DNA of 64,000 bases from assembly GCF_029168945.1 (NCBI RefSeq), contig NC_083605.1:22209280-22273279 (forward strand). The letters run 5' to 3'. The stretch comes from Cannabis sativa. Lineage: Eukaryota; Streptophyta; Magnoliopsida; Rosales; Cannabaceae. The notes below the pieces were generated by a model that had not been told where the DNA came from, ran no database searches, and worked only from the letters and a program-made list of their open reading frames with translations. A program made the position numbers and the translations under genes. Shown here in pieces: positions 1-64,000 of this stretch (position 1 is the stretch's first letter; each line of letters begins with the position of its first letter).

Positions 1-353
1 AGAATATATACATGCTGATTTATGGGGTCCAGAAAATACAGCTACACATGGGGGGAGTAGCTATTTTCTATCCATTGTGGATGACTACTCTAGGAAAGTA
101 TGGGTTTGTCTTTTGAAAAATAAAAATGATGCCTTTGCTAAATTTCAAGAGTGGAAAATTTCAATAGAAAATTTGACTAACAAAAGAGTTAAGATTCTTA
201 GGACCGATAACGGTCTAGAGTTCTACAACGATTTGTTTAACATGTATTGCAGGAATAATGGCATCCAAAGGCATAGGACTATAAAACTAACCCCACCACA
301 AACCGGAGTAGCTGAGAGGATGAACAAGACTATTTTAAATAAAGCCAAGTGCA
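1..353 (+). pseudogene. Copia element A, integrase fragment (left part)
   Basis: Open reading frame from base 2 with the Copia integrase core: HADLWGP, VDDYSRKVWV, LRTDNGLEF and a degenerate PPQTGVAERMNKT motif. It would catalyse insertion of retrotransposon cDNA. The frame is cut at 353 by the LTR of element B and resumes at 10467 (the codons for KCML continue into TGCTATTC). The 5' part of element A, including gag, protease and 5' LTR, lies outside the window. There is no initiator here; this is an internal slice of a polyprotein. The resumed part has stop codons, so the copy is dead. Confidence 0.93.
349..353. repeat. Target-site duplication of element B, left copy
   Basis: GTGCA immediately before the LTR start TGTTGGG at 354; identical to 10462-10466. 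Five bases is the usual Copia duplication length. Confidence 0.95.
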
Positions 354-2243
354 TGTTGGGTTTTATGCCCTAAATAAAACTCATTTCAATATAATCAGAT
401 TTACTTATTAATATAGATCAAAAATAACATTTAATGTTGCATGGTTCACATGATTTATTTCATGATTATATGTACATAATGTATAAATTCATCTGAAACC
501 CTTTTCACATACTTGATCCTTATTATTGCCGTCAACACATTGGAAAGTAAACATGACTATGTGAATAAAGTTTCCTAGATTTATCAGACATAGGGTTTTA
601 CTGATATGATAATCTACAACAAGAGTTTACTTGTATTTGGAGAAATACTATGTTCTTTCAAGAACATTGGTTAAAGTAAAGCTCAGGTTGGATGCATGGA
701 GTATGCATCGGAAGGGACCGATATTGAACTTTGACTTAGATTTATTAAACTTACCGTAATATCTATTCAAGTCAATATCGCCTAGTTTATCCTAGATCAA
801 ATGATCTTAATCCTGTTATGATTAGGCTCAATCTTGAAAGGCTATTCGTGTTCCTTGAATTGTTAGTTAAGCCTACTTTTAGGTCAGGGTGATACGTACT
901 TTTTGGGAACACGGTAGTGCAATTGAGTGGGAGCGCTAGCATAAACATGGAATCTATAGCTTCTATCTGGCGAATAGTAAGCAAAGGATGATCTCCTTCG
1001 AGCTTGACCAAACGAAAATAAATGGTGGAGATCTCATTTCACATAAGTTGACATATCATTTATACGAGGTCAAGTGTTTTAAGGAATAAATACATTGTAG
1101 GGTGTAACGGTAATTTAATCCCTTTACAGTGTAGATCATTCATATAGAGGATCATTGATCACATTAGGATTATAACAATGGATAACTAATGATGTGTCTA
1201 TATGGTGGAACATATAGAGCATTCTATATACTGAGAGTGCAATTCTAAGTTCTATGCGTGGATTCAACGAAGAATTAATAAGTTAGTGAATTTTAGTGCT
1301 AAATTCTTGATCTACTTATTGGAAGCTCGGTTATATAGACCCATGGTCCCCCCACTAGTTGAGATAATATTGCTTGTAAGACTCATATAATTGGTTTTGA
1401 TTAATCAATTATAATTCTCAAATTAGACTGTCTATTTGTGAATTTTTCACTAAGTAAGGGCGAAATTGTAAAGAAAGAGTTTATAGGGGCATATTTGTTA
1501 ATTATGATACTTTGTATGGTTCAATTAATAAATATGATAAATGAAAATATTATTTAATAATTATTTATAGTTATTAAATAGTTAGAATTGGCATTTAAAT
1601 GGTTGAATTAGGAAATTGGCATTTTTGAGAAAATCAGATACAAAAGGTGTTAAAATTGCAAAATTGCAAAAAGCAAGGCCCAATCCATTAAAGGTATGGC
1701 CGACCACCTATGTAGGTATTTTAAGTTGATTTTTTCATTATTTTAATGCCATATAATTCAAACCTAACCCTAGTGGAATGCTATAAATAGATAGTGAAGG
1801 CTTCAGGAAAAATAAGACTTTTCTTCAGACTTTCTGAATCAGAAAAAACTGAGCCTCCTCTCTCTTCTCTAGCCGCCACCCTCACTCTCTCTTCTTCCTT
1901 GATAATTTCGAAATCCTTAGTGATTAGAGTAGTGCCCACACACATCAAGTGATACCTCAATCATAGTGAGGAAGATCGTGAAGAAAGATCATCAGCAAAG
2001 GAGTTTCAGCATCAAAGATTCAGAGAAAGAGATCCAGGTTCAGATATTGATAATGCTCTGCTACAGAAAGGAATCAAGGGCTAGATATCTGAACGGAAGG
2101 AGTCATATTATTCCGCTGCACCCAATGTAAGGTTTCCTAAACTTTTTATGTGTTTATTTCATCGTTTTAGAAAGTTCATATTTAGGGTGTTAATCAACAT
2201 ACTTGTGAGTAGATCTAAGATCCTGGTAAAATAATTTCCAACA
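354..2243 (+). repeat. 5' LTR of element B
   Basis: 1890 bp, begins TGTTGGGTTTTATGCCC and ends AATTTCCAACA. Near-identical to 8568-10461 and clearly related to the LTRs of elements C and E and to three solo LTRs in the window. It ends one base before the primer-binding site region. Confidence 0.95.
1781..1788 (+). promoter_or_regulatory. TATA box in B 5' LTR
   Basis: CTATAAATAG in the last quarter of the LTR, followed about 70 bp on by a CT-rich stretch (GAGCCTCCTCTCTCTTCTC). It is conserved at the same place in the other LTRs (for example 46761 and 54873), marking the probable U3/R border. Confidence 0.65.
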
Positions 2244-2245
2244 AC

Positions 2246-2257
2246 TGGTATCAGAGC
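2246..2257 (+). other. Primer-binding site of element B
   Basis: TGGTATCAGAGC, complementary to the 3' end of plant initiator methionine tRNA, two bases after the LTR end. This primes minus-strand DNA synthesis in Copia elements. Confidence 0.9.
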
Positions 2258-5200
2258 CATGGTAATTGATTTACTTGCAAGAAATTTGGACTTTAAAACG
2301 ATTGTTTGTATGTTCTTTGGATGGTATCATGTTGTATTGAGTGTTATTTGATGATTGATTGATGTTTGTAAATTTTCGTGAAAACTAATTGTGATTTTGT
2401 TTCTGGAATTATTTTTATTGGATAGTATGGAAAAAATTAAGCAAGTTAGCCTTTTACAGAACTCAATTTCGATTTTATTTGAATTAGTTATGAATTTTTG
2501 AAGATTTGAAAAAATCGGGGCTGTGCTGAAATTTTCCTGCGATGGCGAAAACTGTCCGTACAGTTCACAATTTTTTTGTTTTTCTTCGATTTTTCATGTT
2601 TTTTCATGGAATTAACTTCCGATTTTTGGTATTGTTTTGTATTTATACTATTACTATTCCTAATTCAATTCTAATTATCATTTTGAATTAATTTAATATT
2701 TTTTAAATTTAATTCAAGATATTAGTGTAATTTGAATTTGAATAGAATTAGTATCTATCTTCTTGCTTAAAAATCTATCTTATTTTAAAATTTGATTATA
2801 TCTTATCTTATTTTAAATTTAAAATAAGATATTTATAATCATGTAATTTTTAAATGATATAAGATATTTTGCTAATTTTTAAATTTTGTTATTTTATTTA
2901 TTTAAATTACATTTAAAATTTGAAAAAGATATTTATTTATCTTTTCTAATTTTTTATTTAATTTTTATTTATAAAATAACCTTTAAAATTTAAAAGTAGT
3001 TAGCAAATTTTTTTTGAAATGATATTTAGGTTGGTTGAAACCTAATTTTTCAAAATTGTAGGTTTAATTTTAAATTTAAATATTTAATTAAATTTCGAAT
3101 TTTTTTTTTAATTTTTTTCAATTTTTTTTTTAAATTTTCGAAAAATTATTTTTTAATTAATTAATTATTTCGAAATTAATTATTTAATTTAAAATTAAAT
3201 AAATCCTACATCCAACTATCCAGCTAACCTTGTTGCAGGAGTATGTGTTTTAGCTTATGTGTAAGTTTTCAAAACCTATTATTACTTGATTTCAAATAGC
3301 CATGGTTACTTTTTGCCAGATCTAATGATCTGATGGCACCCTTGGTCAAGTTAATAATTTGTAACAGGTATATTTACAATCTTCTTTCATCTGTGTATGA
3401 CCTAGCAACATGATAGAACCCATCCAAAGTGTGCCTGTGTGAGCCTATGTGTTTAATTTGATTATAGATACATAGAGGTTGTTGTTGCTAAAATAAATTA
3501 TCATAGTTCTTGATAGAATTTATTTAGGCCCATTTAGTTATTGGGCTTATTCAATTAATAACAGTTGTTCTTATTAAGGTTAAATTCCTCTCTTTTGGGC
3601 CTTGTGTGAGAGTTGGGAGCCATAGAAGTGGGTACGACATACTGAACCCAGCACCCCCTCACATGAGCCACCCCAATTGTGAAGGCCCATTTGCCTGATT
3701 TGAACAACTGTACTAGGTTAATTACACTAGTTTAACCTAATAAAATTGATTAGCAATATAAATAATTTCATTTATTTTGAAATTAATTTAAGAAAATTAT
3801 AGTTTAAAGAATTTTTTATTCTAAGCTAAACTATATGTATTTTCTTGTATTTAATTAAATATAGAATTATAACCATCTAGATTCTTTCTGGAACTTAATT
3901 TAAATTTTTCATTAAATATTCTTATTTAAGTTGATATTTAGTTATCTACAACTAACTAACTTAAATCTGAATATCTTTTGAATTTCAAATTTCAAAATTA
4001 AGTTGAAGAATTTTAGGCATTGGTTATTAAGATTCTTTAGATATTTTTTAAGTTAATATCTTTTCGAATATTAACTTAAAATGGAATATTTTCAAATTAA
4101 GTGGTTACAACTTAATTTTTGATATTTAATTAAATTTAAATTTGAAAAATATTTAAGTTCTAGATTTTTTCTAATACAACTTAAATTAGATATTTTTTCA
4201 AATTTTGTGGAAAAGATACTTAGTCAAATAAGATATTTTCTAGATAGTTATTTTTAGACTACTTATTATTTCTAATATTAAATAGGAAAATATTATACAT
4301 TGTGAAATTAAGTATTTATGTAATTAATTTTGGTACAATTTATTTTAAGTATATTTTTCCTAGTATTAAACTAGAAATTAATAATTAAGCCTTCTCTACA
4401 CTTAATTATTTATTTCTTGAATTTAATACATTTAATTAATTTGAAAATTAAATATCTAAGTTGATTTTTATCATCATACTTAAATATTTCTTTTTCATGA
4501 CATTTAATTAAATAGAAAAATTATTTTTAGTTGAAATTTATTTTTTCAACTAAATTTAAATAATTTTCAAAATATATTTTTTCTTTATTTTATTAATCAA
4601 TTTTCGAAATTGCATTTCTTAAATGCTAGAATTTCAAATTTTATCTTGAAAAATAGATTAAGTTGTAAATTAATTATTTATTTTAATTAATTCTTGGATC
4701 AACTTAAATCAATGATTTTTTCATTTATTGATTAATTTAAAATAAATTGAATTAAAGTACATTATTAAAAATTGAATTAATTAGTCAAAGGAAAATCTAG
4801 ATAGATGATATTTTTGCTTGAAGTATTTTTCTAGTGTATTTAATTAAATAGAAAATTAATATTTAAGTTGATTTTCATCATCATACTTAAATATTTGAAA
4901 TTTTTCTTATATATTTAATTAAATAGGAAAATTATATTTTTTGTTGTAAATTAATTTTATTAATTAATTTTGGGCCAACATTAAATTAGAATAATTTTTC
5001 CAGGATTAATTTTTTATTTTAACATGCATTTTCGAAAATTGTATTCTTAAATACTTTAATTTTTCGAAATGCAATATATATTTATAGAAAATTAAATTTG
5101 AGTTGTAAATTAATTTAAATTAATTTTGTAACAACTTAAATTGAATATTTTTCTAAATATTTATTGGAAATTATTACTAAGATGGAAATAATTCATGTTA

Positions 5201-6440
5201 TTTTCATATCCATCTAAGTAAAATTTATAAATATTAAATTAAAATTTATATTTAGAATTTTTCATTCCAAATTGGAAATTTTAAACAAATATATATTTAA
5301 AATAAATAAATTAAATAAAGAGAATCAAAGAAAATACAACTCACTTTAAATAATGAGCTTGATTATTATTAAGATATTCGATCTCCATTGTTGGTCTTAC
5401 AAAAGTTAAATGTTTTCAATATAACCTCGAGACGCTAGACTTCGTCCCCCTATGGATGGTTATTCGTTGAACGCATTTAACACCGTAAGATTTCATTTGA
5501 CAAGTGTTTTGTGAGTTTTCGTCTCTATTTAGACTCTCCCCTACGGTGACTACTTAGAGATAAACTCATAAAACATGAAACAATGGTGGAAGCTCATAAA
5601 ATGAGAATAACCTTGACTCTCGCCTACCGGGACAACGTTGGATTCTTATTTTGATCGAATAAAAGGTTGCTAGAATGGTTTCTATTTTAGATGAGCTAAC
5701 AACTCTATTCAATAAATGATGCTTTGACTCTCGCCTACCGGGACAACCGTATCGGTTGTTGAAAACCTTGGAAATTATTTAGGATTGTATGTTTTAGTAT
5801 TTTCACTAGTCATTCCTACTTGCTATATGTTTATAATTTCTGAATTGTGTATGAATTTATATTGAACCATGTTATTTTCTGTTATTAAGTTGTAGTTTAA
5901 TTTCGAATCTTCATTGTTGGTCTAACATGTTTGTTTTTCTAATGAGATAAATCCCTAATGGATTTTCACCATTAGACATACATAATAGTGTAAGAACTCG
6001 AAAGATAAATATTGTATATGCAACATCTAGTTGTTCATCAATTGATGACAACTTAGACTAGTATTTTTACAATATGAAACAAGAAGATTACATAAATAAG
6101 ATTACTTTGTCTTTCGCTAATCGAAGCATCGTTGGATTCTTATTTTAAACAAAATTATCCTAATTCCTCTTAGCTTATTCATTTCGAATTAGCTCAATAA
6201 TATATCATTGGATGAATCGTCTATAAATCATTTCATGTCATTATATTTTCTCTTAAGAAATTAAATGACGCATATGATTATAATCCCGAAATTCTATTCC
6301 CAACTGATATAAATCCTCAATCTTAGAAATCTCCTACTTGTATGGGCAAATCTGACTCAGAGTTTGTATTAATAGTGGTGGTCCAAGAAAGAATTACTCA
6401 TTATATTTGGTTGAATTTAAGTCTTTGACTTTAATTTTAG
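2258..6440 (+). other. Long AT-rich non-coding leader of element B
   Basis: More than 4 kb with no credible gene. It holds a conserved block (about 3545-3700: CTCTCACACAAGG-type sequence on the opposite strand, GGGTACGACATACTG on this one) shared with elements C and E. It also holds two copies of GACTCTCGCCTACCGGGACA at about 5615 and 5725, shared in slightly altered form with E at about 49528 and 49640. Between these it is poly-A/T-rich with TTAATTAAAT-type segments that look decayed. Confidence 0.75.
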
Positions 6441-8500
6441 AATCCAAACAGAAATTTTCTTATATTTCTAATTCCAGAATACAATACAGTTACACTTTCT
6501 CAAGTGTTTAATATCCATCTTCTATTAATGGATTAAATCTGTATGGAATATGAGTTAGGTATTCTGTGACCAGGATCCACTTGCAGTATTCTAAGAACTC
6601 TTTGATGTAACTAAACCTATGTCATCAATAGACACTACCATTTTTTTAATCTATGGCATTTGTATCTTGTTCATAGTTGATTTGACAAGATCAATCTCTG
6701 CAAAGAGTTAATATGCCTATATCCACTGAAAGTAGTTCATCTCATTCGCAGATGGATGTACATTCAGGGGTGGATATGAGTTTTTCGTTGTATTCTTAAA
6801 ACGATAACTCTAGATTATACCTTTTAGCAAAGAAATTTGAAATGTTTGAAAAATTTCATTAATTTCTAACAATGGTTAAAACCATTAAGGTAAGTGGTTA
6901 AAGATCTTGCGAACTGATAGGGGTGGAGAAATAGTTAGTAGATATGCAGTTCAAAGATCATTAAATTGATTTTTGAATTATATCCAAACTTACCTCCCCA
7001 GAAATTTTGAGTTGCATGTTAATGATTAGTTACTAGTCGTTGCCTAATTCCTTCTATGGTAATACAATTTCAGAATGATGTAATGGTTGTATACTTAATG
7101 TAAAACATTACTAGATTCATGGATGACCTAATCAAAATCTTAAGAAAAGCTAGAACTGTTAACCATGGTTTGTTAGCTATTCTAAGTTATTAGGGGTGGA
7201 CCATCCCATTGTCAATAGATAAGAAAGTGTTTGTTCAAACAAATACTACTTTTCTAAGAAAATGACTAAGTCTGAAAAACAAGTAGCAAATAAAGGAGAT
7301 ATTTAATTCTTGATTCCAAAAGTGTTCTATCATCTTATATAACAGATGATGATCCCACTGCCTCTGTTGTCTTGTCACAAACGAAGAGATCAATACCATT
7401 TAGTTTTCTTAGACATAATTCACGGTGCCTTATCGTAGTGGGAGAGTTTCTAGGAACTCACCTTCTTATGACTTGGGAGACACTAGTGATTAAAATCCAT
7501 TGTGAGTTTAAACAAGTAATGGATTGTCAAGATAAGAAACTAAGAAGAAAGCCAATAGATCTATGGTTTAATCCATTCACATGGAATAACCTAAAGTTTT
7601 CTATTACAAGGACATAAAAGGAAATTTTAGTTAATAAGTCTATTCTATGGACTTAACAAACTTCCTGTTCCTAGTATTATAGGTTTGAGTTTATCTAAAC
7701 CTATGGCTTGTGGTATACCTGGTAATTACTTACTCTAATGCAAGCAACTTACTTTAGTAAGATGCTGAAGCATTTTCTTTCTAATGGCAATCTATAGAAG
7801 CTTCACAACTTCTTAGGCATAGATTTTATTTATCTAAGGAAAAGTCTCAACTATTCCAGAAAAGATAAAGCCATGAAAGAATTTCTTATATCAACAGTGA
7901 GAGGTCTTAGATATGCTTTTGTATGCCTTAGACCAGACACCTGCTGTTGAGTGGGAGTAATGAGTAGGTATTAGATTAATCCAGGAGAAGAACATTGGAA
8001 GACAATCAAGTAAATCCTAAGATAAAGAAGAGGAACTATATGTTAGTCTATAAGAGTGTGTTTAAAACTCTTAAACTACACCACATCAGATTTCGAAATT
8101 TGCCTATGTGCTAGTAAATATTTCTGATAAGATGGTGGTTACTCTGGGGGTGGAATAGTGATTTTGGAGAAGTGTAAAAACCTATCTGAAGTCTCTAGGT
8201 CTACCAGAGAGGGACAGAATGTTAAGGTTACGGGAAAGGTACTTATTCAGTCTAAGGAAGGTTCTATACATTTTTGGCATCATTCAAAATTGCCTTAAAC
8301 TACTAGTGTTAATTTCCTGATTAACCAAAAGTAGTTGCCAAAGGTATAGAATCCAGTATCCCAAGAGAGTAGACATATAGAGAGGAATTTCACATTATCA
8401 ATGATTTTGTGATTAAGGAAGAGTAATGGTGGAGAAAAGGTTGTGGTTAATTCAACCTTTCAGATCCTATTACGAGGAGTTTACTACTACTACACTTGAT
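6440..8500 (+). pseudogene. Decayed gag-pol remnants of element B
   Basis: No open frame, but blocks align in order to the pol of element E. About 6765-6800 matches the integrase start (AGGGGTGGATATGAGTTTTT). About 6901-6960 matches the integrase core (CTTGCGAACTGATAGGGGTG). About 7190-7260 matches the segment after the integrase, and about 7790 the reverse transcriptase AFLNG segment. About 8040-8160 and 8370-8440 match RNase H. Indels and stops occur throughout. The order and spacing show a whole pol region that has lost coding ability by many small changes rather than one deletion. Confidence 0.8.
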
Positions 8501-8554
8501 TTGTATATCAAGGTGTTGAGATTATTTGAAACGCACTTTTTGTTTTATATTAGT

Positions 8555-8567
8555 GCAAGTGGGAGTT
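8555..8567 (+). other. Polypurine tract of element B
   Basis: GCAAGTGGGAGTT directly before the 3' LTR; the same AAGTGGGAGTT precedes the 3' LTR of element E. It is the primer for plus-strand synthesis. Confidence 0.75.
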
Positions 8568-10461
8568 TGTTGGGTTTTATGCCCTAAATAAAACTCATTT
8601 CAATTTAATCAGATTTACTTATTAATATAGATCAGAAATAACATTTAATGTTGCATGGTTCACATGATTTATTTCATGATTATATGTACATAATGTATAA
8701 ATTCATCTGAAACCCTTTTCACATACTTGATCCTGTTTATTGTGCCGTCAACACATTGGAAAGTAAACATGACTATGTGAATAAAGTTTCCTAGATTTAT
8801 CAGACACAGGGTTTTACTGATATGATAATCTACAACAAGAGTTTACTTGTATTTGGAGAAATACTATGTTCTTTCCAGAACATTGGTTAAAGTAAAGCTC
8901 AGGTTGGATGCATGGAGTATGCATCGGAAGGGATCGATATTGAACTTTGACTTAGATTTATTAAACTTACCGTAATATCTATTCAAGTCAATATCGCCTA
9001 GTTGATCCTAGATCAAATGATCTTAATCCTGTTATGATTAGGCTCAATCTTGAAAGGCTATTCGTGTTCCTTGAATTGTTAGTTAAGCCTACTTTTAGGT
9101 CAGGGTGATACGTACTTTTTGGGAACACGGTAGTGCAATTGAGTGGGAGCGCTAGCATAAACATGGAATCTATAGCTTCTATCTGGCGAATAGTAAGCAA
9201 AGGATGATCTCCTTCGAGCTTGACCAAACGAAAATAAATGGTGGAGATCTCATTTCACATAAGTTGAAATATCATTTATACGGGGTCAAGTGTTTTAAGG
9301 AATAAATACATTGTACGGTGTAACGGTAATTTAATCCCTTTACAGTGTAGATCATTCATATAGAGGATCATTGATCACATTAGGATTATAACAATGGATA
9401 ACTAATGATGTGTCTATATGGTGGAACATATAGAGCATTCTATATACTGAGAGTGCAATTCTAAGTTCTATGCGTGGATTCAACGAAGAATTAATAAGTT
9501 AGTGAATTTTAGTGCTAAATTCTTGATCTACTTATTGGAAGCTCGGTTATATAGACCCATGGTCCCCCCACTAGTTGAGATAATATTGCTTCTAAGACTC
9601 ATATAATTGGTTTTGATTAATCAATTATAATTCTCAAATTAGACTATGTCTATTTGTGAATTTTTCACTAAGTAAGGGCGAAATTGTAAAGAAAGAGTTT
9701 ATAGGGGCATATTTGTTAATTATGATACTTTGTATGGTTCAATTAATAAATATGATAAATGACAATATTATTTAATAATTATTTATAGTTATTAAATAGT
9801 TAGAATTGGCATTTAAATGGTTGAATTAGGAAATTGGCATTTTTGAGAAAAGCAGATACAAAAGGTGTTAAAATTGCAAAATTGCAAAAAGCAAGGCCCA
9901 ATCCATTAAAGGTATGGCCGGCCACCTATGTAGGTATTTTAAGTTGATTTTTTCATTATTTTAATGCCATATAATTCAAACCTAACCCTAGTGGAATGCT
10001 ATAAATAGATAGTGAAGGCTTCAGGAAAAATAAGACTTTTCTTCAGACTTTCTAAATCAGAAAAAACTGAGCCTCCTCTCTCTTCTCTAGCCGCCACCCT
10101 CACTCTCTCTTCTTCCTTGATAATTTCGAAATCCTTAGTGATTAGAGTAGTGCCCACACACATCAAGTGATACCTCAATCATAGTGAGGAAGATCGTGAA
10201 GAAAGATCATCAGCAAAGGAGTTTCAGCATCAAAGATTCAGAGAAAGAGATCCAGGTTCAGATATTGATAATGCTCTGCTACAGAAAGGAATCAAGGGCT
10301 AGATATCTGAACGGAAGGAGTCATATTATTTCGCTGCACCCAATGTAAGGTTTCCTAAACTTTATATGTGTTTATTTCATCGTTTTAGAAAGTTCATATT
10401 TAGGGTGTTAATCAACATACTTGTGAGTAGATCTAAGATCCTGGTAAAATAATTTCCAACA
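8568..10461 (+). repeat. 3' LTR of element B
   Basis: 1894 bp, TGTTGGG...TTCCAACA, about 99% identical by eye to the 5' LTR at 354-2243. Followed directly by the duplication GTGCA. Confidence 0.95.
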
Positions 10462-10466
10462 GTGCA
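10462..10466. repeat. Target-site duplication of element B, right copy
   Basis: GTGCA, identical to 349-353; host sequence of element A resumes right after it. Confidence 0.95.
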
Positions 10467-11737
10467 TGCTATTCTAAGTAGGGTTAGCTATTGGATTTTG
10501 GGGAGAGGCATTACTCACAGCAGCTTATTTGATAAACTGAAGTCCATCAATTGCTGTGGAGTTAAAGACCCCTGAAGAGAGGTGGTCCAGCAAACCACCT
10601 GATTTATCCCACTTAAATGTTTTTGGGTGTGCAGCATATGCACACCAAGGAGATGGAAAGTTAGAGCCTAGAGTTATAAATTGTGTACTTTTGGGATATT
10701 CAGAAGGAACAAAAGGGTACAGACTTTGGGTAAGAGAAAAAGGTTTTAAACCTATCAATAGTAGATATGTAATATTTGATGAAAATATTTTTCCATGCAT
10801 TGCTACTAACCCAAATGTTTTAGGTATTTGCCCTAGTACTAACCATGCATGTAACTCAATCAACTTTGATCTAAGACCTTCTCCAAGTGATGAACAAGGA
10901 GAGAACACTGCTCAGGTGGAACAGGGAAAGAACACTATTCAGGTGGAATAGGGAGAGAACACTGTTCAGGTGGAACAAGGAGAGAATACTGTTCAAGTGG
11001 AACAGGGAGAAATCATTGTTCAGTTGGAACAAGGAAATCTAAAAGAAGGTCAGGCAAAGGAGTTGGAAGACTACCAGTTTACTAGAGACAAAGTTAAAAG
11101 AGCACCTAGACAGAATCCTAATTATAGCTTCAACATTTGGAATGAAGACATTGCCTATGCACTGTTAAGTGTTTTGCAAGGACAGAAGAACAAACTAGAA
11201 AGTTGTGGAGAAGCTATGAAGTGCAAGAATGTTAAGAAGTGAAACTGTGCTATTGATGAAGAGACAGACTCTTTGAGTAAAGAGAAGACTTGGGTTTGTG
11301 TTCCAAAACCCAAGGAAAAGAGTGTTGTGAAACATATGTGGCCCTTTAGACAGAAAGAAAAATGCACTAAGATAAATAAAGAGTTAGAGGATATGAGTCA
11401 AATCCTCAACTCTAATGGGATTGGTTCAAAAATGTATTTCATGTTAAGTACCATACCAGATACAACATATACTATAGTTGTTGTTAGCAAGTATATGGTA
11501 TTGACTGGGAAGATACATTGGTTGATTATAAAATGGATTTTAAGGTACTTAAAGAAGACAACATGTGTTATACTTGCGTTTAGAAAGTCACAAAACCAAA
11601 TGGAAGGGTTTTGTGACGCTATCTATGCAAGGGAGAAAAATAAGGTGACACAACGAGGTGTCACATACATGAAGACCAAGTTGTTAACCCTAGCTAAGTT
11701 CAAACTGAACTTGGTAGGGATAAACATATGGAGCTGA
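10467..11737 (+). pseudogene. Copia element A, end of integrase to RNase H remnants
   Basis: Continues the integrase cut at 353: a frame with stops (ML F* then VGLAIGFWGEALLTAAYLIN*), then TPEERWSSKPPDLSHLNVFGCAAYAH and LLGYSEGTKGYRLW, the usual Copia integrase C-terminal region. A repeat-containing linker follows (10892-11036), with an in-frame TAG near 10949. Next comes a short reverse-transcriptase start (KTWVCVPKPKEKSVV) and, after an apparent large deletion near 11430-11500, a piece like HW..KWILRYLK and GFCDA from the RT/RNase H region. The segment LAKFKLNLVGI just before 11735 resembles the end of a Copia polyprotein. Most of the RT is missing; the copy is dead. Confidence 0.85.
10892..11036 (+). 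repeat. 27-bp coding tandem repeat in element A pol linker
   Basis: Five full units and a partial sixth at exact 27-bp spacing (starts 10892, 10919, 10946, 10973, 11000, 11027), encoding VEQGENTVQ-like nonapeptides between integrase and reverse transcriptase. The third unit carries a TAG in place of CAG/CAA. Confidence 0.9.
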
Positions 11738-11811
11738 CCCTAGTAGGGTCATTCAAGCCCTCATAGCATCATCAACTATCCTTGGGTAAATAAGAGAATC
11801 TTGGTGGAATT

Positions 11812-13409
11812 TGTTGTTACATATTCACTTATTTATCCTAAAGTTGTATAACACTACTCACAGGGTTCGACAAATATACACTTACATCAAATACAACAAA
11901 GATCAAGATTAAAGAACATAAAATCAGTTACAACTGAAATAGTTACAAAATCAGTTACAAATATTACACTAGGGCTCTGCCCTAGATCAGAATCACACAT
12001 CAGTATAAAAGAAAGTATTTTTTCTCAGATACAGAAAAAAAAAAGAGATACAACAAGTAGAGAACAACATCAGAAACTACAACAGAGAAAAAGAGAGCCT
12101 TTTAGCTGAGAGTTGTCCCCTCCTGGTGAGCTCCTACTAGAAAATCACTTGTGTGTTCATGTAAAAGGAAAAGAGAGTTTTGTTAGTATCCAAAGAGAGA
12201 AAAACAAAGAGAAATCATACAATTGTAAATCAAGAGTGTAACATGTTATTTGATGATTAATGGAATCAAGCTGAGGGCTTGACGGAGAAGTAGCCGGTTG
12301 TTTTGGGCGAACTCCGAGATCAAATTGGTGTCTCCATCTTTACCATTACTGTTTGTATCTCTCATCTTAATCTCTATATTTTTTTGTATACATGTATGTG
12401 TTTGTGTTCTTGCTATTTTTCGGGTGTGTAATGAGTTTCGTCCAAGAAAGTTAAAGAGGAATTTCTGGGTTGTGTTTTAGGGTTCGGTTTGTGTATTAAG
12501 CTAAAATACTTTGTTGTTTTCTGGGTCTGTATTTTCGGGTAGAACAAAAAAGAGAGTAAGAAAATAAAACCTAGAAAACTCTAATATTTCCTTGCTGCCA
12601 TTTTCAAGAAAAGAATTATTTTGTAACCCTAGAAAAAACCTAGCTGTTGCCATTAAAATAGAAAAAGGAAGAAGCTTGAAAAGATTAGATCCATAAGAAA
12701 CCAAGAACCCTAGTGTTTCGGCTATAGCAAGAAGAGAACAATATAACCCCATAATCCTAGCTGCCATTAGAAGTGAGAAGAAGAGAGCTTGAAGAACTAG
12801 GTGCGGCTGTAGAGAAAATAAAGAAGAGAAAGTAAGCTTTAGAATCCTAGAACCCTACTTTGTTCTTGAGAGAAGAAGAAGAAGAGAAAGAAAATTTTAT
12901 AAACCCTGACCCTATATTTTCTTGTGCTGCCGTGAGAAAGAAAGAGAAGAGTGTTTGAAAAAGTTTGAATTTTTTGAGGGAAAAATAGTGGCTGCCGAAT
13001 TAGTGTGCTAGGGTTAGGAACTTACCTTTTACATTAGGTTATTAGGGTTTGTCTTCTTGTTGGGCTGTCTTTGAGTGAGTGGGTCGAACCCATTAATAGC
13101 AAACTTTGAAAAGGGGGCCTTGATTGGAGAGAGAAAGTGATTTCTCTTGGCTGCCTTTAATTGTGTGGGCCAAATAAATTGATTAGGGAAGAGTCAACTC
13201 TCTCTTTGAATGTTGACTTGATTTGTTGTTGGACTCCTTGGTATTCGGCTCTTCATATTGGGCTGAAACATAAAATTGCATTTGTGAGATTTTGAATAAT
13301 ACCAATTATTTTGTGGATGCATAAAATATTAAATTTTGAAAAATATCACTTTTGCACTATTGTATTATTTGTTTCTTTAAACTGTGTTGGTCAAAATAAA
13401 ATTCCAACA
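11812..13409 (+). repeat. 3' LTR of Copia element A
   Basis: Begins TGTTGTTACATATTC after a purine-biased TTGGTGGAATT and the end of pol, and ends AAAATTCCAACA (TG...CA, 1598 bp). It contains a TATAAAA at about 12004. The matching 5' LTR is outside the window, so the right border rests on the CCAACA end alone. Short ORFs inside (around 12298 and 12501) look like chance frames. Confidence 0.7.
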
Positions 13410-15718
13410 TTTTGCTTACTAAGTATATATATATGTACAATAAATTAAATCATTTACAAAACAAACCATAGTGTGAAACTCATTTTCATTAGATATGTCT
13501 AATGACATACTTGGAACACTTTAACCTTATATTTATTCATTTTACAAAAGTCATAGATAATTGGGCATTTAATATCTTTTGTACTTTCTTTAATAGTGTT
13601 CCATATGCAACATACTAAATTTAATCTATATCCTTATCCTTTATTTAAACAAGGTAGCTAAAGAAGCATGCTAATTTTTAATATTTCCTTAAAATTTATC
13701 ATATTTAGCATGAGAATCAAATTTATGTTGGTAGACATAATTGAAATATGAATTTGAAAGAGAACAAAATAAATAAGGTTGACAAAAGAATTCATATAAC
13801 ACAAAAAGTTCAAATAATGGCAAATCTCATCTCAAGATACCAAACTCACATTAATATCAAGTCTTTGGACAGTAATATAAACTGTGAGCGGTACTCTTGT
13901 TGTAGCAATCAAATATTAAAAATAAGTCATGTCAAACAATTTGTCAATCTTTGGACTGTATATATCGTTTACATGGAAACCATACAATTGTCACACATTT
14001 ATCACCACAGGTATATGTGCACTCAAAATAAGTATAACCTTCCTTTGGGTCGATCAATACTTATATGAAAAACACACACAAACCTCTAACATTGCTCATG
14101 AGAAATCTACGCAAGACAGGTTGCTTTGGCAACATTTTATTTCTACCAACTCATTTAGAATGAAAGAAAAATTTAAAATTTTATTTCTAGTATGCCAAAT
14201 TTAAATTTAAAATTATCCATATATATATATATATATTTAATTGAGATATTTGCACAAAGATACGTGCATTTAAAAATAATTGCATGAATACACTCTTCTA
14301 TATTAAAACCGGTTTTTTTGAATAACTGCACACACACATACCGATGTTGAGCTTTCTTAGATTGAAGCAGCTCATTTTCTTTTTAATGCAAATTTCTTCT
14401 CCCACATTATCAACTCATGTGTTGTACTTGCTAGCTGGCCTACTCTCATTTGTAACCAAATAAATGAAAAAATAAATAAATAACAAAAAATTGATTTACC
14501 TTTTTTTCCTTAAAATAAATAAATAAAAAGTTTATTCCTCATTTCTTCTTTATTTTTTTCTTACTTAACTTTTATCAGTATTTTGAAATTTTAATAAAAA
14601 AAATTTCAAACAGGCACATCAATTTTTTTTTATTATTACTTTTAATTAATTTATTACTTTAATATATGTGTAATTAACTTTTAATACTAAAAGAATTCTC
14701 TCTCATTTTTTTCTTTTTATACGTGTAAATAATTTTTTTTACCACACTGATAATTATTTAGTCTAAAAAATTACACCATTATAATATATTTTTTAAATTG
14801 ATTATTTTAATATGTAAGAATCATATATTTATTTGTTGTCCCTGAAAATGATAACCAAAATCAGTATAGTAACATTTTAGTTTCTTTTAATCATTATGTA
14901 AATAATAGTAAAGTTTAAACAAAATTCAATATTATTAAACAACTTCATAAGTTACTAAAAAATACAATATAATAAAAAAAAAAATATAGTAATTTATGAT
15001 ATTATTTGATATGTTGAATATTATTAAGTTTAAAGTTTTATTATTTTTTATTGACAAAAAATAAAAATAAAAAGAAACGTTAAAGTAACTTTTAATATTA
15101 GTCGTTATTTTTTAGAGACAAAAAATATATTTTCTCACATATTAAAATGATTATTTTATTATTTATATATGTGTAAAGTTATAAAATAAATTTTTTAATA
15201 AAAAAATAACCAATTAATATCTTATTCACATTAAAAGTAACTAAATGGTTTCTTTTTTCAAAACTCTCAAAACGTGAAAATTATTAGAAACGAGATTTTT
15301 TCAATTTTTTTTATTTTCGGTATTTGTTTTGAAATCTGGTATAAATGCTGATGTGGCACATCAATATTTGTGAAAATAATTTCTTTAAACGTATTTTCAT
15401 AAATAAAATCAATTTTTAGTATATTATTAAAAAATGTACCTATATTTTATCATGAATCTCATACATATATACATATATGTCATTGAAATATTAGAACCTT
15501 AATTCGAACAAGCGCACTTCGATGATTTTAATCTGGCAAACACATATCATATATAATCTAAAATAAATATATATATGCCGAATTCACTAGTACCAAATAA
15601 CTAAACTCAAAATTGAACAATACAAAAAATAGCTGAACAATAATAAAATTAAATTAACTTTAAGCTATACCCACTAGAGTCTAAAGTCAAAAAATCCAAA
15701 ACAATAGATGTAGATCGA

Positions 15719-15719
<1 letters not shown>
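13410..15719. other. AT-rich intergenic stretch, no gene seen
   Basis: No coding frame with recognisable content on either strand; the two short ORFs near 13748-14204 overlap each other and have no domain. Contains (AT)n at about 14219-14236 and many poly-A/T runs. Confidence 0.7.

Positions 15720-15753
<34 letters not shown>
15720..15753. repeat. (AT)n microsatellite, left flank of MULE-1
   Basis: About 34 bp of AT dinucleotides ending at the MULE-1 terminus GGGAATTTTAC. The right flank of MULE-1 (24385-24402) is also (TA)n, so the target-site duplication cannot be sized exactly. Confidence 0.95.
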
Positions 15754-15756
<3 letters not shown>

Positions 15757-15832
15757 AATTTTACAAAAATACTGCTTTTGGACCAAAACTTTACATTTAT
15801 ACTGGGACACGGCAAAAACAACTTTTGTACTG
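15754..15832 (+). repeat. Left terminal inverted repeat of MULE-1
   Basis: Pairs with the reverse complement of 24303-24384. Shared anchors in order are GGGAAWTTTACA, ACTG, TTATACTG, CACGGCAAAWACAAC and TACTG. Several TACTG motifs recur within it. Confidence 0.85.
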
Positions 15833-15880
15833 CCCAAGCCCAATTTCATTACTTTTGTACTGCCCAAGCCCAACATCATT
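15821..15880 (+). repeat. Two exact-length 30-bp tandem units next to the MULE-1 left end
   Basis: Units at 15821-15850 and 15851-15880 begin ACTTTTGTACTGCCCAAGCC and differ at two positions. Each carries the TACTG motif seen at both MULE-1 ends. Confidence 0.92.
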
Positions 15881-16055
15881 TCATTTCTACTGTGAACAGT
15901 AAAACACACGGGAAACAACCTTGTTCGTGTGTGAGGAGACGCCGGAGACGGAAATCACAAAGAAAAAACCATTAAATCCGGCGAAGAGTTTTTTGAAAAG
16001 GAATCAGAATTGAAGAACAAGACGTACAGAAAACTGTCCCAACAAAATAACAGAG

Positions 16056-16540
16056 GTAAACACAACAAACCCAAAAAATAATTTAATTCTTAAGAAACCA
16101 AAAAAAATTAAAAATAAAAAAACACAAGATTTAGATCTGAAGTTTTAAACAAAAAAACGAAAACACAACTGTGATATTCTTTAATTTATGATGCAAAAAC
16201 ATAAATGAGGGTTGTTCTATTGTTAATTTGACGTTTGCAACACAAAATGATTTCGAAAAAAAAAATCGATAAATTGGTACAATTATTCAAACACAACATC
16301 AGGGTTGTTCAAATGTTGTTTTGCGGTCAGTACTACAACAACATTCATACATATATGTATCAGACAAATATAATAATAAAAACTTAAAAAAAAATAATGG
16401 GTATTTCTGTTTGGTTGTTTTTGTGTTGTTTTATTGTTGTTATTTTATTTTTTTTGTTGATTTTTTTTTTTGTTGTTTTGCTATTGTTTTATTGTTGTTG
16501 TACAATTGTTTTAACATTAAATAAGACCCTGGAATGACAG
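16056..16540 (+). other. Probable leader intron of the MULE-1 transposase
   Basis: Donor AGAG/GTAAAC at 16056 and acceptor GACAG/GTA at 16540, three bases before the transposase ATG. The interior is T/G-rich with many TTGTTG and TGTTTT runs (especially 16400-16510). MULE-2 genes have leader introns in the same place, which supports the call. Confidence 0.5.
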
Positions 16541-16543
16541 GTA

Positions 16544-19156
16544 ATGGAACGTCTACCAGTACTCATCAAGAGCAATGGACAATGGAATGAAGATCACAAT
16601 TATGAGAACTATGTGGCTAGTGGAGAATTCATACCAACAAAATGCAAGTACGAAGAGCTACTGCAAATACTGGTTACTTCATTGGGGTGCGAAAACACCA
16701 GCACAACACTACAAATACAGTACCAAGCTAAAGAAGGAATACCACCGATCAAAATATGCAACGATCGAAGCCTCTACTTTTACTTGGAATTGAAAATGAA
16801 GGAAACAGATTTCACGACATATCCACTATGTGTGAACCAGCAAAACAACAACACAACACGTGCTGCAACACCAAATTCGATATCCACAACAACACCGAAT
16901 GAATATAATGTGGCAATGATCGAAAACAACACAACAACGCTTGAAAACAACATAACAACAACAGAATCATACACAACGGGACAGCAAACGGAAGAAGGGG
17001 AAAAGTCAGAAACAATAGAAGATGAGGAGGACAAATTCGACATAATTGACTATGCAAATCTGGTTGCTGAAGAAATGGTAGAACAACTTGAAAACACCAG
17101 TAAAACACTGGATCCAGAAATTGACATCAACAATGCAAAGTTAATAACAGACAAGCAACACCCCGAAGTGGAAAAAGGACAGGCATACAAAGACAAAGAA
17201 ACTCTAAAAAATGTCCTCAGCTACTACGCAATCAAAAACAACTTTCAGTACAAAGTGTGGAAGTCCTGCTCTCAAGAATACAGTCTGAAATGTGTTTACG
17301 AAAGCTGCAATTGGTCACTAAGAGCATCGAGAAATGGGCCAACAAACACATTCATAATCAGGAGGTTGGTTTTTAATAGTTTTTTAATGTTGTTTTTGTT
17401 GGCATCCTTAACAAATGACCTGTTTTCACAATTTGTACTGAAATACACATGATTGGTATCTGCAACAGATTTGTTTTAATAGTTTTTTAATGTTGTTTTT
17501 GTTGTTTTTTTTTTGTTTCAATAGGTTCTCAAATATGCACACATGCCCCATAAATATAAGGCATGAAGACCAAAGGCAAGCAACATCGAAACTGATAGGG
17601 GAATGCATAAAACCGAAGTTCTTGAACATAAAGACCAAGGCAACAGCGATGGACATAAAAGAGGAGTTGAAATACAGATTTGGCATCAAAATGAACTATA
17701 TGAAAGCTTGGAGAAGTAAGGAACATGCAGTAAACGACTTGAGAGGTAATGCTAGTGACTCGTACAACCTAATACCGAGTTTCTTACACATGGTGGAAAA
17801 AACAAACCCTGGATCATTTGTGGATCTGAAAACGGCAGAAGACAACAGCTTGCTCTTTGTTTTCATGGCGTTGGATGCATCCATAAAAGGGTGGGGAGCA
17901 TGCAGACCGATAGTTGTTGTGGACGGAACGTTCCTCAAAGCAGCTTATGGGGGAACTTTGTTGTGCGCATGCACACAAGATGCAGCAGGTCATATTTTTC
18001 CACTAGCGTTTTGTGTTGCAGATTCTGAGAATGACCAATCTTGGAAATGGTTCTTCAAAAAATTTAAAGAAGTGTATGGTGTACGGGAACACCAATGCCT
18101 AATTTCAGACAGAAATGAAAGCCTCATCAAAGCAGCGAGAGAAATCTATCCGAAATTGCACACGATTCTTTGCGGTTACCACATTTTGAGCAACCTTAAA
18201 ACAAGCTTCAAACAACATGCCGCCAAATACAATCCGCCATTCTTTGGAGCAAGAAAGCCTACACGGAAAAGCAATTCGAGTTCCACATGGCTGAATTGGA
18301 TGGATTGGACAAACGCATAAGACCTTACCTCAAAAATCGGGTATGAAAAGTGGTCAAGAATTCATAGCCAAAACAAGAGGTATTCCACAATGACCTCAAA
18401 CATATCGGAATCATCGAACGCCGCAAATTTGGCAGCAAGGGAGCTACCAATTACAACGCCGCTAGAATGCTTCGAGAGCATTGGTGCAACAATGGACGCA
18501 TACTAATAGGACAAAAGCACAAAACACCTTCACTAAGCTATCACCAACTGGAGAAGACATACTGTTGAAAAATTACACATACTCATTGAATCTGAAGGTA
18601 AAATATTAATTATGTTTTTTTTGTAGTGTTGTAGTGTTGTTGTAGTGCTGTTTCAATAGTTTTGTATTGTTGTTGTAGGAATTACAGCTATGTTTGATTT
18701 TTTTTTTTCAATAAAATTTAAAACAGGTTAAAGCAACAACAGATTACTTGTTTGAGGTAACAAGAATGAAAGAATCGTGGGAAGTAGACCTAGAAAAAAG
18801 AACATGCACGTGCAACAGGTTCCAAATAGATGAAATGCCATGTGGGCACGCAAAGGGCCGTGATGAGGAGATGAACATGGACCCGTACACCTACCGTTCG
18901 TATTACTACACAAAAAAAAATTGGTAGCAACTTATTCAAGGACAATTTACCCAATAGGACACCAAAGTGAATGGGAGGTACCGAAGAAGTGAAAAATATT
19001 ACGATCTTGCCTCCACATGAAAGAGTAAAATCAGGAAGACCAAAAACATTAAGAAGGAAGGCTGGATGGGAAAGGGATCAACACAACAAGTGCAGCAAAT
19101 GTGGTGAACTGGGGCATAACAAAAGAACATGCAGCAGAAGACGGAGAAGGGAATAA
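16544..19156 (+). pseudogene. MULE-1 transposase (MuDR type), frameshifted
   Basis: A Mutator transposase would cut and join the element ends. ATG at 16544; exon 1 runs to 17364, intron 17365-17524 (GT...AG), then exon 2. Order: N-terminal domain, Asn/Thr-rich linker, DNA-binding domain of the plant Mutator type (about 17150-17560), and catalytic core with VVVDGTFLKAAYGG, LISDRNES and CGYH (17900-18190). A second intron lies at about 18597-18726. A SWIM zinc finger follows (CTCN...MPCGHA, 18800-18857) and a CCHC knuckle (CSKCGELGHNKRTC, about 19095-19136). Frameshifts are visible near 18255, 18340, 18480 and 18990, so no full protein can be made. All family domains are still readable, so the decay is recent. 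Confidence 0.9.
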
Positions 19157-19671
19157 AAACAACAACAGAACAACAGTGGAAAAACAAAAGAAAACTACAC
19201 ATACGTTATGAGAATTAGATATTGAGGAATTTAAATTTCTGAAATACACAGGGAATACAGTTTTTTATTTGAAAAACATTGATTACATTGGGAATTGTTG
19301 ATACTCTAGATTGGATATTAAAAGATGTTGGATACTAAATTGAATATATATATGAAGTTTGTTATTGAAACAGTTTGTGTTTTTAATACTGAAATGAATA
19401 TTTGGATTCAAAAAAACAGAGAAACTATAAGAAAAAAAACAAAAAAAGAATGGATCTGAAATGAAAAAACAAACAACTTTAACATACCAACTTGTTTGTA
19501 CATAAAAATAATAAGAAAAAACATAAAAAAATAAAAGATTACATATTGTCCACACAAAGCGTAAGGAAAAACAACAGAACACCAATGTTTGTTTACGAAA
19601 AACAACATGAAAAACATTAAAACAACATTAAAAAACTATAAGAACAATGACAGTCTGATTGAAAAAGCAAA

Positions 19672-22600
19672 TCACTTCTTGGGAAGGCTAGGAGGGGCCT
19701 CGGATTCACTTTCAATGTTCTCAGTTTGCTTCTTCATCCCATAATGATAAAATAACGCAGCCAAACGATCGCGGTGAATTTCCACATCAAAATCAGAGGA
19801 TGGGATGGGTTTGCCATCAATGAAATACTCAGCAAATGATGCAACAAAAACACCACAATCACTGGAAAAAAACACAAAAAAAGACACTATGAGAACACTG
19901 ATAAAAAACAAAGTCAACAACAAAAAAATAAAAATACAAACAACCAGTGAAAAAACATTGAACACTAAACATAAAACTTACGCTGTGACCTGCTCGGGTA
20001 AACCATCAACAACAACAATAGGGAACGGTTCCATAGTGCTAAACTTAGTTTCGTTGCGAAGGCCTTTGAAGTCTAACATAGAGAAGTAATATGGTAAAAT
20101 AACAGAGAAAGGCTTGCAAGCCTCTTTGGCGACGATCATATACCTCCCAGAACGCAGTGAATTGTACAGATATATGCGCCTGTCAACTATGTTAAGACGA
20201 CCACAAATCCAATGATCCTGTAATTTTACATTGATAGGCATAACAACATGATCAACCAAATGCCAAGGAGTGGCACATAATATCTTACCACCTTGAATGT
20301 ACTGGGCCACATTGTGAGAAAGAGACAACACCGATATATCGTTGTTTTTCTCAACAAACCTCTCATACAAAGTTGTTATGCTAGAACAAAAGAGGCAATC
20401 AGTTGTGGTGACTTTGATTTTCGGCTCGGCTGAGTACATTATTTTCTTACGAAGATAATAGAAAATGATGTCAATGTGCTGAACAAACAGATAAAAAAAA
20501 GTAAGTGAAAAAACATTCAAACTTATAAAAAACTAACAGAACAACACTTAAAAACATTAAAAAAAATAGATAAAAAAAATAATATGTAAAATAATAATAA
20601 TAATAAAATAAAAACTTACAGAATTGGTAAGGAAACAATTAGGGTAGGCAAGGTTGTGAAACCACATCTTGTTGCTGATGTCCTCAACACCAAAACGAAA
20701 TGGCGGAAATATAGTGTCCTTACCCTTACAATACACATTAGTTGTTGTGCTAAAAAAAACAAATAAAAAAATATCAAAACAGAAATGAAAAAATAAAAAA
20801 TAAATAGAAAACAATAACAGATATACAACTGAAAACACCTACAAAAATACTTACTTAGATTTATGCTTTCTAAGACCTGAATCAACCCACTTGACAAAAT
20901 CAGCTTCCAATTGCGGATCAACAGGTTCACCAATCTTGTTGTCCAACGGGCACAAACCACGCACATATTTAACGACCTTATACACAGAATCATCAGGAGA
21001 AACCGAGGATGAACCTGATTTAGATGCACCAGAAGCAAGCTCAATGAATGGGGATTTCAAAACAGCTCCTTTCTTCCGATCCCTCTTTTGAGGACGTAAA
21101 ATAGGAGTCTCTTGAAAAACAACCATTTCAAGATCAGTCTTCTCAGAAGTCTCAACAGGAGCAGGGGCATGAGTTGAGGAACCAATCTAAAAAAGAGAAA
21201 GGATAAATAAAAAGACTTATGTTTAAATTTCAAACAGTACAATAAAAACACCATAAAAACAACAATATAATACCAAATAAATACAAATATAAAAAAAAAC
21301 ACATGAACACAAACCAAATTCTCCACAGCTTTAACAGCAGATGCAATTGTTGCATCAACATCAATGTTCTCCTCCCCACCTTGAGACTGATCAGGCTGAT
21401 AACAAAAAAAACAGTAAAACACTATTAAAACAAACACAAAACACAGAAACACACAAAAAAAAGCACAAACCAAAAATGATGTCCAAACAAGAAACACACC
21501 TGTTTGATCTCTGCAATAGGTTCCACAGGGTCAGAATTCTTGGCATCATCGACCTTGCCGGTATCATCATCCCTCGAAACAACCGCGGGGACAACAACAC
21601 CCTCATCGTTACGAACATCGCCCGTGTGAGCCTCATCCTGACCAGCACCAACACCATCTCCACCCAGATCATCATCATCATCATCAGTTTCATCGTCATG
21701 ATGATCATCTCCTTTGTCATCGTCGAATTTATCATCCTCGTCTTCCTCCGAAGTGGAATCTTCATCATCCTCATTTTCTGAAGTACGAAGAGCATCTTCA
21801 GACTGAGATCCATTGTGAGTGGGACCACCTTGGGATGACTGAGAAAAAAAAAATTAAGTAACTGTATAAAACAACATAAAAACACTACTAAAAAAATAAC
21901 AGAAAAAGTAATGACAATTTAAAAAAAAAAAACCTCAATAAGAATGTCCGACTTCTTGTTCATCTCAAAAACAGATTTCATAAGAATCCCTTGCCGTCGA
22001 CAACAACAGATAAACACTTTTTAAATTCCTCAAACTCAACTCGGGAGACATTCTCATGAGCAGTTGATGAAGAAGAACCCATCAAGCCAGGTTGACCAGC
22101 AGGCTTGGAACCACCTTTAATTTTGAATTTCACAGCCTCGGGAGTAGTCTCACCAGAGAAAAAATCAGTGAGGCTCAAACTCAATCTCTCAACGGAAGTT
22201 GGAGTGAGGTTTCTTAATTTTAACTGAAACAACAAAAACCAACAAAAAACAATATGCACATGAAACTGAAATTATAAAATAACAACAACAATAAAAACAT
22301 AAAGTATAAATAATGTATACAAAAACAACATTAAAACAACAGTGGAAAAATAATAAAAAACAACAGGATTACCTCTTTCAAAGACCGATCGAAAATGAGG
22401 GTGTTCATGACATCCATTTTCACCATACCCTCCTTGTCCTTGGGTAATTTAGGCCAATTCAAAATCCTTGGAATGCCAACATTTGAGTACAAGGATAGTT
22501 TCCCAATAACATACGGGCAACACTCGAAAAACCAGAATTGAATAGCCAAAGGAAAACCCAATAACCTGTAATACCCACCATCCTCGTCACTACGAACTAC

Positions 22601-23887
22601 CCTCTTATAACCAGAATCTATCTTACCCTTCAAAGAATGCATAGTGATATCAAAACAATGCTTGCCCCACCCAAATTCATTATATCGACCACTATCCACA
22701 ACATCTATTTCCTCAGACGAAACAACTTTACCCGGGGGACCACCTAACAAATAACACTGCACAAAATACAATACAGCCAACTTGACTGCAAGATCGTCGT
22801 TATCCTTAAGATTGTCAGCAATAAAAGCAGTCTGAATAGCACCCTTGGTAATTTTTTTGTACCCCTTAAAACAAGATTTGACCAATTCATTATCATCTTG
22901 CTTAAACTGATAAAAATCAGAATCAACATGACAATCTAACCCCGTGACCAACGCAAACTCTTCGATACTAAACCTAAGGTATTTCCCTTGGACACAAACC
23001 CAAAACTCCAACCCATTAGGCTGCTGAACCTCCCTCAACAGCAAACAATGCAGCAATTGGTAATGAATTATGTACTCAGGAATTCGAAGAAAATAACCAA
23101 ACACAGATTTTGAAAAAATTTCCAATTGGCTTTCAGTTAGAATTCTCTTAATGTCACCAAGTACAGAGTAATAACCAGATGTTACTACTCTAGAATGATA
23201 AAATTGAGATCGAGTGTACTTGCATTCCCAATCCTAAAAAACAGAACAATGAAAACACTGATAAAACACCAAAAAACACTACGAAAATAACAACAACAAA
23301 AAAACAACAAAAAAACATAGAACAGAATGCATAACATGACAAACCTCAACAATCCTATTAACAGGAATTTCTTCAGAAACACCTGATGATGGCAACACCT
23401 TCACAGGGGATTTACCCTTGCCCTAAAATAAAAAATAACAACACCAACAAAACAACAAATAAAAAATTAACAAAAACACATAAATAAATCGAACAATATA
23501 TATAAAACAATTACAAATACATAAACAAAAACAAACAAATACCCAGATATATGAACCTCAAATATCGAATTTAACAAAAAAACAAAAAACCTCAAAAACA
23601 ACAACAGATAAATAGTAAAATACCTTAACAGAAACAGGCGACTTAAGAAATTCAGAATCCAACTCAAAATCTGAGTCTGAATTTTCAACAACAGTTCGAG
23701 GTCTTTTTCCTCGAGTGTTCTTCGAAGGTCCAGCAATGGTTTTTCTTTTAACAGAAGGGGAAGTGGGGCTAGGAGGGTTCTCTTTCAGATTTTTTTTACC
23801 CATTTTTGATTTGGGTCTGGTTTTCTGCGATTGTTTTCTGGGTTTTGTAACTTTGGCCGGAGATGGTGATGAACGAGTAACGGCCAT
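19672..23887 (-). CDS. MULE-1 Ulp1-type cysteine protease with DUF1985 (one frameshift)
   Basis: Ten exons on the minus strand with GT/AG borders: 23887-23624, 23422-23345, 23233-22373, 22223-21934, 21838-21500, 21395-21315, 21186-20855, 20749-20620, 20478-19982, 19861-19672, about 1020 codons. ATG at 23887, then a basic Lys/Arg-rich N-terminus (likely nuclear). Exon 3 holds the DUF1985 region (RFSIEEFALVTGL), exon 5 is very acidic (Asp/Glu runs), and exons 9-10 hold the C48 peptidase. The catalytic set is visible: His in DHWICG, Asp in NIVDRRIYLYNS, Gln in LPEQ and Cys in ADCGVF. C48 enzymes cleave SUMO-like tags; the role in the transposon is unknown. Exon 4 is 290 nt and shifts frame near 21995, consistent with one lost base, so this copy may be newly inactivated. 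The phase of every other junction fits. Confidence 0.85.
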
Positions 23888-24302
23888 TATGAAGAACTAT
23901 GAAGGTATTTATAGACAAAAATAATAAAAATGGGAGGGAAAATGAGAGGGAAGTTTAAGATAGTGGGATGGGATTTGAAATTTTTTAAAATGAAAAAACT
24001 ACCCACTATTACAACCGTCTAAGCAAACTGAAAATGGGGAAGAAGATGAACAGTTGAGGTGAGAGAGAATACCAATTACAAAATTTAGATTCGAAAATAA
24101 TATAAAAAAAATAAAAGAAAAATACATAAATACAACACTTTTTGATCATAACACATAACCGTCAAAATCAAAACAATTACTTTTTTTTTATAAAAAAAAA
24201 AAACGTGGCAAAACCCTATCGTGACAAGTGGCAATGAAAAACAAACACCACTCACATCAAGCGGCTAAAGTTTTAAAGGCAGTAAACTGCCAAAAAAAAA
24301 AA

Positions 24303-24384
24303 AAACAGTATAAATGTTGTATTTGCCGTGCAACAGTATAAAAGTAATAAATTGGGAAAAAACAGTAGTGGGTGTAAATTTCCC
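24303..24384 (-). repeat. Right terminal inverted repeat of MULE-1
   Basis: Reverse complement begins GGGAAATTTACACCCACTAC and carries TTATACTG, CACGGCAAATACAAC and further TACTG motifs, matching the left end. Confidence 0.85.
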
Positions 24385-24402
24385 TATATATATATATATA
24401 TA
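24385..24402. repeat. (TA)n joint between MULE-1 and MULE-2
   Basis: Eighteen bases of TA dinucleotides directly between the CCC end of MULE-1 and the GGG start of MULE-2. It serves as flank and duplication for both elements. Confidence 0.95.
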
Positions 24403-24512
24403 GGGAAATTTCATTTTTTGGCCGTAATAATACAAGCCATATCAAAATTTATACCTTCCCTTAATTTGTACAAATTTAGTCCATTAATTACATAAACTTC
24501 CCATTTTACCCT
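24403..24512 (+). repeat. Left terminal inverted repeat of MULE-2
   Basis: Aligns with the reverse complement of 30669-30778 over about 110 bp with mismatches. Strong anchors are GGGAWATTTCATT, ATATCAAAATTTATACC and AATTTGTACAAATT. Confidence 0.88.
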
Positions 24513-24556
24513 TTTTTTTCAAAAAAAAAAAAATAAAATAGCTAAAATCTGAAATT

Positions 24557-24685
24557 GATCTTTCTCTCTCTCTTCCCTCTCTCTCGTGCACCACTCTCTC
24601 TCTCTCTAGAAAAAACTGAAAAATTTATCAAAAAATTTCTCTCTGTCCGTCCCACTCTCTCGTCCCTCTCTCTCTTCCCTCTTGA
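24557..24685 (+). promoter_or_regulatory. CT-rich leader at the left end of MULE-2
   Basis: Runs of CTCTCTCTCT just inside the inverted repeat and about 80-200 bp before the transposase ATG. A mirror copy in character lies at 30541-30655 on the other strand. Plant promoters often have such pyrimidine tracts near the start site; a role here is inference. Confidence 0.5.
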
Positions 24686-24916
24686 ATGGTTGTTTTCTCG
24701 GTGGGTGTTGGTGGAAAACCGAAGCACAACCCAATATCACTCAAGAATCTTACACCATTATAATGGGTAAGTTGTGTTTTAAGCATTTTATTTGACTTTA
24801 TGTAGTTTAAAATTGTCATATGTGTGTTATTTGTTGGAACTGCTGTTTTTTGGTCTAAAATTGTTGAGATCTGGCAGATCTGGTTTTCAGTCGAATTCTG
24901 GGTTTTCCAGTGTTAT

Positions 24917-25160
24917 CGATGATATGTCGATAATTTGTCGATGGTTTGTCGATGATTACAAAAGGAAAGGTCAGTGACGACCATTATCGACGTTATGTCG
25001 ACATAATGTCGACATGTTGTCGACAGTAAGCAACCAACATATTATTCACAATTTGTCGACATTTTGTCAATAGTTGTCGACAGCATGTCGACAACAAGCA
25101 TTTATCTTTTTTTAGAAGTTGTCGATATTTTGTCGACACCATGTCGACAAAATATCGATG
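24917..25160 (+). repeat. TGTCGAY array 1 in the transposase leader intron
   Basis: Twelve TGTCGA and a few TATCGA cores, many in runs at exactly 11-bp spacing (for example TGTCGATAATT/TGTCGATGGTT and TGTCGACATAA/TGTCGACATGT). The array is intronic and reads in the sense of the transposase. Confidence 0.92.
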
Positions 25161-25355
25161 CAAATGAAAAAAAGCCGTAAATAAAACATAACATAACATT
25201 AAATAAAGTTCATAAAAAAACATAACATAACATAAAATAAGATAAAAACATAACATAAAAAAAACATTAAAAAAAACAGAAAATAAAGTTCATAAAAAAA
25301 AAAACAAACATTAAATAAAACTCACCACAAGCCATAACATAACAAATTATTTTTT

Positions 25356-25679
25356 TTAAAATTTTTTGGCTTGTGGGTGAGCCTTGCAATACTTGCATAA
25401 TGTTCCAGGCTTCACCGGTTTACTGTTAAAGATGCCTAGTTTGCAACGACGGCATCCTTCGGGGAACCCTGGTGGTGGAGCCGGCCATACACTAGTTTTG
25501 CAAAAATGTGCTTCAAGTTGCCTGAACCTGAACTCGTTCCCACATCGTTCTCTTTCGAAAGCTCTTTGGGCGTCAAAAACTTTCTGCATTTCAGGAGTAA
25601 TTATGCCAACATCAGGCTCCTGCTTCAGCTCTTTGGGAGTTAAGATGGGGAATTTGCCGTTGTTCTTTCTTGGCGCCAT
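25356..25679 (-). CDS. Small Cys-rich protein, antisense inside the transposase intron
   Basis: A 107-codon frame from ATG at 25679 to TAA at 25356. I do not recognise a family. It starts MAPRKNNGKFPILTPKELK, has a charged middle (Glu/Arg-rich, residues about 35-60) and a C-terminal pair of CxxC motifs spaced C-X2-C-X15-C-X2-C (GCRRC ... LCKYC), which suggests a zinc ribbon, and ends in a Lys/His-rich tail. A TATA box (25772-25764) sits about 90 bp upstream with a CT-rich leader, so an independent promoter is likely. It lies between arrays 1 and 2 of the TGTCGAY repeat. It could be a MULE accessory gene or a captured host fragment. The frame has no damage. DNA binding is inference from the Cys pairs and basic content. 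Confidence 0.65.
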   Translation of the reverse strand: MAPRKNNGKFPILTPKELKQEPDVGIITPEMQKVFDAQRAFERERCGNEFRFRQLEAHFCKTSVWPAPPPGFPEGCRRCKLGIFNSKPVKPGTLCKYCKAHPQAKKF

Positions 25680-25763
25680 ATTTAGAACTTAAGAATAAGA
25701 GAAATTTTTAAGAGTAAGAGAGAAGTAGAAGACAAGAGCACTTATGAATAAGGAAGGGATTTG

Positions 25764-25772
25764 CTTTTATAG
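25764..25772 (-). promoter_or_regulatory. TATA box of the antisense small gene
   Basis: CTATAAAAG on the minus strand, 85-93 bp before the ATG at 25679, followed by a leader rich in CTT/TCT. The spacing fits a start site near 25735. Confidence 0.6.
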
Positions 25773-25855
25773 AGCAGTAAACATGTTGGGAATGTAGGAA
25801 AATTAAATGGTCATTAAATGTGTAACTGTACAGGTAAAACGCATGAAATGGTGTA

Positions 25856-26216
25856 TTTGTCGACTAAATATCGATACAATGTCGATATGTTTTCGACAAC
25901 ATGCAATTTTGTGACACTGCTAACTTATTTGTCGATACCATATCGACGTCATGTCGATAGGACACGTGTCGGACATGCAACGTGTCAGTTGGGAACGGTT
26001 GTTGGGAACGTAGGTAAAATTTATTAACATTAAATGTGTTTGTCGATTGAATGTCGATGGTGTGTCGATGTTATATCGATGGCAAGCATGCTTGGTGTGG
26101 TTGTCGACGTTATGTCGATATTATGTCGACACAATGTCGACAATTAGTGCCATAATTTCTGCTGTTGTGATTATCGACATTATGTCGATTGATATCGATG
26201 GGATGTCGATTTTTAT
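25856..26216 (+). repeat. TGTCGAY array 2 in the transposase leader intron
   Basis: Thirteen TGTCGA plus several TATCGA cores, again with 11-bp runs (26041-26080 and 26102-26145). It lies just upstream of the small antisense gene's promoter on one side and just before the transposase exon-2 acceptor on the other. Confidence 0.92.
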
Positions 26217-28108
26217 TTTTTTTGGGTGTTTTTTCCTTTACTCACCTTGTTTTTTTGGTTTGCAATTGCAGGAGAGAAAGTGTTCCTTGTTGTATCGTAC
26301 GATGGTGTTTGGTTATGTGAGAATTATAATTGGATCTACAAAGCAAATAGCAGCTTGACGTTGACAGTTACAACTGAGACAACCCTACAAGAACTGCGAC
26401 AAATTTTATATGAAGAGTTGGAAGTTGATCCGGTAGCGTATGATTTAAAGTTGGAGATTTGTTCCTTGTACATGAAGGGAAAAATGGTTGCGCCAGAGGT
26501 TATTAAGAGAGAACGCCAACTGAGAACGTTCTTAGAGATGAGGGCAACAATGTCAAATACAGAGTTTATGCCATTATTCGTGACCAAGGTGAGAAAAGTT
26601 GGGAATTCGGAGCCTACGCCGCCTACTAATCCTCTCCCTCGAAGTGTGGTAGGGTCTTGCGTTCCCGAAACAGATGTTGGGATTGGTGTGAATGAGGAGG
26701 TTCCGACCAATTTAGAGGTTCCGACCAATGTAGGGCAAGAACAAGAAGCGACAGGATTTCATCAGTTTGAAGAGTTCGATACAACCTTCTACAATAACGA
26801 TCCTATTGTAGATTTGAATATGGACGATGAACATGATTTGGCAGTCGATGAAGCCGTAGCGGGACCATCATTGAGGTTAGAGTGTGTACCGAGTAACCAA
26901 GGTACACAGCGAGAACGACAACCTCGTAGTGAAAATCGCACTACACCTGGAACTAGCAGTAGTCGACAAGGCAGAACTGAAGAACATGCTCGTCATGCAA
27001 CCTTCTCAACGTTCTCCTCTTTTGAAGTTTGTACCAAGTTCAAAGCTCCCATGTGGACAAAGGAAGATATAATGGAAAATCATGAGCTAACTACTTGTTT
27101 ACAAAGTAAGGAAGCAGGGGTGATAGAGCTTGGTAATTTTTATGAAAACAAAGAAGAACTGAGACAAGTAGTGGGTAGGTTTGCACTTAATAACAATTTT
27201 GAGTGGATGGTGAAGAAGTCATCCCCTGATGTGTTGTACGTTACATGCAAGGCTCCAGATTGTAAATGGAGATTGAGGGGGAGGAAGAAGATGCATTCTG
27301 ACAACTTTGAGGTCACTGTATTTCACAATGAACACACATGTAACTTGAATGCGAGACGTTCAGATCACCGTCAAGCAGCACCATGGGTAGTTGGCCACCT
27401 TATTAAGGGGAAGTACACCCAAGATGGAACTAAGTACAAGGCTAAAGACATACAGAGGGACATGTTTGACAACTATGGTATCAGTATGAGTTATGTGAAG
27501 GCGTGGAGGTGCAGGGAGATGGGACTTACGTATGCTAGGGGTACGCCTGAGTTTTCATACATGAAGCTTCCTGGGTACTTGTACATGCTGGAACAGAAGA
27601 ATCCAGGTACCATTACTGACTTGTACTTAGAGAATGAGCGGTTCAAGTACTGTTTTATATCACTCGGTGCATGTAGAAGGGGTTTTTCTTTTTGTCGTCC
27701 TGTTTTGAGTATCGATGGCACCTTCTTGAAGACGAAGTACGGCGGTATAATGTTAGTTGCTGTGGCATACAATGCGAACAACCAATTGTTGCCGGTTGCT
27801 TATGGTATCGTTGACAGTGAGAATAACGACTCATGGACGTATTTCTTACAGAAGTTGAGGGTAGCAATTGGCGTGATTGAGAACTTAGTGTTTGTGTCAG
27901 ATAGGCATCAAAGCATTGATCATGCTGTTGAACTCGTTTTTCCCGAAGCAGTCCACTGTGCATGCTATCACCACATTGTTATGAACGTGAACGCCAAATT
28001 CAAGACTGATGCTTTTCACAACCAAATATATAATGTTGCTTACGCATGGTCGAAGACTGAATGCGATAGAGAGTTCGAGAAGCTTAGAAAGATGAATCCG
28101 GCCAATAT

Positions 28109-29573
28109 GTCTCTGAGCTGCTCCATAATTACGTTCTGACCACCCTTCAGCTCTACATGGCTGGTCTCGTATGCCTTCTTCAGCTCGACATGAGCAGCAT
28201 ACAGACCCTGAGTGTCAGCCTCGATCCTATCCAACCTCGCCACTAAATCAGTGTACTCGGCACCCCGAACGCCTGATGAAGATGGTGCACTGGGCTGAGG
28301 TTCTGAACCAGTGGCCTGAAAAAATATATATCAAAAAAATACGATAAGCATACGATAATTCCACAATGTAACAAATATCACAAAACAAAAACAATAAAAA
28401 ATAAAGACATAAAAAAAAAGTTCCAAAAATTGGTACCTGAGTGTCTGTTTCCTGAGTGTCTGGGACCTGAGTCTCTGGTACCTGACTACCTGCCTCAGCC
28501 TCTGTGTCATCCACACCATCATCAACCAGGTTCTCACCATCGTAAGATATGGTCCTCACAAATGCCTCCTCCTCTGTCCGTGGAAGTAGCCCCTTCACCA
28601 CTTCAAGATTCTGTTTATGGTTCAAAAAATATCAAAATAAAACCATTTAGCATTTATTACAAGCATTTATGTTAAATAATTATTCTGAACATAAGTGAAA
28701 ATCATACCCGTCTAGAAAATAATGCGCTGACGTCTTTCTTCCCAATATCGCCTTTGCTCGTCCAGCTAAGCATCCTGGGGAACCGAATCCCGTGATTCGT
28801 GCCATACCTCTTCCCAACCTCCAAAATGGCCTCGTACGCCCAATATTGTACTGCAGGTGCGAAGCCATATGCTGTGTATTTGCACTCGTGCTGAACATCC
28901 GAACTCAGCTTCTTCTCGTAGTTGGCCTTCTATTTCAACATGTCTTTTTGAAGCGAGTGCATGAGTCTGGCGAATGAGTGCTTCCCCCCCAAGGAATCCG
29001 GAAGAAGAACTCGAGGTCTTCCACATATCTAAGTATGTGAAGCGTAATCAGCGCGTTTGCCTCGCGGCCCAGAAGCACTGACTCCACAAACAAGCACAAG
29101 CCGAGCTTGTACAAGTCTTCCGGGTTCTGACAGTTTGTGAACCTATCTTGGAGTGCTTCTGTCTTCACACTATCAGACCGGTTGAAATATTTGTTGATCA
29201 ATCGGTCTGACCCTGAGCGCGCGACCTGCGCAGCCTTCTCCTCTTCTGTTGGCCCCGAGGAGAAGTCCAGGCCTGTAATGAGTGCAAACTCCAGCACTCC
29301 GAATCTGACCTCCTTCCGACCAACGTAAAACCGCATCCTCAACTCCTCCTGAGCATCCACTTTCATTTTGTGGAGCATCAGCTGGTGAAATAACACCGAG
29401 GAGAATGTCAAGGGTACGGCATTCCAAAAGCTGCCGAAACGGCTTTCCTTCGCCGTGTTATTCAAGTTGTACTCCTCAAACCGAGCTTTGATTTTTGCAA
29501 AAATTTCGGTGCCTCTATATGTGACGCGGCCAGTAAAATGCTCGGGTGCTGGAATTATTAGTCTGGGAGCCAT
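28109..29573 (-). pseudogene. MULE-2 DUF1985-type gene, truncated before the protease domain
   Basis: ATG at 29573 directly after an acceptor TTTTTCAG. Exon A (29573 to about 28709) holds the DUF1985 region (FGVLEFALITGLDF). It then shifts frame in a seven-base G run on this strand (28984-28990) and meets a TAG near 28932, after which reading continues as YTAYGFAPAVQYWAYEAI. Exon B (about 28611-28437) encodes an acidic, QVPETQ-repeat stretch. Exon C (about 28317-28109) encodes a coiled, charged segment (VARLDRIEADTQ). The gene then runs into the transposase at about 28108. By comparison with MULE-1, the missing part would hold the Ulp1 catalytic domain. Not functional. Confidence 0.85.
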
Positions 29574-29621
29574 CTGAAAAATCAAAAACCAAAAAAATTT
29601 AAATGTCAAAAAAGTTAAGAA

Positions 29622-30175
29622 ATGTCGACATAACATCGACATCATGTCGATATTCTGTCGACATTATCAAACATTCATAATTGGTCGACAAACCGTCGAC
29701 ATACAATCAACATGCTATCGACATTATCATAAGAACAGTGACAAACGACCAACATCGACAACTTATCGACATACAGTCGACAAATTGTCGACATTATACC
29801 AATTAACTACCATACGAATCAACTCTAACTTCCCTATCGACAACCTATCGACATATAGTCGACAAATTATCGACATTCTAACAGTAAACTACCACAAGAA
29901 TCAACTACAACTTATTATCGACAACCAATCGACATATTGTCGACAAATTGTCGACATTCTAACAGTAAACAACCATAAGAATCAACTACAACTTATTATC
30001 GACAACCTATCGACATATAGTCGACATTACATGGCAAAACTACATAACATCAAACAAGGTAAAACCATCGACAAATTGTCGACATGATGTCGACAACCTG
30101 TCGACAACAATGTTCAAACACACAAACAGAAAACTATATATATTGATATCCTATCGACATTTCATCGATAACGCT
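29622..30175 (-). repeat. TGTCGAY array 3 in the DUF1985-gene leader intron
   Basis: About 28 TCGA cores, mostly GTCGAC or ATCGAC. Read on the minus strand (the gene's sense) it gives TGTCGACAATT/TGTCGACTATA/TGTCGATAGGT at 11-bp spacing, the same unit and sense orientation as arrays 1 and 2. Confidence 0.92.
29752..30030 (-). repeat. 81-bp higher-order tandem repeat within array 3
   Basis: TCGACATA recurs at 29766, 29848, 29929 and 30010 (82, 81, 81 bp apart). Each unit has four phased TCGA cores, then a spacer containing AGAATCAACT. Confidence 0.9.
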
Positions 30176-30434
30176 GTAAAAACACACAAACACCATTGAA
30201 ACATATCCAACATATACAACATGCAATAATTGACATCTAGATTCGCATATACAATCTAAAACAATGTTATCTGAAGAACATACACAAATTCCCATTGAAA
30301 TTTCTAAATTTTAAACAGAAAAAAACTTACCGTTGGATTGGATTGGATCAGTGGTTCGTGGTCGTGGTCGTGGATCGCCGTGGGCCGCCGTGGGTCTTCG
30401 TCCTCTTCGTCGTCGTCGGTCGCCTTGGGTTTTG

Positions 30435-30530
30435 TGGGTTTCGTGGGTTCGTGGGTTCGTGGGTTCGTGGGTTCCTGGGGTGAGGCCGGTTCGTGGGGTG
30501 AGGCCGGTTCGTGGGTTCGTGGGTTCGTGA
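30435..30530 (-). repeat. G-rich 8-bp tandem repeat, GTGGGTTC
   Basis: Six or more near-perfect GTGGGTTC units on the plus strand, interrupted by TGGGGTGAGGCC, in the untranslated first exon of the minus-strand gene of MULE-2. Confidence 0.85.
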
Positions 30531-30540
30531 GGGGTGAGGA

Positions 30541-30655
30541 GGACAGAGAGAGAGAGAGAGAGAGGGAACGTTTGAGACAGAGAGAGGAGGACTGGTTCGT
30601 GAAGAGAGAGAGAGAGGGAACGTCAGAAAGAGAGAGGGAACGTCTGAGAGAGGGA
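30541..30655 (-). promoter_or_regulatory. CT-rich leader at the right end of MULE-2
   Basis: GAGAGAGAGA runs on +, that is CT runs in the sense of the minus-strand gene, at the mirror position of 24557-24685. Confidence 0.5.
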
Positions 30656-30668
30656 AATTTTAATTTAG

Positions 30669-30778
30669 GGGTATTTTAGGAATCTTTTAAAATTAGAGGA
30701 ATCAATTTGTACAAATTATAAAAGGGTATAAATTTTGATATAGGTTATATTATTAAGGGGCAAATAATGAAATATCCC
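30669..30778 (-). repeat. Right terminal inverted repeat of MULE-2
   Basis: Reverse complement begins GGGATATTTCATTATTTGCC and contains ATATCAAAATTTATACC and AATTTGTACAAATT, as at the left end. Followed by TATATATATA. Confidence 0.88.
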
Positions 30779-30789
30779 TATATATATAC

Positions 30790-32689
30790 AGGCATACCAC
30801 ATATTTAAGTGTGCTTTCATCAGTCTCCTAAAATGCATAATATGCATGTACAACTATTATGTTTAACATTTAATTTTTTGACAACAATAGGTGAATATAA
30901 AATTAAAACAAATCTTATATCACATACACATATAAAGAAGGGCATTTTAAATAAATATATACATTTTTTTAAATAATTACAAAAAATGTGAAAAAAAAAT
31001 ACAATTTTAAAAATGTACACATTTGAAAACATATTTACAAAAATTCATACAAATTCTTAATTAAATTATAATAGATATATTAATGAGTCAACTTACTATA
31101 TTTAGATTTGTATAACTATTTTTATGACTAATTTATATAGTATTAATGAGTAAGCCTACTTTCATCTAAAAAAAATGAGTAAGCCTACTAATTACATAAA
31201 ATTGTAAATTAATAATTACAAAACATAATAAGATACTAATAATAAACAATAAAATTTGTATTCATCATACAAATCACGTCAACAACATAAATGATATATT
31301 TGTAAAATTCAAAACATATATAATCATAATTTCTTTGACTAACTATGTCCAATATCATTATTAGTTGATTTGTAAAAATCTTAATTTCCACTTATCTACA
31401 ATTTATATTTTTTTTTTAATAAAAAATATTTGAAATTTATAAAGTTATGTTTGTTTATTTATTTTTTAATGTAAGAATTGTTTTTCAATAGATAAATTCG
31501 TTTTTTAACTCATTAGAAAATAATCATATAGAAACAATAGAAAAAATATATATTTATTTTAGTATAGTATAAATATTAGATATGTCTATTTTTATGTTTA
31601 CAATTATAATAAACATATCAATAATATAAAATATTTTGTATGTATATATGTGTTTATTTTATTTTCTATTAGTTAAATATACTAATTAGTTAAATATACT
31701 AATTTAATAAACAAAATAATAATATTCACATATGTTTATTATATTACTCTATGTGTGTCATGTTTATTTTTTAGTAATTTTTTATAAAATAAATAATATA
31801 TATATAAAAAAAATTGTTTATCTTTTTCTTTTATTTTTGTTTATTGTGTCCTGTTTATTTTTTTTTAATTAAATAATATTTGGAGCTTATAAAGTTATAT
31901 TTGTGTATTTCTTTTTTGATGTAAGAATTGTATTTAATTCATTTACTTACTCATTAGAAAATAATGAATATATAGAAACAATAAAAAAATATATATATGT
32001 ATTTAAGTATAGTATAAATTGACTATGTTTATTTTTATATTTACAATTCTAATAAACATACTAATAATATAAAATACTTTGTGTATATATGTTTATTTTA
32101 TTTTCTATTTATTAAACCTACTAATTTAATAAACAAAATAATAATATTCACATATGTTTATTATATCACTATGTGTGTCATGTTTATTTTTAGTAATTTT
32201 AAGCATTGATTTATATTTATATACATTAATGTTTATAATTTTGATATTGTATTTTATTAAAAAAAAACTTATTAAATTATAATAATTCATACTAAAATAA
32301 ATAATAAATATTTTTTCTTTAATAAAAAAAATATTTGATTTGGTTATTTTTATAAAACTGTTTATTATTTATTTAATTAATTTTACAGAATTCTTTGTTT
32401 TGAATTTTAATAAACATGTTTTATTATTAATAATTTTTAAAACATTAATATAATAAACATAAGGATAAAATATTACAAAATAATATTAGAAACATTAATT
32501 ACAATTTTCTATTTATGGTAATTAGTTTAATTATTAATAATTTATATTATTTAATGATTAAAATGTATGGTTTTATTTAATAAATTTTGTAAATGTATAA
32601 GTTTTTCAAATAATTTTTTTTTGCACATTTTTTGTAATTATTTTATTTTTGTTGTACATTTATGAAAAAAGCCCTATAAAGAAATTAAT
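30790..32689. other. AT-rich intergenic stretch, no gene seen
   Basis: No credible coding frame on either strand. The main structure is the tandem duplication listed separately (31405-32205). Confidence 0.7.
31405..32205. repeat. Diverged ~435-bp tandem duplication
   Basis: GTAAGAATTG at 31471 and 31921, ATGTGTGTCATGTTTATTTT at 31751 and 32171, and AATAATATTCACATATGTTT in both copies. The offset shifts from 450 to 420 bp, showing indels. The copies are about 80% alike by eye. Confidence 0.88.
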
Positions 32690-33358
32690 CACAGCCAATG
32701 ACAACTAGACATGAAGTTCTTTAATAATCGATCTAATTAAAAAAAAAAAAAAATTATGCCAAAGAACCACAACTCATAATCTGGAAAACCATAACCCTAT
32801 TTTTTAAAAAAAAAAAAACTTCCAATTTTTTTTTTTTAGAATTAGAAAAATCCCCAAATTTCTAAAATATGAACCCTAAATTCTCAAAAAAAATCAATCA
32901 ATAGTGGTATTGATACCACTTGTTAGAATTCTTTAACACTAATAAAATATGCAACAACAAGATTCAATTCGATAGATAAACATATTACATATAATTATAA
33001 GTGTATAACCATAGATCTAAAGAATACCTTTGTTGATTCAAAGAGAAGAACTGAAATAGTGGAAGCATAACGTAATCCATAGATAATGATGATCTCAATC
33101 CATTGTAGAGATAGTCTTTGTGGTAATTTTAGGTAATGATCTTCTAAGAAAATAAGACTTAGGGTTTTTCTAATTTTCTCTCTTCATAGGGAAGATAAGA
33201 ATAGAAATTGTCGTTTCTTGGGACCATTACCAATTTATAACCACATAGCTAGGTTATTAATTTTAAGTATTTCTAATTTAGCTCCTCAATAAATTAGAAA
33301 TATCGCTTAGGGTATCTACACATTTAGCCCATGACACTTTAATACCCAATGACCCACA
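32690..33358 (-). mobile_element. LTR-retrotransposon fragment, different family
   Basis: On the minus strand an LTR end (...GAATTCTAACA, 32921) is followed by AGTGGTATCAATACCACTA, an initiator-Met-type primer site, then an A/T-rich leader. The LTR part (32921 to about 33358) includes TTTGAATCAACAAAGG and a leader rich in T/C. The upstream rest of the LTR is cut off where element C begins. No coding remains. Confidence 0.6.
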
Positions 33359-34979
33359 ATTACTAAAATTAACTTCAAAATATTAATGAAAAAAAAATTC
33401 ATATATTTTAAAAGTTAATTATGTTGCTAATTCAATTTTAATTAGGTTAGACTAATATAATTAACCTAATACAATTATTTAAATAAGGCAAATGGGTCTT
33501 CACAATTGGGGTAGTTCATGTGCGGGAGAGCTGGGCTTAGTATGTCGTACCCACTACTATTGGCCCCCTAACTCTCACACAAGGCCCAAAAGAGAGGAAT
33601 TTAACCTTTAAATAAACAATTGTTATTCATTGAATAAGCCCAAATCTAATTGGGCCTAAATAAATTTACTTATGTCAAAATTTATTTTAGCAACCTAGTC
33701 CATTTACTTAGTAAAACTTAAATGGGCTTCCTATATGCATCTAAGCCCAATAGCAAACATATAGGCTCACATAGGTCAAATAATTTGGATGGGCCCTATC
33801 ATGTTACTACGTTTACACAGATGAAAGAAGTACAAAATTTACCTGTTACAAATTATTTATAGGATCTATTGACAATTGGACTATGATTAAAATCAGATCA
33901 TTGGATCTGTCAACAAGTTAATCATAGCAATTTAGATCAAATAAATAATAGGTTTGTTAAAAAAAAGTTTTGAATAAACAATATAAATAAACAAACAATG
34001 TCCATGTAGCAGATGTGAAATAAGATATTAATATAATTAAATTATTATTTTAAACTAACCAATTAAATTTTGAAAATTTAGGGTTGTTAAAACCAACCTT
34101 AAAAATTCATCAAAATTTAAAATTCAAAAATGAAAACTAATTTAAAATATCTAAGTATATTTTGAATTATTTTTATCAGATTAAATTAAATATCAAATAA
34201 GATAAATGATTTGAAAAAAAAAAAATATCTTCAATATCATCTTCTAATTTTATAATTTAATAAAATTAAAATAATAAAATAAACCAATTTTAAAATAGTT
34301 AGATAATTATTATTTTAAGAATAAAATAATAAATAAAAAATAATTACCTTAATTATATGTCAAAATATCTCAAATTAAGCAATATTCAAATTTCTACAAA
34401 AATATCTAAGTTATTTTAATATTTAAAATATAATTTATAAATTTCTAATAAGTAAAATGATATAAAATAGTAAAATATCATTTTTAAACTTATAATTTAT
34501 AAATAATTAAATATTTAACAAAATAATAAATTTTTGAATTTGAAAATATTATGGTTAGAATATCTATAAAAATATCTAGGTTAATTTCAAATTTATTAAT
34601 TATTTAATTTGTCATAGAAGATAATATTAATATAATATTTCAAATAAAAAAAATAAAGTTATCTTTTAATTTAAAATATGTTAAATATCAAAATATCTGA
34701 TCTTATAATTAAATAATATATAAATATTAAACAAATTAATAAATTTTTAAATCTGACCATAATTTAAAAAATAAAATAATCAATTTTTAAATTTAAACTT
34801 CAAAATATCATAAAATAATAATATTCTATTAAAAATAAATATTATTAATTTAAAAAATGATATTTAAGTTTAAATATATTTAAAAATAATATTTTATTTT
34901 AATTTTGAGGTTTGAAAATTGGAAAAATCGAATTTTGGGAAAAAATCCCACAAAATTTGGAAATTGGGTGGAAAAATCG

Positions 34980-35230
34980 TTACTGCCAGCAAGGCTGCAG
35001 TTGCAGCCCACGAGAGGCTGCTAGCAAGCCTCAACGCGCGCGGACAGGAGGAGCCAGCTGAGGAAACTCGACATTTGCAGGGTTCCTGACCGAGTAACCT
35101 CGGTCAGCTGTAGGGTGACGCGCGCGGGACAGCAGGGAGCAAACATGTTCAGACAGTGAGTTGTCTGAAGCCCATGCACGCGCGAATCCTTCTTGTCTGA
35201 AGGGTCTGTGCGTGCGATTGAGCATGGGCA
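34980..35230 (-). other. GC-rich patch in the leader of element C
   Basis: About 250 bp rich in CGCGCG and CAGC inside an otherwise AT-rich leader, about 240 bp after the primer site. E has a 120-bp counterpart (47468-47590) and B a remnant (about 2519-2575). The short ORFs here are by-products of GC content. Confidence 0.7.
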
Positions 35231-36626
35231 TCCCAAAATTTCAAAAATTCATAACTCCTTCAATTTTTATCGGAATCGAGTTCTGTAAAAACCAAAATTG
35301 CTTAATTTTTCACAAGGAATCCAAATAAAATATTTTCAGAAAGAAAAAAAATATTTTTCACGGAAAAATTTTGTACAATACATACATTCATCACATAAAC
35401 CATCATGAAACCATCCAAATCAACAGACACATCATTTTAATTCATATTTCATGAAAGTAAATCATTACTATGGCTTTGAGGCCAGTTGTTGGAAATATTT
35501 TACCAGGATCTAGATTTACTAACAAGTATGTTTCATTAACATCCTAATATGAATTTCTAAAACAATGAAATTAAACACATATACAGTTTCAAAAAACCTT
35601 ACATTGGGTGCAGCGAAATATAATGACTCCTTCCGTTCAAATCTCTAGCCCTTGATTCCTTTCTGTAGCAGAGCATTATCAAGATCTGAACCTGGATCTC
35701 TTTCTCTCCTTCTTGAGCCCGATTCTCCTTCTTGTTGATTGGATTCTTCATAGTCTTACACACTATGATTGAGATACCACTTGATGTGCGTGGGCACTCA
35801 CTCTATCACTCAAGGTTCAAAATTATGAAGAAGAAAAGAAGAGAGAAGTGGTTCAGCCTAATAGAAAGAAGGCTCAGGAAAAATTTTCTGAAAGTTAAAT
35901 TTCATCAATCTTTAAGTGTGAGTCATCACTATCTATTTATAGGTAACCACCTAGGTTTAGGTTAGATTTAATTAGCATTAAAATAATAGAAAAATAAATG
36001 GTAAATTACACTAGTGTGGCCGGCCATGGATTGTTATTGGGACCCACTTTGCAATTTTGTCATTTTGTCATTTTCCCATCTCATTTTCTCAAAAACGCCA
36101 ATTTTCTAATTTAACTACTTAAATGCCAATTCCAATTATTTAATAACTAAAAATTAATTATGAAATAATATTGTCATTTAATATATTTATTAATTAAACA
36201 TAATAAAGTCTCTTAATTAATAAATAAAATCTAGAATCTCTTTTCTTCACAATTTTGCCATTGCTTAGTGAAAATTCATAAACTAGACATAGTCTAATTT
36301 TAGAATTATAATTGATTAATTAAAATCAATTAACTGAGTCTTACAGGTAGTATGGTCTCAACTAGTATGGGGACCATGGGCCTATATAACCGAGCTTCCA
36401 ATAAGCTGATCTAGAATTTACCAAGTAAATCCACTAACTTATTAATTCCTCATTGCATCCACTCATAGAACTTGAAATTGCACTCTCAGTTATATAGAAC
36501 GCTCTATATGTTCCACGATATAGATACGCTATTAATTATCCATCGTTATAATCCCAATAATCAATGATCCTCTATAGATGATCTACATTGCATAGGGATA
36601 AAATTACCGTTACACACTTTCAATGT

Positions 36627-38528
36627 ATTTTTGTTGGATATTATTTTACCAGGATCTTAGATCTACTCACAAGTATGTTTATTAACATCCTAAATATGAA
36701 CTTTCTAAAACGATAAATTAAACACATATAAAGTTTAAGAAACCTTACATTGGGTGCAGCGGAATTATAATGACTCCTTTCGTTCAGATCTCTAACCCTT
36801 GATTCCTTTCTGTAGCAGAGTATTATCAAGATCTGAACCTGGATCTTCTTCTCTGAATCCTTGATGCTGAATCTCCTTTGCTGATGATCTTTCTTCACGA
36901 TCTTCCTCACTATGATTGAGGTATTGCTTGATGTGTGTGGGCACTACTCTAATCACTAAGAGAGGTTCGAAATATAGATGAAGAATAGAGAGAGAGAGTG
37001 GCGGCTAGAGAAGAGAGTGGAGGCTCAGGTTTTTCTGATTCAGAAAGTGTAATTTTCCTGAAGCCTTCACTATCTATTTATAGCATTCCACTAGGGTTAG
37101 ATTTGAATTATATGGCATTAAAATAATGAAAAAATCATTTAAAAAAGATAACATAGGTGGCCGGCCCTGGCTAGGTGGACTGGGCCTTGATTTTTGCAAT
37201 TTTGCAATTTTACCACCTTTTGTATCTGATTTTCTCAAAAATGCCAATTTCCTAATTCAATCATTTAAATGCCAATTCTAACTATTTAATAACTATAAAT
37301 AATTATTAAATAATATTGTCATTTATCATATTTATTAATTGAACCATACAAAGTATCATAATTAACAAATATGCCCCTGTTAACTCTTTCTTTACAATTT
37401 CGCCCTTACTTAGTGAAAATTTCACAAATAGACATAGTCTAATTCGTGAATTATAATTGATTAATCAAAACCAATTACATGAGTCTTACAAGCAATATTA
37501 TCTCAACTAGTGGGGGGACCATGGGTCTATATAACCGAGCTTCCAATAAGTAGATCAAGAATTTAGCACTAAAATTCACTAACTTATTAATTCTTCGTTG
37601 AATCCACGCATAGAACTTAGAATTGCACTCTCAGTATATAGAATGCTCTATATGTTCCACCATATAGACACATCATTAGTTATCCATTGTTATAATCCTA
37701 ATGTGATCAATGATCCTCTATATGAATGATCTACATAGTAAAGGGATTAAATTACCGTAACACCCTACTATGTATTTTATCCTTAAAACACTTGACCCCG
37801 TATAAATGATATTTCAGCTTATGTGAAATGAGATCTCCACCATTTATTTTCGTTTGGTCAAGCTCGAAGGAAATCATCCTTTGCTTACTATTTGCCAGAT
37901 AGAAGCTATAGATTCCATGTTTATGCTAGCGCTCCCACTCAATTGCACTACCGTGTTCCCAAAAAGTATGTATCACCCTGACCTAAAAGTAGGCTTAACT
38001 AACAATTCAAAGGAACACGAATAGCCTTTCAAGATTGAGCCTAATCATAACAGGATTAAGATCATTTGATCTAGGATCAACTTGACGATATTGACTTGAA
38101 TAGATTTTACGGTAAGTTTAATTAAATCTAAGTCAAAGTTCAATATCGGTCCCTTCCAATGCATACTCCATGCATCCAACCTGAGCTTTACTTTAACCAA
38201 TGTTCTGGAAAGAACATAGTATTTCTCCAAATACAAGTAAACTCTTGTTGTAGATTATCATATCAGTAAAACCCTGTGTCTGATAAATCTAGGAAACTTT
38301 ATTCACATAGTCATGTTTACTTTCCAATGTGATGACAGCACAATAAACATGATCAAGTATGTGAAAAGGGTTTAAGATGAATTTATAAATCAATTAGACA
38401 AGCAATCGATAAAGTGAGCCAAAACATACACAAATGAATGAAAAATACTTCTGTTTCTTTATTGATGTTGAATAAAATAGATTACATTGAAATGGAGTTT
38501 TATTTAGGGCATAAAACCTAACAATTTT
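36627..38528 (-). mobile_element. Solo LTR inserted in the LTR of element C (first)
   Basis: LTR 36632-38523 (1892 bp; TGTTGGATAT...CCTAACA on +) with perfect duplications ATTTT at 36627-36631 and 38524-38528. It belongs to the same family as its host LTR and lies in the same orientation. A solo LTR forms when the two LTRs of a full element recombine. Confidence 0.95.
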
Positions 38529-39093
38529 ATCCTTATAACACTTGGCCACCTATAAATGATATTATAGTGAACTAATATAGTCATTAAAATGACCGCTCTA
38601 TCATTTATCTCTATTTAGCAAGCTCAAAGGAAATCATCGTTTCACTTCTAAATACCTATAGAAGCTATAGATTCCATATCTATGATTAGCGCTCCCACTC
38701 AATTGCACTACCATGTTTCCAAAATGTACGTATCACCCTAATCAAAAAGTAGGCTTAACTAACAAATCAAAGAACATGTATAATACTCTTGAGAACGAAC
38801 CCAACCATGTCAGGATTCAGATCATTTGATCTAGGATCAACTAGGTGATATTGAATTGAATAGATATTACGGTAAATTTATCATATCTAATCAAAGTTCA
38901 ATATCGGTCCCTTCCAATGTATACTCCATACATCCGATACTGGTAAACTTTACCAATGCCCTGGAAAGGACATAACACTTATCCAAGGTGTAAGCATACC
39001 TATCGCTGATTATCATGCCAGTCTAAATCCAATGAGCTAACAAATCAGGGAATTAAATTTTCGAACATGTAAACATGATTATATTCTAGTGTG

Positions 39094-40993
39094 CTGACTG
39101 TTGGAATTTATTTTACCAGGATCTTAGATCTACTCACAAGTATGTTTATTAACACCCTAAATATGAACTTTCTAAAACGATGAAATAAACACGTATAAAG
39201 TTTAAGAAACCTTACGGTGGGTGCAGCGGAATTAAATGACTCCTTCCGTTCAGATCTCTAACCCTTGTATCCTTTCTGTAGCAGAGTATTATCAAGATCT
39301 GAACCTCGATCTCTTTCTCTGAATCTTTGATGCTGAAACTCCTTTGCTGATGATCTTTCTTCACGATCTTCCTCACTATGATTGAGGTATTGCTTGTTGT
39401 GTGTGGGCACTACTCTAATCACCAAGGTAATTTCGAAATATGAAGGAAGAAGAGAGAGAGAGAGAGGGTGGCGGCCAAGGTAGAGAGAGAAAGGCTCAGT
39501 TTTTCTGATTCAGAAGTGTAATTTTCCTGAAGCCTTCACTACCTATTTATAGTATTCCACTAGGGTTAGGTTTGAATTATTTGGCATTAAAATAATGAAA
39601 ATATCAGTTTAAAATGCCTACAAAAGTGGCCGGCCATGGCTTATTGGGTTTGGGCCTTGCTTTTTGCAATTTTGCAATTTTAACACTTTTGTATCTGATT
39701 TTCTCAAAAATGCCAATTTTCTAATTCAACCATTTAAATGCCAATTCTAACTATTTAATAACTATAAATAATTATTAAATAATATTGTCATTTATCATAT
39801 TTATTAATTGAACCATACAAAGTATCATAACTAACAAATATGCCCCTAACAGCTCTTTCTTTATAATTTCGCCCTTACTTAGTGAAAATTTCACAAATAG
39901 ACATAGTCTAATTTGAGAATTATAATTGATTAATCAAAACCAATTACATGAGTCTTACAAACAATATTATCTCAACTAGTGCGGGGACCATGGGTCTATA
40001 TAACCGAGCTTCCAATAAGTAGATCAAGAATTTAGCACTAAAATTCACTAACTTATTAATTCTTCGTTGAATCCACGCATAGAACTTAGAATTGCACTCT
40101 CAGTATATAGAATGCTCTATATGTTCCACCATATAGACGCATCATTAGTTATCCATTGTTATAATCCTAATTTGATCAATGATCCTCTATATGAATGATC
40201 TACACTGTAAAGGGATTAGATTACCGTAACACCCTACTATGTATTTTATCCTTAAAACACTTGACCTCGTATAAATAATATTTCAGCTTATGTGAAATGA
40301 GTACTCCACCATTTATGTTCGTTTGGTCAAGCTCGAAGGAGATCATCCTTTTCTTACTATTCGCCAGATAGAAGCTATAGATTCCATGTTTATGCTAGCG
40401 CTCCCACTCAATTGCACTACCGTGTTCCCAAAATGTACGTATCACCCTGACCTAAAAGTAGGCTTAACTAACAAATCAAAGAACACGAATAGCTTTTCAA
40501 GATTGAGCCTAATCATAACAGGATTAAGAACATTTGATCTAGGATCAACTTGGCGATATTGACTTGAATAGATTTTACGGTAAGTTTAATTAAATCTAAG
40601 TCAAAGTTCAATATCGGGCTCTTCCGATGCATACTCCATGCATCCAACCTGAGCTTTACTTTAACCAATGTTCTGGAAAGAACATAGCATTTTTCCAAAT
40701 GCAAGTAAACTCTTGTTGTAGATTATCATATCAGTAAAACCCTGTGTCTGATAAATGTAGGAAACTTTATTCACATAGTCATGTTTACTTTCCAATGTGA
40801 TGACAACACAATAAATAGGATCAAGTATGTGAAAAGGGTTTAAGATAAATTTATAAATCAAATAGACAAGCAATTGATAAAGTGAACCAAAACATACACA
40901 AATGAATAAAAAATACTTCTGTTTCTTTATTGATAAATAAAATTGATTACATTGAAATGGAGTTTTATTTAGGGCATAAAACCCAACACTGAC
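39094..40993 (-). mobile_element. Solo LTR inserted in the LTR of element C (second)
   Basis: LTR 39099-40988 (1890 bp; TGTTGGAATT...ACCCAACA on +) with perfect duplications CTGAC at 39094-39098 and 40989-40993. Same family and orientation as the first. Confidence 0.95.
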
Positions 40994-41253
40994 AACACTA
41001 TAATCATAAACAAATACATATGTTCTGTACCTAATAGAATTTATACATTAAACATAATCATGAAATAAATCATGTGAACCATGCAACATAGAATTTGATT
41101 TCTAATCTTTATTAGTAAATCTAATTATATTGAAATGGGTTTTATTTAGGGCACGAAACCCAACAAAATTTGGCTATTCATCAGAAGCTGACACGTGTCT
41201 CACAAAAGGAATGTGAATCAACTCAAAGAATATAATAATGATTTTGTATCATT

Positions 41254-43243
41254 AAAAGTGATAACTCTAGAAATTAGAGTTATTTTTCACATTTTTTTTT
41301 ACTAAAAATTGGTTTAGTTCTTAAGTTTTTAATTAATTTATTAAGTTTTAAATTTATTAACTTTATTGTAATTTTTTATGTTTTTGTGTATTTTTATAAT
41401 TAATTTGTGATAATATGTTATGTGTTATGTGTTATTTATATTTAATTTTATTTTAGAGTTCTAATTTATTTTATGTATTTTTAGGTGTGTTTGGTGGACA
41501 CAAAATTGGGATTAAATTGAAGAAAGCTTGAGAAAAGAGGGTCAAAAGCACAATTTGTAAAACAAAAATTAGATCAGTCCAAAACAAGGCCTACTCTCGG
41601 TCGACTCTTTGACCCAATCCACGCCGTCCGTGTGAAGATCTAAAGGCCCAGAAGCGTGCGTGAGGCACACCCCAGACAGCCGAGAGTGGCAATCTGTTTC
41701 CTCCTGCTGCTTTTCTTCCACGCGGGACCCACGAGTCAGCTTCAGCTCCAATCACGGCCTGCCACGCGTGCGCCCAGCAGCTTCCTCCTTCCCAGCTGGT
41801 ACCATCTCCGTCAGCCTCCCCTCCAACCAGCTCGCGCCACGCAAGCTCTCCGTCAGCCCCTCCTGCATTCAAGCCACGCCAAGTGTACCTGCAAAAGAAA
41901 AACAAAAAGGAAAAAAATGGCTGTTTAAATTTGTTACATCTCAGCCAAATACATTACCATACAAAATGCCAAAATTCTCATTTTTCTCCCACAACTTACA
42001 CCTAAATATCAATTCTATTCTCCCAATTATTTTCAACTAAATAAACATTCTTAATTTAATTTTTCCATACCTTTCACTACTTTTACATCCTTACAAAACA
42101 TTTATTTTTTTTTCAATACTCTTACACATACTCTATTTATCCCTTCTCTTCCCAACACTAATTAAATTAATCATTTTATTTATTTTATTTTGATTAATTT
42201 AATCCTCAAATATTGCCTATAAATATGGTGTTGGAAGACCATTTCAAAACACATCTCTTCACCCCCATACACATCTCTTCACCCCCCTAAACACCTCTTC
42301 AACCCTAAACACTTCTCCATTCCACACCATTTCACTCCACACTTTTCATACTTCTACCATTTCCTTCTTATCATTTTTTCTACCATTTTTACATTTTGAA
42401 GAGCATGTCAAGTATGTTTATCTTTTGTAATTTTTATCTAGTTATGAGCTTCTAATCTTTTTTCAAGATTATTAAGATAATGATGAAGCAAAATGTAACT
42501 AGATAGTGTTTATGTTTGTATGTTGATTTCCTATTTGTGCTATAAAGTTCATGGATTTTTCTACCAAAATTTGTCTTTTTCATCTTCAATATCATGTATT
42601 TTTGATTGTTAAAGCATATTTCCACTTAGTTCTTCATTATACAAAAATTTAATACTCTTTGATTAAATGTCTTTCATTAAATTATTTACATCTAATTCTT
42701 AGAATATAAGTGTTATATTTTGCCTAAACATAGTTTCTTTGATTTTGTGTAGTTTAATTAAATTGTAACACATTTAATGCTTAGAAATTATACTTTTTAT
42801 AAGTGAAGAAAAATCCTACATTTTTGAAAATAACTTGTACTTAAATGAAAAATATATTTTGGAAAATATAGTGTGATTTATTTCAACTATATATATGAAC
42901 TTGGAAATCAATATACTTATAAATACTATTGAACTTGCATTTTGTGGATTCTAATATCTTAATAATCTTATTTTACACATCTTATTGGAAAATTATTTTC
43001 ATACTCACTCATCTTTAATCTTAAATCTTTTTAGTTACTTGTCTTTTATTTTGCAAAACCAAAATCCCATCAAATATTTGGAGCTAGGTTAGAATATTCT
43101 TATTTTGTTTGAAATAGCTTCTTTTGATGTTAGTCAACTCCCATGGGTTCGACCTTGTACTTACATGAACATTATATTCCGAAACGATTCGTGCACTTGC
43201 GAGTATAAATATTAGAACACTCACTTTTGAGGACAACAAAAAG
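41254..43243 (+). mobile_element. Solo LTR of a second family, possibly Gypsy
   Basis: LTR 41259-43238 (1980 bp, TGATAACTCT...GGACAACA) with perfect duplications AAAAG at 41254-41258 and 43239-43243. It starts with a hairpin ATAACTCTA/TAGAGTTAT (41261-41283), has a TATA box at 42217 and a CT-rich repeat leader (ACACATCTCTTCACCCCC, 42247-42330). The end region (GATTCGTGCACTTGCGAGT) resembles LTRs of Tat/Athila-type Gypsy elements as I remember them; that family call is inference. GC-rich ORFs at 41569-42040 overlap on both strands and are not genes. Confidence 0.8.
42217..42225 (+). promoter_or_regulatory. TATA box within the second-family solo LTR
   Basis: CTATAAATA followed about 25 bp later by a long C/T-rich leader; typical of an LTR U3/R border. 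Confidence 0.6.
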
Positions 43244-43313
43244 CAATTAAATAACTTGTTACAATTAAATATAAGTTTAATAGAAAATTATTCAAACTCG
43301 CTTACTGTGTAGC

Positions 43314-43591
43314 CAGGGCCGGCCCAAGCATTGGGCAGCTTGGGCCATTGTACAAGGCCCCCATCTTTTAAGGTCCAATTTTTTTTTTTTTAAAGAAAAG
43401 GCCTATTTTTTCTTTTTTTTTTCCTATTATATACACATAAATAAAAAATTTATAATTAAAAATTTATAAATAAATCTTAAAAAAAAAGTTAGTAATAAAA
43501 TTGTAGTTTTAATGTGCACATTTTTTTTTTTAAAAAAAAAACCCCAATTTTAAAATTTTGCACGAGGCCCCCAAAATGCTTGGGCCGACCC
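43314..43591. mobile_element. hAT-like MITE
   Basis: About 280 bp with terminal inverted repeats CAGGGCCGGCCCAAGCATT and, inverted, CAGGGTCGGCCCAAGCATT, no coding capacity and an A/T-rich core. Flanks TGTGTAGC (43306-43313) and TGTGTGGC (43592-43599) match at 7 of 8 bases, an 8-bp duplication as for hAT transposons, if the shared TG at the right end is counted as flank. Confidence 0.85.
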
Positions 43592-43599
43592 TGTGTGGC

Positions 43600-44094
43600 C
43601 TTACGCGAGACAAGGATAATGACTATTAAACAAGTATTGGCGAGACATATATCTACCGTGGGATACACTCAGATAAATATACATGAAGAGGATACTCACT
43701 TACTCGGGTAGATTAAAAGTGGCAACACTCAACCGCCTCGCGTCACACATAGCACGAAGATCACCTCACATTGCTAATATTAATGAAGGGATATAACGTG
43801 ATGAGTTATTCTTCAACACTTAGCATTCATTTCTATTAAGATGTCCAAGAAGGAGAACTCATGTCTGACGAGGCATAACCTTCCAAGTCAACAATAATCA
43901 TCTAGAGGATTAAAATAAAGAACAGTTGAGTAGTTATTAGATATTATCCCATGTGTGATTAAATGAAACGTAGAGATTGTCCACATTTCATGAACAATTA
44001 TGAATGAACCAATCCCAAAAAGAATAAATGCCAGCCTATGTACCTATAAATAGCGGTAGAATTCACGGGAAAGGGGACGACAAAATTTGAGAAA
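43600..44094. other. Stretch without recognisable gene
   Basis: About 500 bp of mixed composition between the MITE and the truncated end of Copia F. I see no domain, repeat or LTR end in it. Confidence 0.6.
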
Positions 44095-45319
44095 GAAATA
44101 GTGGAGTGGACCGAGATCTTTCAAGGAGAACATCTTGTTTAATTTAAAAATGAACTGTTGTAGCATTTCTGCATCATTTCCCGTGACTATAATGTCGTCT
44201 ACATAGATGAGAACTATAATGATCAGCTTCTGTGTTTTGTAGAAGAATAGGGAACAATCAGCTCTTGAATTTACAAAGTTTCAGCTGAGAAGAGTAGTCT
44301 TTAGCTTATCGAACCAAGCTCTTGGTGATTGTCGAAGACCGTACAAAGACTTATGAAGCTTGCATACGAAATCTGGTTTCTCACTATCTTCAAAGCCCTT
44401 TGGTTGGTACATGAACACATCTTCTTCCAAGGTTCCATTTAGGAAGGCATTATTAATATCTAGTTGCCTTACATCCCATGATTTTGCAACAGCCAGAGTG
44501 AGAACAATCCTGACAGTAGAGGCTTTAATCACGGGACTAAACGTCTCTCCAAAGTCTATTCCTGGCCTTTGTGTGAATCATTTGGCTACAAGGCGTGCTT
44601 TAAGCCGTTGGAGACTTCCATCTGCATTTCTTTTAATCTTATAGACCCACTTGTTCGATATGATATACATACCAGCCCTTCGTGGCACTAACGTCCAAGT
44701 CTTGTTTCTTTTCAAGGCTACAATTTCACTCCCCATAGCATTGTTCCATCCTAGACGGGCAAGTGCAGCTTCAACAGAGGCAGGTTCTTCACTAATGTTG
44801 GTCCATTTCGACTGCCCAAGGTACACCTTAGGCTTGAATATCCCTGCCTTGCTTCGAGTTACCATAGGATGCGTAGGTACGAGCTTAGTTAATTGTGCTG
44901 GTGAACTTTCAGAGTCAGAATGTGGCAGCTCAGCTGCACTGTCAGTTATTGGAGATAAACCAGCAGCAGTATGTTCAATTTCAGAGAGAGAGTTGTTACC
45001 TTCGGACTCTTCTTCATGATCATGGTGTGATTCTTCTTGGACAGATGGCTGAGGATGGTTCTGGACTGATTGATCACCTTTATCAACTTGAGATGTTGAT
45101 GGTGGATTTACATCAAAAGTAGCAGACCACGAGGTGACTGGAAAAGAGGTTCTTTGTTCTGGTTTATAAGTGTTTAAGAAACCGGTTTTGAATGGGAATT
45201 CATTCTCATTAAACATGACATTTCTTGAGATATATAAGCGACCTGTACTACTTAAACACTTATAACCCTTGTGGTTCTCACTATATCCGAGATACACACA
45301 CTTAACTGAATGGTATTGG
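44095..45319 (-). pseudogene. Copia F gag-pol, third piece (integrase end and reverse transcriptase)
   Basis: Continues the integrase C-terminal region ([27 protein letters not shown]), a Ser/Glu-rich linker, then [53 protein letters not shown] and YVDDIIVTG (about 44180-44210, the active-site Asp pair). In-frame TGA codons interrupt it near 44578 and 44274. The frame stops matching after [10 protein letters not shown] at about 44095. Dead copy. Confidence 0.9.
45315..45319. repeat. Target-site duplication of element E, left copy
   Basis: ATTGG, identical to 55312-55316. Confidence 0.95.
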
Positions 45320-47198
45320 TGTTGGCTTTTATGCCCTAAATAAAACTCTATTTCAATGTAATCCAGATTATTCAATATCAATAAAGTAACAGAAGTATTT
45401 TTCATTCATTTGTGTATGTTTTGTTCACTTAATCAATTGTTTGTCTATTTGATTTATAAATTCATCCAAACCCCTTTTCACATACTTGATCATGTTTATT
45501 GTGTTGTCAACACAGTGGAAAGTAAACATGACTATGTGAATAAAGTATTCCTAGATTTATCAGAACACTGAGTTTTACTGATATGACAATCTACAACAGA
45601 GTTTACTTGCATTTGGAGAAATGTTATGTTCTTTCCAGAACATAGGTTAAAGTAAAGCTCAGGTTGGATGCATGGAGTATGCATTGGAATGGACCGATAT
45701 TGAACTTTGAAATAGATTTTTGAAACTTACCATAAATATCTATTCAATTCAATATCATAAGTTGATCCCAAATCACATGATCAAAATCCTGATATGGTTA
45801 GGCTCAATTTCAAGAGTATTATTCGTGTTCTTTGATTTGTTAGTTAAGCCTAATTTTTGGTCAGGGTAATACATACATTTTGGGAACACGGTAGTGCGAT
45901 TGAGTGGGAGCGCTAACATAAATATGGAATCTATAGCTTCTATCTGGCGAATAGTAAGCAAAGGGTGATTTCCTTCGAGCTTAACCAAACGAGATAAATG
46001 ATTGAGTACTCATTTCACTTAGTTGAAATATCATTTATACAGGGTTAAGTGTTTTAAGGATAAAATACATTCTAGGGTGTTACGGTAATTTAGTCCCTTT
46101 ACAGTGTAAATCATCCATATAGAGGATCATTGATCACATTAGGATTATAACAATGGATAACTAATGATGTGTCTATATGGTGGAACATATAGAGCATTCT
46201 ATATATCGAGAGTGCAATTCTGAGTTCTATGTGTGGATTCAACGAAGAATTAATAAGTTAGTGAATTTAAGTGGTAAATTCTAGATCTGCTTATTGGAAG
46301 CTCGGATATATAGACCCATGGTCCCCCCACTAGTTGAGATAATATTACTTGTAAGACTCATTTAATTGATTTTAATTAATCAATTAAAATTCTCAAGATA
46401 GACTGTGTCTATTTGAGAATTTATCACTTATTAAGGGCAAAACAGTAAATAGAGATTTTGAAGGGCATATTTATCAATTAGGAAACTTTAATTAGTTTCA
46501 TTATTAATAAAATAAATGACAATATATTATTTGATAATTAATTTTAATTATTAAATAATTAGATTTGACATTTATGTGGTTGAACAAAGGAATTGGCAGT
46601 TTTTGACAAAACAGGAAACTATCAGTGTAGGAAAAGGAAAGTTGGAAAAGTGGCAAGCCTTATTTCCACAATGCCTAGGCCGGCCACTTAAGTTCCCTTT
46701 TCCCTTTGATTTTTTCAATATTAAATGTCAATTAATTCAATCATAGCCCTGGGTGGTTTTCTATAAATAGAAGGCAAAGGCTTCAGAGTTCAAAACAACT
46801 GATACACAACATTATTCTGACAGAATTTTCTCTCTGAAAATTCTCTCTGAGTCGCCACCCTCTCTCTCTCTATTCCTTCACTGTTTCGAAATCTATAAGT
46901 GCTAGAGTAGTGCCCACACACATCAAGTAATACCTCAATCATAGTGAGGAAGGCTGTGTAGAATTCAGAAACAACAAAGAATGACTATCGGGCTCAGATC
47001 TTGATTATACTCTGCTACAGAAAGGAATCAAGGGTTAGAGATCTGAGTGGGAGGAGACATATATTCCGCTGCACCCAATGTAAGATTTCTGATACTCTTA
47101 TGTGTTTAATTTTCTATCGTTTTAGAAGTTCATATTTAGGTTGTTAAATCAACATACTTGTGAGTAGATCTAAGTTCCTGGTAAAATAACTTCCAACA
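45320..47198 (+). repeat. 5' LTR of element E
   Basis: 1879 bp, TGTTGGCTTTTATGCCC...AACTTCCAACA. TATA box at 46761 (CTATAAATAG) followed by a CT-rich leader around 46825-46875. Confidence 0.97.
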
Positions 47199-47200
47199 AC

Positions 47201-47212
47201 TGGCACCAGAGC
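47201..47212 (+). other. Primer-binding site of element E
   Basis: TGGCACCAGAGC, two bases after the LTR, a variant of the initiator-Met tRNA complement (TGGTATCAGAGC in element B) with two changes. Confidence 0.85.
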
Positions 47213-49810
47213 CATGGTAATTGATTTGCTTGCAAGAAATTCGGTCTTAAAACGATTTGCTTGTGTTTTGGATGGTATCATGTTGCTTTGTGTGTCATAT
47301 TGATGTTTGATTGTTGTTTGTGAATTCTGGGAAAAATAGTCACTTTTCTGTCTCTGTAATTATTTTTGTTGGATAGTTTGGAAAATTCTAAGCAATCTAC
47401 TTTTTTACAGAACTCGATTTCGATTTAATTTGAATTAGTTATGAATTTTTGAAAATTGGAAAAATCGGGGTGATGAGCACCCTCATCACGCGCGCGGAAT
47501 GGCTGCAAGCAGCCTTCCTGCGCCGTGATTCCTCGGCGTGCACCCCAGATACGCGCGCGGATGAGCATGCATGGCATGCCATCCGTACAGTTCATCTTTT
47601 TTTCGATTTTTCTTGCTATTTCATGGAATTAAATTCCGATTTTTTGTGTAGTTTTGTATGTTGATTTTTGTTTTTCAAATTTCAAATCTAATTATCAGAA
47701 ATAAATTAATTTTATTTTTTAAAATTAATTTTAGATATTAGTGTAATTTGATTTTGAAAATAGAAAAAATCAAGTTTTGCTTACCTCTTTTCTTATTTCC
47801 TTTAAAATTTGATTATTTTTTTTTTTTTAAGGTCAGATATTATTTTTTTTTTTGGTAACTTGACCTTAATTAGAACAAGATCAAAATAATCATGATAATT
47901 TTAAAAGAGGAAATAAGGTATTTTTGTTAACTTTTAAATTTTGTTATGTTTAATTAAATTAAATTGTAAAACAAGAAAAGGGTATGTATTTACCATTTTC
48001 TATTTTATTATTTAATTTATTAAATAACATGAAATTTAAAAGGAAAGTTAGCAATTTAATTTTGAAATGACATTTAGGTTACCCAAAACCTAATTTTTCA
48101 AAATGGTAGGTTTAATTTTAATTTTTATTTTTCGAAATACATGTTTAAAATTAAATAAAATCCTACATCCAGCTATCCAAATCTAACCTTGTTGCAGGAG
48201 TATGTGTTTTAGATTGTTTGTAAGTTTTCTAAAACCTATTATTGCTTGATCTAAATTGCCTTGGTTAACTTGATGATAGATCGTATGATCTAATTTTAAC
48301 CAATGGTTCAATTGATGATAGATCAAGTAAATAATTTGTAACAGGTAATTTTTACAAACTTCTTTCATCTGTGTATGACCTAGTAACATGATAGGATCCA
48401 TCCAAATGTGTATGCCTGTGTGAGCCTATATGTTTAATTTCTGTTATAGATACATATAGGTTGTTGTTGCTAAATAAAATATCATAACTGATAGATTTTA
48501 TAGGCTCATTTAGTAGTGAGCCTATTCAATTAATAACAGTTGTTCATTTTAAGGTTAAATTCCTCTCTTTTGGGCTTTGTGTGAGAGTTGGGAGCCTTAG
48601 AAGTGGGTACGACATACTGGACCCAGCCCCCCCTCACATGAACAACCCCAATTGTGAAGGCCCATTTGCCTGATTTGGATAACTGTGCTAGGTTAATTAT
48701 ATTAGTTTGACCTAATAAAAATTGATTAGCAACATAATTAATTTCATTCTTCCTTGAAATTAATTTAAGAAAAACATAGTTTGAATAGTTATATTCTGAA
48801 AAACTATATATATATTTCTTGTATTTAATTAAATATGGAATTATAACCATATAAATTCTTTCTGAATCTTAATTTTATGATTTCATTAAATATTCCTATT
48901 TAAGTTGAGATTTAGTTAAATCTATCAAATCAACTTAGATTTGAATATTTTTGAATTTCCTATTGTAAATTAAGTTGAGGAATTTTAGGAATTGGTTATT
49001 AAGATTCTTTAGATATTTTTTAAGTTGATATTTTATAAATATGGGAACTTAAAATGGAATATCTTCTAAATTAAGTGGTTACTACTTAATTGGTGATATT
49101 TAATTAAGTCATTGATTGAAGAATATTTAAGTTGGGTATTTAGATTTTTCTAAACAACTTAAATAAGATATTTTTCAAAATTATTCCATTTTTGAAATTT
49201 AATTAAAGTTTTTACTTTAATTTGTAATATTTCATTATTGAGATATGGAATATAAATGATTAAACAAAATACATATTTTTTTTTAAAATAATGAGCTTTA
49301 ATCAAGAGAAATTCGATCTCCATTGTTGGTTTTACATAGCTATTATTTTAGTGAGTAATCCTCCCTAACGGAGGAACGTTCATTAGCAAGTTAGCGCTGT
49401 TTAATCTCGAAAGATAAGTATTCTTATAAGTTTTTTATATGGTTTATGACCACCCTAATGGTGGCGACTGTATAAGACTTACAAGAGTGCGAAACAATGG
49501 TAGAAGCTCATAAGATAGAATTGCCTTGACTCTCGCCTAAACGGGACAACGCTGAATTCCAATCTTGATCGAATAAAAGGTTGCTAGAATGTTTGACATT
49601 TTAGATGAATTGACAACTCTATTCAATGGATGATGCTTTGACTCTCGCCTAAACGGGACACTGTATCAGTTCGTTGAAAACCTTGGAAAATAAACTATGT
49701 TAGATTTAGTATTTTTATAACATAGGTGATTATTTTTTTTTTCTGAACCTCTGTATGAATTTATAGAACCAAAACCTTACTTCTGTTTATTGATATGTTG
49801 TAGTGCCAGT
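47213..49810 (+). other. Non-coding leader of element E
   Basis: About 2.6 kb between primer site and gag. It contains a GC-rich patch (47468-47590, CACGCGCGCGG), the conserved block shared with B and C (48540-48670, with GGGTACGACATACTG) and two copies of GACTCTCGCCTAAACGGGAC (about 49528 and 49640). No credible ORF. Confidence 0.8.
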
Positions 49811-52800
49811 ATGAATAACCCTCATCCCGATCCACTCCTAGTTAGTATCTTTGCAAAAGAACTCAATAGTGTGAAAATGCATCCTGGTAGTTGCATTAAC
49901 TCGCACCTATTGTTGATGAATCTGAAATTCCAAAAGGCAAATCTACTAGGAATTGATTTATCAAGGGAACAATGGGTAAGACTCATACTTAATAGTCTTC
50001 CTCAGGAGTATGATAGTTTTGTTCTATATTACTTATTGAACAATCCTCACTCCTCCGACATGGACAAACTCGAAACTGAGTTAAGGGCCCATGAGCAGAA
50101 TCTGATTGCAATGGGACCTCCTGGTATTGCAAACTTTAATCAGAGGAAGAAGATTAAGCATGAGGGCTCTAACAAAGCTGCTTCTTCAAGTACAATTATC
50201 AGACATCATGTTCTATGTGCGAATTGTAATGGAAATGGACATAAAGAAGAACAATGTCCCAGGCTTCTAGACAATTCAAACGAAGGTGATGCTTTTGTAT
50301 TTGAATCATGTGTTTTAGAGAACGACAAATCCACATGGATTGTTGATTCTGGATCTACTAACCATGTATGTTCTTCATTGCAGCTGCTTGAAACTTGGGA
50401 GAATCTTCACCCAGATGAGTTAAAGCTTAAGGTTGGAAATGGTGAGTTGGTATCAGTGAAAGCAAGAGGAACAGCCCGAATCAAGTTTAATTCTAAGAAG
50501 TTTTTACTTTTAGAGAATGTTTTATATATTCCTAATTTTAGTAGAAACTTGATTAGCGTTTCATGTTTACAAACACAATTTTATATATTGAATTTTTCGA
50601 GTTCAAATTGTTCAATTTCTCGTAATGGATTTCATATATGTGTTGCAAACATGGAACAAGGGCTTTATGTTTTAAGACCTGATACTCAAATCTCACTAAA
50701 TACTGAACTTTTCAATGTAGCTAAACCTAGAAGCCTTAAGAGAAAAGAGATTGATAATGATGATCAAACTTATCTATGACATTTACGTTTAGGTCATATA
50801 GGCTTTGATAGACTCAATAGGCTAACCAAAGACGGTCCATTGAAAAATGTCGTCTTAGGAGAACTGCCAGTTTGCGAGTCTTGCCTAGAAGGAAAAATGA
50901 CCAAACGTTCTTTCTCTGCGAAGGAAGAGCGTGCCAAACAACCCCTAGGGTTAGTGCATTCAGATGTTTGCGGACCGCTGAATGTAAAAGCCAGAGGAGG
51001 TTATGAGTATTTCGTCCCTTTCATTGACGATTTCTCTAGATATAGTTTTCTTTACCTAATGCAAAAGAAATCTGAAACGTTTGAAAAGTTTCAGGAATTT
51101 CATGCTTTGGCTCAAAACCAATTAGGTAAAACATTAAAGATCTTGCGAACTGATAGGGGTGGAGAATATATGGATATGCAGTTCAAGGATCATTTAACTG
51201 AACTTGGAATTGAATCCCAATATACTGCCCCAAGCACTCCACAGCAGAATGGAGTTGCAGAAAGAAGAAATCGCACTCTCTTGGAAATGGTTAGGTCTAT
51301 GCTGAGTTATTCAACTCTGTCTACGTCCTTCTGGGGATATGCTATTCAAATGGCAAACGACATTTTAAATGTTGTACCATCTAAAGCAGTCCCTAAGACA
51401 CCCGTCGAACTATGGAATGGTCGTACACCTAGTTTACGCCATTATAGGATTTGGGGGTGCCCTGCTCACGTCTTGAGAAAGAAAGAAGGCAAACTGGAAT
51501 AGCGAACTGAAGTTTGCATGTTTGTGGGAAATTCTAAAGAGACTAGGGGTGGACTATTCTATAGCCACAAGGATAACAAAGTGTTTGTTTCTACAAATGC
51601 TACTTTCCTTGAAGATAACTATATGAAAGACAACAAACTGAAAAGTGAAATTGTATTAGAGGAAATGGTCACAGATACTGTTCCTTCAAATGTACCATCC
51701 TCTTCTACTCAAGAAGAGGAACATCCCACTCCCTCAGTTGTAGCAACTGAGAAAACTACTACCAAAGCTCCTGTTCAGAAGGTCACCGCTCCTCGTCGTA
51801 GTGTGAGGGTTTCTACAAAACCATCTCGTTATGGCTTGGATGGTGAAGTCAATGTGGTCGTTGGTGACGGTATTGATGACGACCCATTAACCTATAAACA
51901 GGCAACGGCAAGTCCGCAACGGAAGCGATGGTCAGCCGGTATGGATTCAGAAATGGATTCCATGAAAAAGAACAAAGTCTGGGAATATGTAGAACCACCT
52001 GATGATTTTCGTCCAATTGGATGTAAATGGGTCTACAAGAAGAAAAGAGGTGCTGGAGGCGAAGTCGAAACTTTCAAAGCTAGACTGGTCGCCAAGGGTT
52101 ATACCCAAAGAGAAGGTGTGGACTATGAGGAAACTTTTAGTCCGGTTGCCATGCTCAAATCCATCCGAATTCTTCTCTCCATAGCTGCCGCTTTAGATTA
52201 TGAAATTTGGCAAATGGATGTCAAGACAGCCTTTCTTAATGGGCTTCTTGAAGAAACCATCTATATGGAGCAACCAGAAGGTTATGTTCTTCACCGGCGG
52301 GGGAGAATAAAGTTTGCAAATTAAATAGGTCCATATATGGACTTAAGCAAGCTTCTCGCTCATGGAATAAAAGGTTTGATGAGATCATCAAAACCTACGG
52401 CTTTCATCAGAATGAAGATGAACCTTGTGTTTACCAACTCAAGGAAAACCAAGTAGTAGTATTCCTGGTCCTTTATGTTGATGACATTTTGATCATTGGC
52501 AACAATGTCAAGAAAATGACTCACATCAAGGAATGGCTTGACACTCAATTCGACATGAAAGACTTGGGTGAGGCAGCCTATGTTCTCGGTATTCAAATTG
52601 TCAGAAACCGGAAGAACAGATCCCTTGCTCTCTCTCAAACAGCTTACATTGACAAAGTTCTAGAGAGATTTTCCATAACCAATACCAATGGGGCAAATAT
52701 GCCCTCTAGACATGGTATCCGTCTATCTAAGGAACAGTGTCCTACTGATCCTCAAGAGATAGAAGACATGGCAAAAATTCCTTATGCTTCTGCAGTTGGA

Positions 52801-53402
52801 ATCGTGAGCAGGTATCAGTCAAATCCAGGACGGGTACATTGGAATGCTGTTAAGTATATTTTGAAATACTTAAAGAGTAAAAGAGATTATGTATTAGTCT
52901 ACAAGGGTGGTGCTTTAAATCCCTTAGGTTGAGCATGCGGTACTCAGATTTCCAGGGATGTCTTGAAGACAGGAAATCTACATCTGGGATGGTGTTTACT
53001 CTTGGGGGTGGAGCAGTGGTTTGGAGAAGTGCTAAACAAACTACGATTTCGGATTCTACCATGGAGGCAGAATACATAGCTGCGGCTGAAGCAGCTAAAG
53101 AGGTTGTCTTGCTTAGGAAGTTCTTCATTTGTCTTGGTGTAGTTCCTGGAATGGAAAAGCCTCTAATCCTGCTTTGTGATAACAATGGAGCTATAGCCAA
53201 CAGTAAGGAACCTCGGAGCCACAAGAGAAGTAAGCATATAGAAAGAAAGTATCATATTATCAGAGAATATGTGGCAAGAGGGGATGTACTGGTGGAGAAA
53301 GTGGATACGCAGGATAACTTAGCTGATCCATTCATCAAAGTCTTGGCAGTAACTTCATTCGAAAAGCACCGTCAGAATTTAGGATTAATTGAATTGTACT
53401 GA
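49811..53402 (+). pseudogene. gag-pol polyprotein of element E, defective
   Basis: ATG at 49811. gag is short: about 20 N-terminal residues join directly to a late gag segment, so roughly the first half is missing. A CCHC knuckle follows (CANCNGNGHKEEQC, about 50217), then protease (WIVDSGSTNHV, about 50335), integrase (HSDVCGPL, FIDDFSRYSF, LRTDRGGEY, PQQNGVAERRNR; 50780-51500), RT (WQMDVKTAFLNG, YVDDILIIGN) and RNase H ([20 protein letters not shown]). Damage: TGA at 50777-50779 where Trp is usual, TAG at 51500-51502, a frameshift near 52305, an in-frame gap after PYASAVG (about 52800) that removes the usual Cys-Thr-Arg-Pro-Asp region, and a frameshift near 52926. It cannot make active proteins. 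Confidence 0.92.
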
Positions 53403-53420
53403 TTTGTTTTATATTAGTGC

Positions 53421-53431
53421 AAGTGGGAGTT
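53421..53431 (+). other. Polypurine tract of element E
   Basis: AAGTGGGAGTT directly before the 3' LTR, as in element B. Confidence 0.75.
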
Positions 53432-55311
53432 TGTTGGGTTTTATGCCCTAAATAAAACTCTATTTCAATGTAATCCAGATTATTCAATATCAATAAAGTA
53501 ACAGAAGTATTTTTCATTCATTTGTGTATGTTTTGTTCACTTAATCAATTGTTTGTCTATTTGATTTATAAATTCATCCAAACCCCTTTTCACATACTTG
53601 ATCATGTTTATTGTGTTGTCAACACAGTGGAAAGTAAACATGACTATGTGAATAAAGTATTCCTAGATTTATCAGAACACTGAGTTTTACTGATATGACA
53701 ATCTACAACAGAGTTTACTTGCATTTGGAGAAATGTTATGTTCTTTCCAGAACATAGGTTAAAGTAAAGCTCAGGTTGGATGCATGGAGTATGCATTGGA
53801 ATGGACCGATATTGAACTTTGAAATAGATTTTTGAAACTTACAATAAATATCTATTCAATTCAATATCATAAGTTGATCCCAGATCACATGATGAAAATC
53901 CTGATATGGTTAGGCTCAATTTCAAGAGTATTATTCGTGTTCTTTGATTTGTTAGTTAAGCCTAATTTTTGGTCAGGGCAATACATACATTTTGCGAACA
54001 CGGTAGTGCGATTGAGTGGGAGCGCTAACATAAATATGGAATCTATAGCTTCTATCTGGCGAATAGTAAGCAAAGGGTGATTTCCTTCGAGCTTAACCAA
54101 ACGAGATAAATGATTGAGTACTCATTTCACTTAGTTGAAATATCATTTATACAGGGTTAAGTGTTTTAAGGATAAAATACATTCTAGGGTGTTACGGTAA
54201 TTTAGTCCCTTTACAGTGTAAATCATCCATATAGAGGATCATTGATCACATTAGGATTATAACAATGGATAACTAATGATGTGTCTATATGGTGGAACAT
54301 ATAGAGCATTCTATATATCGAGAGTGCAATTCTGAGTTCTATGTGTGGATTCAACGAAGAATTAATAAGTTAGTGAATTTAAGTGGTAAATTCTAGATCT
54401 GCTTATTGGAAGCTCGGATATATAGACCCATGGTCCCCCCACTAGTTGAGATAATATTACTTGTAAGACTCATTTAATTGATTTTAATTAATCAATTAAA
54501 ATTCTCAAGATAGACTGTGTCTATTTGAGAATTTATCACTTATTAAGGGCAAAACAGTAAATAGAGATTTTGAAGGGCATATTTATCAATTAGGAAACTT
54601 TAATTAGTTTCATTATTAATAAAATAAATGACAATATATTATTTGATAATTAATTTTAATTATTAAATAATTAGATTTGACATTTATGTGGTTGAACAAA
54701 GGAATTGGCAGTTTTTGACAAAACAGGAAACTATCAGTGTAGGAAAAGGAAAGTTGGAAAAGTGGCAAGCCTTGTTTCCACAATGCCTAGGCCGGCCACT
54801 TAAGTTCCCTTTTCCCTTTGATTTTTTCAATATTAAATGTCAATTAATTCAATCATAGCCCTGGGTGGTTTTCTATAAATAGAAGGCAAAGGCTTCAGAG
54901 TTCAAAACAACTGATACACAACATTATTCTGACATAATTTTCTCTCTGAAAATTCTCTTTGAGCCGCCACCCTCTCTCTCTCTATTCCTTCACTGTTTCG
55001 AAATCTATAAGTGCTAGAGTAGTGCCCACACACATCAAAGTAATACCTCAATCATAGTGAGGAAGGCTGTGTAGAATTCAGAAACAACAAAGAAGGACTA
55101 TCGGGCTCAGATCTTGATTATACTCTGCTACAGAAAGGAATCAAGGGTTAGAGATCTGAGTGGGAGGAGACATATATTCTGCTGCACCCAATGTAAGATT
55201 TCTGATACTCTTATGTGTTTAATTTTCTATCGTTTTAGAAGTTCATATTTAGGTTGTTAAATCAACATACTTGTGAGTAGATCTAAGTTCCTGGTAAAAT
55301 AACTTCCAACA
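53432..55311 (+). repeat. 3' LTR of element E
   Basis: 1880 bp, TGTTGGGTTTTATGCCC...AACTTCCAACA; over 99% identical to the 5' LTR by eye. TATA box at 54873. Confidence 0.97.
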
Positions 55312-55316
55312 ATTGG
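55312..55316. repeat. Target-site duplication of element E, right copy
   Basis: ATTGG, identical to 45315-45319; the reading frame of element F continues beyond it. Confidence 0.95.
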
Positions 55317-57066
55317 AACTTATGTTGTTGGTAAGGCCTAATACATGGGAAACAACTTGTACCAAAAACCTTCAAAAAATGATAATCAGGTTTTCTACCA
55401 TTAACAACCTCATAAGGACATTTGTTACCTAACACAGGAGTAGGCAACCGATTAATAAGATAGACCGAGGTTTGGAACGCGTCCCACCAGTATTTTTGAG
55501 GCATATGAGCTTGAGCCAGGAGTGTCAAGCCCATCTCAACTATATGCCTATGTTTGCGTTCAGCTCTGCCATTTTGAGCTGAAGTGTGTGGGCAAGGGTG
55601 TTGGAAATTAATTCCATGAGTTTGGACAAAGTCATAGAAGGATTGAAACTCACCACCCGAATCCTTTTGGAGTGACTTAATCTTTCTGTCAAATTTGTTT
55701 TCAGCCAATGACTTAAAATGGGAGAAAGCTGCGAGGGCATCTGACTTTGCTTTGAGGGGATATATCCATGTGTATCTACTATAGTCATCTACAAAATGGA
55801 TATAGAACTTATAGTTTGTATTTGAAATAATAGGTGCTGGACCCCAAACATCTGTGTGAACAAGTTCTAAAGGATTTTTAACATGATATGGATTTGTTTT
55901 GAAGGGCAAAGCATGGGATTTCCCAAGTTGGCAGGAATCACAGAAAGCATTTTCTTCATTCTTCCAATTCCTTACATTGATTTGACTTAATACATGACTT
56001 AAGACTCGACTGGATGGATGGCCCAACCTTTGATGCCATCTATCTTTGATTGAAATAGAAGATTGCACAACCATAGGCTGGCTTACATGACTCGATGAAA
56101 CTGAAGACAGATTAGAAACAAAGCAGGAATGATTTAAAGAACCATTGAAGGTGATAGGAGCAGCCGATTTTGTAGTTGCTTTCTCAAGTTGATAAAGACC
56201 ATCTTTAAGCTTCCCTTCCAGAACCACCCTCCTTGTTGCCATGTCCTTCACAACACAACAATCAGAGAAAAATTCAACATAAACATTATTGTCCATTGTG
56301 AGTTTAGAAATACTAATCAAGTTCTTTGTAATGTTAGGAGCATGTAGAACATTTTTGAGCAACAAAGGAGTGTTTCTGTATGTATTTAGAGAACTCAAAC
56401 CAACACGTGAGATTAAGAGTTTATTACCATCACCAACCACTAAGCTTTCCTTACCATTGTATTCACTCTTTTGACTGAGGTTACTTGCATCTGCTGTTAC
56501 ATGATTGGTAGCACCACTGTCTGCATACCAAGAATCCAGATCTGTGTTCTCTGGAGCAGTAAGAAAGGCTGAAGCATTTGATGAACCACCACTTGTATTA
56601 TTTCCACCAGTTGGTGCTGTTCCCATGTAAGTTTCATCATAGCGATTGTAGCAGTGCGCTGCGGAATGCCCGTATCTGCCACAAACTTGACAAGTTGGCT
56701 TTGGGCCATTTGATCTGCCACAACTACGGCCTCCCCTGAATGGTTTCCCTCTATTTCCTCTATTTAGTGTGTTTCCTCCTCTGTTTCCTCGACCATTTCC
56801 AAAGTTTGATGGGTTTGAGCCTGTGCCAGATGTACCTCCTTTGTTAGTAAGGTTCGCAGATGGTGCGGTTGATCCATTTAGAGTCTTGCTGCTGTTTCCA
56901 GACACAGATTGAAGTCTCTCCATCTTGCTGTCGAAACTCAGTAATATATCTTGTAGTTGCTGCCATGAGGTCAATTTTCTAGCTTCGATGATGAGTACAA
57001 TAGGCAAATACTCAAAATCTAATCCAGAGAGGACATTTGTGACCAGTTGAGACTCCAGGTATGGTT
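55317..57066 (-). pseudogene. Copia F gag-pol, second piece (gag end, protease, integrase)
   Basis: Long open stretch: gag end (LVTNVLSGLDFEYLPIV), Gly/Asn/Arg-rich linker, CCHC knuckle (CQVCGRYGHSAAHC, about 56655-56695), protease (SWYADSGATNHV, about 56510-56540), pre-integrase (WHQRLGHPSSRVL, with CDSC) and integrase (HTDVWGPAP, VDDYSRYTWIY, KDSGGEFQSF, SAQNGRAERKHRH, YWWDAFQTSVYLIN). It joins piece one across solo LTR G and piece three across element E without a shift. No stop lies within this piece, but the others contain stops. Confidence 0.93.
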
Positions 57067-58934
57067 TGTTGGGTTTTGTGCCCAAAATAAAACCCATTTC
57101 AATATAATCAGATTTACTTATTAATAAAGATAAGAAATAACATTTTATGTTGCATGGTTCACATGATTTATTTCATGATTATATACATAATATATGAATT
57201 CTATTTAAGTCCAGAACATTTGAATTTGTTAATGATTATAGTGTTGTCAGCACAGTGGAATATAATCTTAATTATATGTTCGAAAGTTTATTCCCTGATT
57301 TGCCAGAATACTGGATTTAGACTGACATGGTATAATCAGCGATAGGTATTCTTACACCTTGGAAAAGTGTTATGTCCTTTCCAGGACATTGGCAAAGTTT
57401 ACTAGTATCGGATGTATGGAGTATACATTGGAAGTGACTGATATTAAACTTTGATTAGATATATTAGAATTTACCGTAATATCTATTCAATTCAATATCA
57501 CCTGTTGATCCTAGATTAAATGATCTTAATCCTGATATGATTAGGTTCAATTTCAAGAGTGTTATTCGTGTTCTTTGATTTGTTAGTTAAGCCTACTTTT
57601 AGGTCAGGGTGATACGTACATTTTGGGAACACGGTAGTGCAATTGAGTGGGAGCGCTAACATAAATATGGAATCTATAACTTCTATTTGGCGAATAGAAA
57701 GTAAAGTATGATTTCCTTCGAGCTTAACAAAATGAAAATAAATGGTGGAGTACTCATTTCACTTAGCTGAAATATCATTTATACAGGGTTAAGTGTTTTA
57801 AGGATAAAATACATTGTAGGGTGTTACGGTAATTTAATCCCTTTACAGTGTAAATCATCTATATAGAGGATCATTGATCACATTAGGATCATAACAATGG
57901 ATAACTAATGACGTATCTATATCGTGGAACATATAGAGCGTTCTATATGACTGAGAGTGCAATTCCAAGTTCTAAGAGTGGATTCAATAAGGAATTAATA
58001 AGTTAGGGAATTTACTTGGTAAATTCAGTTCAACTTATTGGAAGCTCGGTTATATAGACCCATGGTCCCCATACTAGTTGAGACCATACTGCTTGTAAAA
58101 CTCAGTTAATTTATTTTAATTAATCAATTATAATTCTAAAAGTTAGACTATGTCTACTTTATGAATTTTCACTAAGCAATGGCAAAATTGTAAAAAAAAA
58201 AGATTCTAGGTTTATTTATTAATTAAGATACTTTATATGTCTAAATTAATAAATATATTAAATGACAATATTATTTAATAATTATTTTTAAGTTATTAAA
58301 TAATTAGAATTGGCATTTAAAAAGTTAAATTGGAAAATTGGCATTTTTGAGAAAATGGGAATGAAAAATAACAAAATGGGAAAGTTGCAAAGTGAGGCCC
58401 CATTTCCTTATATGGGCCGCCCACTATGCATAGGCTTTTACCATTTTATTTTTCCATTATTTTAATGCCACACAATTCTAACCTAAACCTAGAGGGCATT
58501 CTATAAATAGAAAGTAATGGCTTCAGAAACTACACACAATTGCATCTCATTCTTTTCAGAGTGAATTCCTGAGCCACCACTTTCCTCTCTTTTTTCTTCT
58601 CTAAATTTCAAAATCCCTTAAGTGATAGAGTAGTGCCCACACACATCAAGTGGTACCTCAATCATAGTATGTAAGACTGTGCAAAATCACCAACAAGAAG
58701 GAGAGAAAGAGATCCAGATTCAGATCTTGATTATGCTCTGCTATAGAAAGGAATCAAGGGCTAGAGATCTGAATGGAAGGAGTCATAATATTCCGCTGCA
58801 CCCAATGTAATGTTTTCTTAAACTCTTATGTGTTTATTTCATTGTTCTAGAATTCATATTAGGATGTTAATAAAACATCGGCCCAATAGCGAGAACATGG
58901 TTCTAGATCCTTGTAAAATATTTCCAACATGGTT
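57062..58934 (+). mobile_element. Solo LTR G in the gag of Copia F
   Basis: LTR 57067-58929 (1863 bp; TGTTGGGTTTTGTGCCC...ATTTCCAACA) with perfect duplications TGGTT at 57062-57066 and 58930-58934. Same family as B, C and E, plus orientation, opposite to its host. Near its 3' end (58876-58901) it carries a piece that matches the host sequence just outside the LTR. Confidence 0.95.
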
Positions 58935-59526
58935 CGCCAGCAATAGCGAGAACATCGGCCCATCTTTTCTTCTGTTTGAGGTATTCCACCATACTGAGAG
59001 ATCCCTTTCAAGCTGTCTGAATTTTTGTGCGATACTCATCCATTTTAGCCTTGGAATGAGCCCCATACAACGCCTGAAGAGCACTCCACAGTGCAACTGA
59101 AGATTCTGAACCCATAACTTTAGTTGGGATTTCCTCTGTCATAGATCCATATAGCCAACCTAGAAGTAACTGATCATGTATGATCCATTGCTCAAAATTT
59201 GGGTTGGTTTGAACACCAAAACCAACATTTTCATCATTGTCGAGCACACTTGGTATGGTCTCAGGAGGTCTTGAACGCGCACCAGTCAAGTATCCGTCGA
59301 GACGATGGCCACGAACGATGGTAAACACCATAGTTCTCCAAAGAGTGTAGTTATTCCGATCCAACTTCAAGGCAAATGGCTGAGTGAGTGTGCTACCAAA
59401 CGGTGCACTTGGAGTAGGAGCATTACTAGCAGAAGCTACATTAGTGGCTGTTGCAATATTGCTGGCCGTAGTTCTTGCGCCTCCAGTAGAGGCCTGATTA
59501 TGTGGGGTTTGGTCACCAGTAGACAT
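58935..59526 (-). pseudogene. Copia F gag-pol, first piece (gag N-terminus)
   Basis: ATG at 59526, about 33 bases after the primer site. Ala/Thr/Asn-rich start, then the gag core typical of plant Copia (ALKLDRNNYTLWRTMVF, GHRLDGYLTG, ALWSALQALYG). One in-frame TGA at about 59008, where Arg (CGA) is likely ancestral, then the frame continues to the LTR G insertion. gag would form the virus-like particle. Confidence 0.9.
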
Positions 59527-59545
59527 AGGTAAACCCTATTTTGGT

Positions 59546-59558
59546 GGCTCTGATACCA
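59546..59558 (-). other. Primer-binding site of element F
   Basis: TGGTATCAGAGCC on the minus strand, complementary to initiator-Met tRNA, two bases inside the 5' LTR border. Confidence 0.9.
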
Positions 59559-59560
59559 AG

Positions 59561-59839
59561 TGGAAATTGCTAGTATTTAGGAGTAAAATGCTCTGCTCAA
59601 TTAATGCAGAGGCTAAACTTTCATTATATAGCAGCAGCAATACAAAAGGAATAATCTAGAATATTACAGCCAATCATTGACACGTATGCCCTGATATCCT
59701 AACAACCTGGAGGATATTCTAACAGAATTGAGAGAGTAATCATTACACAATGATGAGCTGGACAGTACTGGAAAAACTACAGAAATAGACACACCAAAAG
59801 ACTATTATGACCCTGCTTGAGAATACTCATTTCTTAACA
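59561..59839 (-). repeat. 5' LTR of element F
   Basis: About 279 bp, on minus TGTTAAGAAATGAG...CAATTTCCA. The outer border is placed on the TG/CA ends only, because no second LTR is in the window. Confidence 0.75.
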
Positions 59840-60843
59840 ATTAGGGGTTCTCAGATTCTCGCAATACTGGTGGCATTGTCCAAAGCTAAAACTTCATCGT
59901 TTTGTGAAGAGTTGTCGGCGACAATTTTTGATTGAACCAGATCCGATTAAAAGAGTTGATTATGAGTGAGTGGATCTCTGATTGTTCTACGTGTGTGTCT
60001 TTTTGAAGTTTTTTTTTCTTTTTTGGTTTTTGCCTATTTTTTCTTTTGCTGCAACTGAACAATGAGGAAGGTGTTGATGATGAAATATTGTTACTCTAAT
60101 AAATGCATTAATCAGTGTACGAATATGGGTTTCGTAAATTTTTTTCAAAGGTATAAATAAAAGTAAGGATACATTGGAATAGTTTTGGTAGAATTTACTT
60201 GAATCATTTTTTAGCTGGAAGAAGAGGATGACATTTCACAAATTTTTAGCATTTAGTTAGAGTTTTAGTTTTTTGGCTTTAATTAATGATTTATTTTATT
60301 TTAATTTAATTAAAATATGAATTTTAAATATTTATTATTTTATTTTGATTTTAATTTTTTTTATTTATTTTTTAATATTTTAAATTGATTTATAAATAAA
60401 AAATAAAAATTAAATAATTTGACCAATTATAGAGTAATACGTGGTTAGTGACGTGACAATTAACGGTCAAATATCTAAATAGACTGTAACAAAATGTATT
60501 TTTATCTCCAAATGTTTTACTTAATTATTAATCTAAGCACTTTCTTATCACGAAAGAAAACAACATATTTAGATTATGGAAAGAAAATCTCCAATCAATG
60601 AACCAATCAATATGCTGGTGCATTATTATTGCATTTACTTAATAAAATAAATAAAATTTCTGAAAATATAAACTATATATATTTTTGAAAGGATGAAAAC
60701 ATATATAAAAAAGGGGTAATTATGAATTGGTACATGTACATTATTAGAAAAATAATGAGTATTTTTTATTAACTAGGAAAATAATGAATTGGTTATGTAA
60801 TAATGTTTTTTTTTTTAACAGAGAGAAATTCAACCATATATAT
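59840..60843. other. Intergenic stretch upstream of the kinase gene
   Basis: About 1 kb, AT-rich with no credible coding frame. It should contain the distal promoter of the kinase gene. Confidence 0.65.
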
Positions 60844-60852
60844 ATATAAATA
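60844..60852 (+). promoter_or_regulatory. Candidate TATA box of the kinase gene
   Basis: TATAAATAA at the end of a short (TA)n run, about 330 bp before the ATG. It would give a leader of roughly 300 bases. Other AT-rich matches exist nearby, so this is tentative. Confidence 0.35.
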
Positions 60853-60929
60853 AATGTAAGATGATAAAAAAAAGTTTCTAAAAAAATTTAAATAAAGTAA
60901 AGAAGAAGAAAAAGGGGAAAAGAGAAAGA

Positions 60930-61202
60930 ATGAAACTCTGTGCCTATGCCATATCAGTAAGCCCAACACTCTCACCCACACAGTCACAACTCCACCTTCA
61001 ACCGTCGCTACTGCCTCAATTCACTCTCATTCTCTCTTCTTCATTTACTGCTCAACTTTCAGCCTCCTACTCCTTCACTGTTACCGCCACCAAATCTCGC
61101 CCATCGACATCAACTCACTCCCTCCATTACCATCTCATTCACAAGAACCAAACCATCCACAAGGAAAAAGAAGACAACCAAAATGGGCAACTGTGGTACT
61201 AG
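60930..61202 (+). other. Upstream ORF overlapping the kinase start
   Basis: ATG at 60930, 90 codons of Ser/Thr/Pro-rich sequence, stop TAG at 61200-61202, overlapping the main ATG (61183) by 20 bases in another frame. If it is within the transcript it would lower translation of the kinase. No domain; it may simply be a CT-rich leader. Confidence 0.3.
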
Positions 61203-63509
61203 AGAGGAATCTGCAGTGGTAACCAATGCTCAAGGTCTTCTTTTCTAATCCTTTCTCCCATTTCTCAGATCTAATCTTTCTACATTGCTCTAGTACTCTT
61301 CATTTCATTTCTTTTTCGGTTTTCTTCTTCATTTTCCCGGGAAATTTTACTCTTTTTATTTTTAGTTTTTTTTAGGACATTTTTTTTTTCTATACCCGCA
61401 CTGAAATCCCAATTGAAAAATAAATGTAAGAGCAATGTAACTATTTTTTTGTTTTGCGCATGCATGATTCATCTTTGGAAATTGAAATTAATATGGTAAT
61501 AATTCACATTAGGGTTTTTCTGTCCTTTGTTCAATGAATGTATTTTTTTTTTTTTTGGGTGGGTCAATTGCGCAGTCCAACAGCTGAACTTGATATCGTC
61601 TTTGCCTGTTAAAAATGGTGAGAAGAAGCAAAATCATCATCGTTCCATATCAGATCTGAGCGATCCCTCAACGCCACGAAACTTTGAGGATTCAAGAAAG
61701 AACGCCATGCTTTACACCCATGTCATCTCCTTTACCCTCTTCGAGCTTGAGACCATCACAAAGAGCTTCCGCTCCGATTACATCCTCGGTGAGGGAGGCT
61801 TTGGAACTGTCTATAAAGGATACATTGACGAAAATGTCAGGGTTGGCCTCAAATCGCTCCCAGTCGCTGTCAAAGTACTTAATAAGGAGGGTCTTCAGGG
61901 TCATCGAGAGTGGCTTGTATGCTCCTTCCCATACTGAGTCATGGGCATTTTTTATTATTTATTTATTTTTGTATCTAAATCTCTTAACTTGTTACTTTTC
62001 TTCAATTTCGTACTTTCAGACTGAAGTGAACTTTCTGGGACAGCTTAGACATCCTAATCTGGTTAAGTTGATTGGATATTGTTGCGAGGACGATCATAGG
62101 TTACTTGTATATGAGTTCATGTTTCGCGGAAGCCTTGAGAATCACCTTTTCAGGAGTATGAGCATCTCTATCTTGACTTTTTATAATGTCTAATGATAAT
62201 TCTTTTACAAGACATGCACAATCATTTCCTTTTCTTTTTCGATGCATGCATATCAGCATTGTGAGATAATATCAACCGAACGACATTTTTATGATATTTG
62301 ACCCAATTATTGGTTCAATCTTTAAGCCTACCCCTCCCACTGACATGTTCTAGGCTCTTAGCTCAATGTATCCAATTTATAGGGAGTCCACTTTCATTTT
62401 CCTGTATTAATTTGTTTGCAAGTAACTTTATTGATATCCTTTTGACTAGTTTAATATTCAAGTGTTTGCAATTTTAACTGTTGAAATTAACATTAGCAAT
62501 GGTCATTAGGAGCTCTCGTGTTTATGGGAACTTATCGTTTAAAATTTATTACCTTATGAAATATAGCATTTTTGCTTGTTGCTTGGTAATTATCTTCTTA
62601 GTTTTCAGTGGGCCTCTTCTCCTCGTTTTCATTTTTGTTAAAGAGATGGTATTCTGCTTGGTATCCAGCTACGTAAGTTTTCTACATTCCCGTAAATTAT
62701 TGACCTCACGTTTTAATTATCTTGTAGAAGCATCTATTCCATTTTTGTGGGGAACAAGAATGGCCATTGCTTTGGGAGCTGCAAAGGGGCTTGCTTTCCT
62801 TCACAATGCAGAAAGGCCAGTTATTTATCGAGACTTTAAAACCTCTAATATATTATTGGATTCAGTAAGTGATGTTCTAAAGCTTATAATGATGGTACAA
62901 GTTCATATTGATTACTCTTGGTGGTAGAATGATACTGACTTCTTTTTTTTATCCACATTGCCTTTTAATTTGCAGGATTATACAGCCAAGCTCTCTGATT
63001 TTGGTCTTGCTAAAGCTGGACCTCAGGGTGATGAAACTCATGTCTCGACCCGGGTAATGGGCACCTATGGTTATGCAGCTCCTGAATATGTCATGACTGG
63101 TATGAGTTGCCCGTGTGTGCTTTTGGATAATCAAATAGAACTAGGCTGCAGTTACTTTCTTTGTTTTTTACTAACAAATGAAAAAGAAATAGAAAAGCTC
63201 TTTTGACTGTATATACATTTTTGGATTGTCTTTTTCAAGTGTTTTTTTTATACAAGTGTTGATATGGTTTACTGACCACTAGATACTCCATGGTGTATTA
63301 TTAAGTTGTCTTCACTTTCAAAAGTTTCTATATTTAGATCCTCTTCCATTGACAATTTTCTTCTTATTTTAATTTTCTGTTAACCATGGAGGTTTTATTT
63401 GTTTTGTTTTGTTTATTTTTCTTGGATTCTTAAGTATGATAGGATATTAGAGTTTGATGTACATGTTTTAATGTTCCTCAGTCTTTTCTCATTATTATTT
63501 ATTTTTGAT

Positions 63510-63580
<71 letters not shown>

Positions 63581-64000
63581 TAACGATGACAACCTTTTAT
63601 GTGCTTTTGCATTAGAAAAGCCTTTTGGCTTTATGTGCATATTGTCTTAAAATAAGGGTCTATAAAAGGCAGATAATTGATATAGATATAACTTTCTGCA
63701 GTATAAAATACGCATGATGTGAAGAAGTAATGTGTTTTTCACTCCTGTTTTGGGATCTCTGTTGGAATTTCGGAGTGAATGGTGAATAAGTTATGTGTAT
63801 GCAAACAAATATATGTGATGCATGTGCTTTGTATGAGTTGGAGTTGAATTGAAAGCTCTGAGACTAGAGTACATACAGCTAACAACTGATTTCCATTGTT
63901 TTTCTTTCCAGAATTCATATTGAGTTTGTTGATTTTCTGAATGAGATCTATATAAAATGAGCAGGCCACTTGACTGCAAGGAGCGATGTTTACAGCTTTG
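61183..64000 (+). CDS. PBL8: PBL8-like receptor-like cytoplasmic kinase (3' end beyond window)
   Basis: A soluble Ser/Thr kinase of the RLCK VII/PBL group, which relays signals from surface receptors at the plasma membrane. Exons by GT/AG borders and phase: 61183-61234, 61576-61916, 62020-62155, 62728-62864, 62976-63099, 63965 to beyond 64000. The start MGNCGTRE has Gly2 and Cys4 for myristoylation and palmitoylation. Kinase motifs: [11 protein letters not shown] loop, VAVKVLNKE (ATP-binding Lys), [10 protein letters not shown] catalytic loop (an RD kinase), SDFGLAKAG, and activation loop [20 protein letters not shown]. The order and wording match Arabidopsis PBL8 (At5g01020) as I recall it; a close paralogue is possible. 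No damage seen. It is the only intact host gene in the window. Confidence 0.93.
63511..63581 (+). repeat. (TTA)n microsatellite in kinase intron 5
   Basis: About 23 uninterrupted TTA units in the intron between exons 5 and 6, about 380 bp before the exon-6 acceptor. The long Leu-run and Asn-run ORFs here are its translation only. Confidence 0.97.

Follow-up and report, generated by a model that had tools for sequence, protein, structure and literature searches.

The closest described systems are those of the Arabidopsis transposons VANDAL21 and VANDAL6 and their proteins VANC21 and VANC6 (PMC5735166, PMC10398659). VANC21 is described as binding YAGTATTAY and VANC6 as acting on AGTTGTCC or AGTTGTAC (PMC5735166); these motifs form dense, same-orientation arrays in introns and other noncoding regions, where methylation is lost. 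A second related group is that of the KAONASHI (KI) MULEs, in which the VANC genes, called KIU, include a Ulp1 domain (PMC13317346, PMC2528002, PMC6117577).

We analysed a 64-kb stretch of the Cannabis sativa genome (hereafter the window; C5:22209280-22273279), in which three arrays of a short motif, TRTCGAY, lie within a MULE copy. The family to which this copy belongs resembles VANDAL21 and VANDAL6 in being a MULE with a DUF1985 protein homologous to VANC21, in its dense, same-orientation short motifs in noncoding parts, in the turnover of its tandem repeats, and in having related families with different motifs. With the KI-MULEs it shares a DUF1985 gene that carries a C48 peptidase domain and lies on the strand opposite the transposase. 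Unlike the VANDALs, which are non-TIR MULEs (degenerate or no terminal inverted repeats), and the KI-MULEs, which are also described as non-TIR, the Cannabis family has clear terminal inverted repeats; the window copy has 90-nt arms that are 76% complementary. Moreover, the Cannabis core TRTCGAY contains a CpG, whereas the three VANDAL motifs contain none. The Ulp1-like domain and, perhaps, the grouping of units in fours (quartets) further set the Cannabis family apart from VANDAL21 and VANDAL6. Overall, the type of system is already known; its distinguishing features here are the CpG-containing core, the terminal inverted repeats and, perhaps, the quartet.

Searches of open-licence papers, which did not use the motif by name, turned up neither TGTCGAY nor any Cannabis family or target motif for one, nor units grouped by four. 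According to Sasaki et al. (2022), the VANC domains DUF1985, DUF287 and Ulp1 are reportedly gained and lost among eudicots, specificity depends on the sequence, density and helical periodicity of the motif, and non-autonomous copies also matter. Since helical periodicity and Ulp1 in eudicot VANCs have reportedly been described there, the 11-bp phase is not claimed as new.

Structure of the MULE copy and its genes

The arrays are carried by an internally deleted MULE copy (24401..30780, no strand assigned), flanked by TA-repeat DNA, whose left terminal inverted repeat arm (24422..24511, plus strand) pairs with the right arm (30669..30758, minus strand). Compared with L019, a long element of the same family, about 2.4 kb of sequence is absent at 28100-28104, so that the window copy has neither the C-terminus of the transposase nor the Ulp1-like part.

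The transposase gene lies on the plus strand. Its first exon ends with the start codon and the first base of codon 2 (24763..24766), directly followed by a GTAAGT donor, and the donor string is present in all seven long elements. Intron 1 (24767..26271, plus strand), predicted from splice signals only, contains arrays 1 and 2, and its acceptor string was found in six of the seven long elements. The truncated exon 2 (26272..28139, plus strand) encodes MULE and DBD_Tnp_Mut domains, and Transposase_mut was also detected in the transposase of the window; the L019 transposase carries DBD_Tnp_Mut and SWIM zinc-finger domains.

On the minus strand, the DUF1985 exon (28974..29573) encodes a VANC21 homologue, with a reading frame that diverges from that of its relatives after residue ~194, near the exon end. 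Four of its eight relatives are named as Cannabis sativa proteins, and one of these, P0005, has a match of 100% identity within the Cannabis genome searched. A leader intron of this gene (29574..30329, minus strand), predicted in the 5'-UTR from splice signals only, contains array 3; exact acceptor and donor strings were found in five and two of the seven long elements, respectively. The arrays had been described earlier as filling the leader introns of both genes. This placement holds for the DUF1985 gene, by its splice signals, but not for the transposase gene, whose intron follows the ATG at 24763 and interrupts codon 2; nor is intron 1 filled, as a 107-codon open reading frame (25356..25679, minus strand) nested in it stands between arrays 1 and 2.

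In L019, the DUF1985 gene, which lies on the strand opposite mudrA, encodes a Ulp1 C48 domain with a score of 40.2 bits (cut-off 20.7) when two exons are joined at a predicted splice site; each exon alone scored below the cut-off, and one copy was examined. DUF287 was found neither in the L019 exons scanned nor in P0005, and the two middle exons matched no family whatever. The structure model of the DUF1985 protein had a mean pLDDT of 69 and a VIA match with an rmsd of 6.1. Foldseek alone returned nothing below E 1 for this model, an absence that is no evidence.

The 107-residue product contains a CX2C-X15-CX2C pattern kept in all five aligned relatives; three of its four relatives are named as Cannabis sativa proteins, the named ones being hypothetical. 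The region was open for at least 100 codons in 19 out of 30 copies, with start and stop both placed as in the window in 8 out of 30. Its pN/pS ratio was 0.68 (18 same-length copies), versus 0.36 for transposase exon 2. The protein matched no Pfam family, and its structure model had a pLDDT of 58.

Elsewhere in the window, a second MULE (MULE-1, 15753-24391) adjoins the array-bearing element across the TA repeat and also encodes a VANC21 homologue with DUF1985 (22334-23125, minus strand; phmmer E 1.6e-6). The MULE-1 introns are GTTGTT-rich, with one TGTCGAY match. As a possible second phased array MULE-1 was rejected: lag 11 did not exceed lags 3, 6 or 8 in one stretch, was below lag 6 in another and was absent in a third, and these stretches were therefore taken as low complexity. 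The same two short tandem-repeat signatures occur at 1549-1671 and 9767-9889, 8218 bp apart, and may mark the paired long terminal repeats of a retroelement. In addition, we observed direct repeats of 60-300 bp, belonging to several families, at 34223-40000, with spacings near 1145 and 2469 bp, and a tandem repeat at 10892-11035 (5.3 copies of a 27-bp unit) which, its unit being divisible by three, is possibly in a coding frame.

Unit, spacing and orientation of the arrays

Array 1 (24914..25163, plus strand) comprises four clusters of TRTCGAY units in steps of ~11 bp, located at 24914, 24985, 25054 and 25120; array 2 (25858..26214, plus strand) comprises five, at 25858, 25930, 26041, 26102 and 26172. 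Array 3 (29620..30170, minus strand) comprises eight clusters of three or four units each and includes, at 29754-30026, a higher-order repeat with an 81-bp unit in 3.4 copies. In the 64 kb, TGTCGAY was matched 74 times, versus a mean of 5.98 in 100 shuffled sequences (largest 15), with the palindrome TGTCGACA scored on both strands; 71 of the 74 matches fell inside the three arrays. Among 800 exact sites in 30 oriented transposase introns (that of the window and 29 others), the next exact site lay at +11 for 60.3%, at +10 for 1.3% and at +12 for 0.7%. TGTCGAT occurred 388 times in sense and 42 times in antisense in these introns, and, in six elements, 74 versus 11 times in intron 1 and 62 versus 5 times in the DUF1985 leader. 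The earlier note had claimed a shared unit at 11 bp and, for each array, the sense of its own gene, and both claims stand.

Over the whole genome of 770.7 Mb, three units at 11-bp spacing gave 1786 + 1826 matches, versus 0 for a backwards control, and three units at 10-bp spacing gave 0 + 0 matches; in these counts, palindromic units were scored on both strands and overlapping triples separately. The CpG observed/expected ratio was 1.9-2.1 in the arrays versus 0.58 in the window. The element ends were almost free of the motif (1 site in 4765 bases), and the arrays were accordingly rejected as subterminal transposase sites.

With strict TRTCGAY matches and steps of 10-12 bp, 296 runs were counted in the 30 transposase introns, of which 208 had four units. 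Single units numbered 29, runs of two 34 and runs of three 24; one run had six units and no run had five. The DUF1985 leader introns of seven elements gave 64 strict runs (13 of one unit, 15 of two, 8 of three, 28 of four and none longer). When mismatches were allowed, runs of four made up 209 out of 272 in the introns and 54 out of 70 in the leaders, with 46 and 5 runs of five, respectively; as this relaxed count accepted two mismatches in phase, it overcounts runs of five (46 out of 272), and the strict count is preferred. In the window, 13 of the 17 clusters had exactly four units (one singleton excluded). The cluster sizes departed from a geometric run-length model with p 3e-10, although clusters of common descent, such as those within the 81-bp repeat copies of array 3, are not independent. 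TRTCGAY is the natural unit, mostly in runs of four with non-array sequence between them.

Core and spacer conservation

Thirty aligned copies (L022-L051) had a mean identity of 98.4% in exon 2 and 92.7% in the intron. Nucleotide diversity was 0.040 in the core and 0.139 in the spacers, compared with 0.081 in the other intron sequence, 0.058 in the 107-codon open reading frame and 0.016 in exon 2. By core position, it was 0.002 (T), 0.102 (G), 0.006 (T), 0.020 (C), 0.052 (G), 0.004 (A) and 0.093 (Y), the second position being R (G or A). In 4000 permutations, core diversity was never as low relative to the spacers; the independence of this test is limited by shared ancestry. Because a consensus-based choice of sites can bias such a comparison, the sites were taken again from the window copy alone, and variation in the other 29 copies was 0.039 in the core versus 0.185 in the spacers. 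A conserved core with variable spacers, as had been proposed from the window alone, was therefore recovered by both choices of sites.

The family in the Cannabis genome

With the truncated transposase as query, at least 73 matches were obtained, most with at least 95% identity (3226 candidates, of which 71 were scored, so that the number is a lower bound); P0005 gave at least 132 (1817 candidates, 132 scored). For 44 of 70 transposase matches, a DUF1985 match lay at most 12 kb downstream, on the opposite strand in all 44 cases; the other 26 had no DUF1985 partner among the matches listed. All 30 introns picked by transposase contained arrays, with 21-30 exact sites and 4-8 quartets each, as the earlier note would have related MULEs do. 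The presence of arrays is tested by these 30 introns only, since L009-L019 were picked by their arrays.

Seven long elements (L010, L011, L012, L015, L016, L018 and L019) shared the three-array layout and carried a terminal repeat at each end, five of them measuring 8.7-8.8 kb, L012 6.8 kb and L015 7.3 kb. Target-site duplications of ~8-9 bp were readable by eye at several element ends. Three elements also found via their arrays were bounded by repeats and bore arrays with no transposase match (L009, 534-4255; L015, 74-1726; L016:9655 to L017:2128), as is expected if the unsilencing of deleted copies matters.

A satellite common outside the family was rejected as the source of the arrays: among 10 clusters, corresponding to 100 listed places of 3612 matches, nine lay in elements with the family repeat at both ends, and the tenth (13.38-13.39 Mb) had it at one end (in L014, L013 being without it).

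Upstream regions of other DUF1985 genes

Among six other DUF1985 upstream regions, runs of the TGTCGAY-array kind were found in L056 only. This locus represents the leader intron of a DUF1985 paralogue, with 55% identity over 85 residues (the broken DUF1985 copy of L011 was left out of this comparison), and its core is GCGAY instead of TGTCGAY. Its runs comprised 4, 4, 4, 4 and 3 units with one mismatch in phase, or 4, 1, 2, 1, 4, 4 and 3 with exact CGAY, and none of 5000 random placements was as clustered. Steps of 10, 11 and 12 bp were about equally frequent, giving a looser phase than in the TGTCGAY family. In the genome, three GCGAY units at 11 bp gave 615 + 574 matches versus 23 + 22 for the control. 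Among ~100 listed GCGAY places, five of the AGCGAY type lay 310-350 bp from listed DUF1985 matches on C1, as judged from positions only; many others were of the TGCGAY type, with no DUF1985 nearby among the matches listed. At G000:C1:36386168-36391553 and similar places, phased TGCGAY arrays formed several clusters ~1.1-1.4 kb apart, again with no DUF1985 nearby among the matches listed.

A phased repeat of another kind occurred in the L053 upstream region (lag 10, z 11.5): dense, partly palindromic CGACCWT repeats with strong lags of 10, 21, 30 and 31 (G000:C1:15490900-15492599), perhaps another family's target array. In L052, the strongest lag was 11 (z 5.0), in GTTGTT-rich sequence. Lag 11 was not raised in the L054, L055 and L057 upstream regions (z 0.8, 1.2 and 1.1, respectively).

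Discussion

We consider it probable that the arrays are targets of a sequence-specific anti-silencing protein of the VANC type that the transposon family itself encodes. The observations on which this rests are the arrays, their phase and quartets, the constraint on the core, their position, the homology to VANC21 and the motif switch at one paralogue. The family has a VANC-type protein, and the placement, density, orientation and changed motif of its arrays match; hence the arrays are taken as VANC-type targets. The proposal, made earlier, of a VANC-like recognition with another motif is supported by the VANC21 homology of the DUF1985 protein, the dense, same-sense noncoding arrays and GCGAY at the paralogue. 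We infer binding of the DUF1985 protein to the arrays, demethylation and a role for the Ulp1 domain.

Longer copies encode a MuDR-type transposase as well as, on the other strand, a DUF1985 protein that also carries a Ulp1-like peptidase domain; in the proposed mechanism, the DUF1985 part of this protein would bind TRTCGAY words. The 11-bp spacing places these words on nearly the same helix face, four in a row, and several protein copies, or one assembly, may bind a quartet together, which would provide specificity and strength. Once bound, the protein would strip silent marks from the noncoding control region within each gene's first intron and thereby maintain the expression of both genes. 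Unsilencing would extend to deleted copies in which the arrays are retained. Several observations weigh against the VANC-type reading: among the six DUF1985 upstream regions, TGTCGAY-like runs occurred in L056 only and with looser steps; the terminal inverted repeats are clear, unlike those of VANDALs; 26 of the 70 transposase matches were without a DUF1985 partner among the matches listed; and the structural comparison gave a modest model (pLDDT 69), a VIA rmsd of 6.1 and no Foldseek hit below E 1.

The arrays might instead be transposase sites or enhancer-like internal regulators of transposition, which we judge unlikely. The DBD_Tnp_Mut and SWIM zinc-finger domains of the L019 transposase would suit this role, and some deleted elements, found by their arrays, retain arrays plus ends. 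MULE transposases bind terminal repeats, and the ends here are almost motif-free, which counts against such a role; so does the position of the window arrays, which lie at least ~500 bp inward of the ends, and the changed core at L056, beside a paralogous DUF1985 gene.

Two further explanations are still less probable, to a similar degree. The first is that a young, high-copy element spread a functionless tandem repeat whose phase derives from an ancestral 11-bp unit. Turnover is plain, given the 81-bp repeat of array 3 and spacers more variable than the rest of the intron, and VANC target repeats are known to turn over likewise (PMC5735166). Passive repetition accords poorly with the near-invariant T, T and A of the core (0.002-0.006, versus ~0.14-0.18 at spacer positions), with the match between array orientation and the sense of each gene, with the rarity of runs above four units (one among the 296 strict runs of the introns, none among the 64 of the leaders), with a similar architecture and another core at one paralogous gene, and with the CpG enrichment of the arrays. 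The second is that host factors recognize the arrays as an intronic enhancer, or a splicing or transcription element, raising the expression of both genes; the location in first introns, in gene sense, would fit, but the core differs at the gene of the sister family, which an element-encoded partner explains more easily. Least probable is binding by the small cysteine-rich protein, whose open reading frame sits between arrays 1 and 2 and keeps its CX2C-X15-CX2C pattern, but which was rejected for its weak constraint, inconstant frame, lack of a Pfam family and unconfident model.

Returning to the VANC-type reading, a further, tentative idea, which we think may well not hold, is that the VANC-type proteins of this lineage read a fixed, helically phased unit of four sites, a grouping that persists even as the sequence of the word itself changes. 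Quartets at ~11 bp would then be common to sister families, whose identity would be written in the single base preceding CGAY (T replaced by G), and the CpG of the core would let the same contact read methylation, forming a methylation-sensing switch flipped by the element's own protein.

If the VANC-type reading is right, a large and young transposon family of Cannabis possesses an anti-silencing system of its own that is sequence-specific and has a defined recognition word. The VANC system would then reach beyond Arabidopsis to a crop plant and to a MULE that bears TIRs. The grouping by four hints at a stoichiometry. Comparing the sister proteins, whose targets would be TGTCGAY and GCGAY on similar scaffolds, could reveal the residues that determine specificity, guided by the solved structures of VANC21 with DNA (9lnj and 9lnk), and the CpG in the core makes the direct reading of methylation by such proteins testable.
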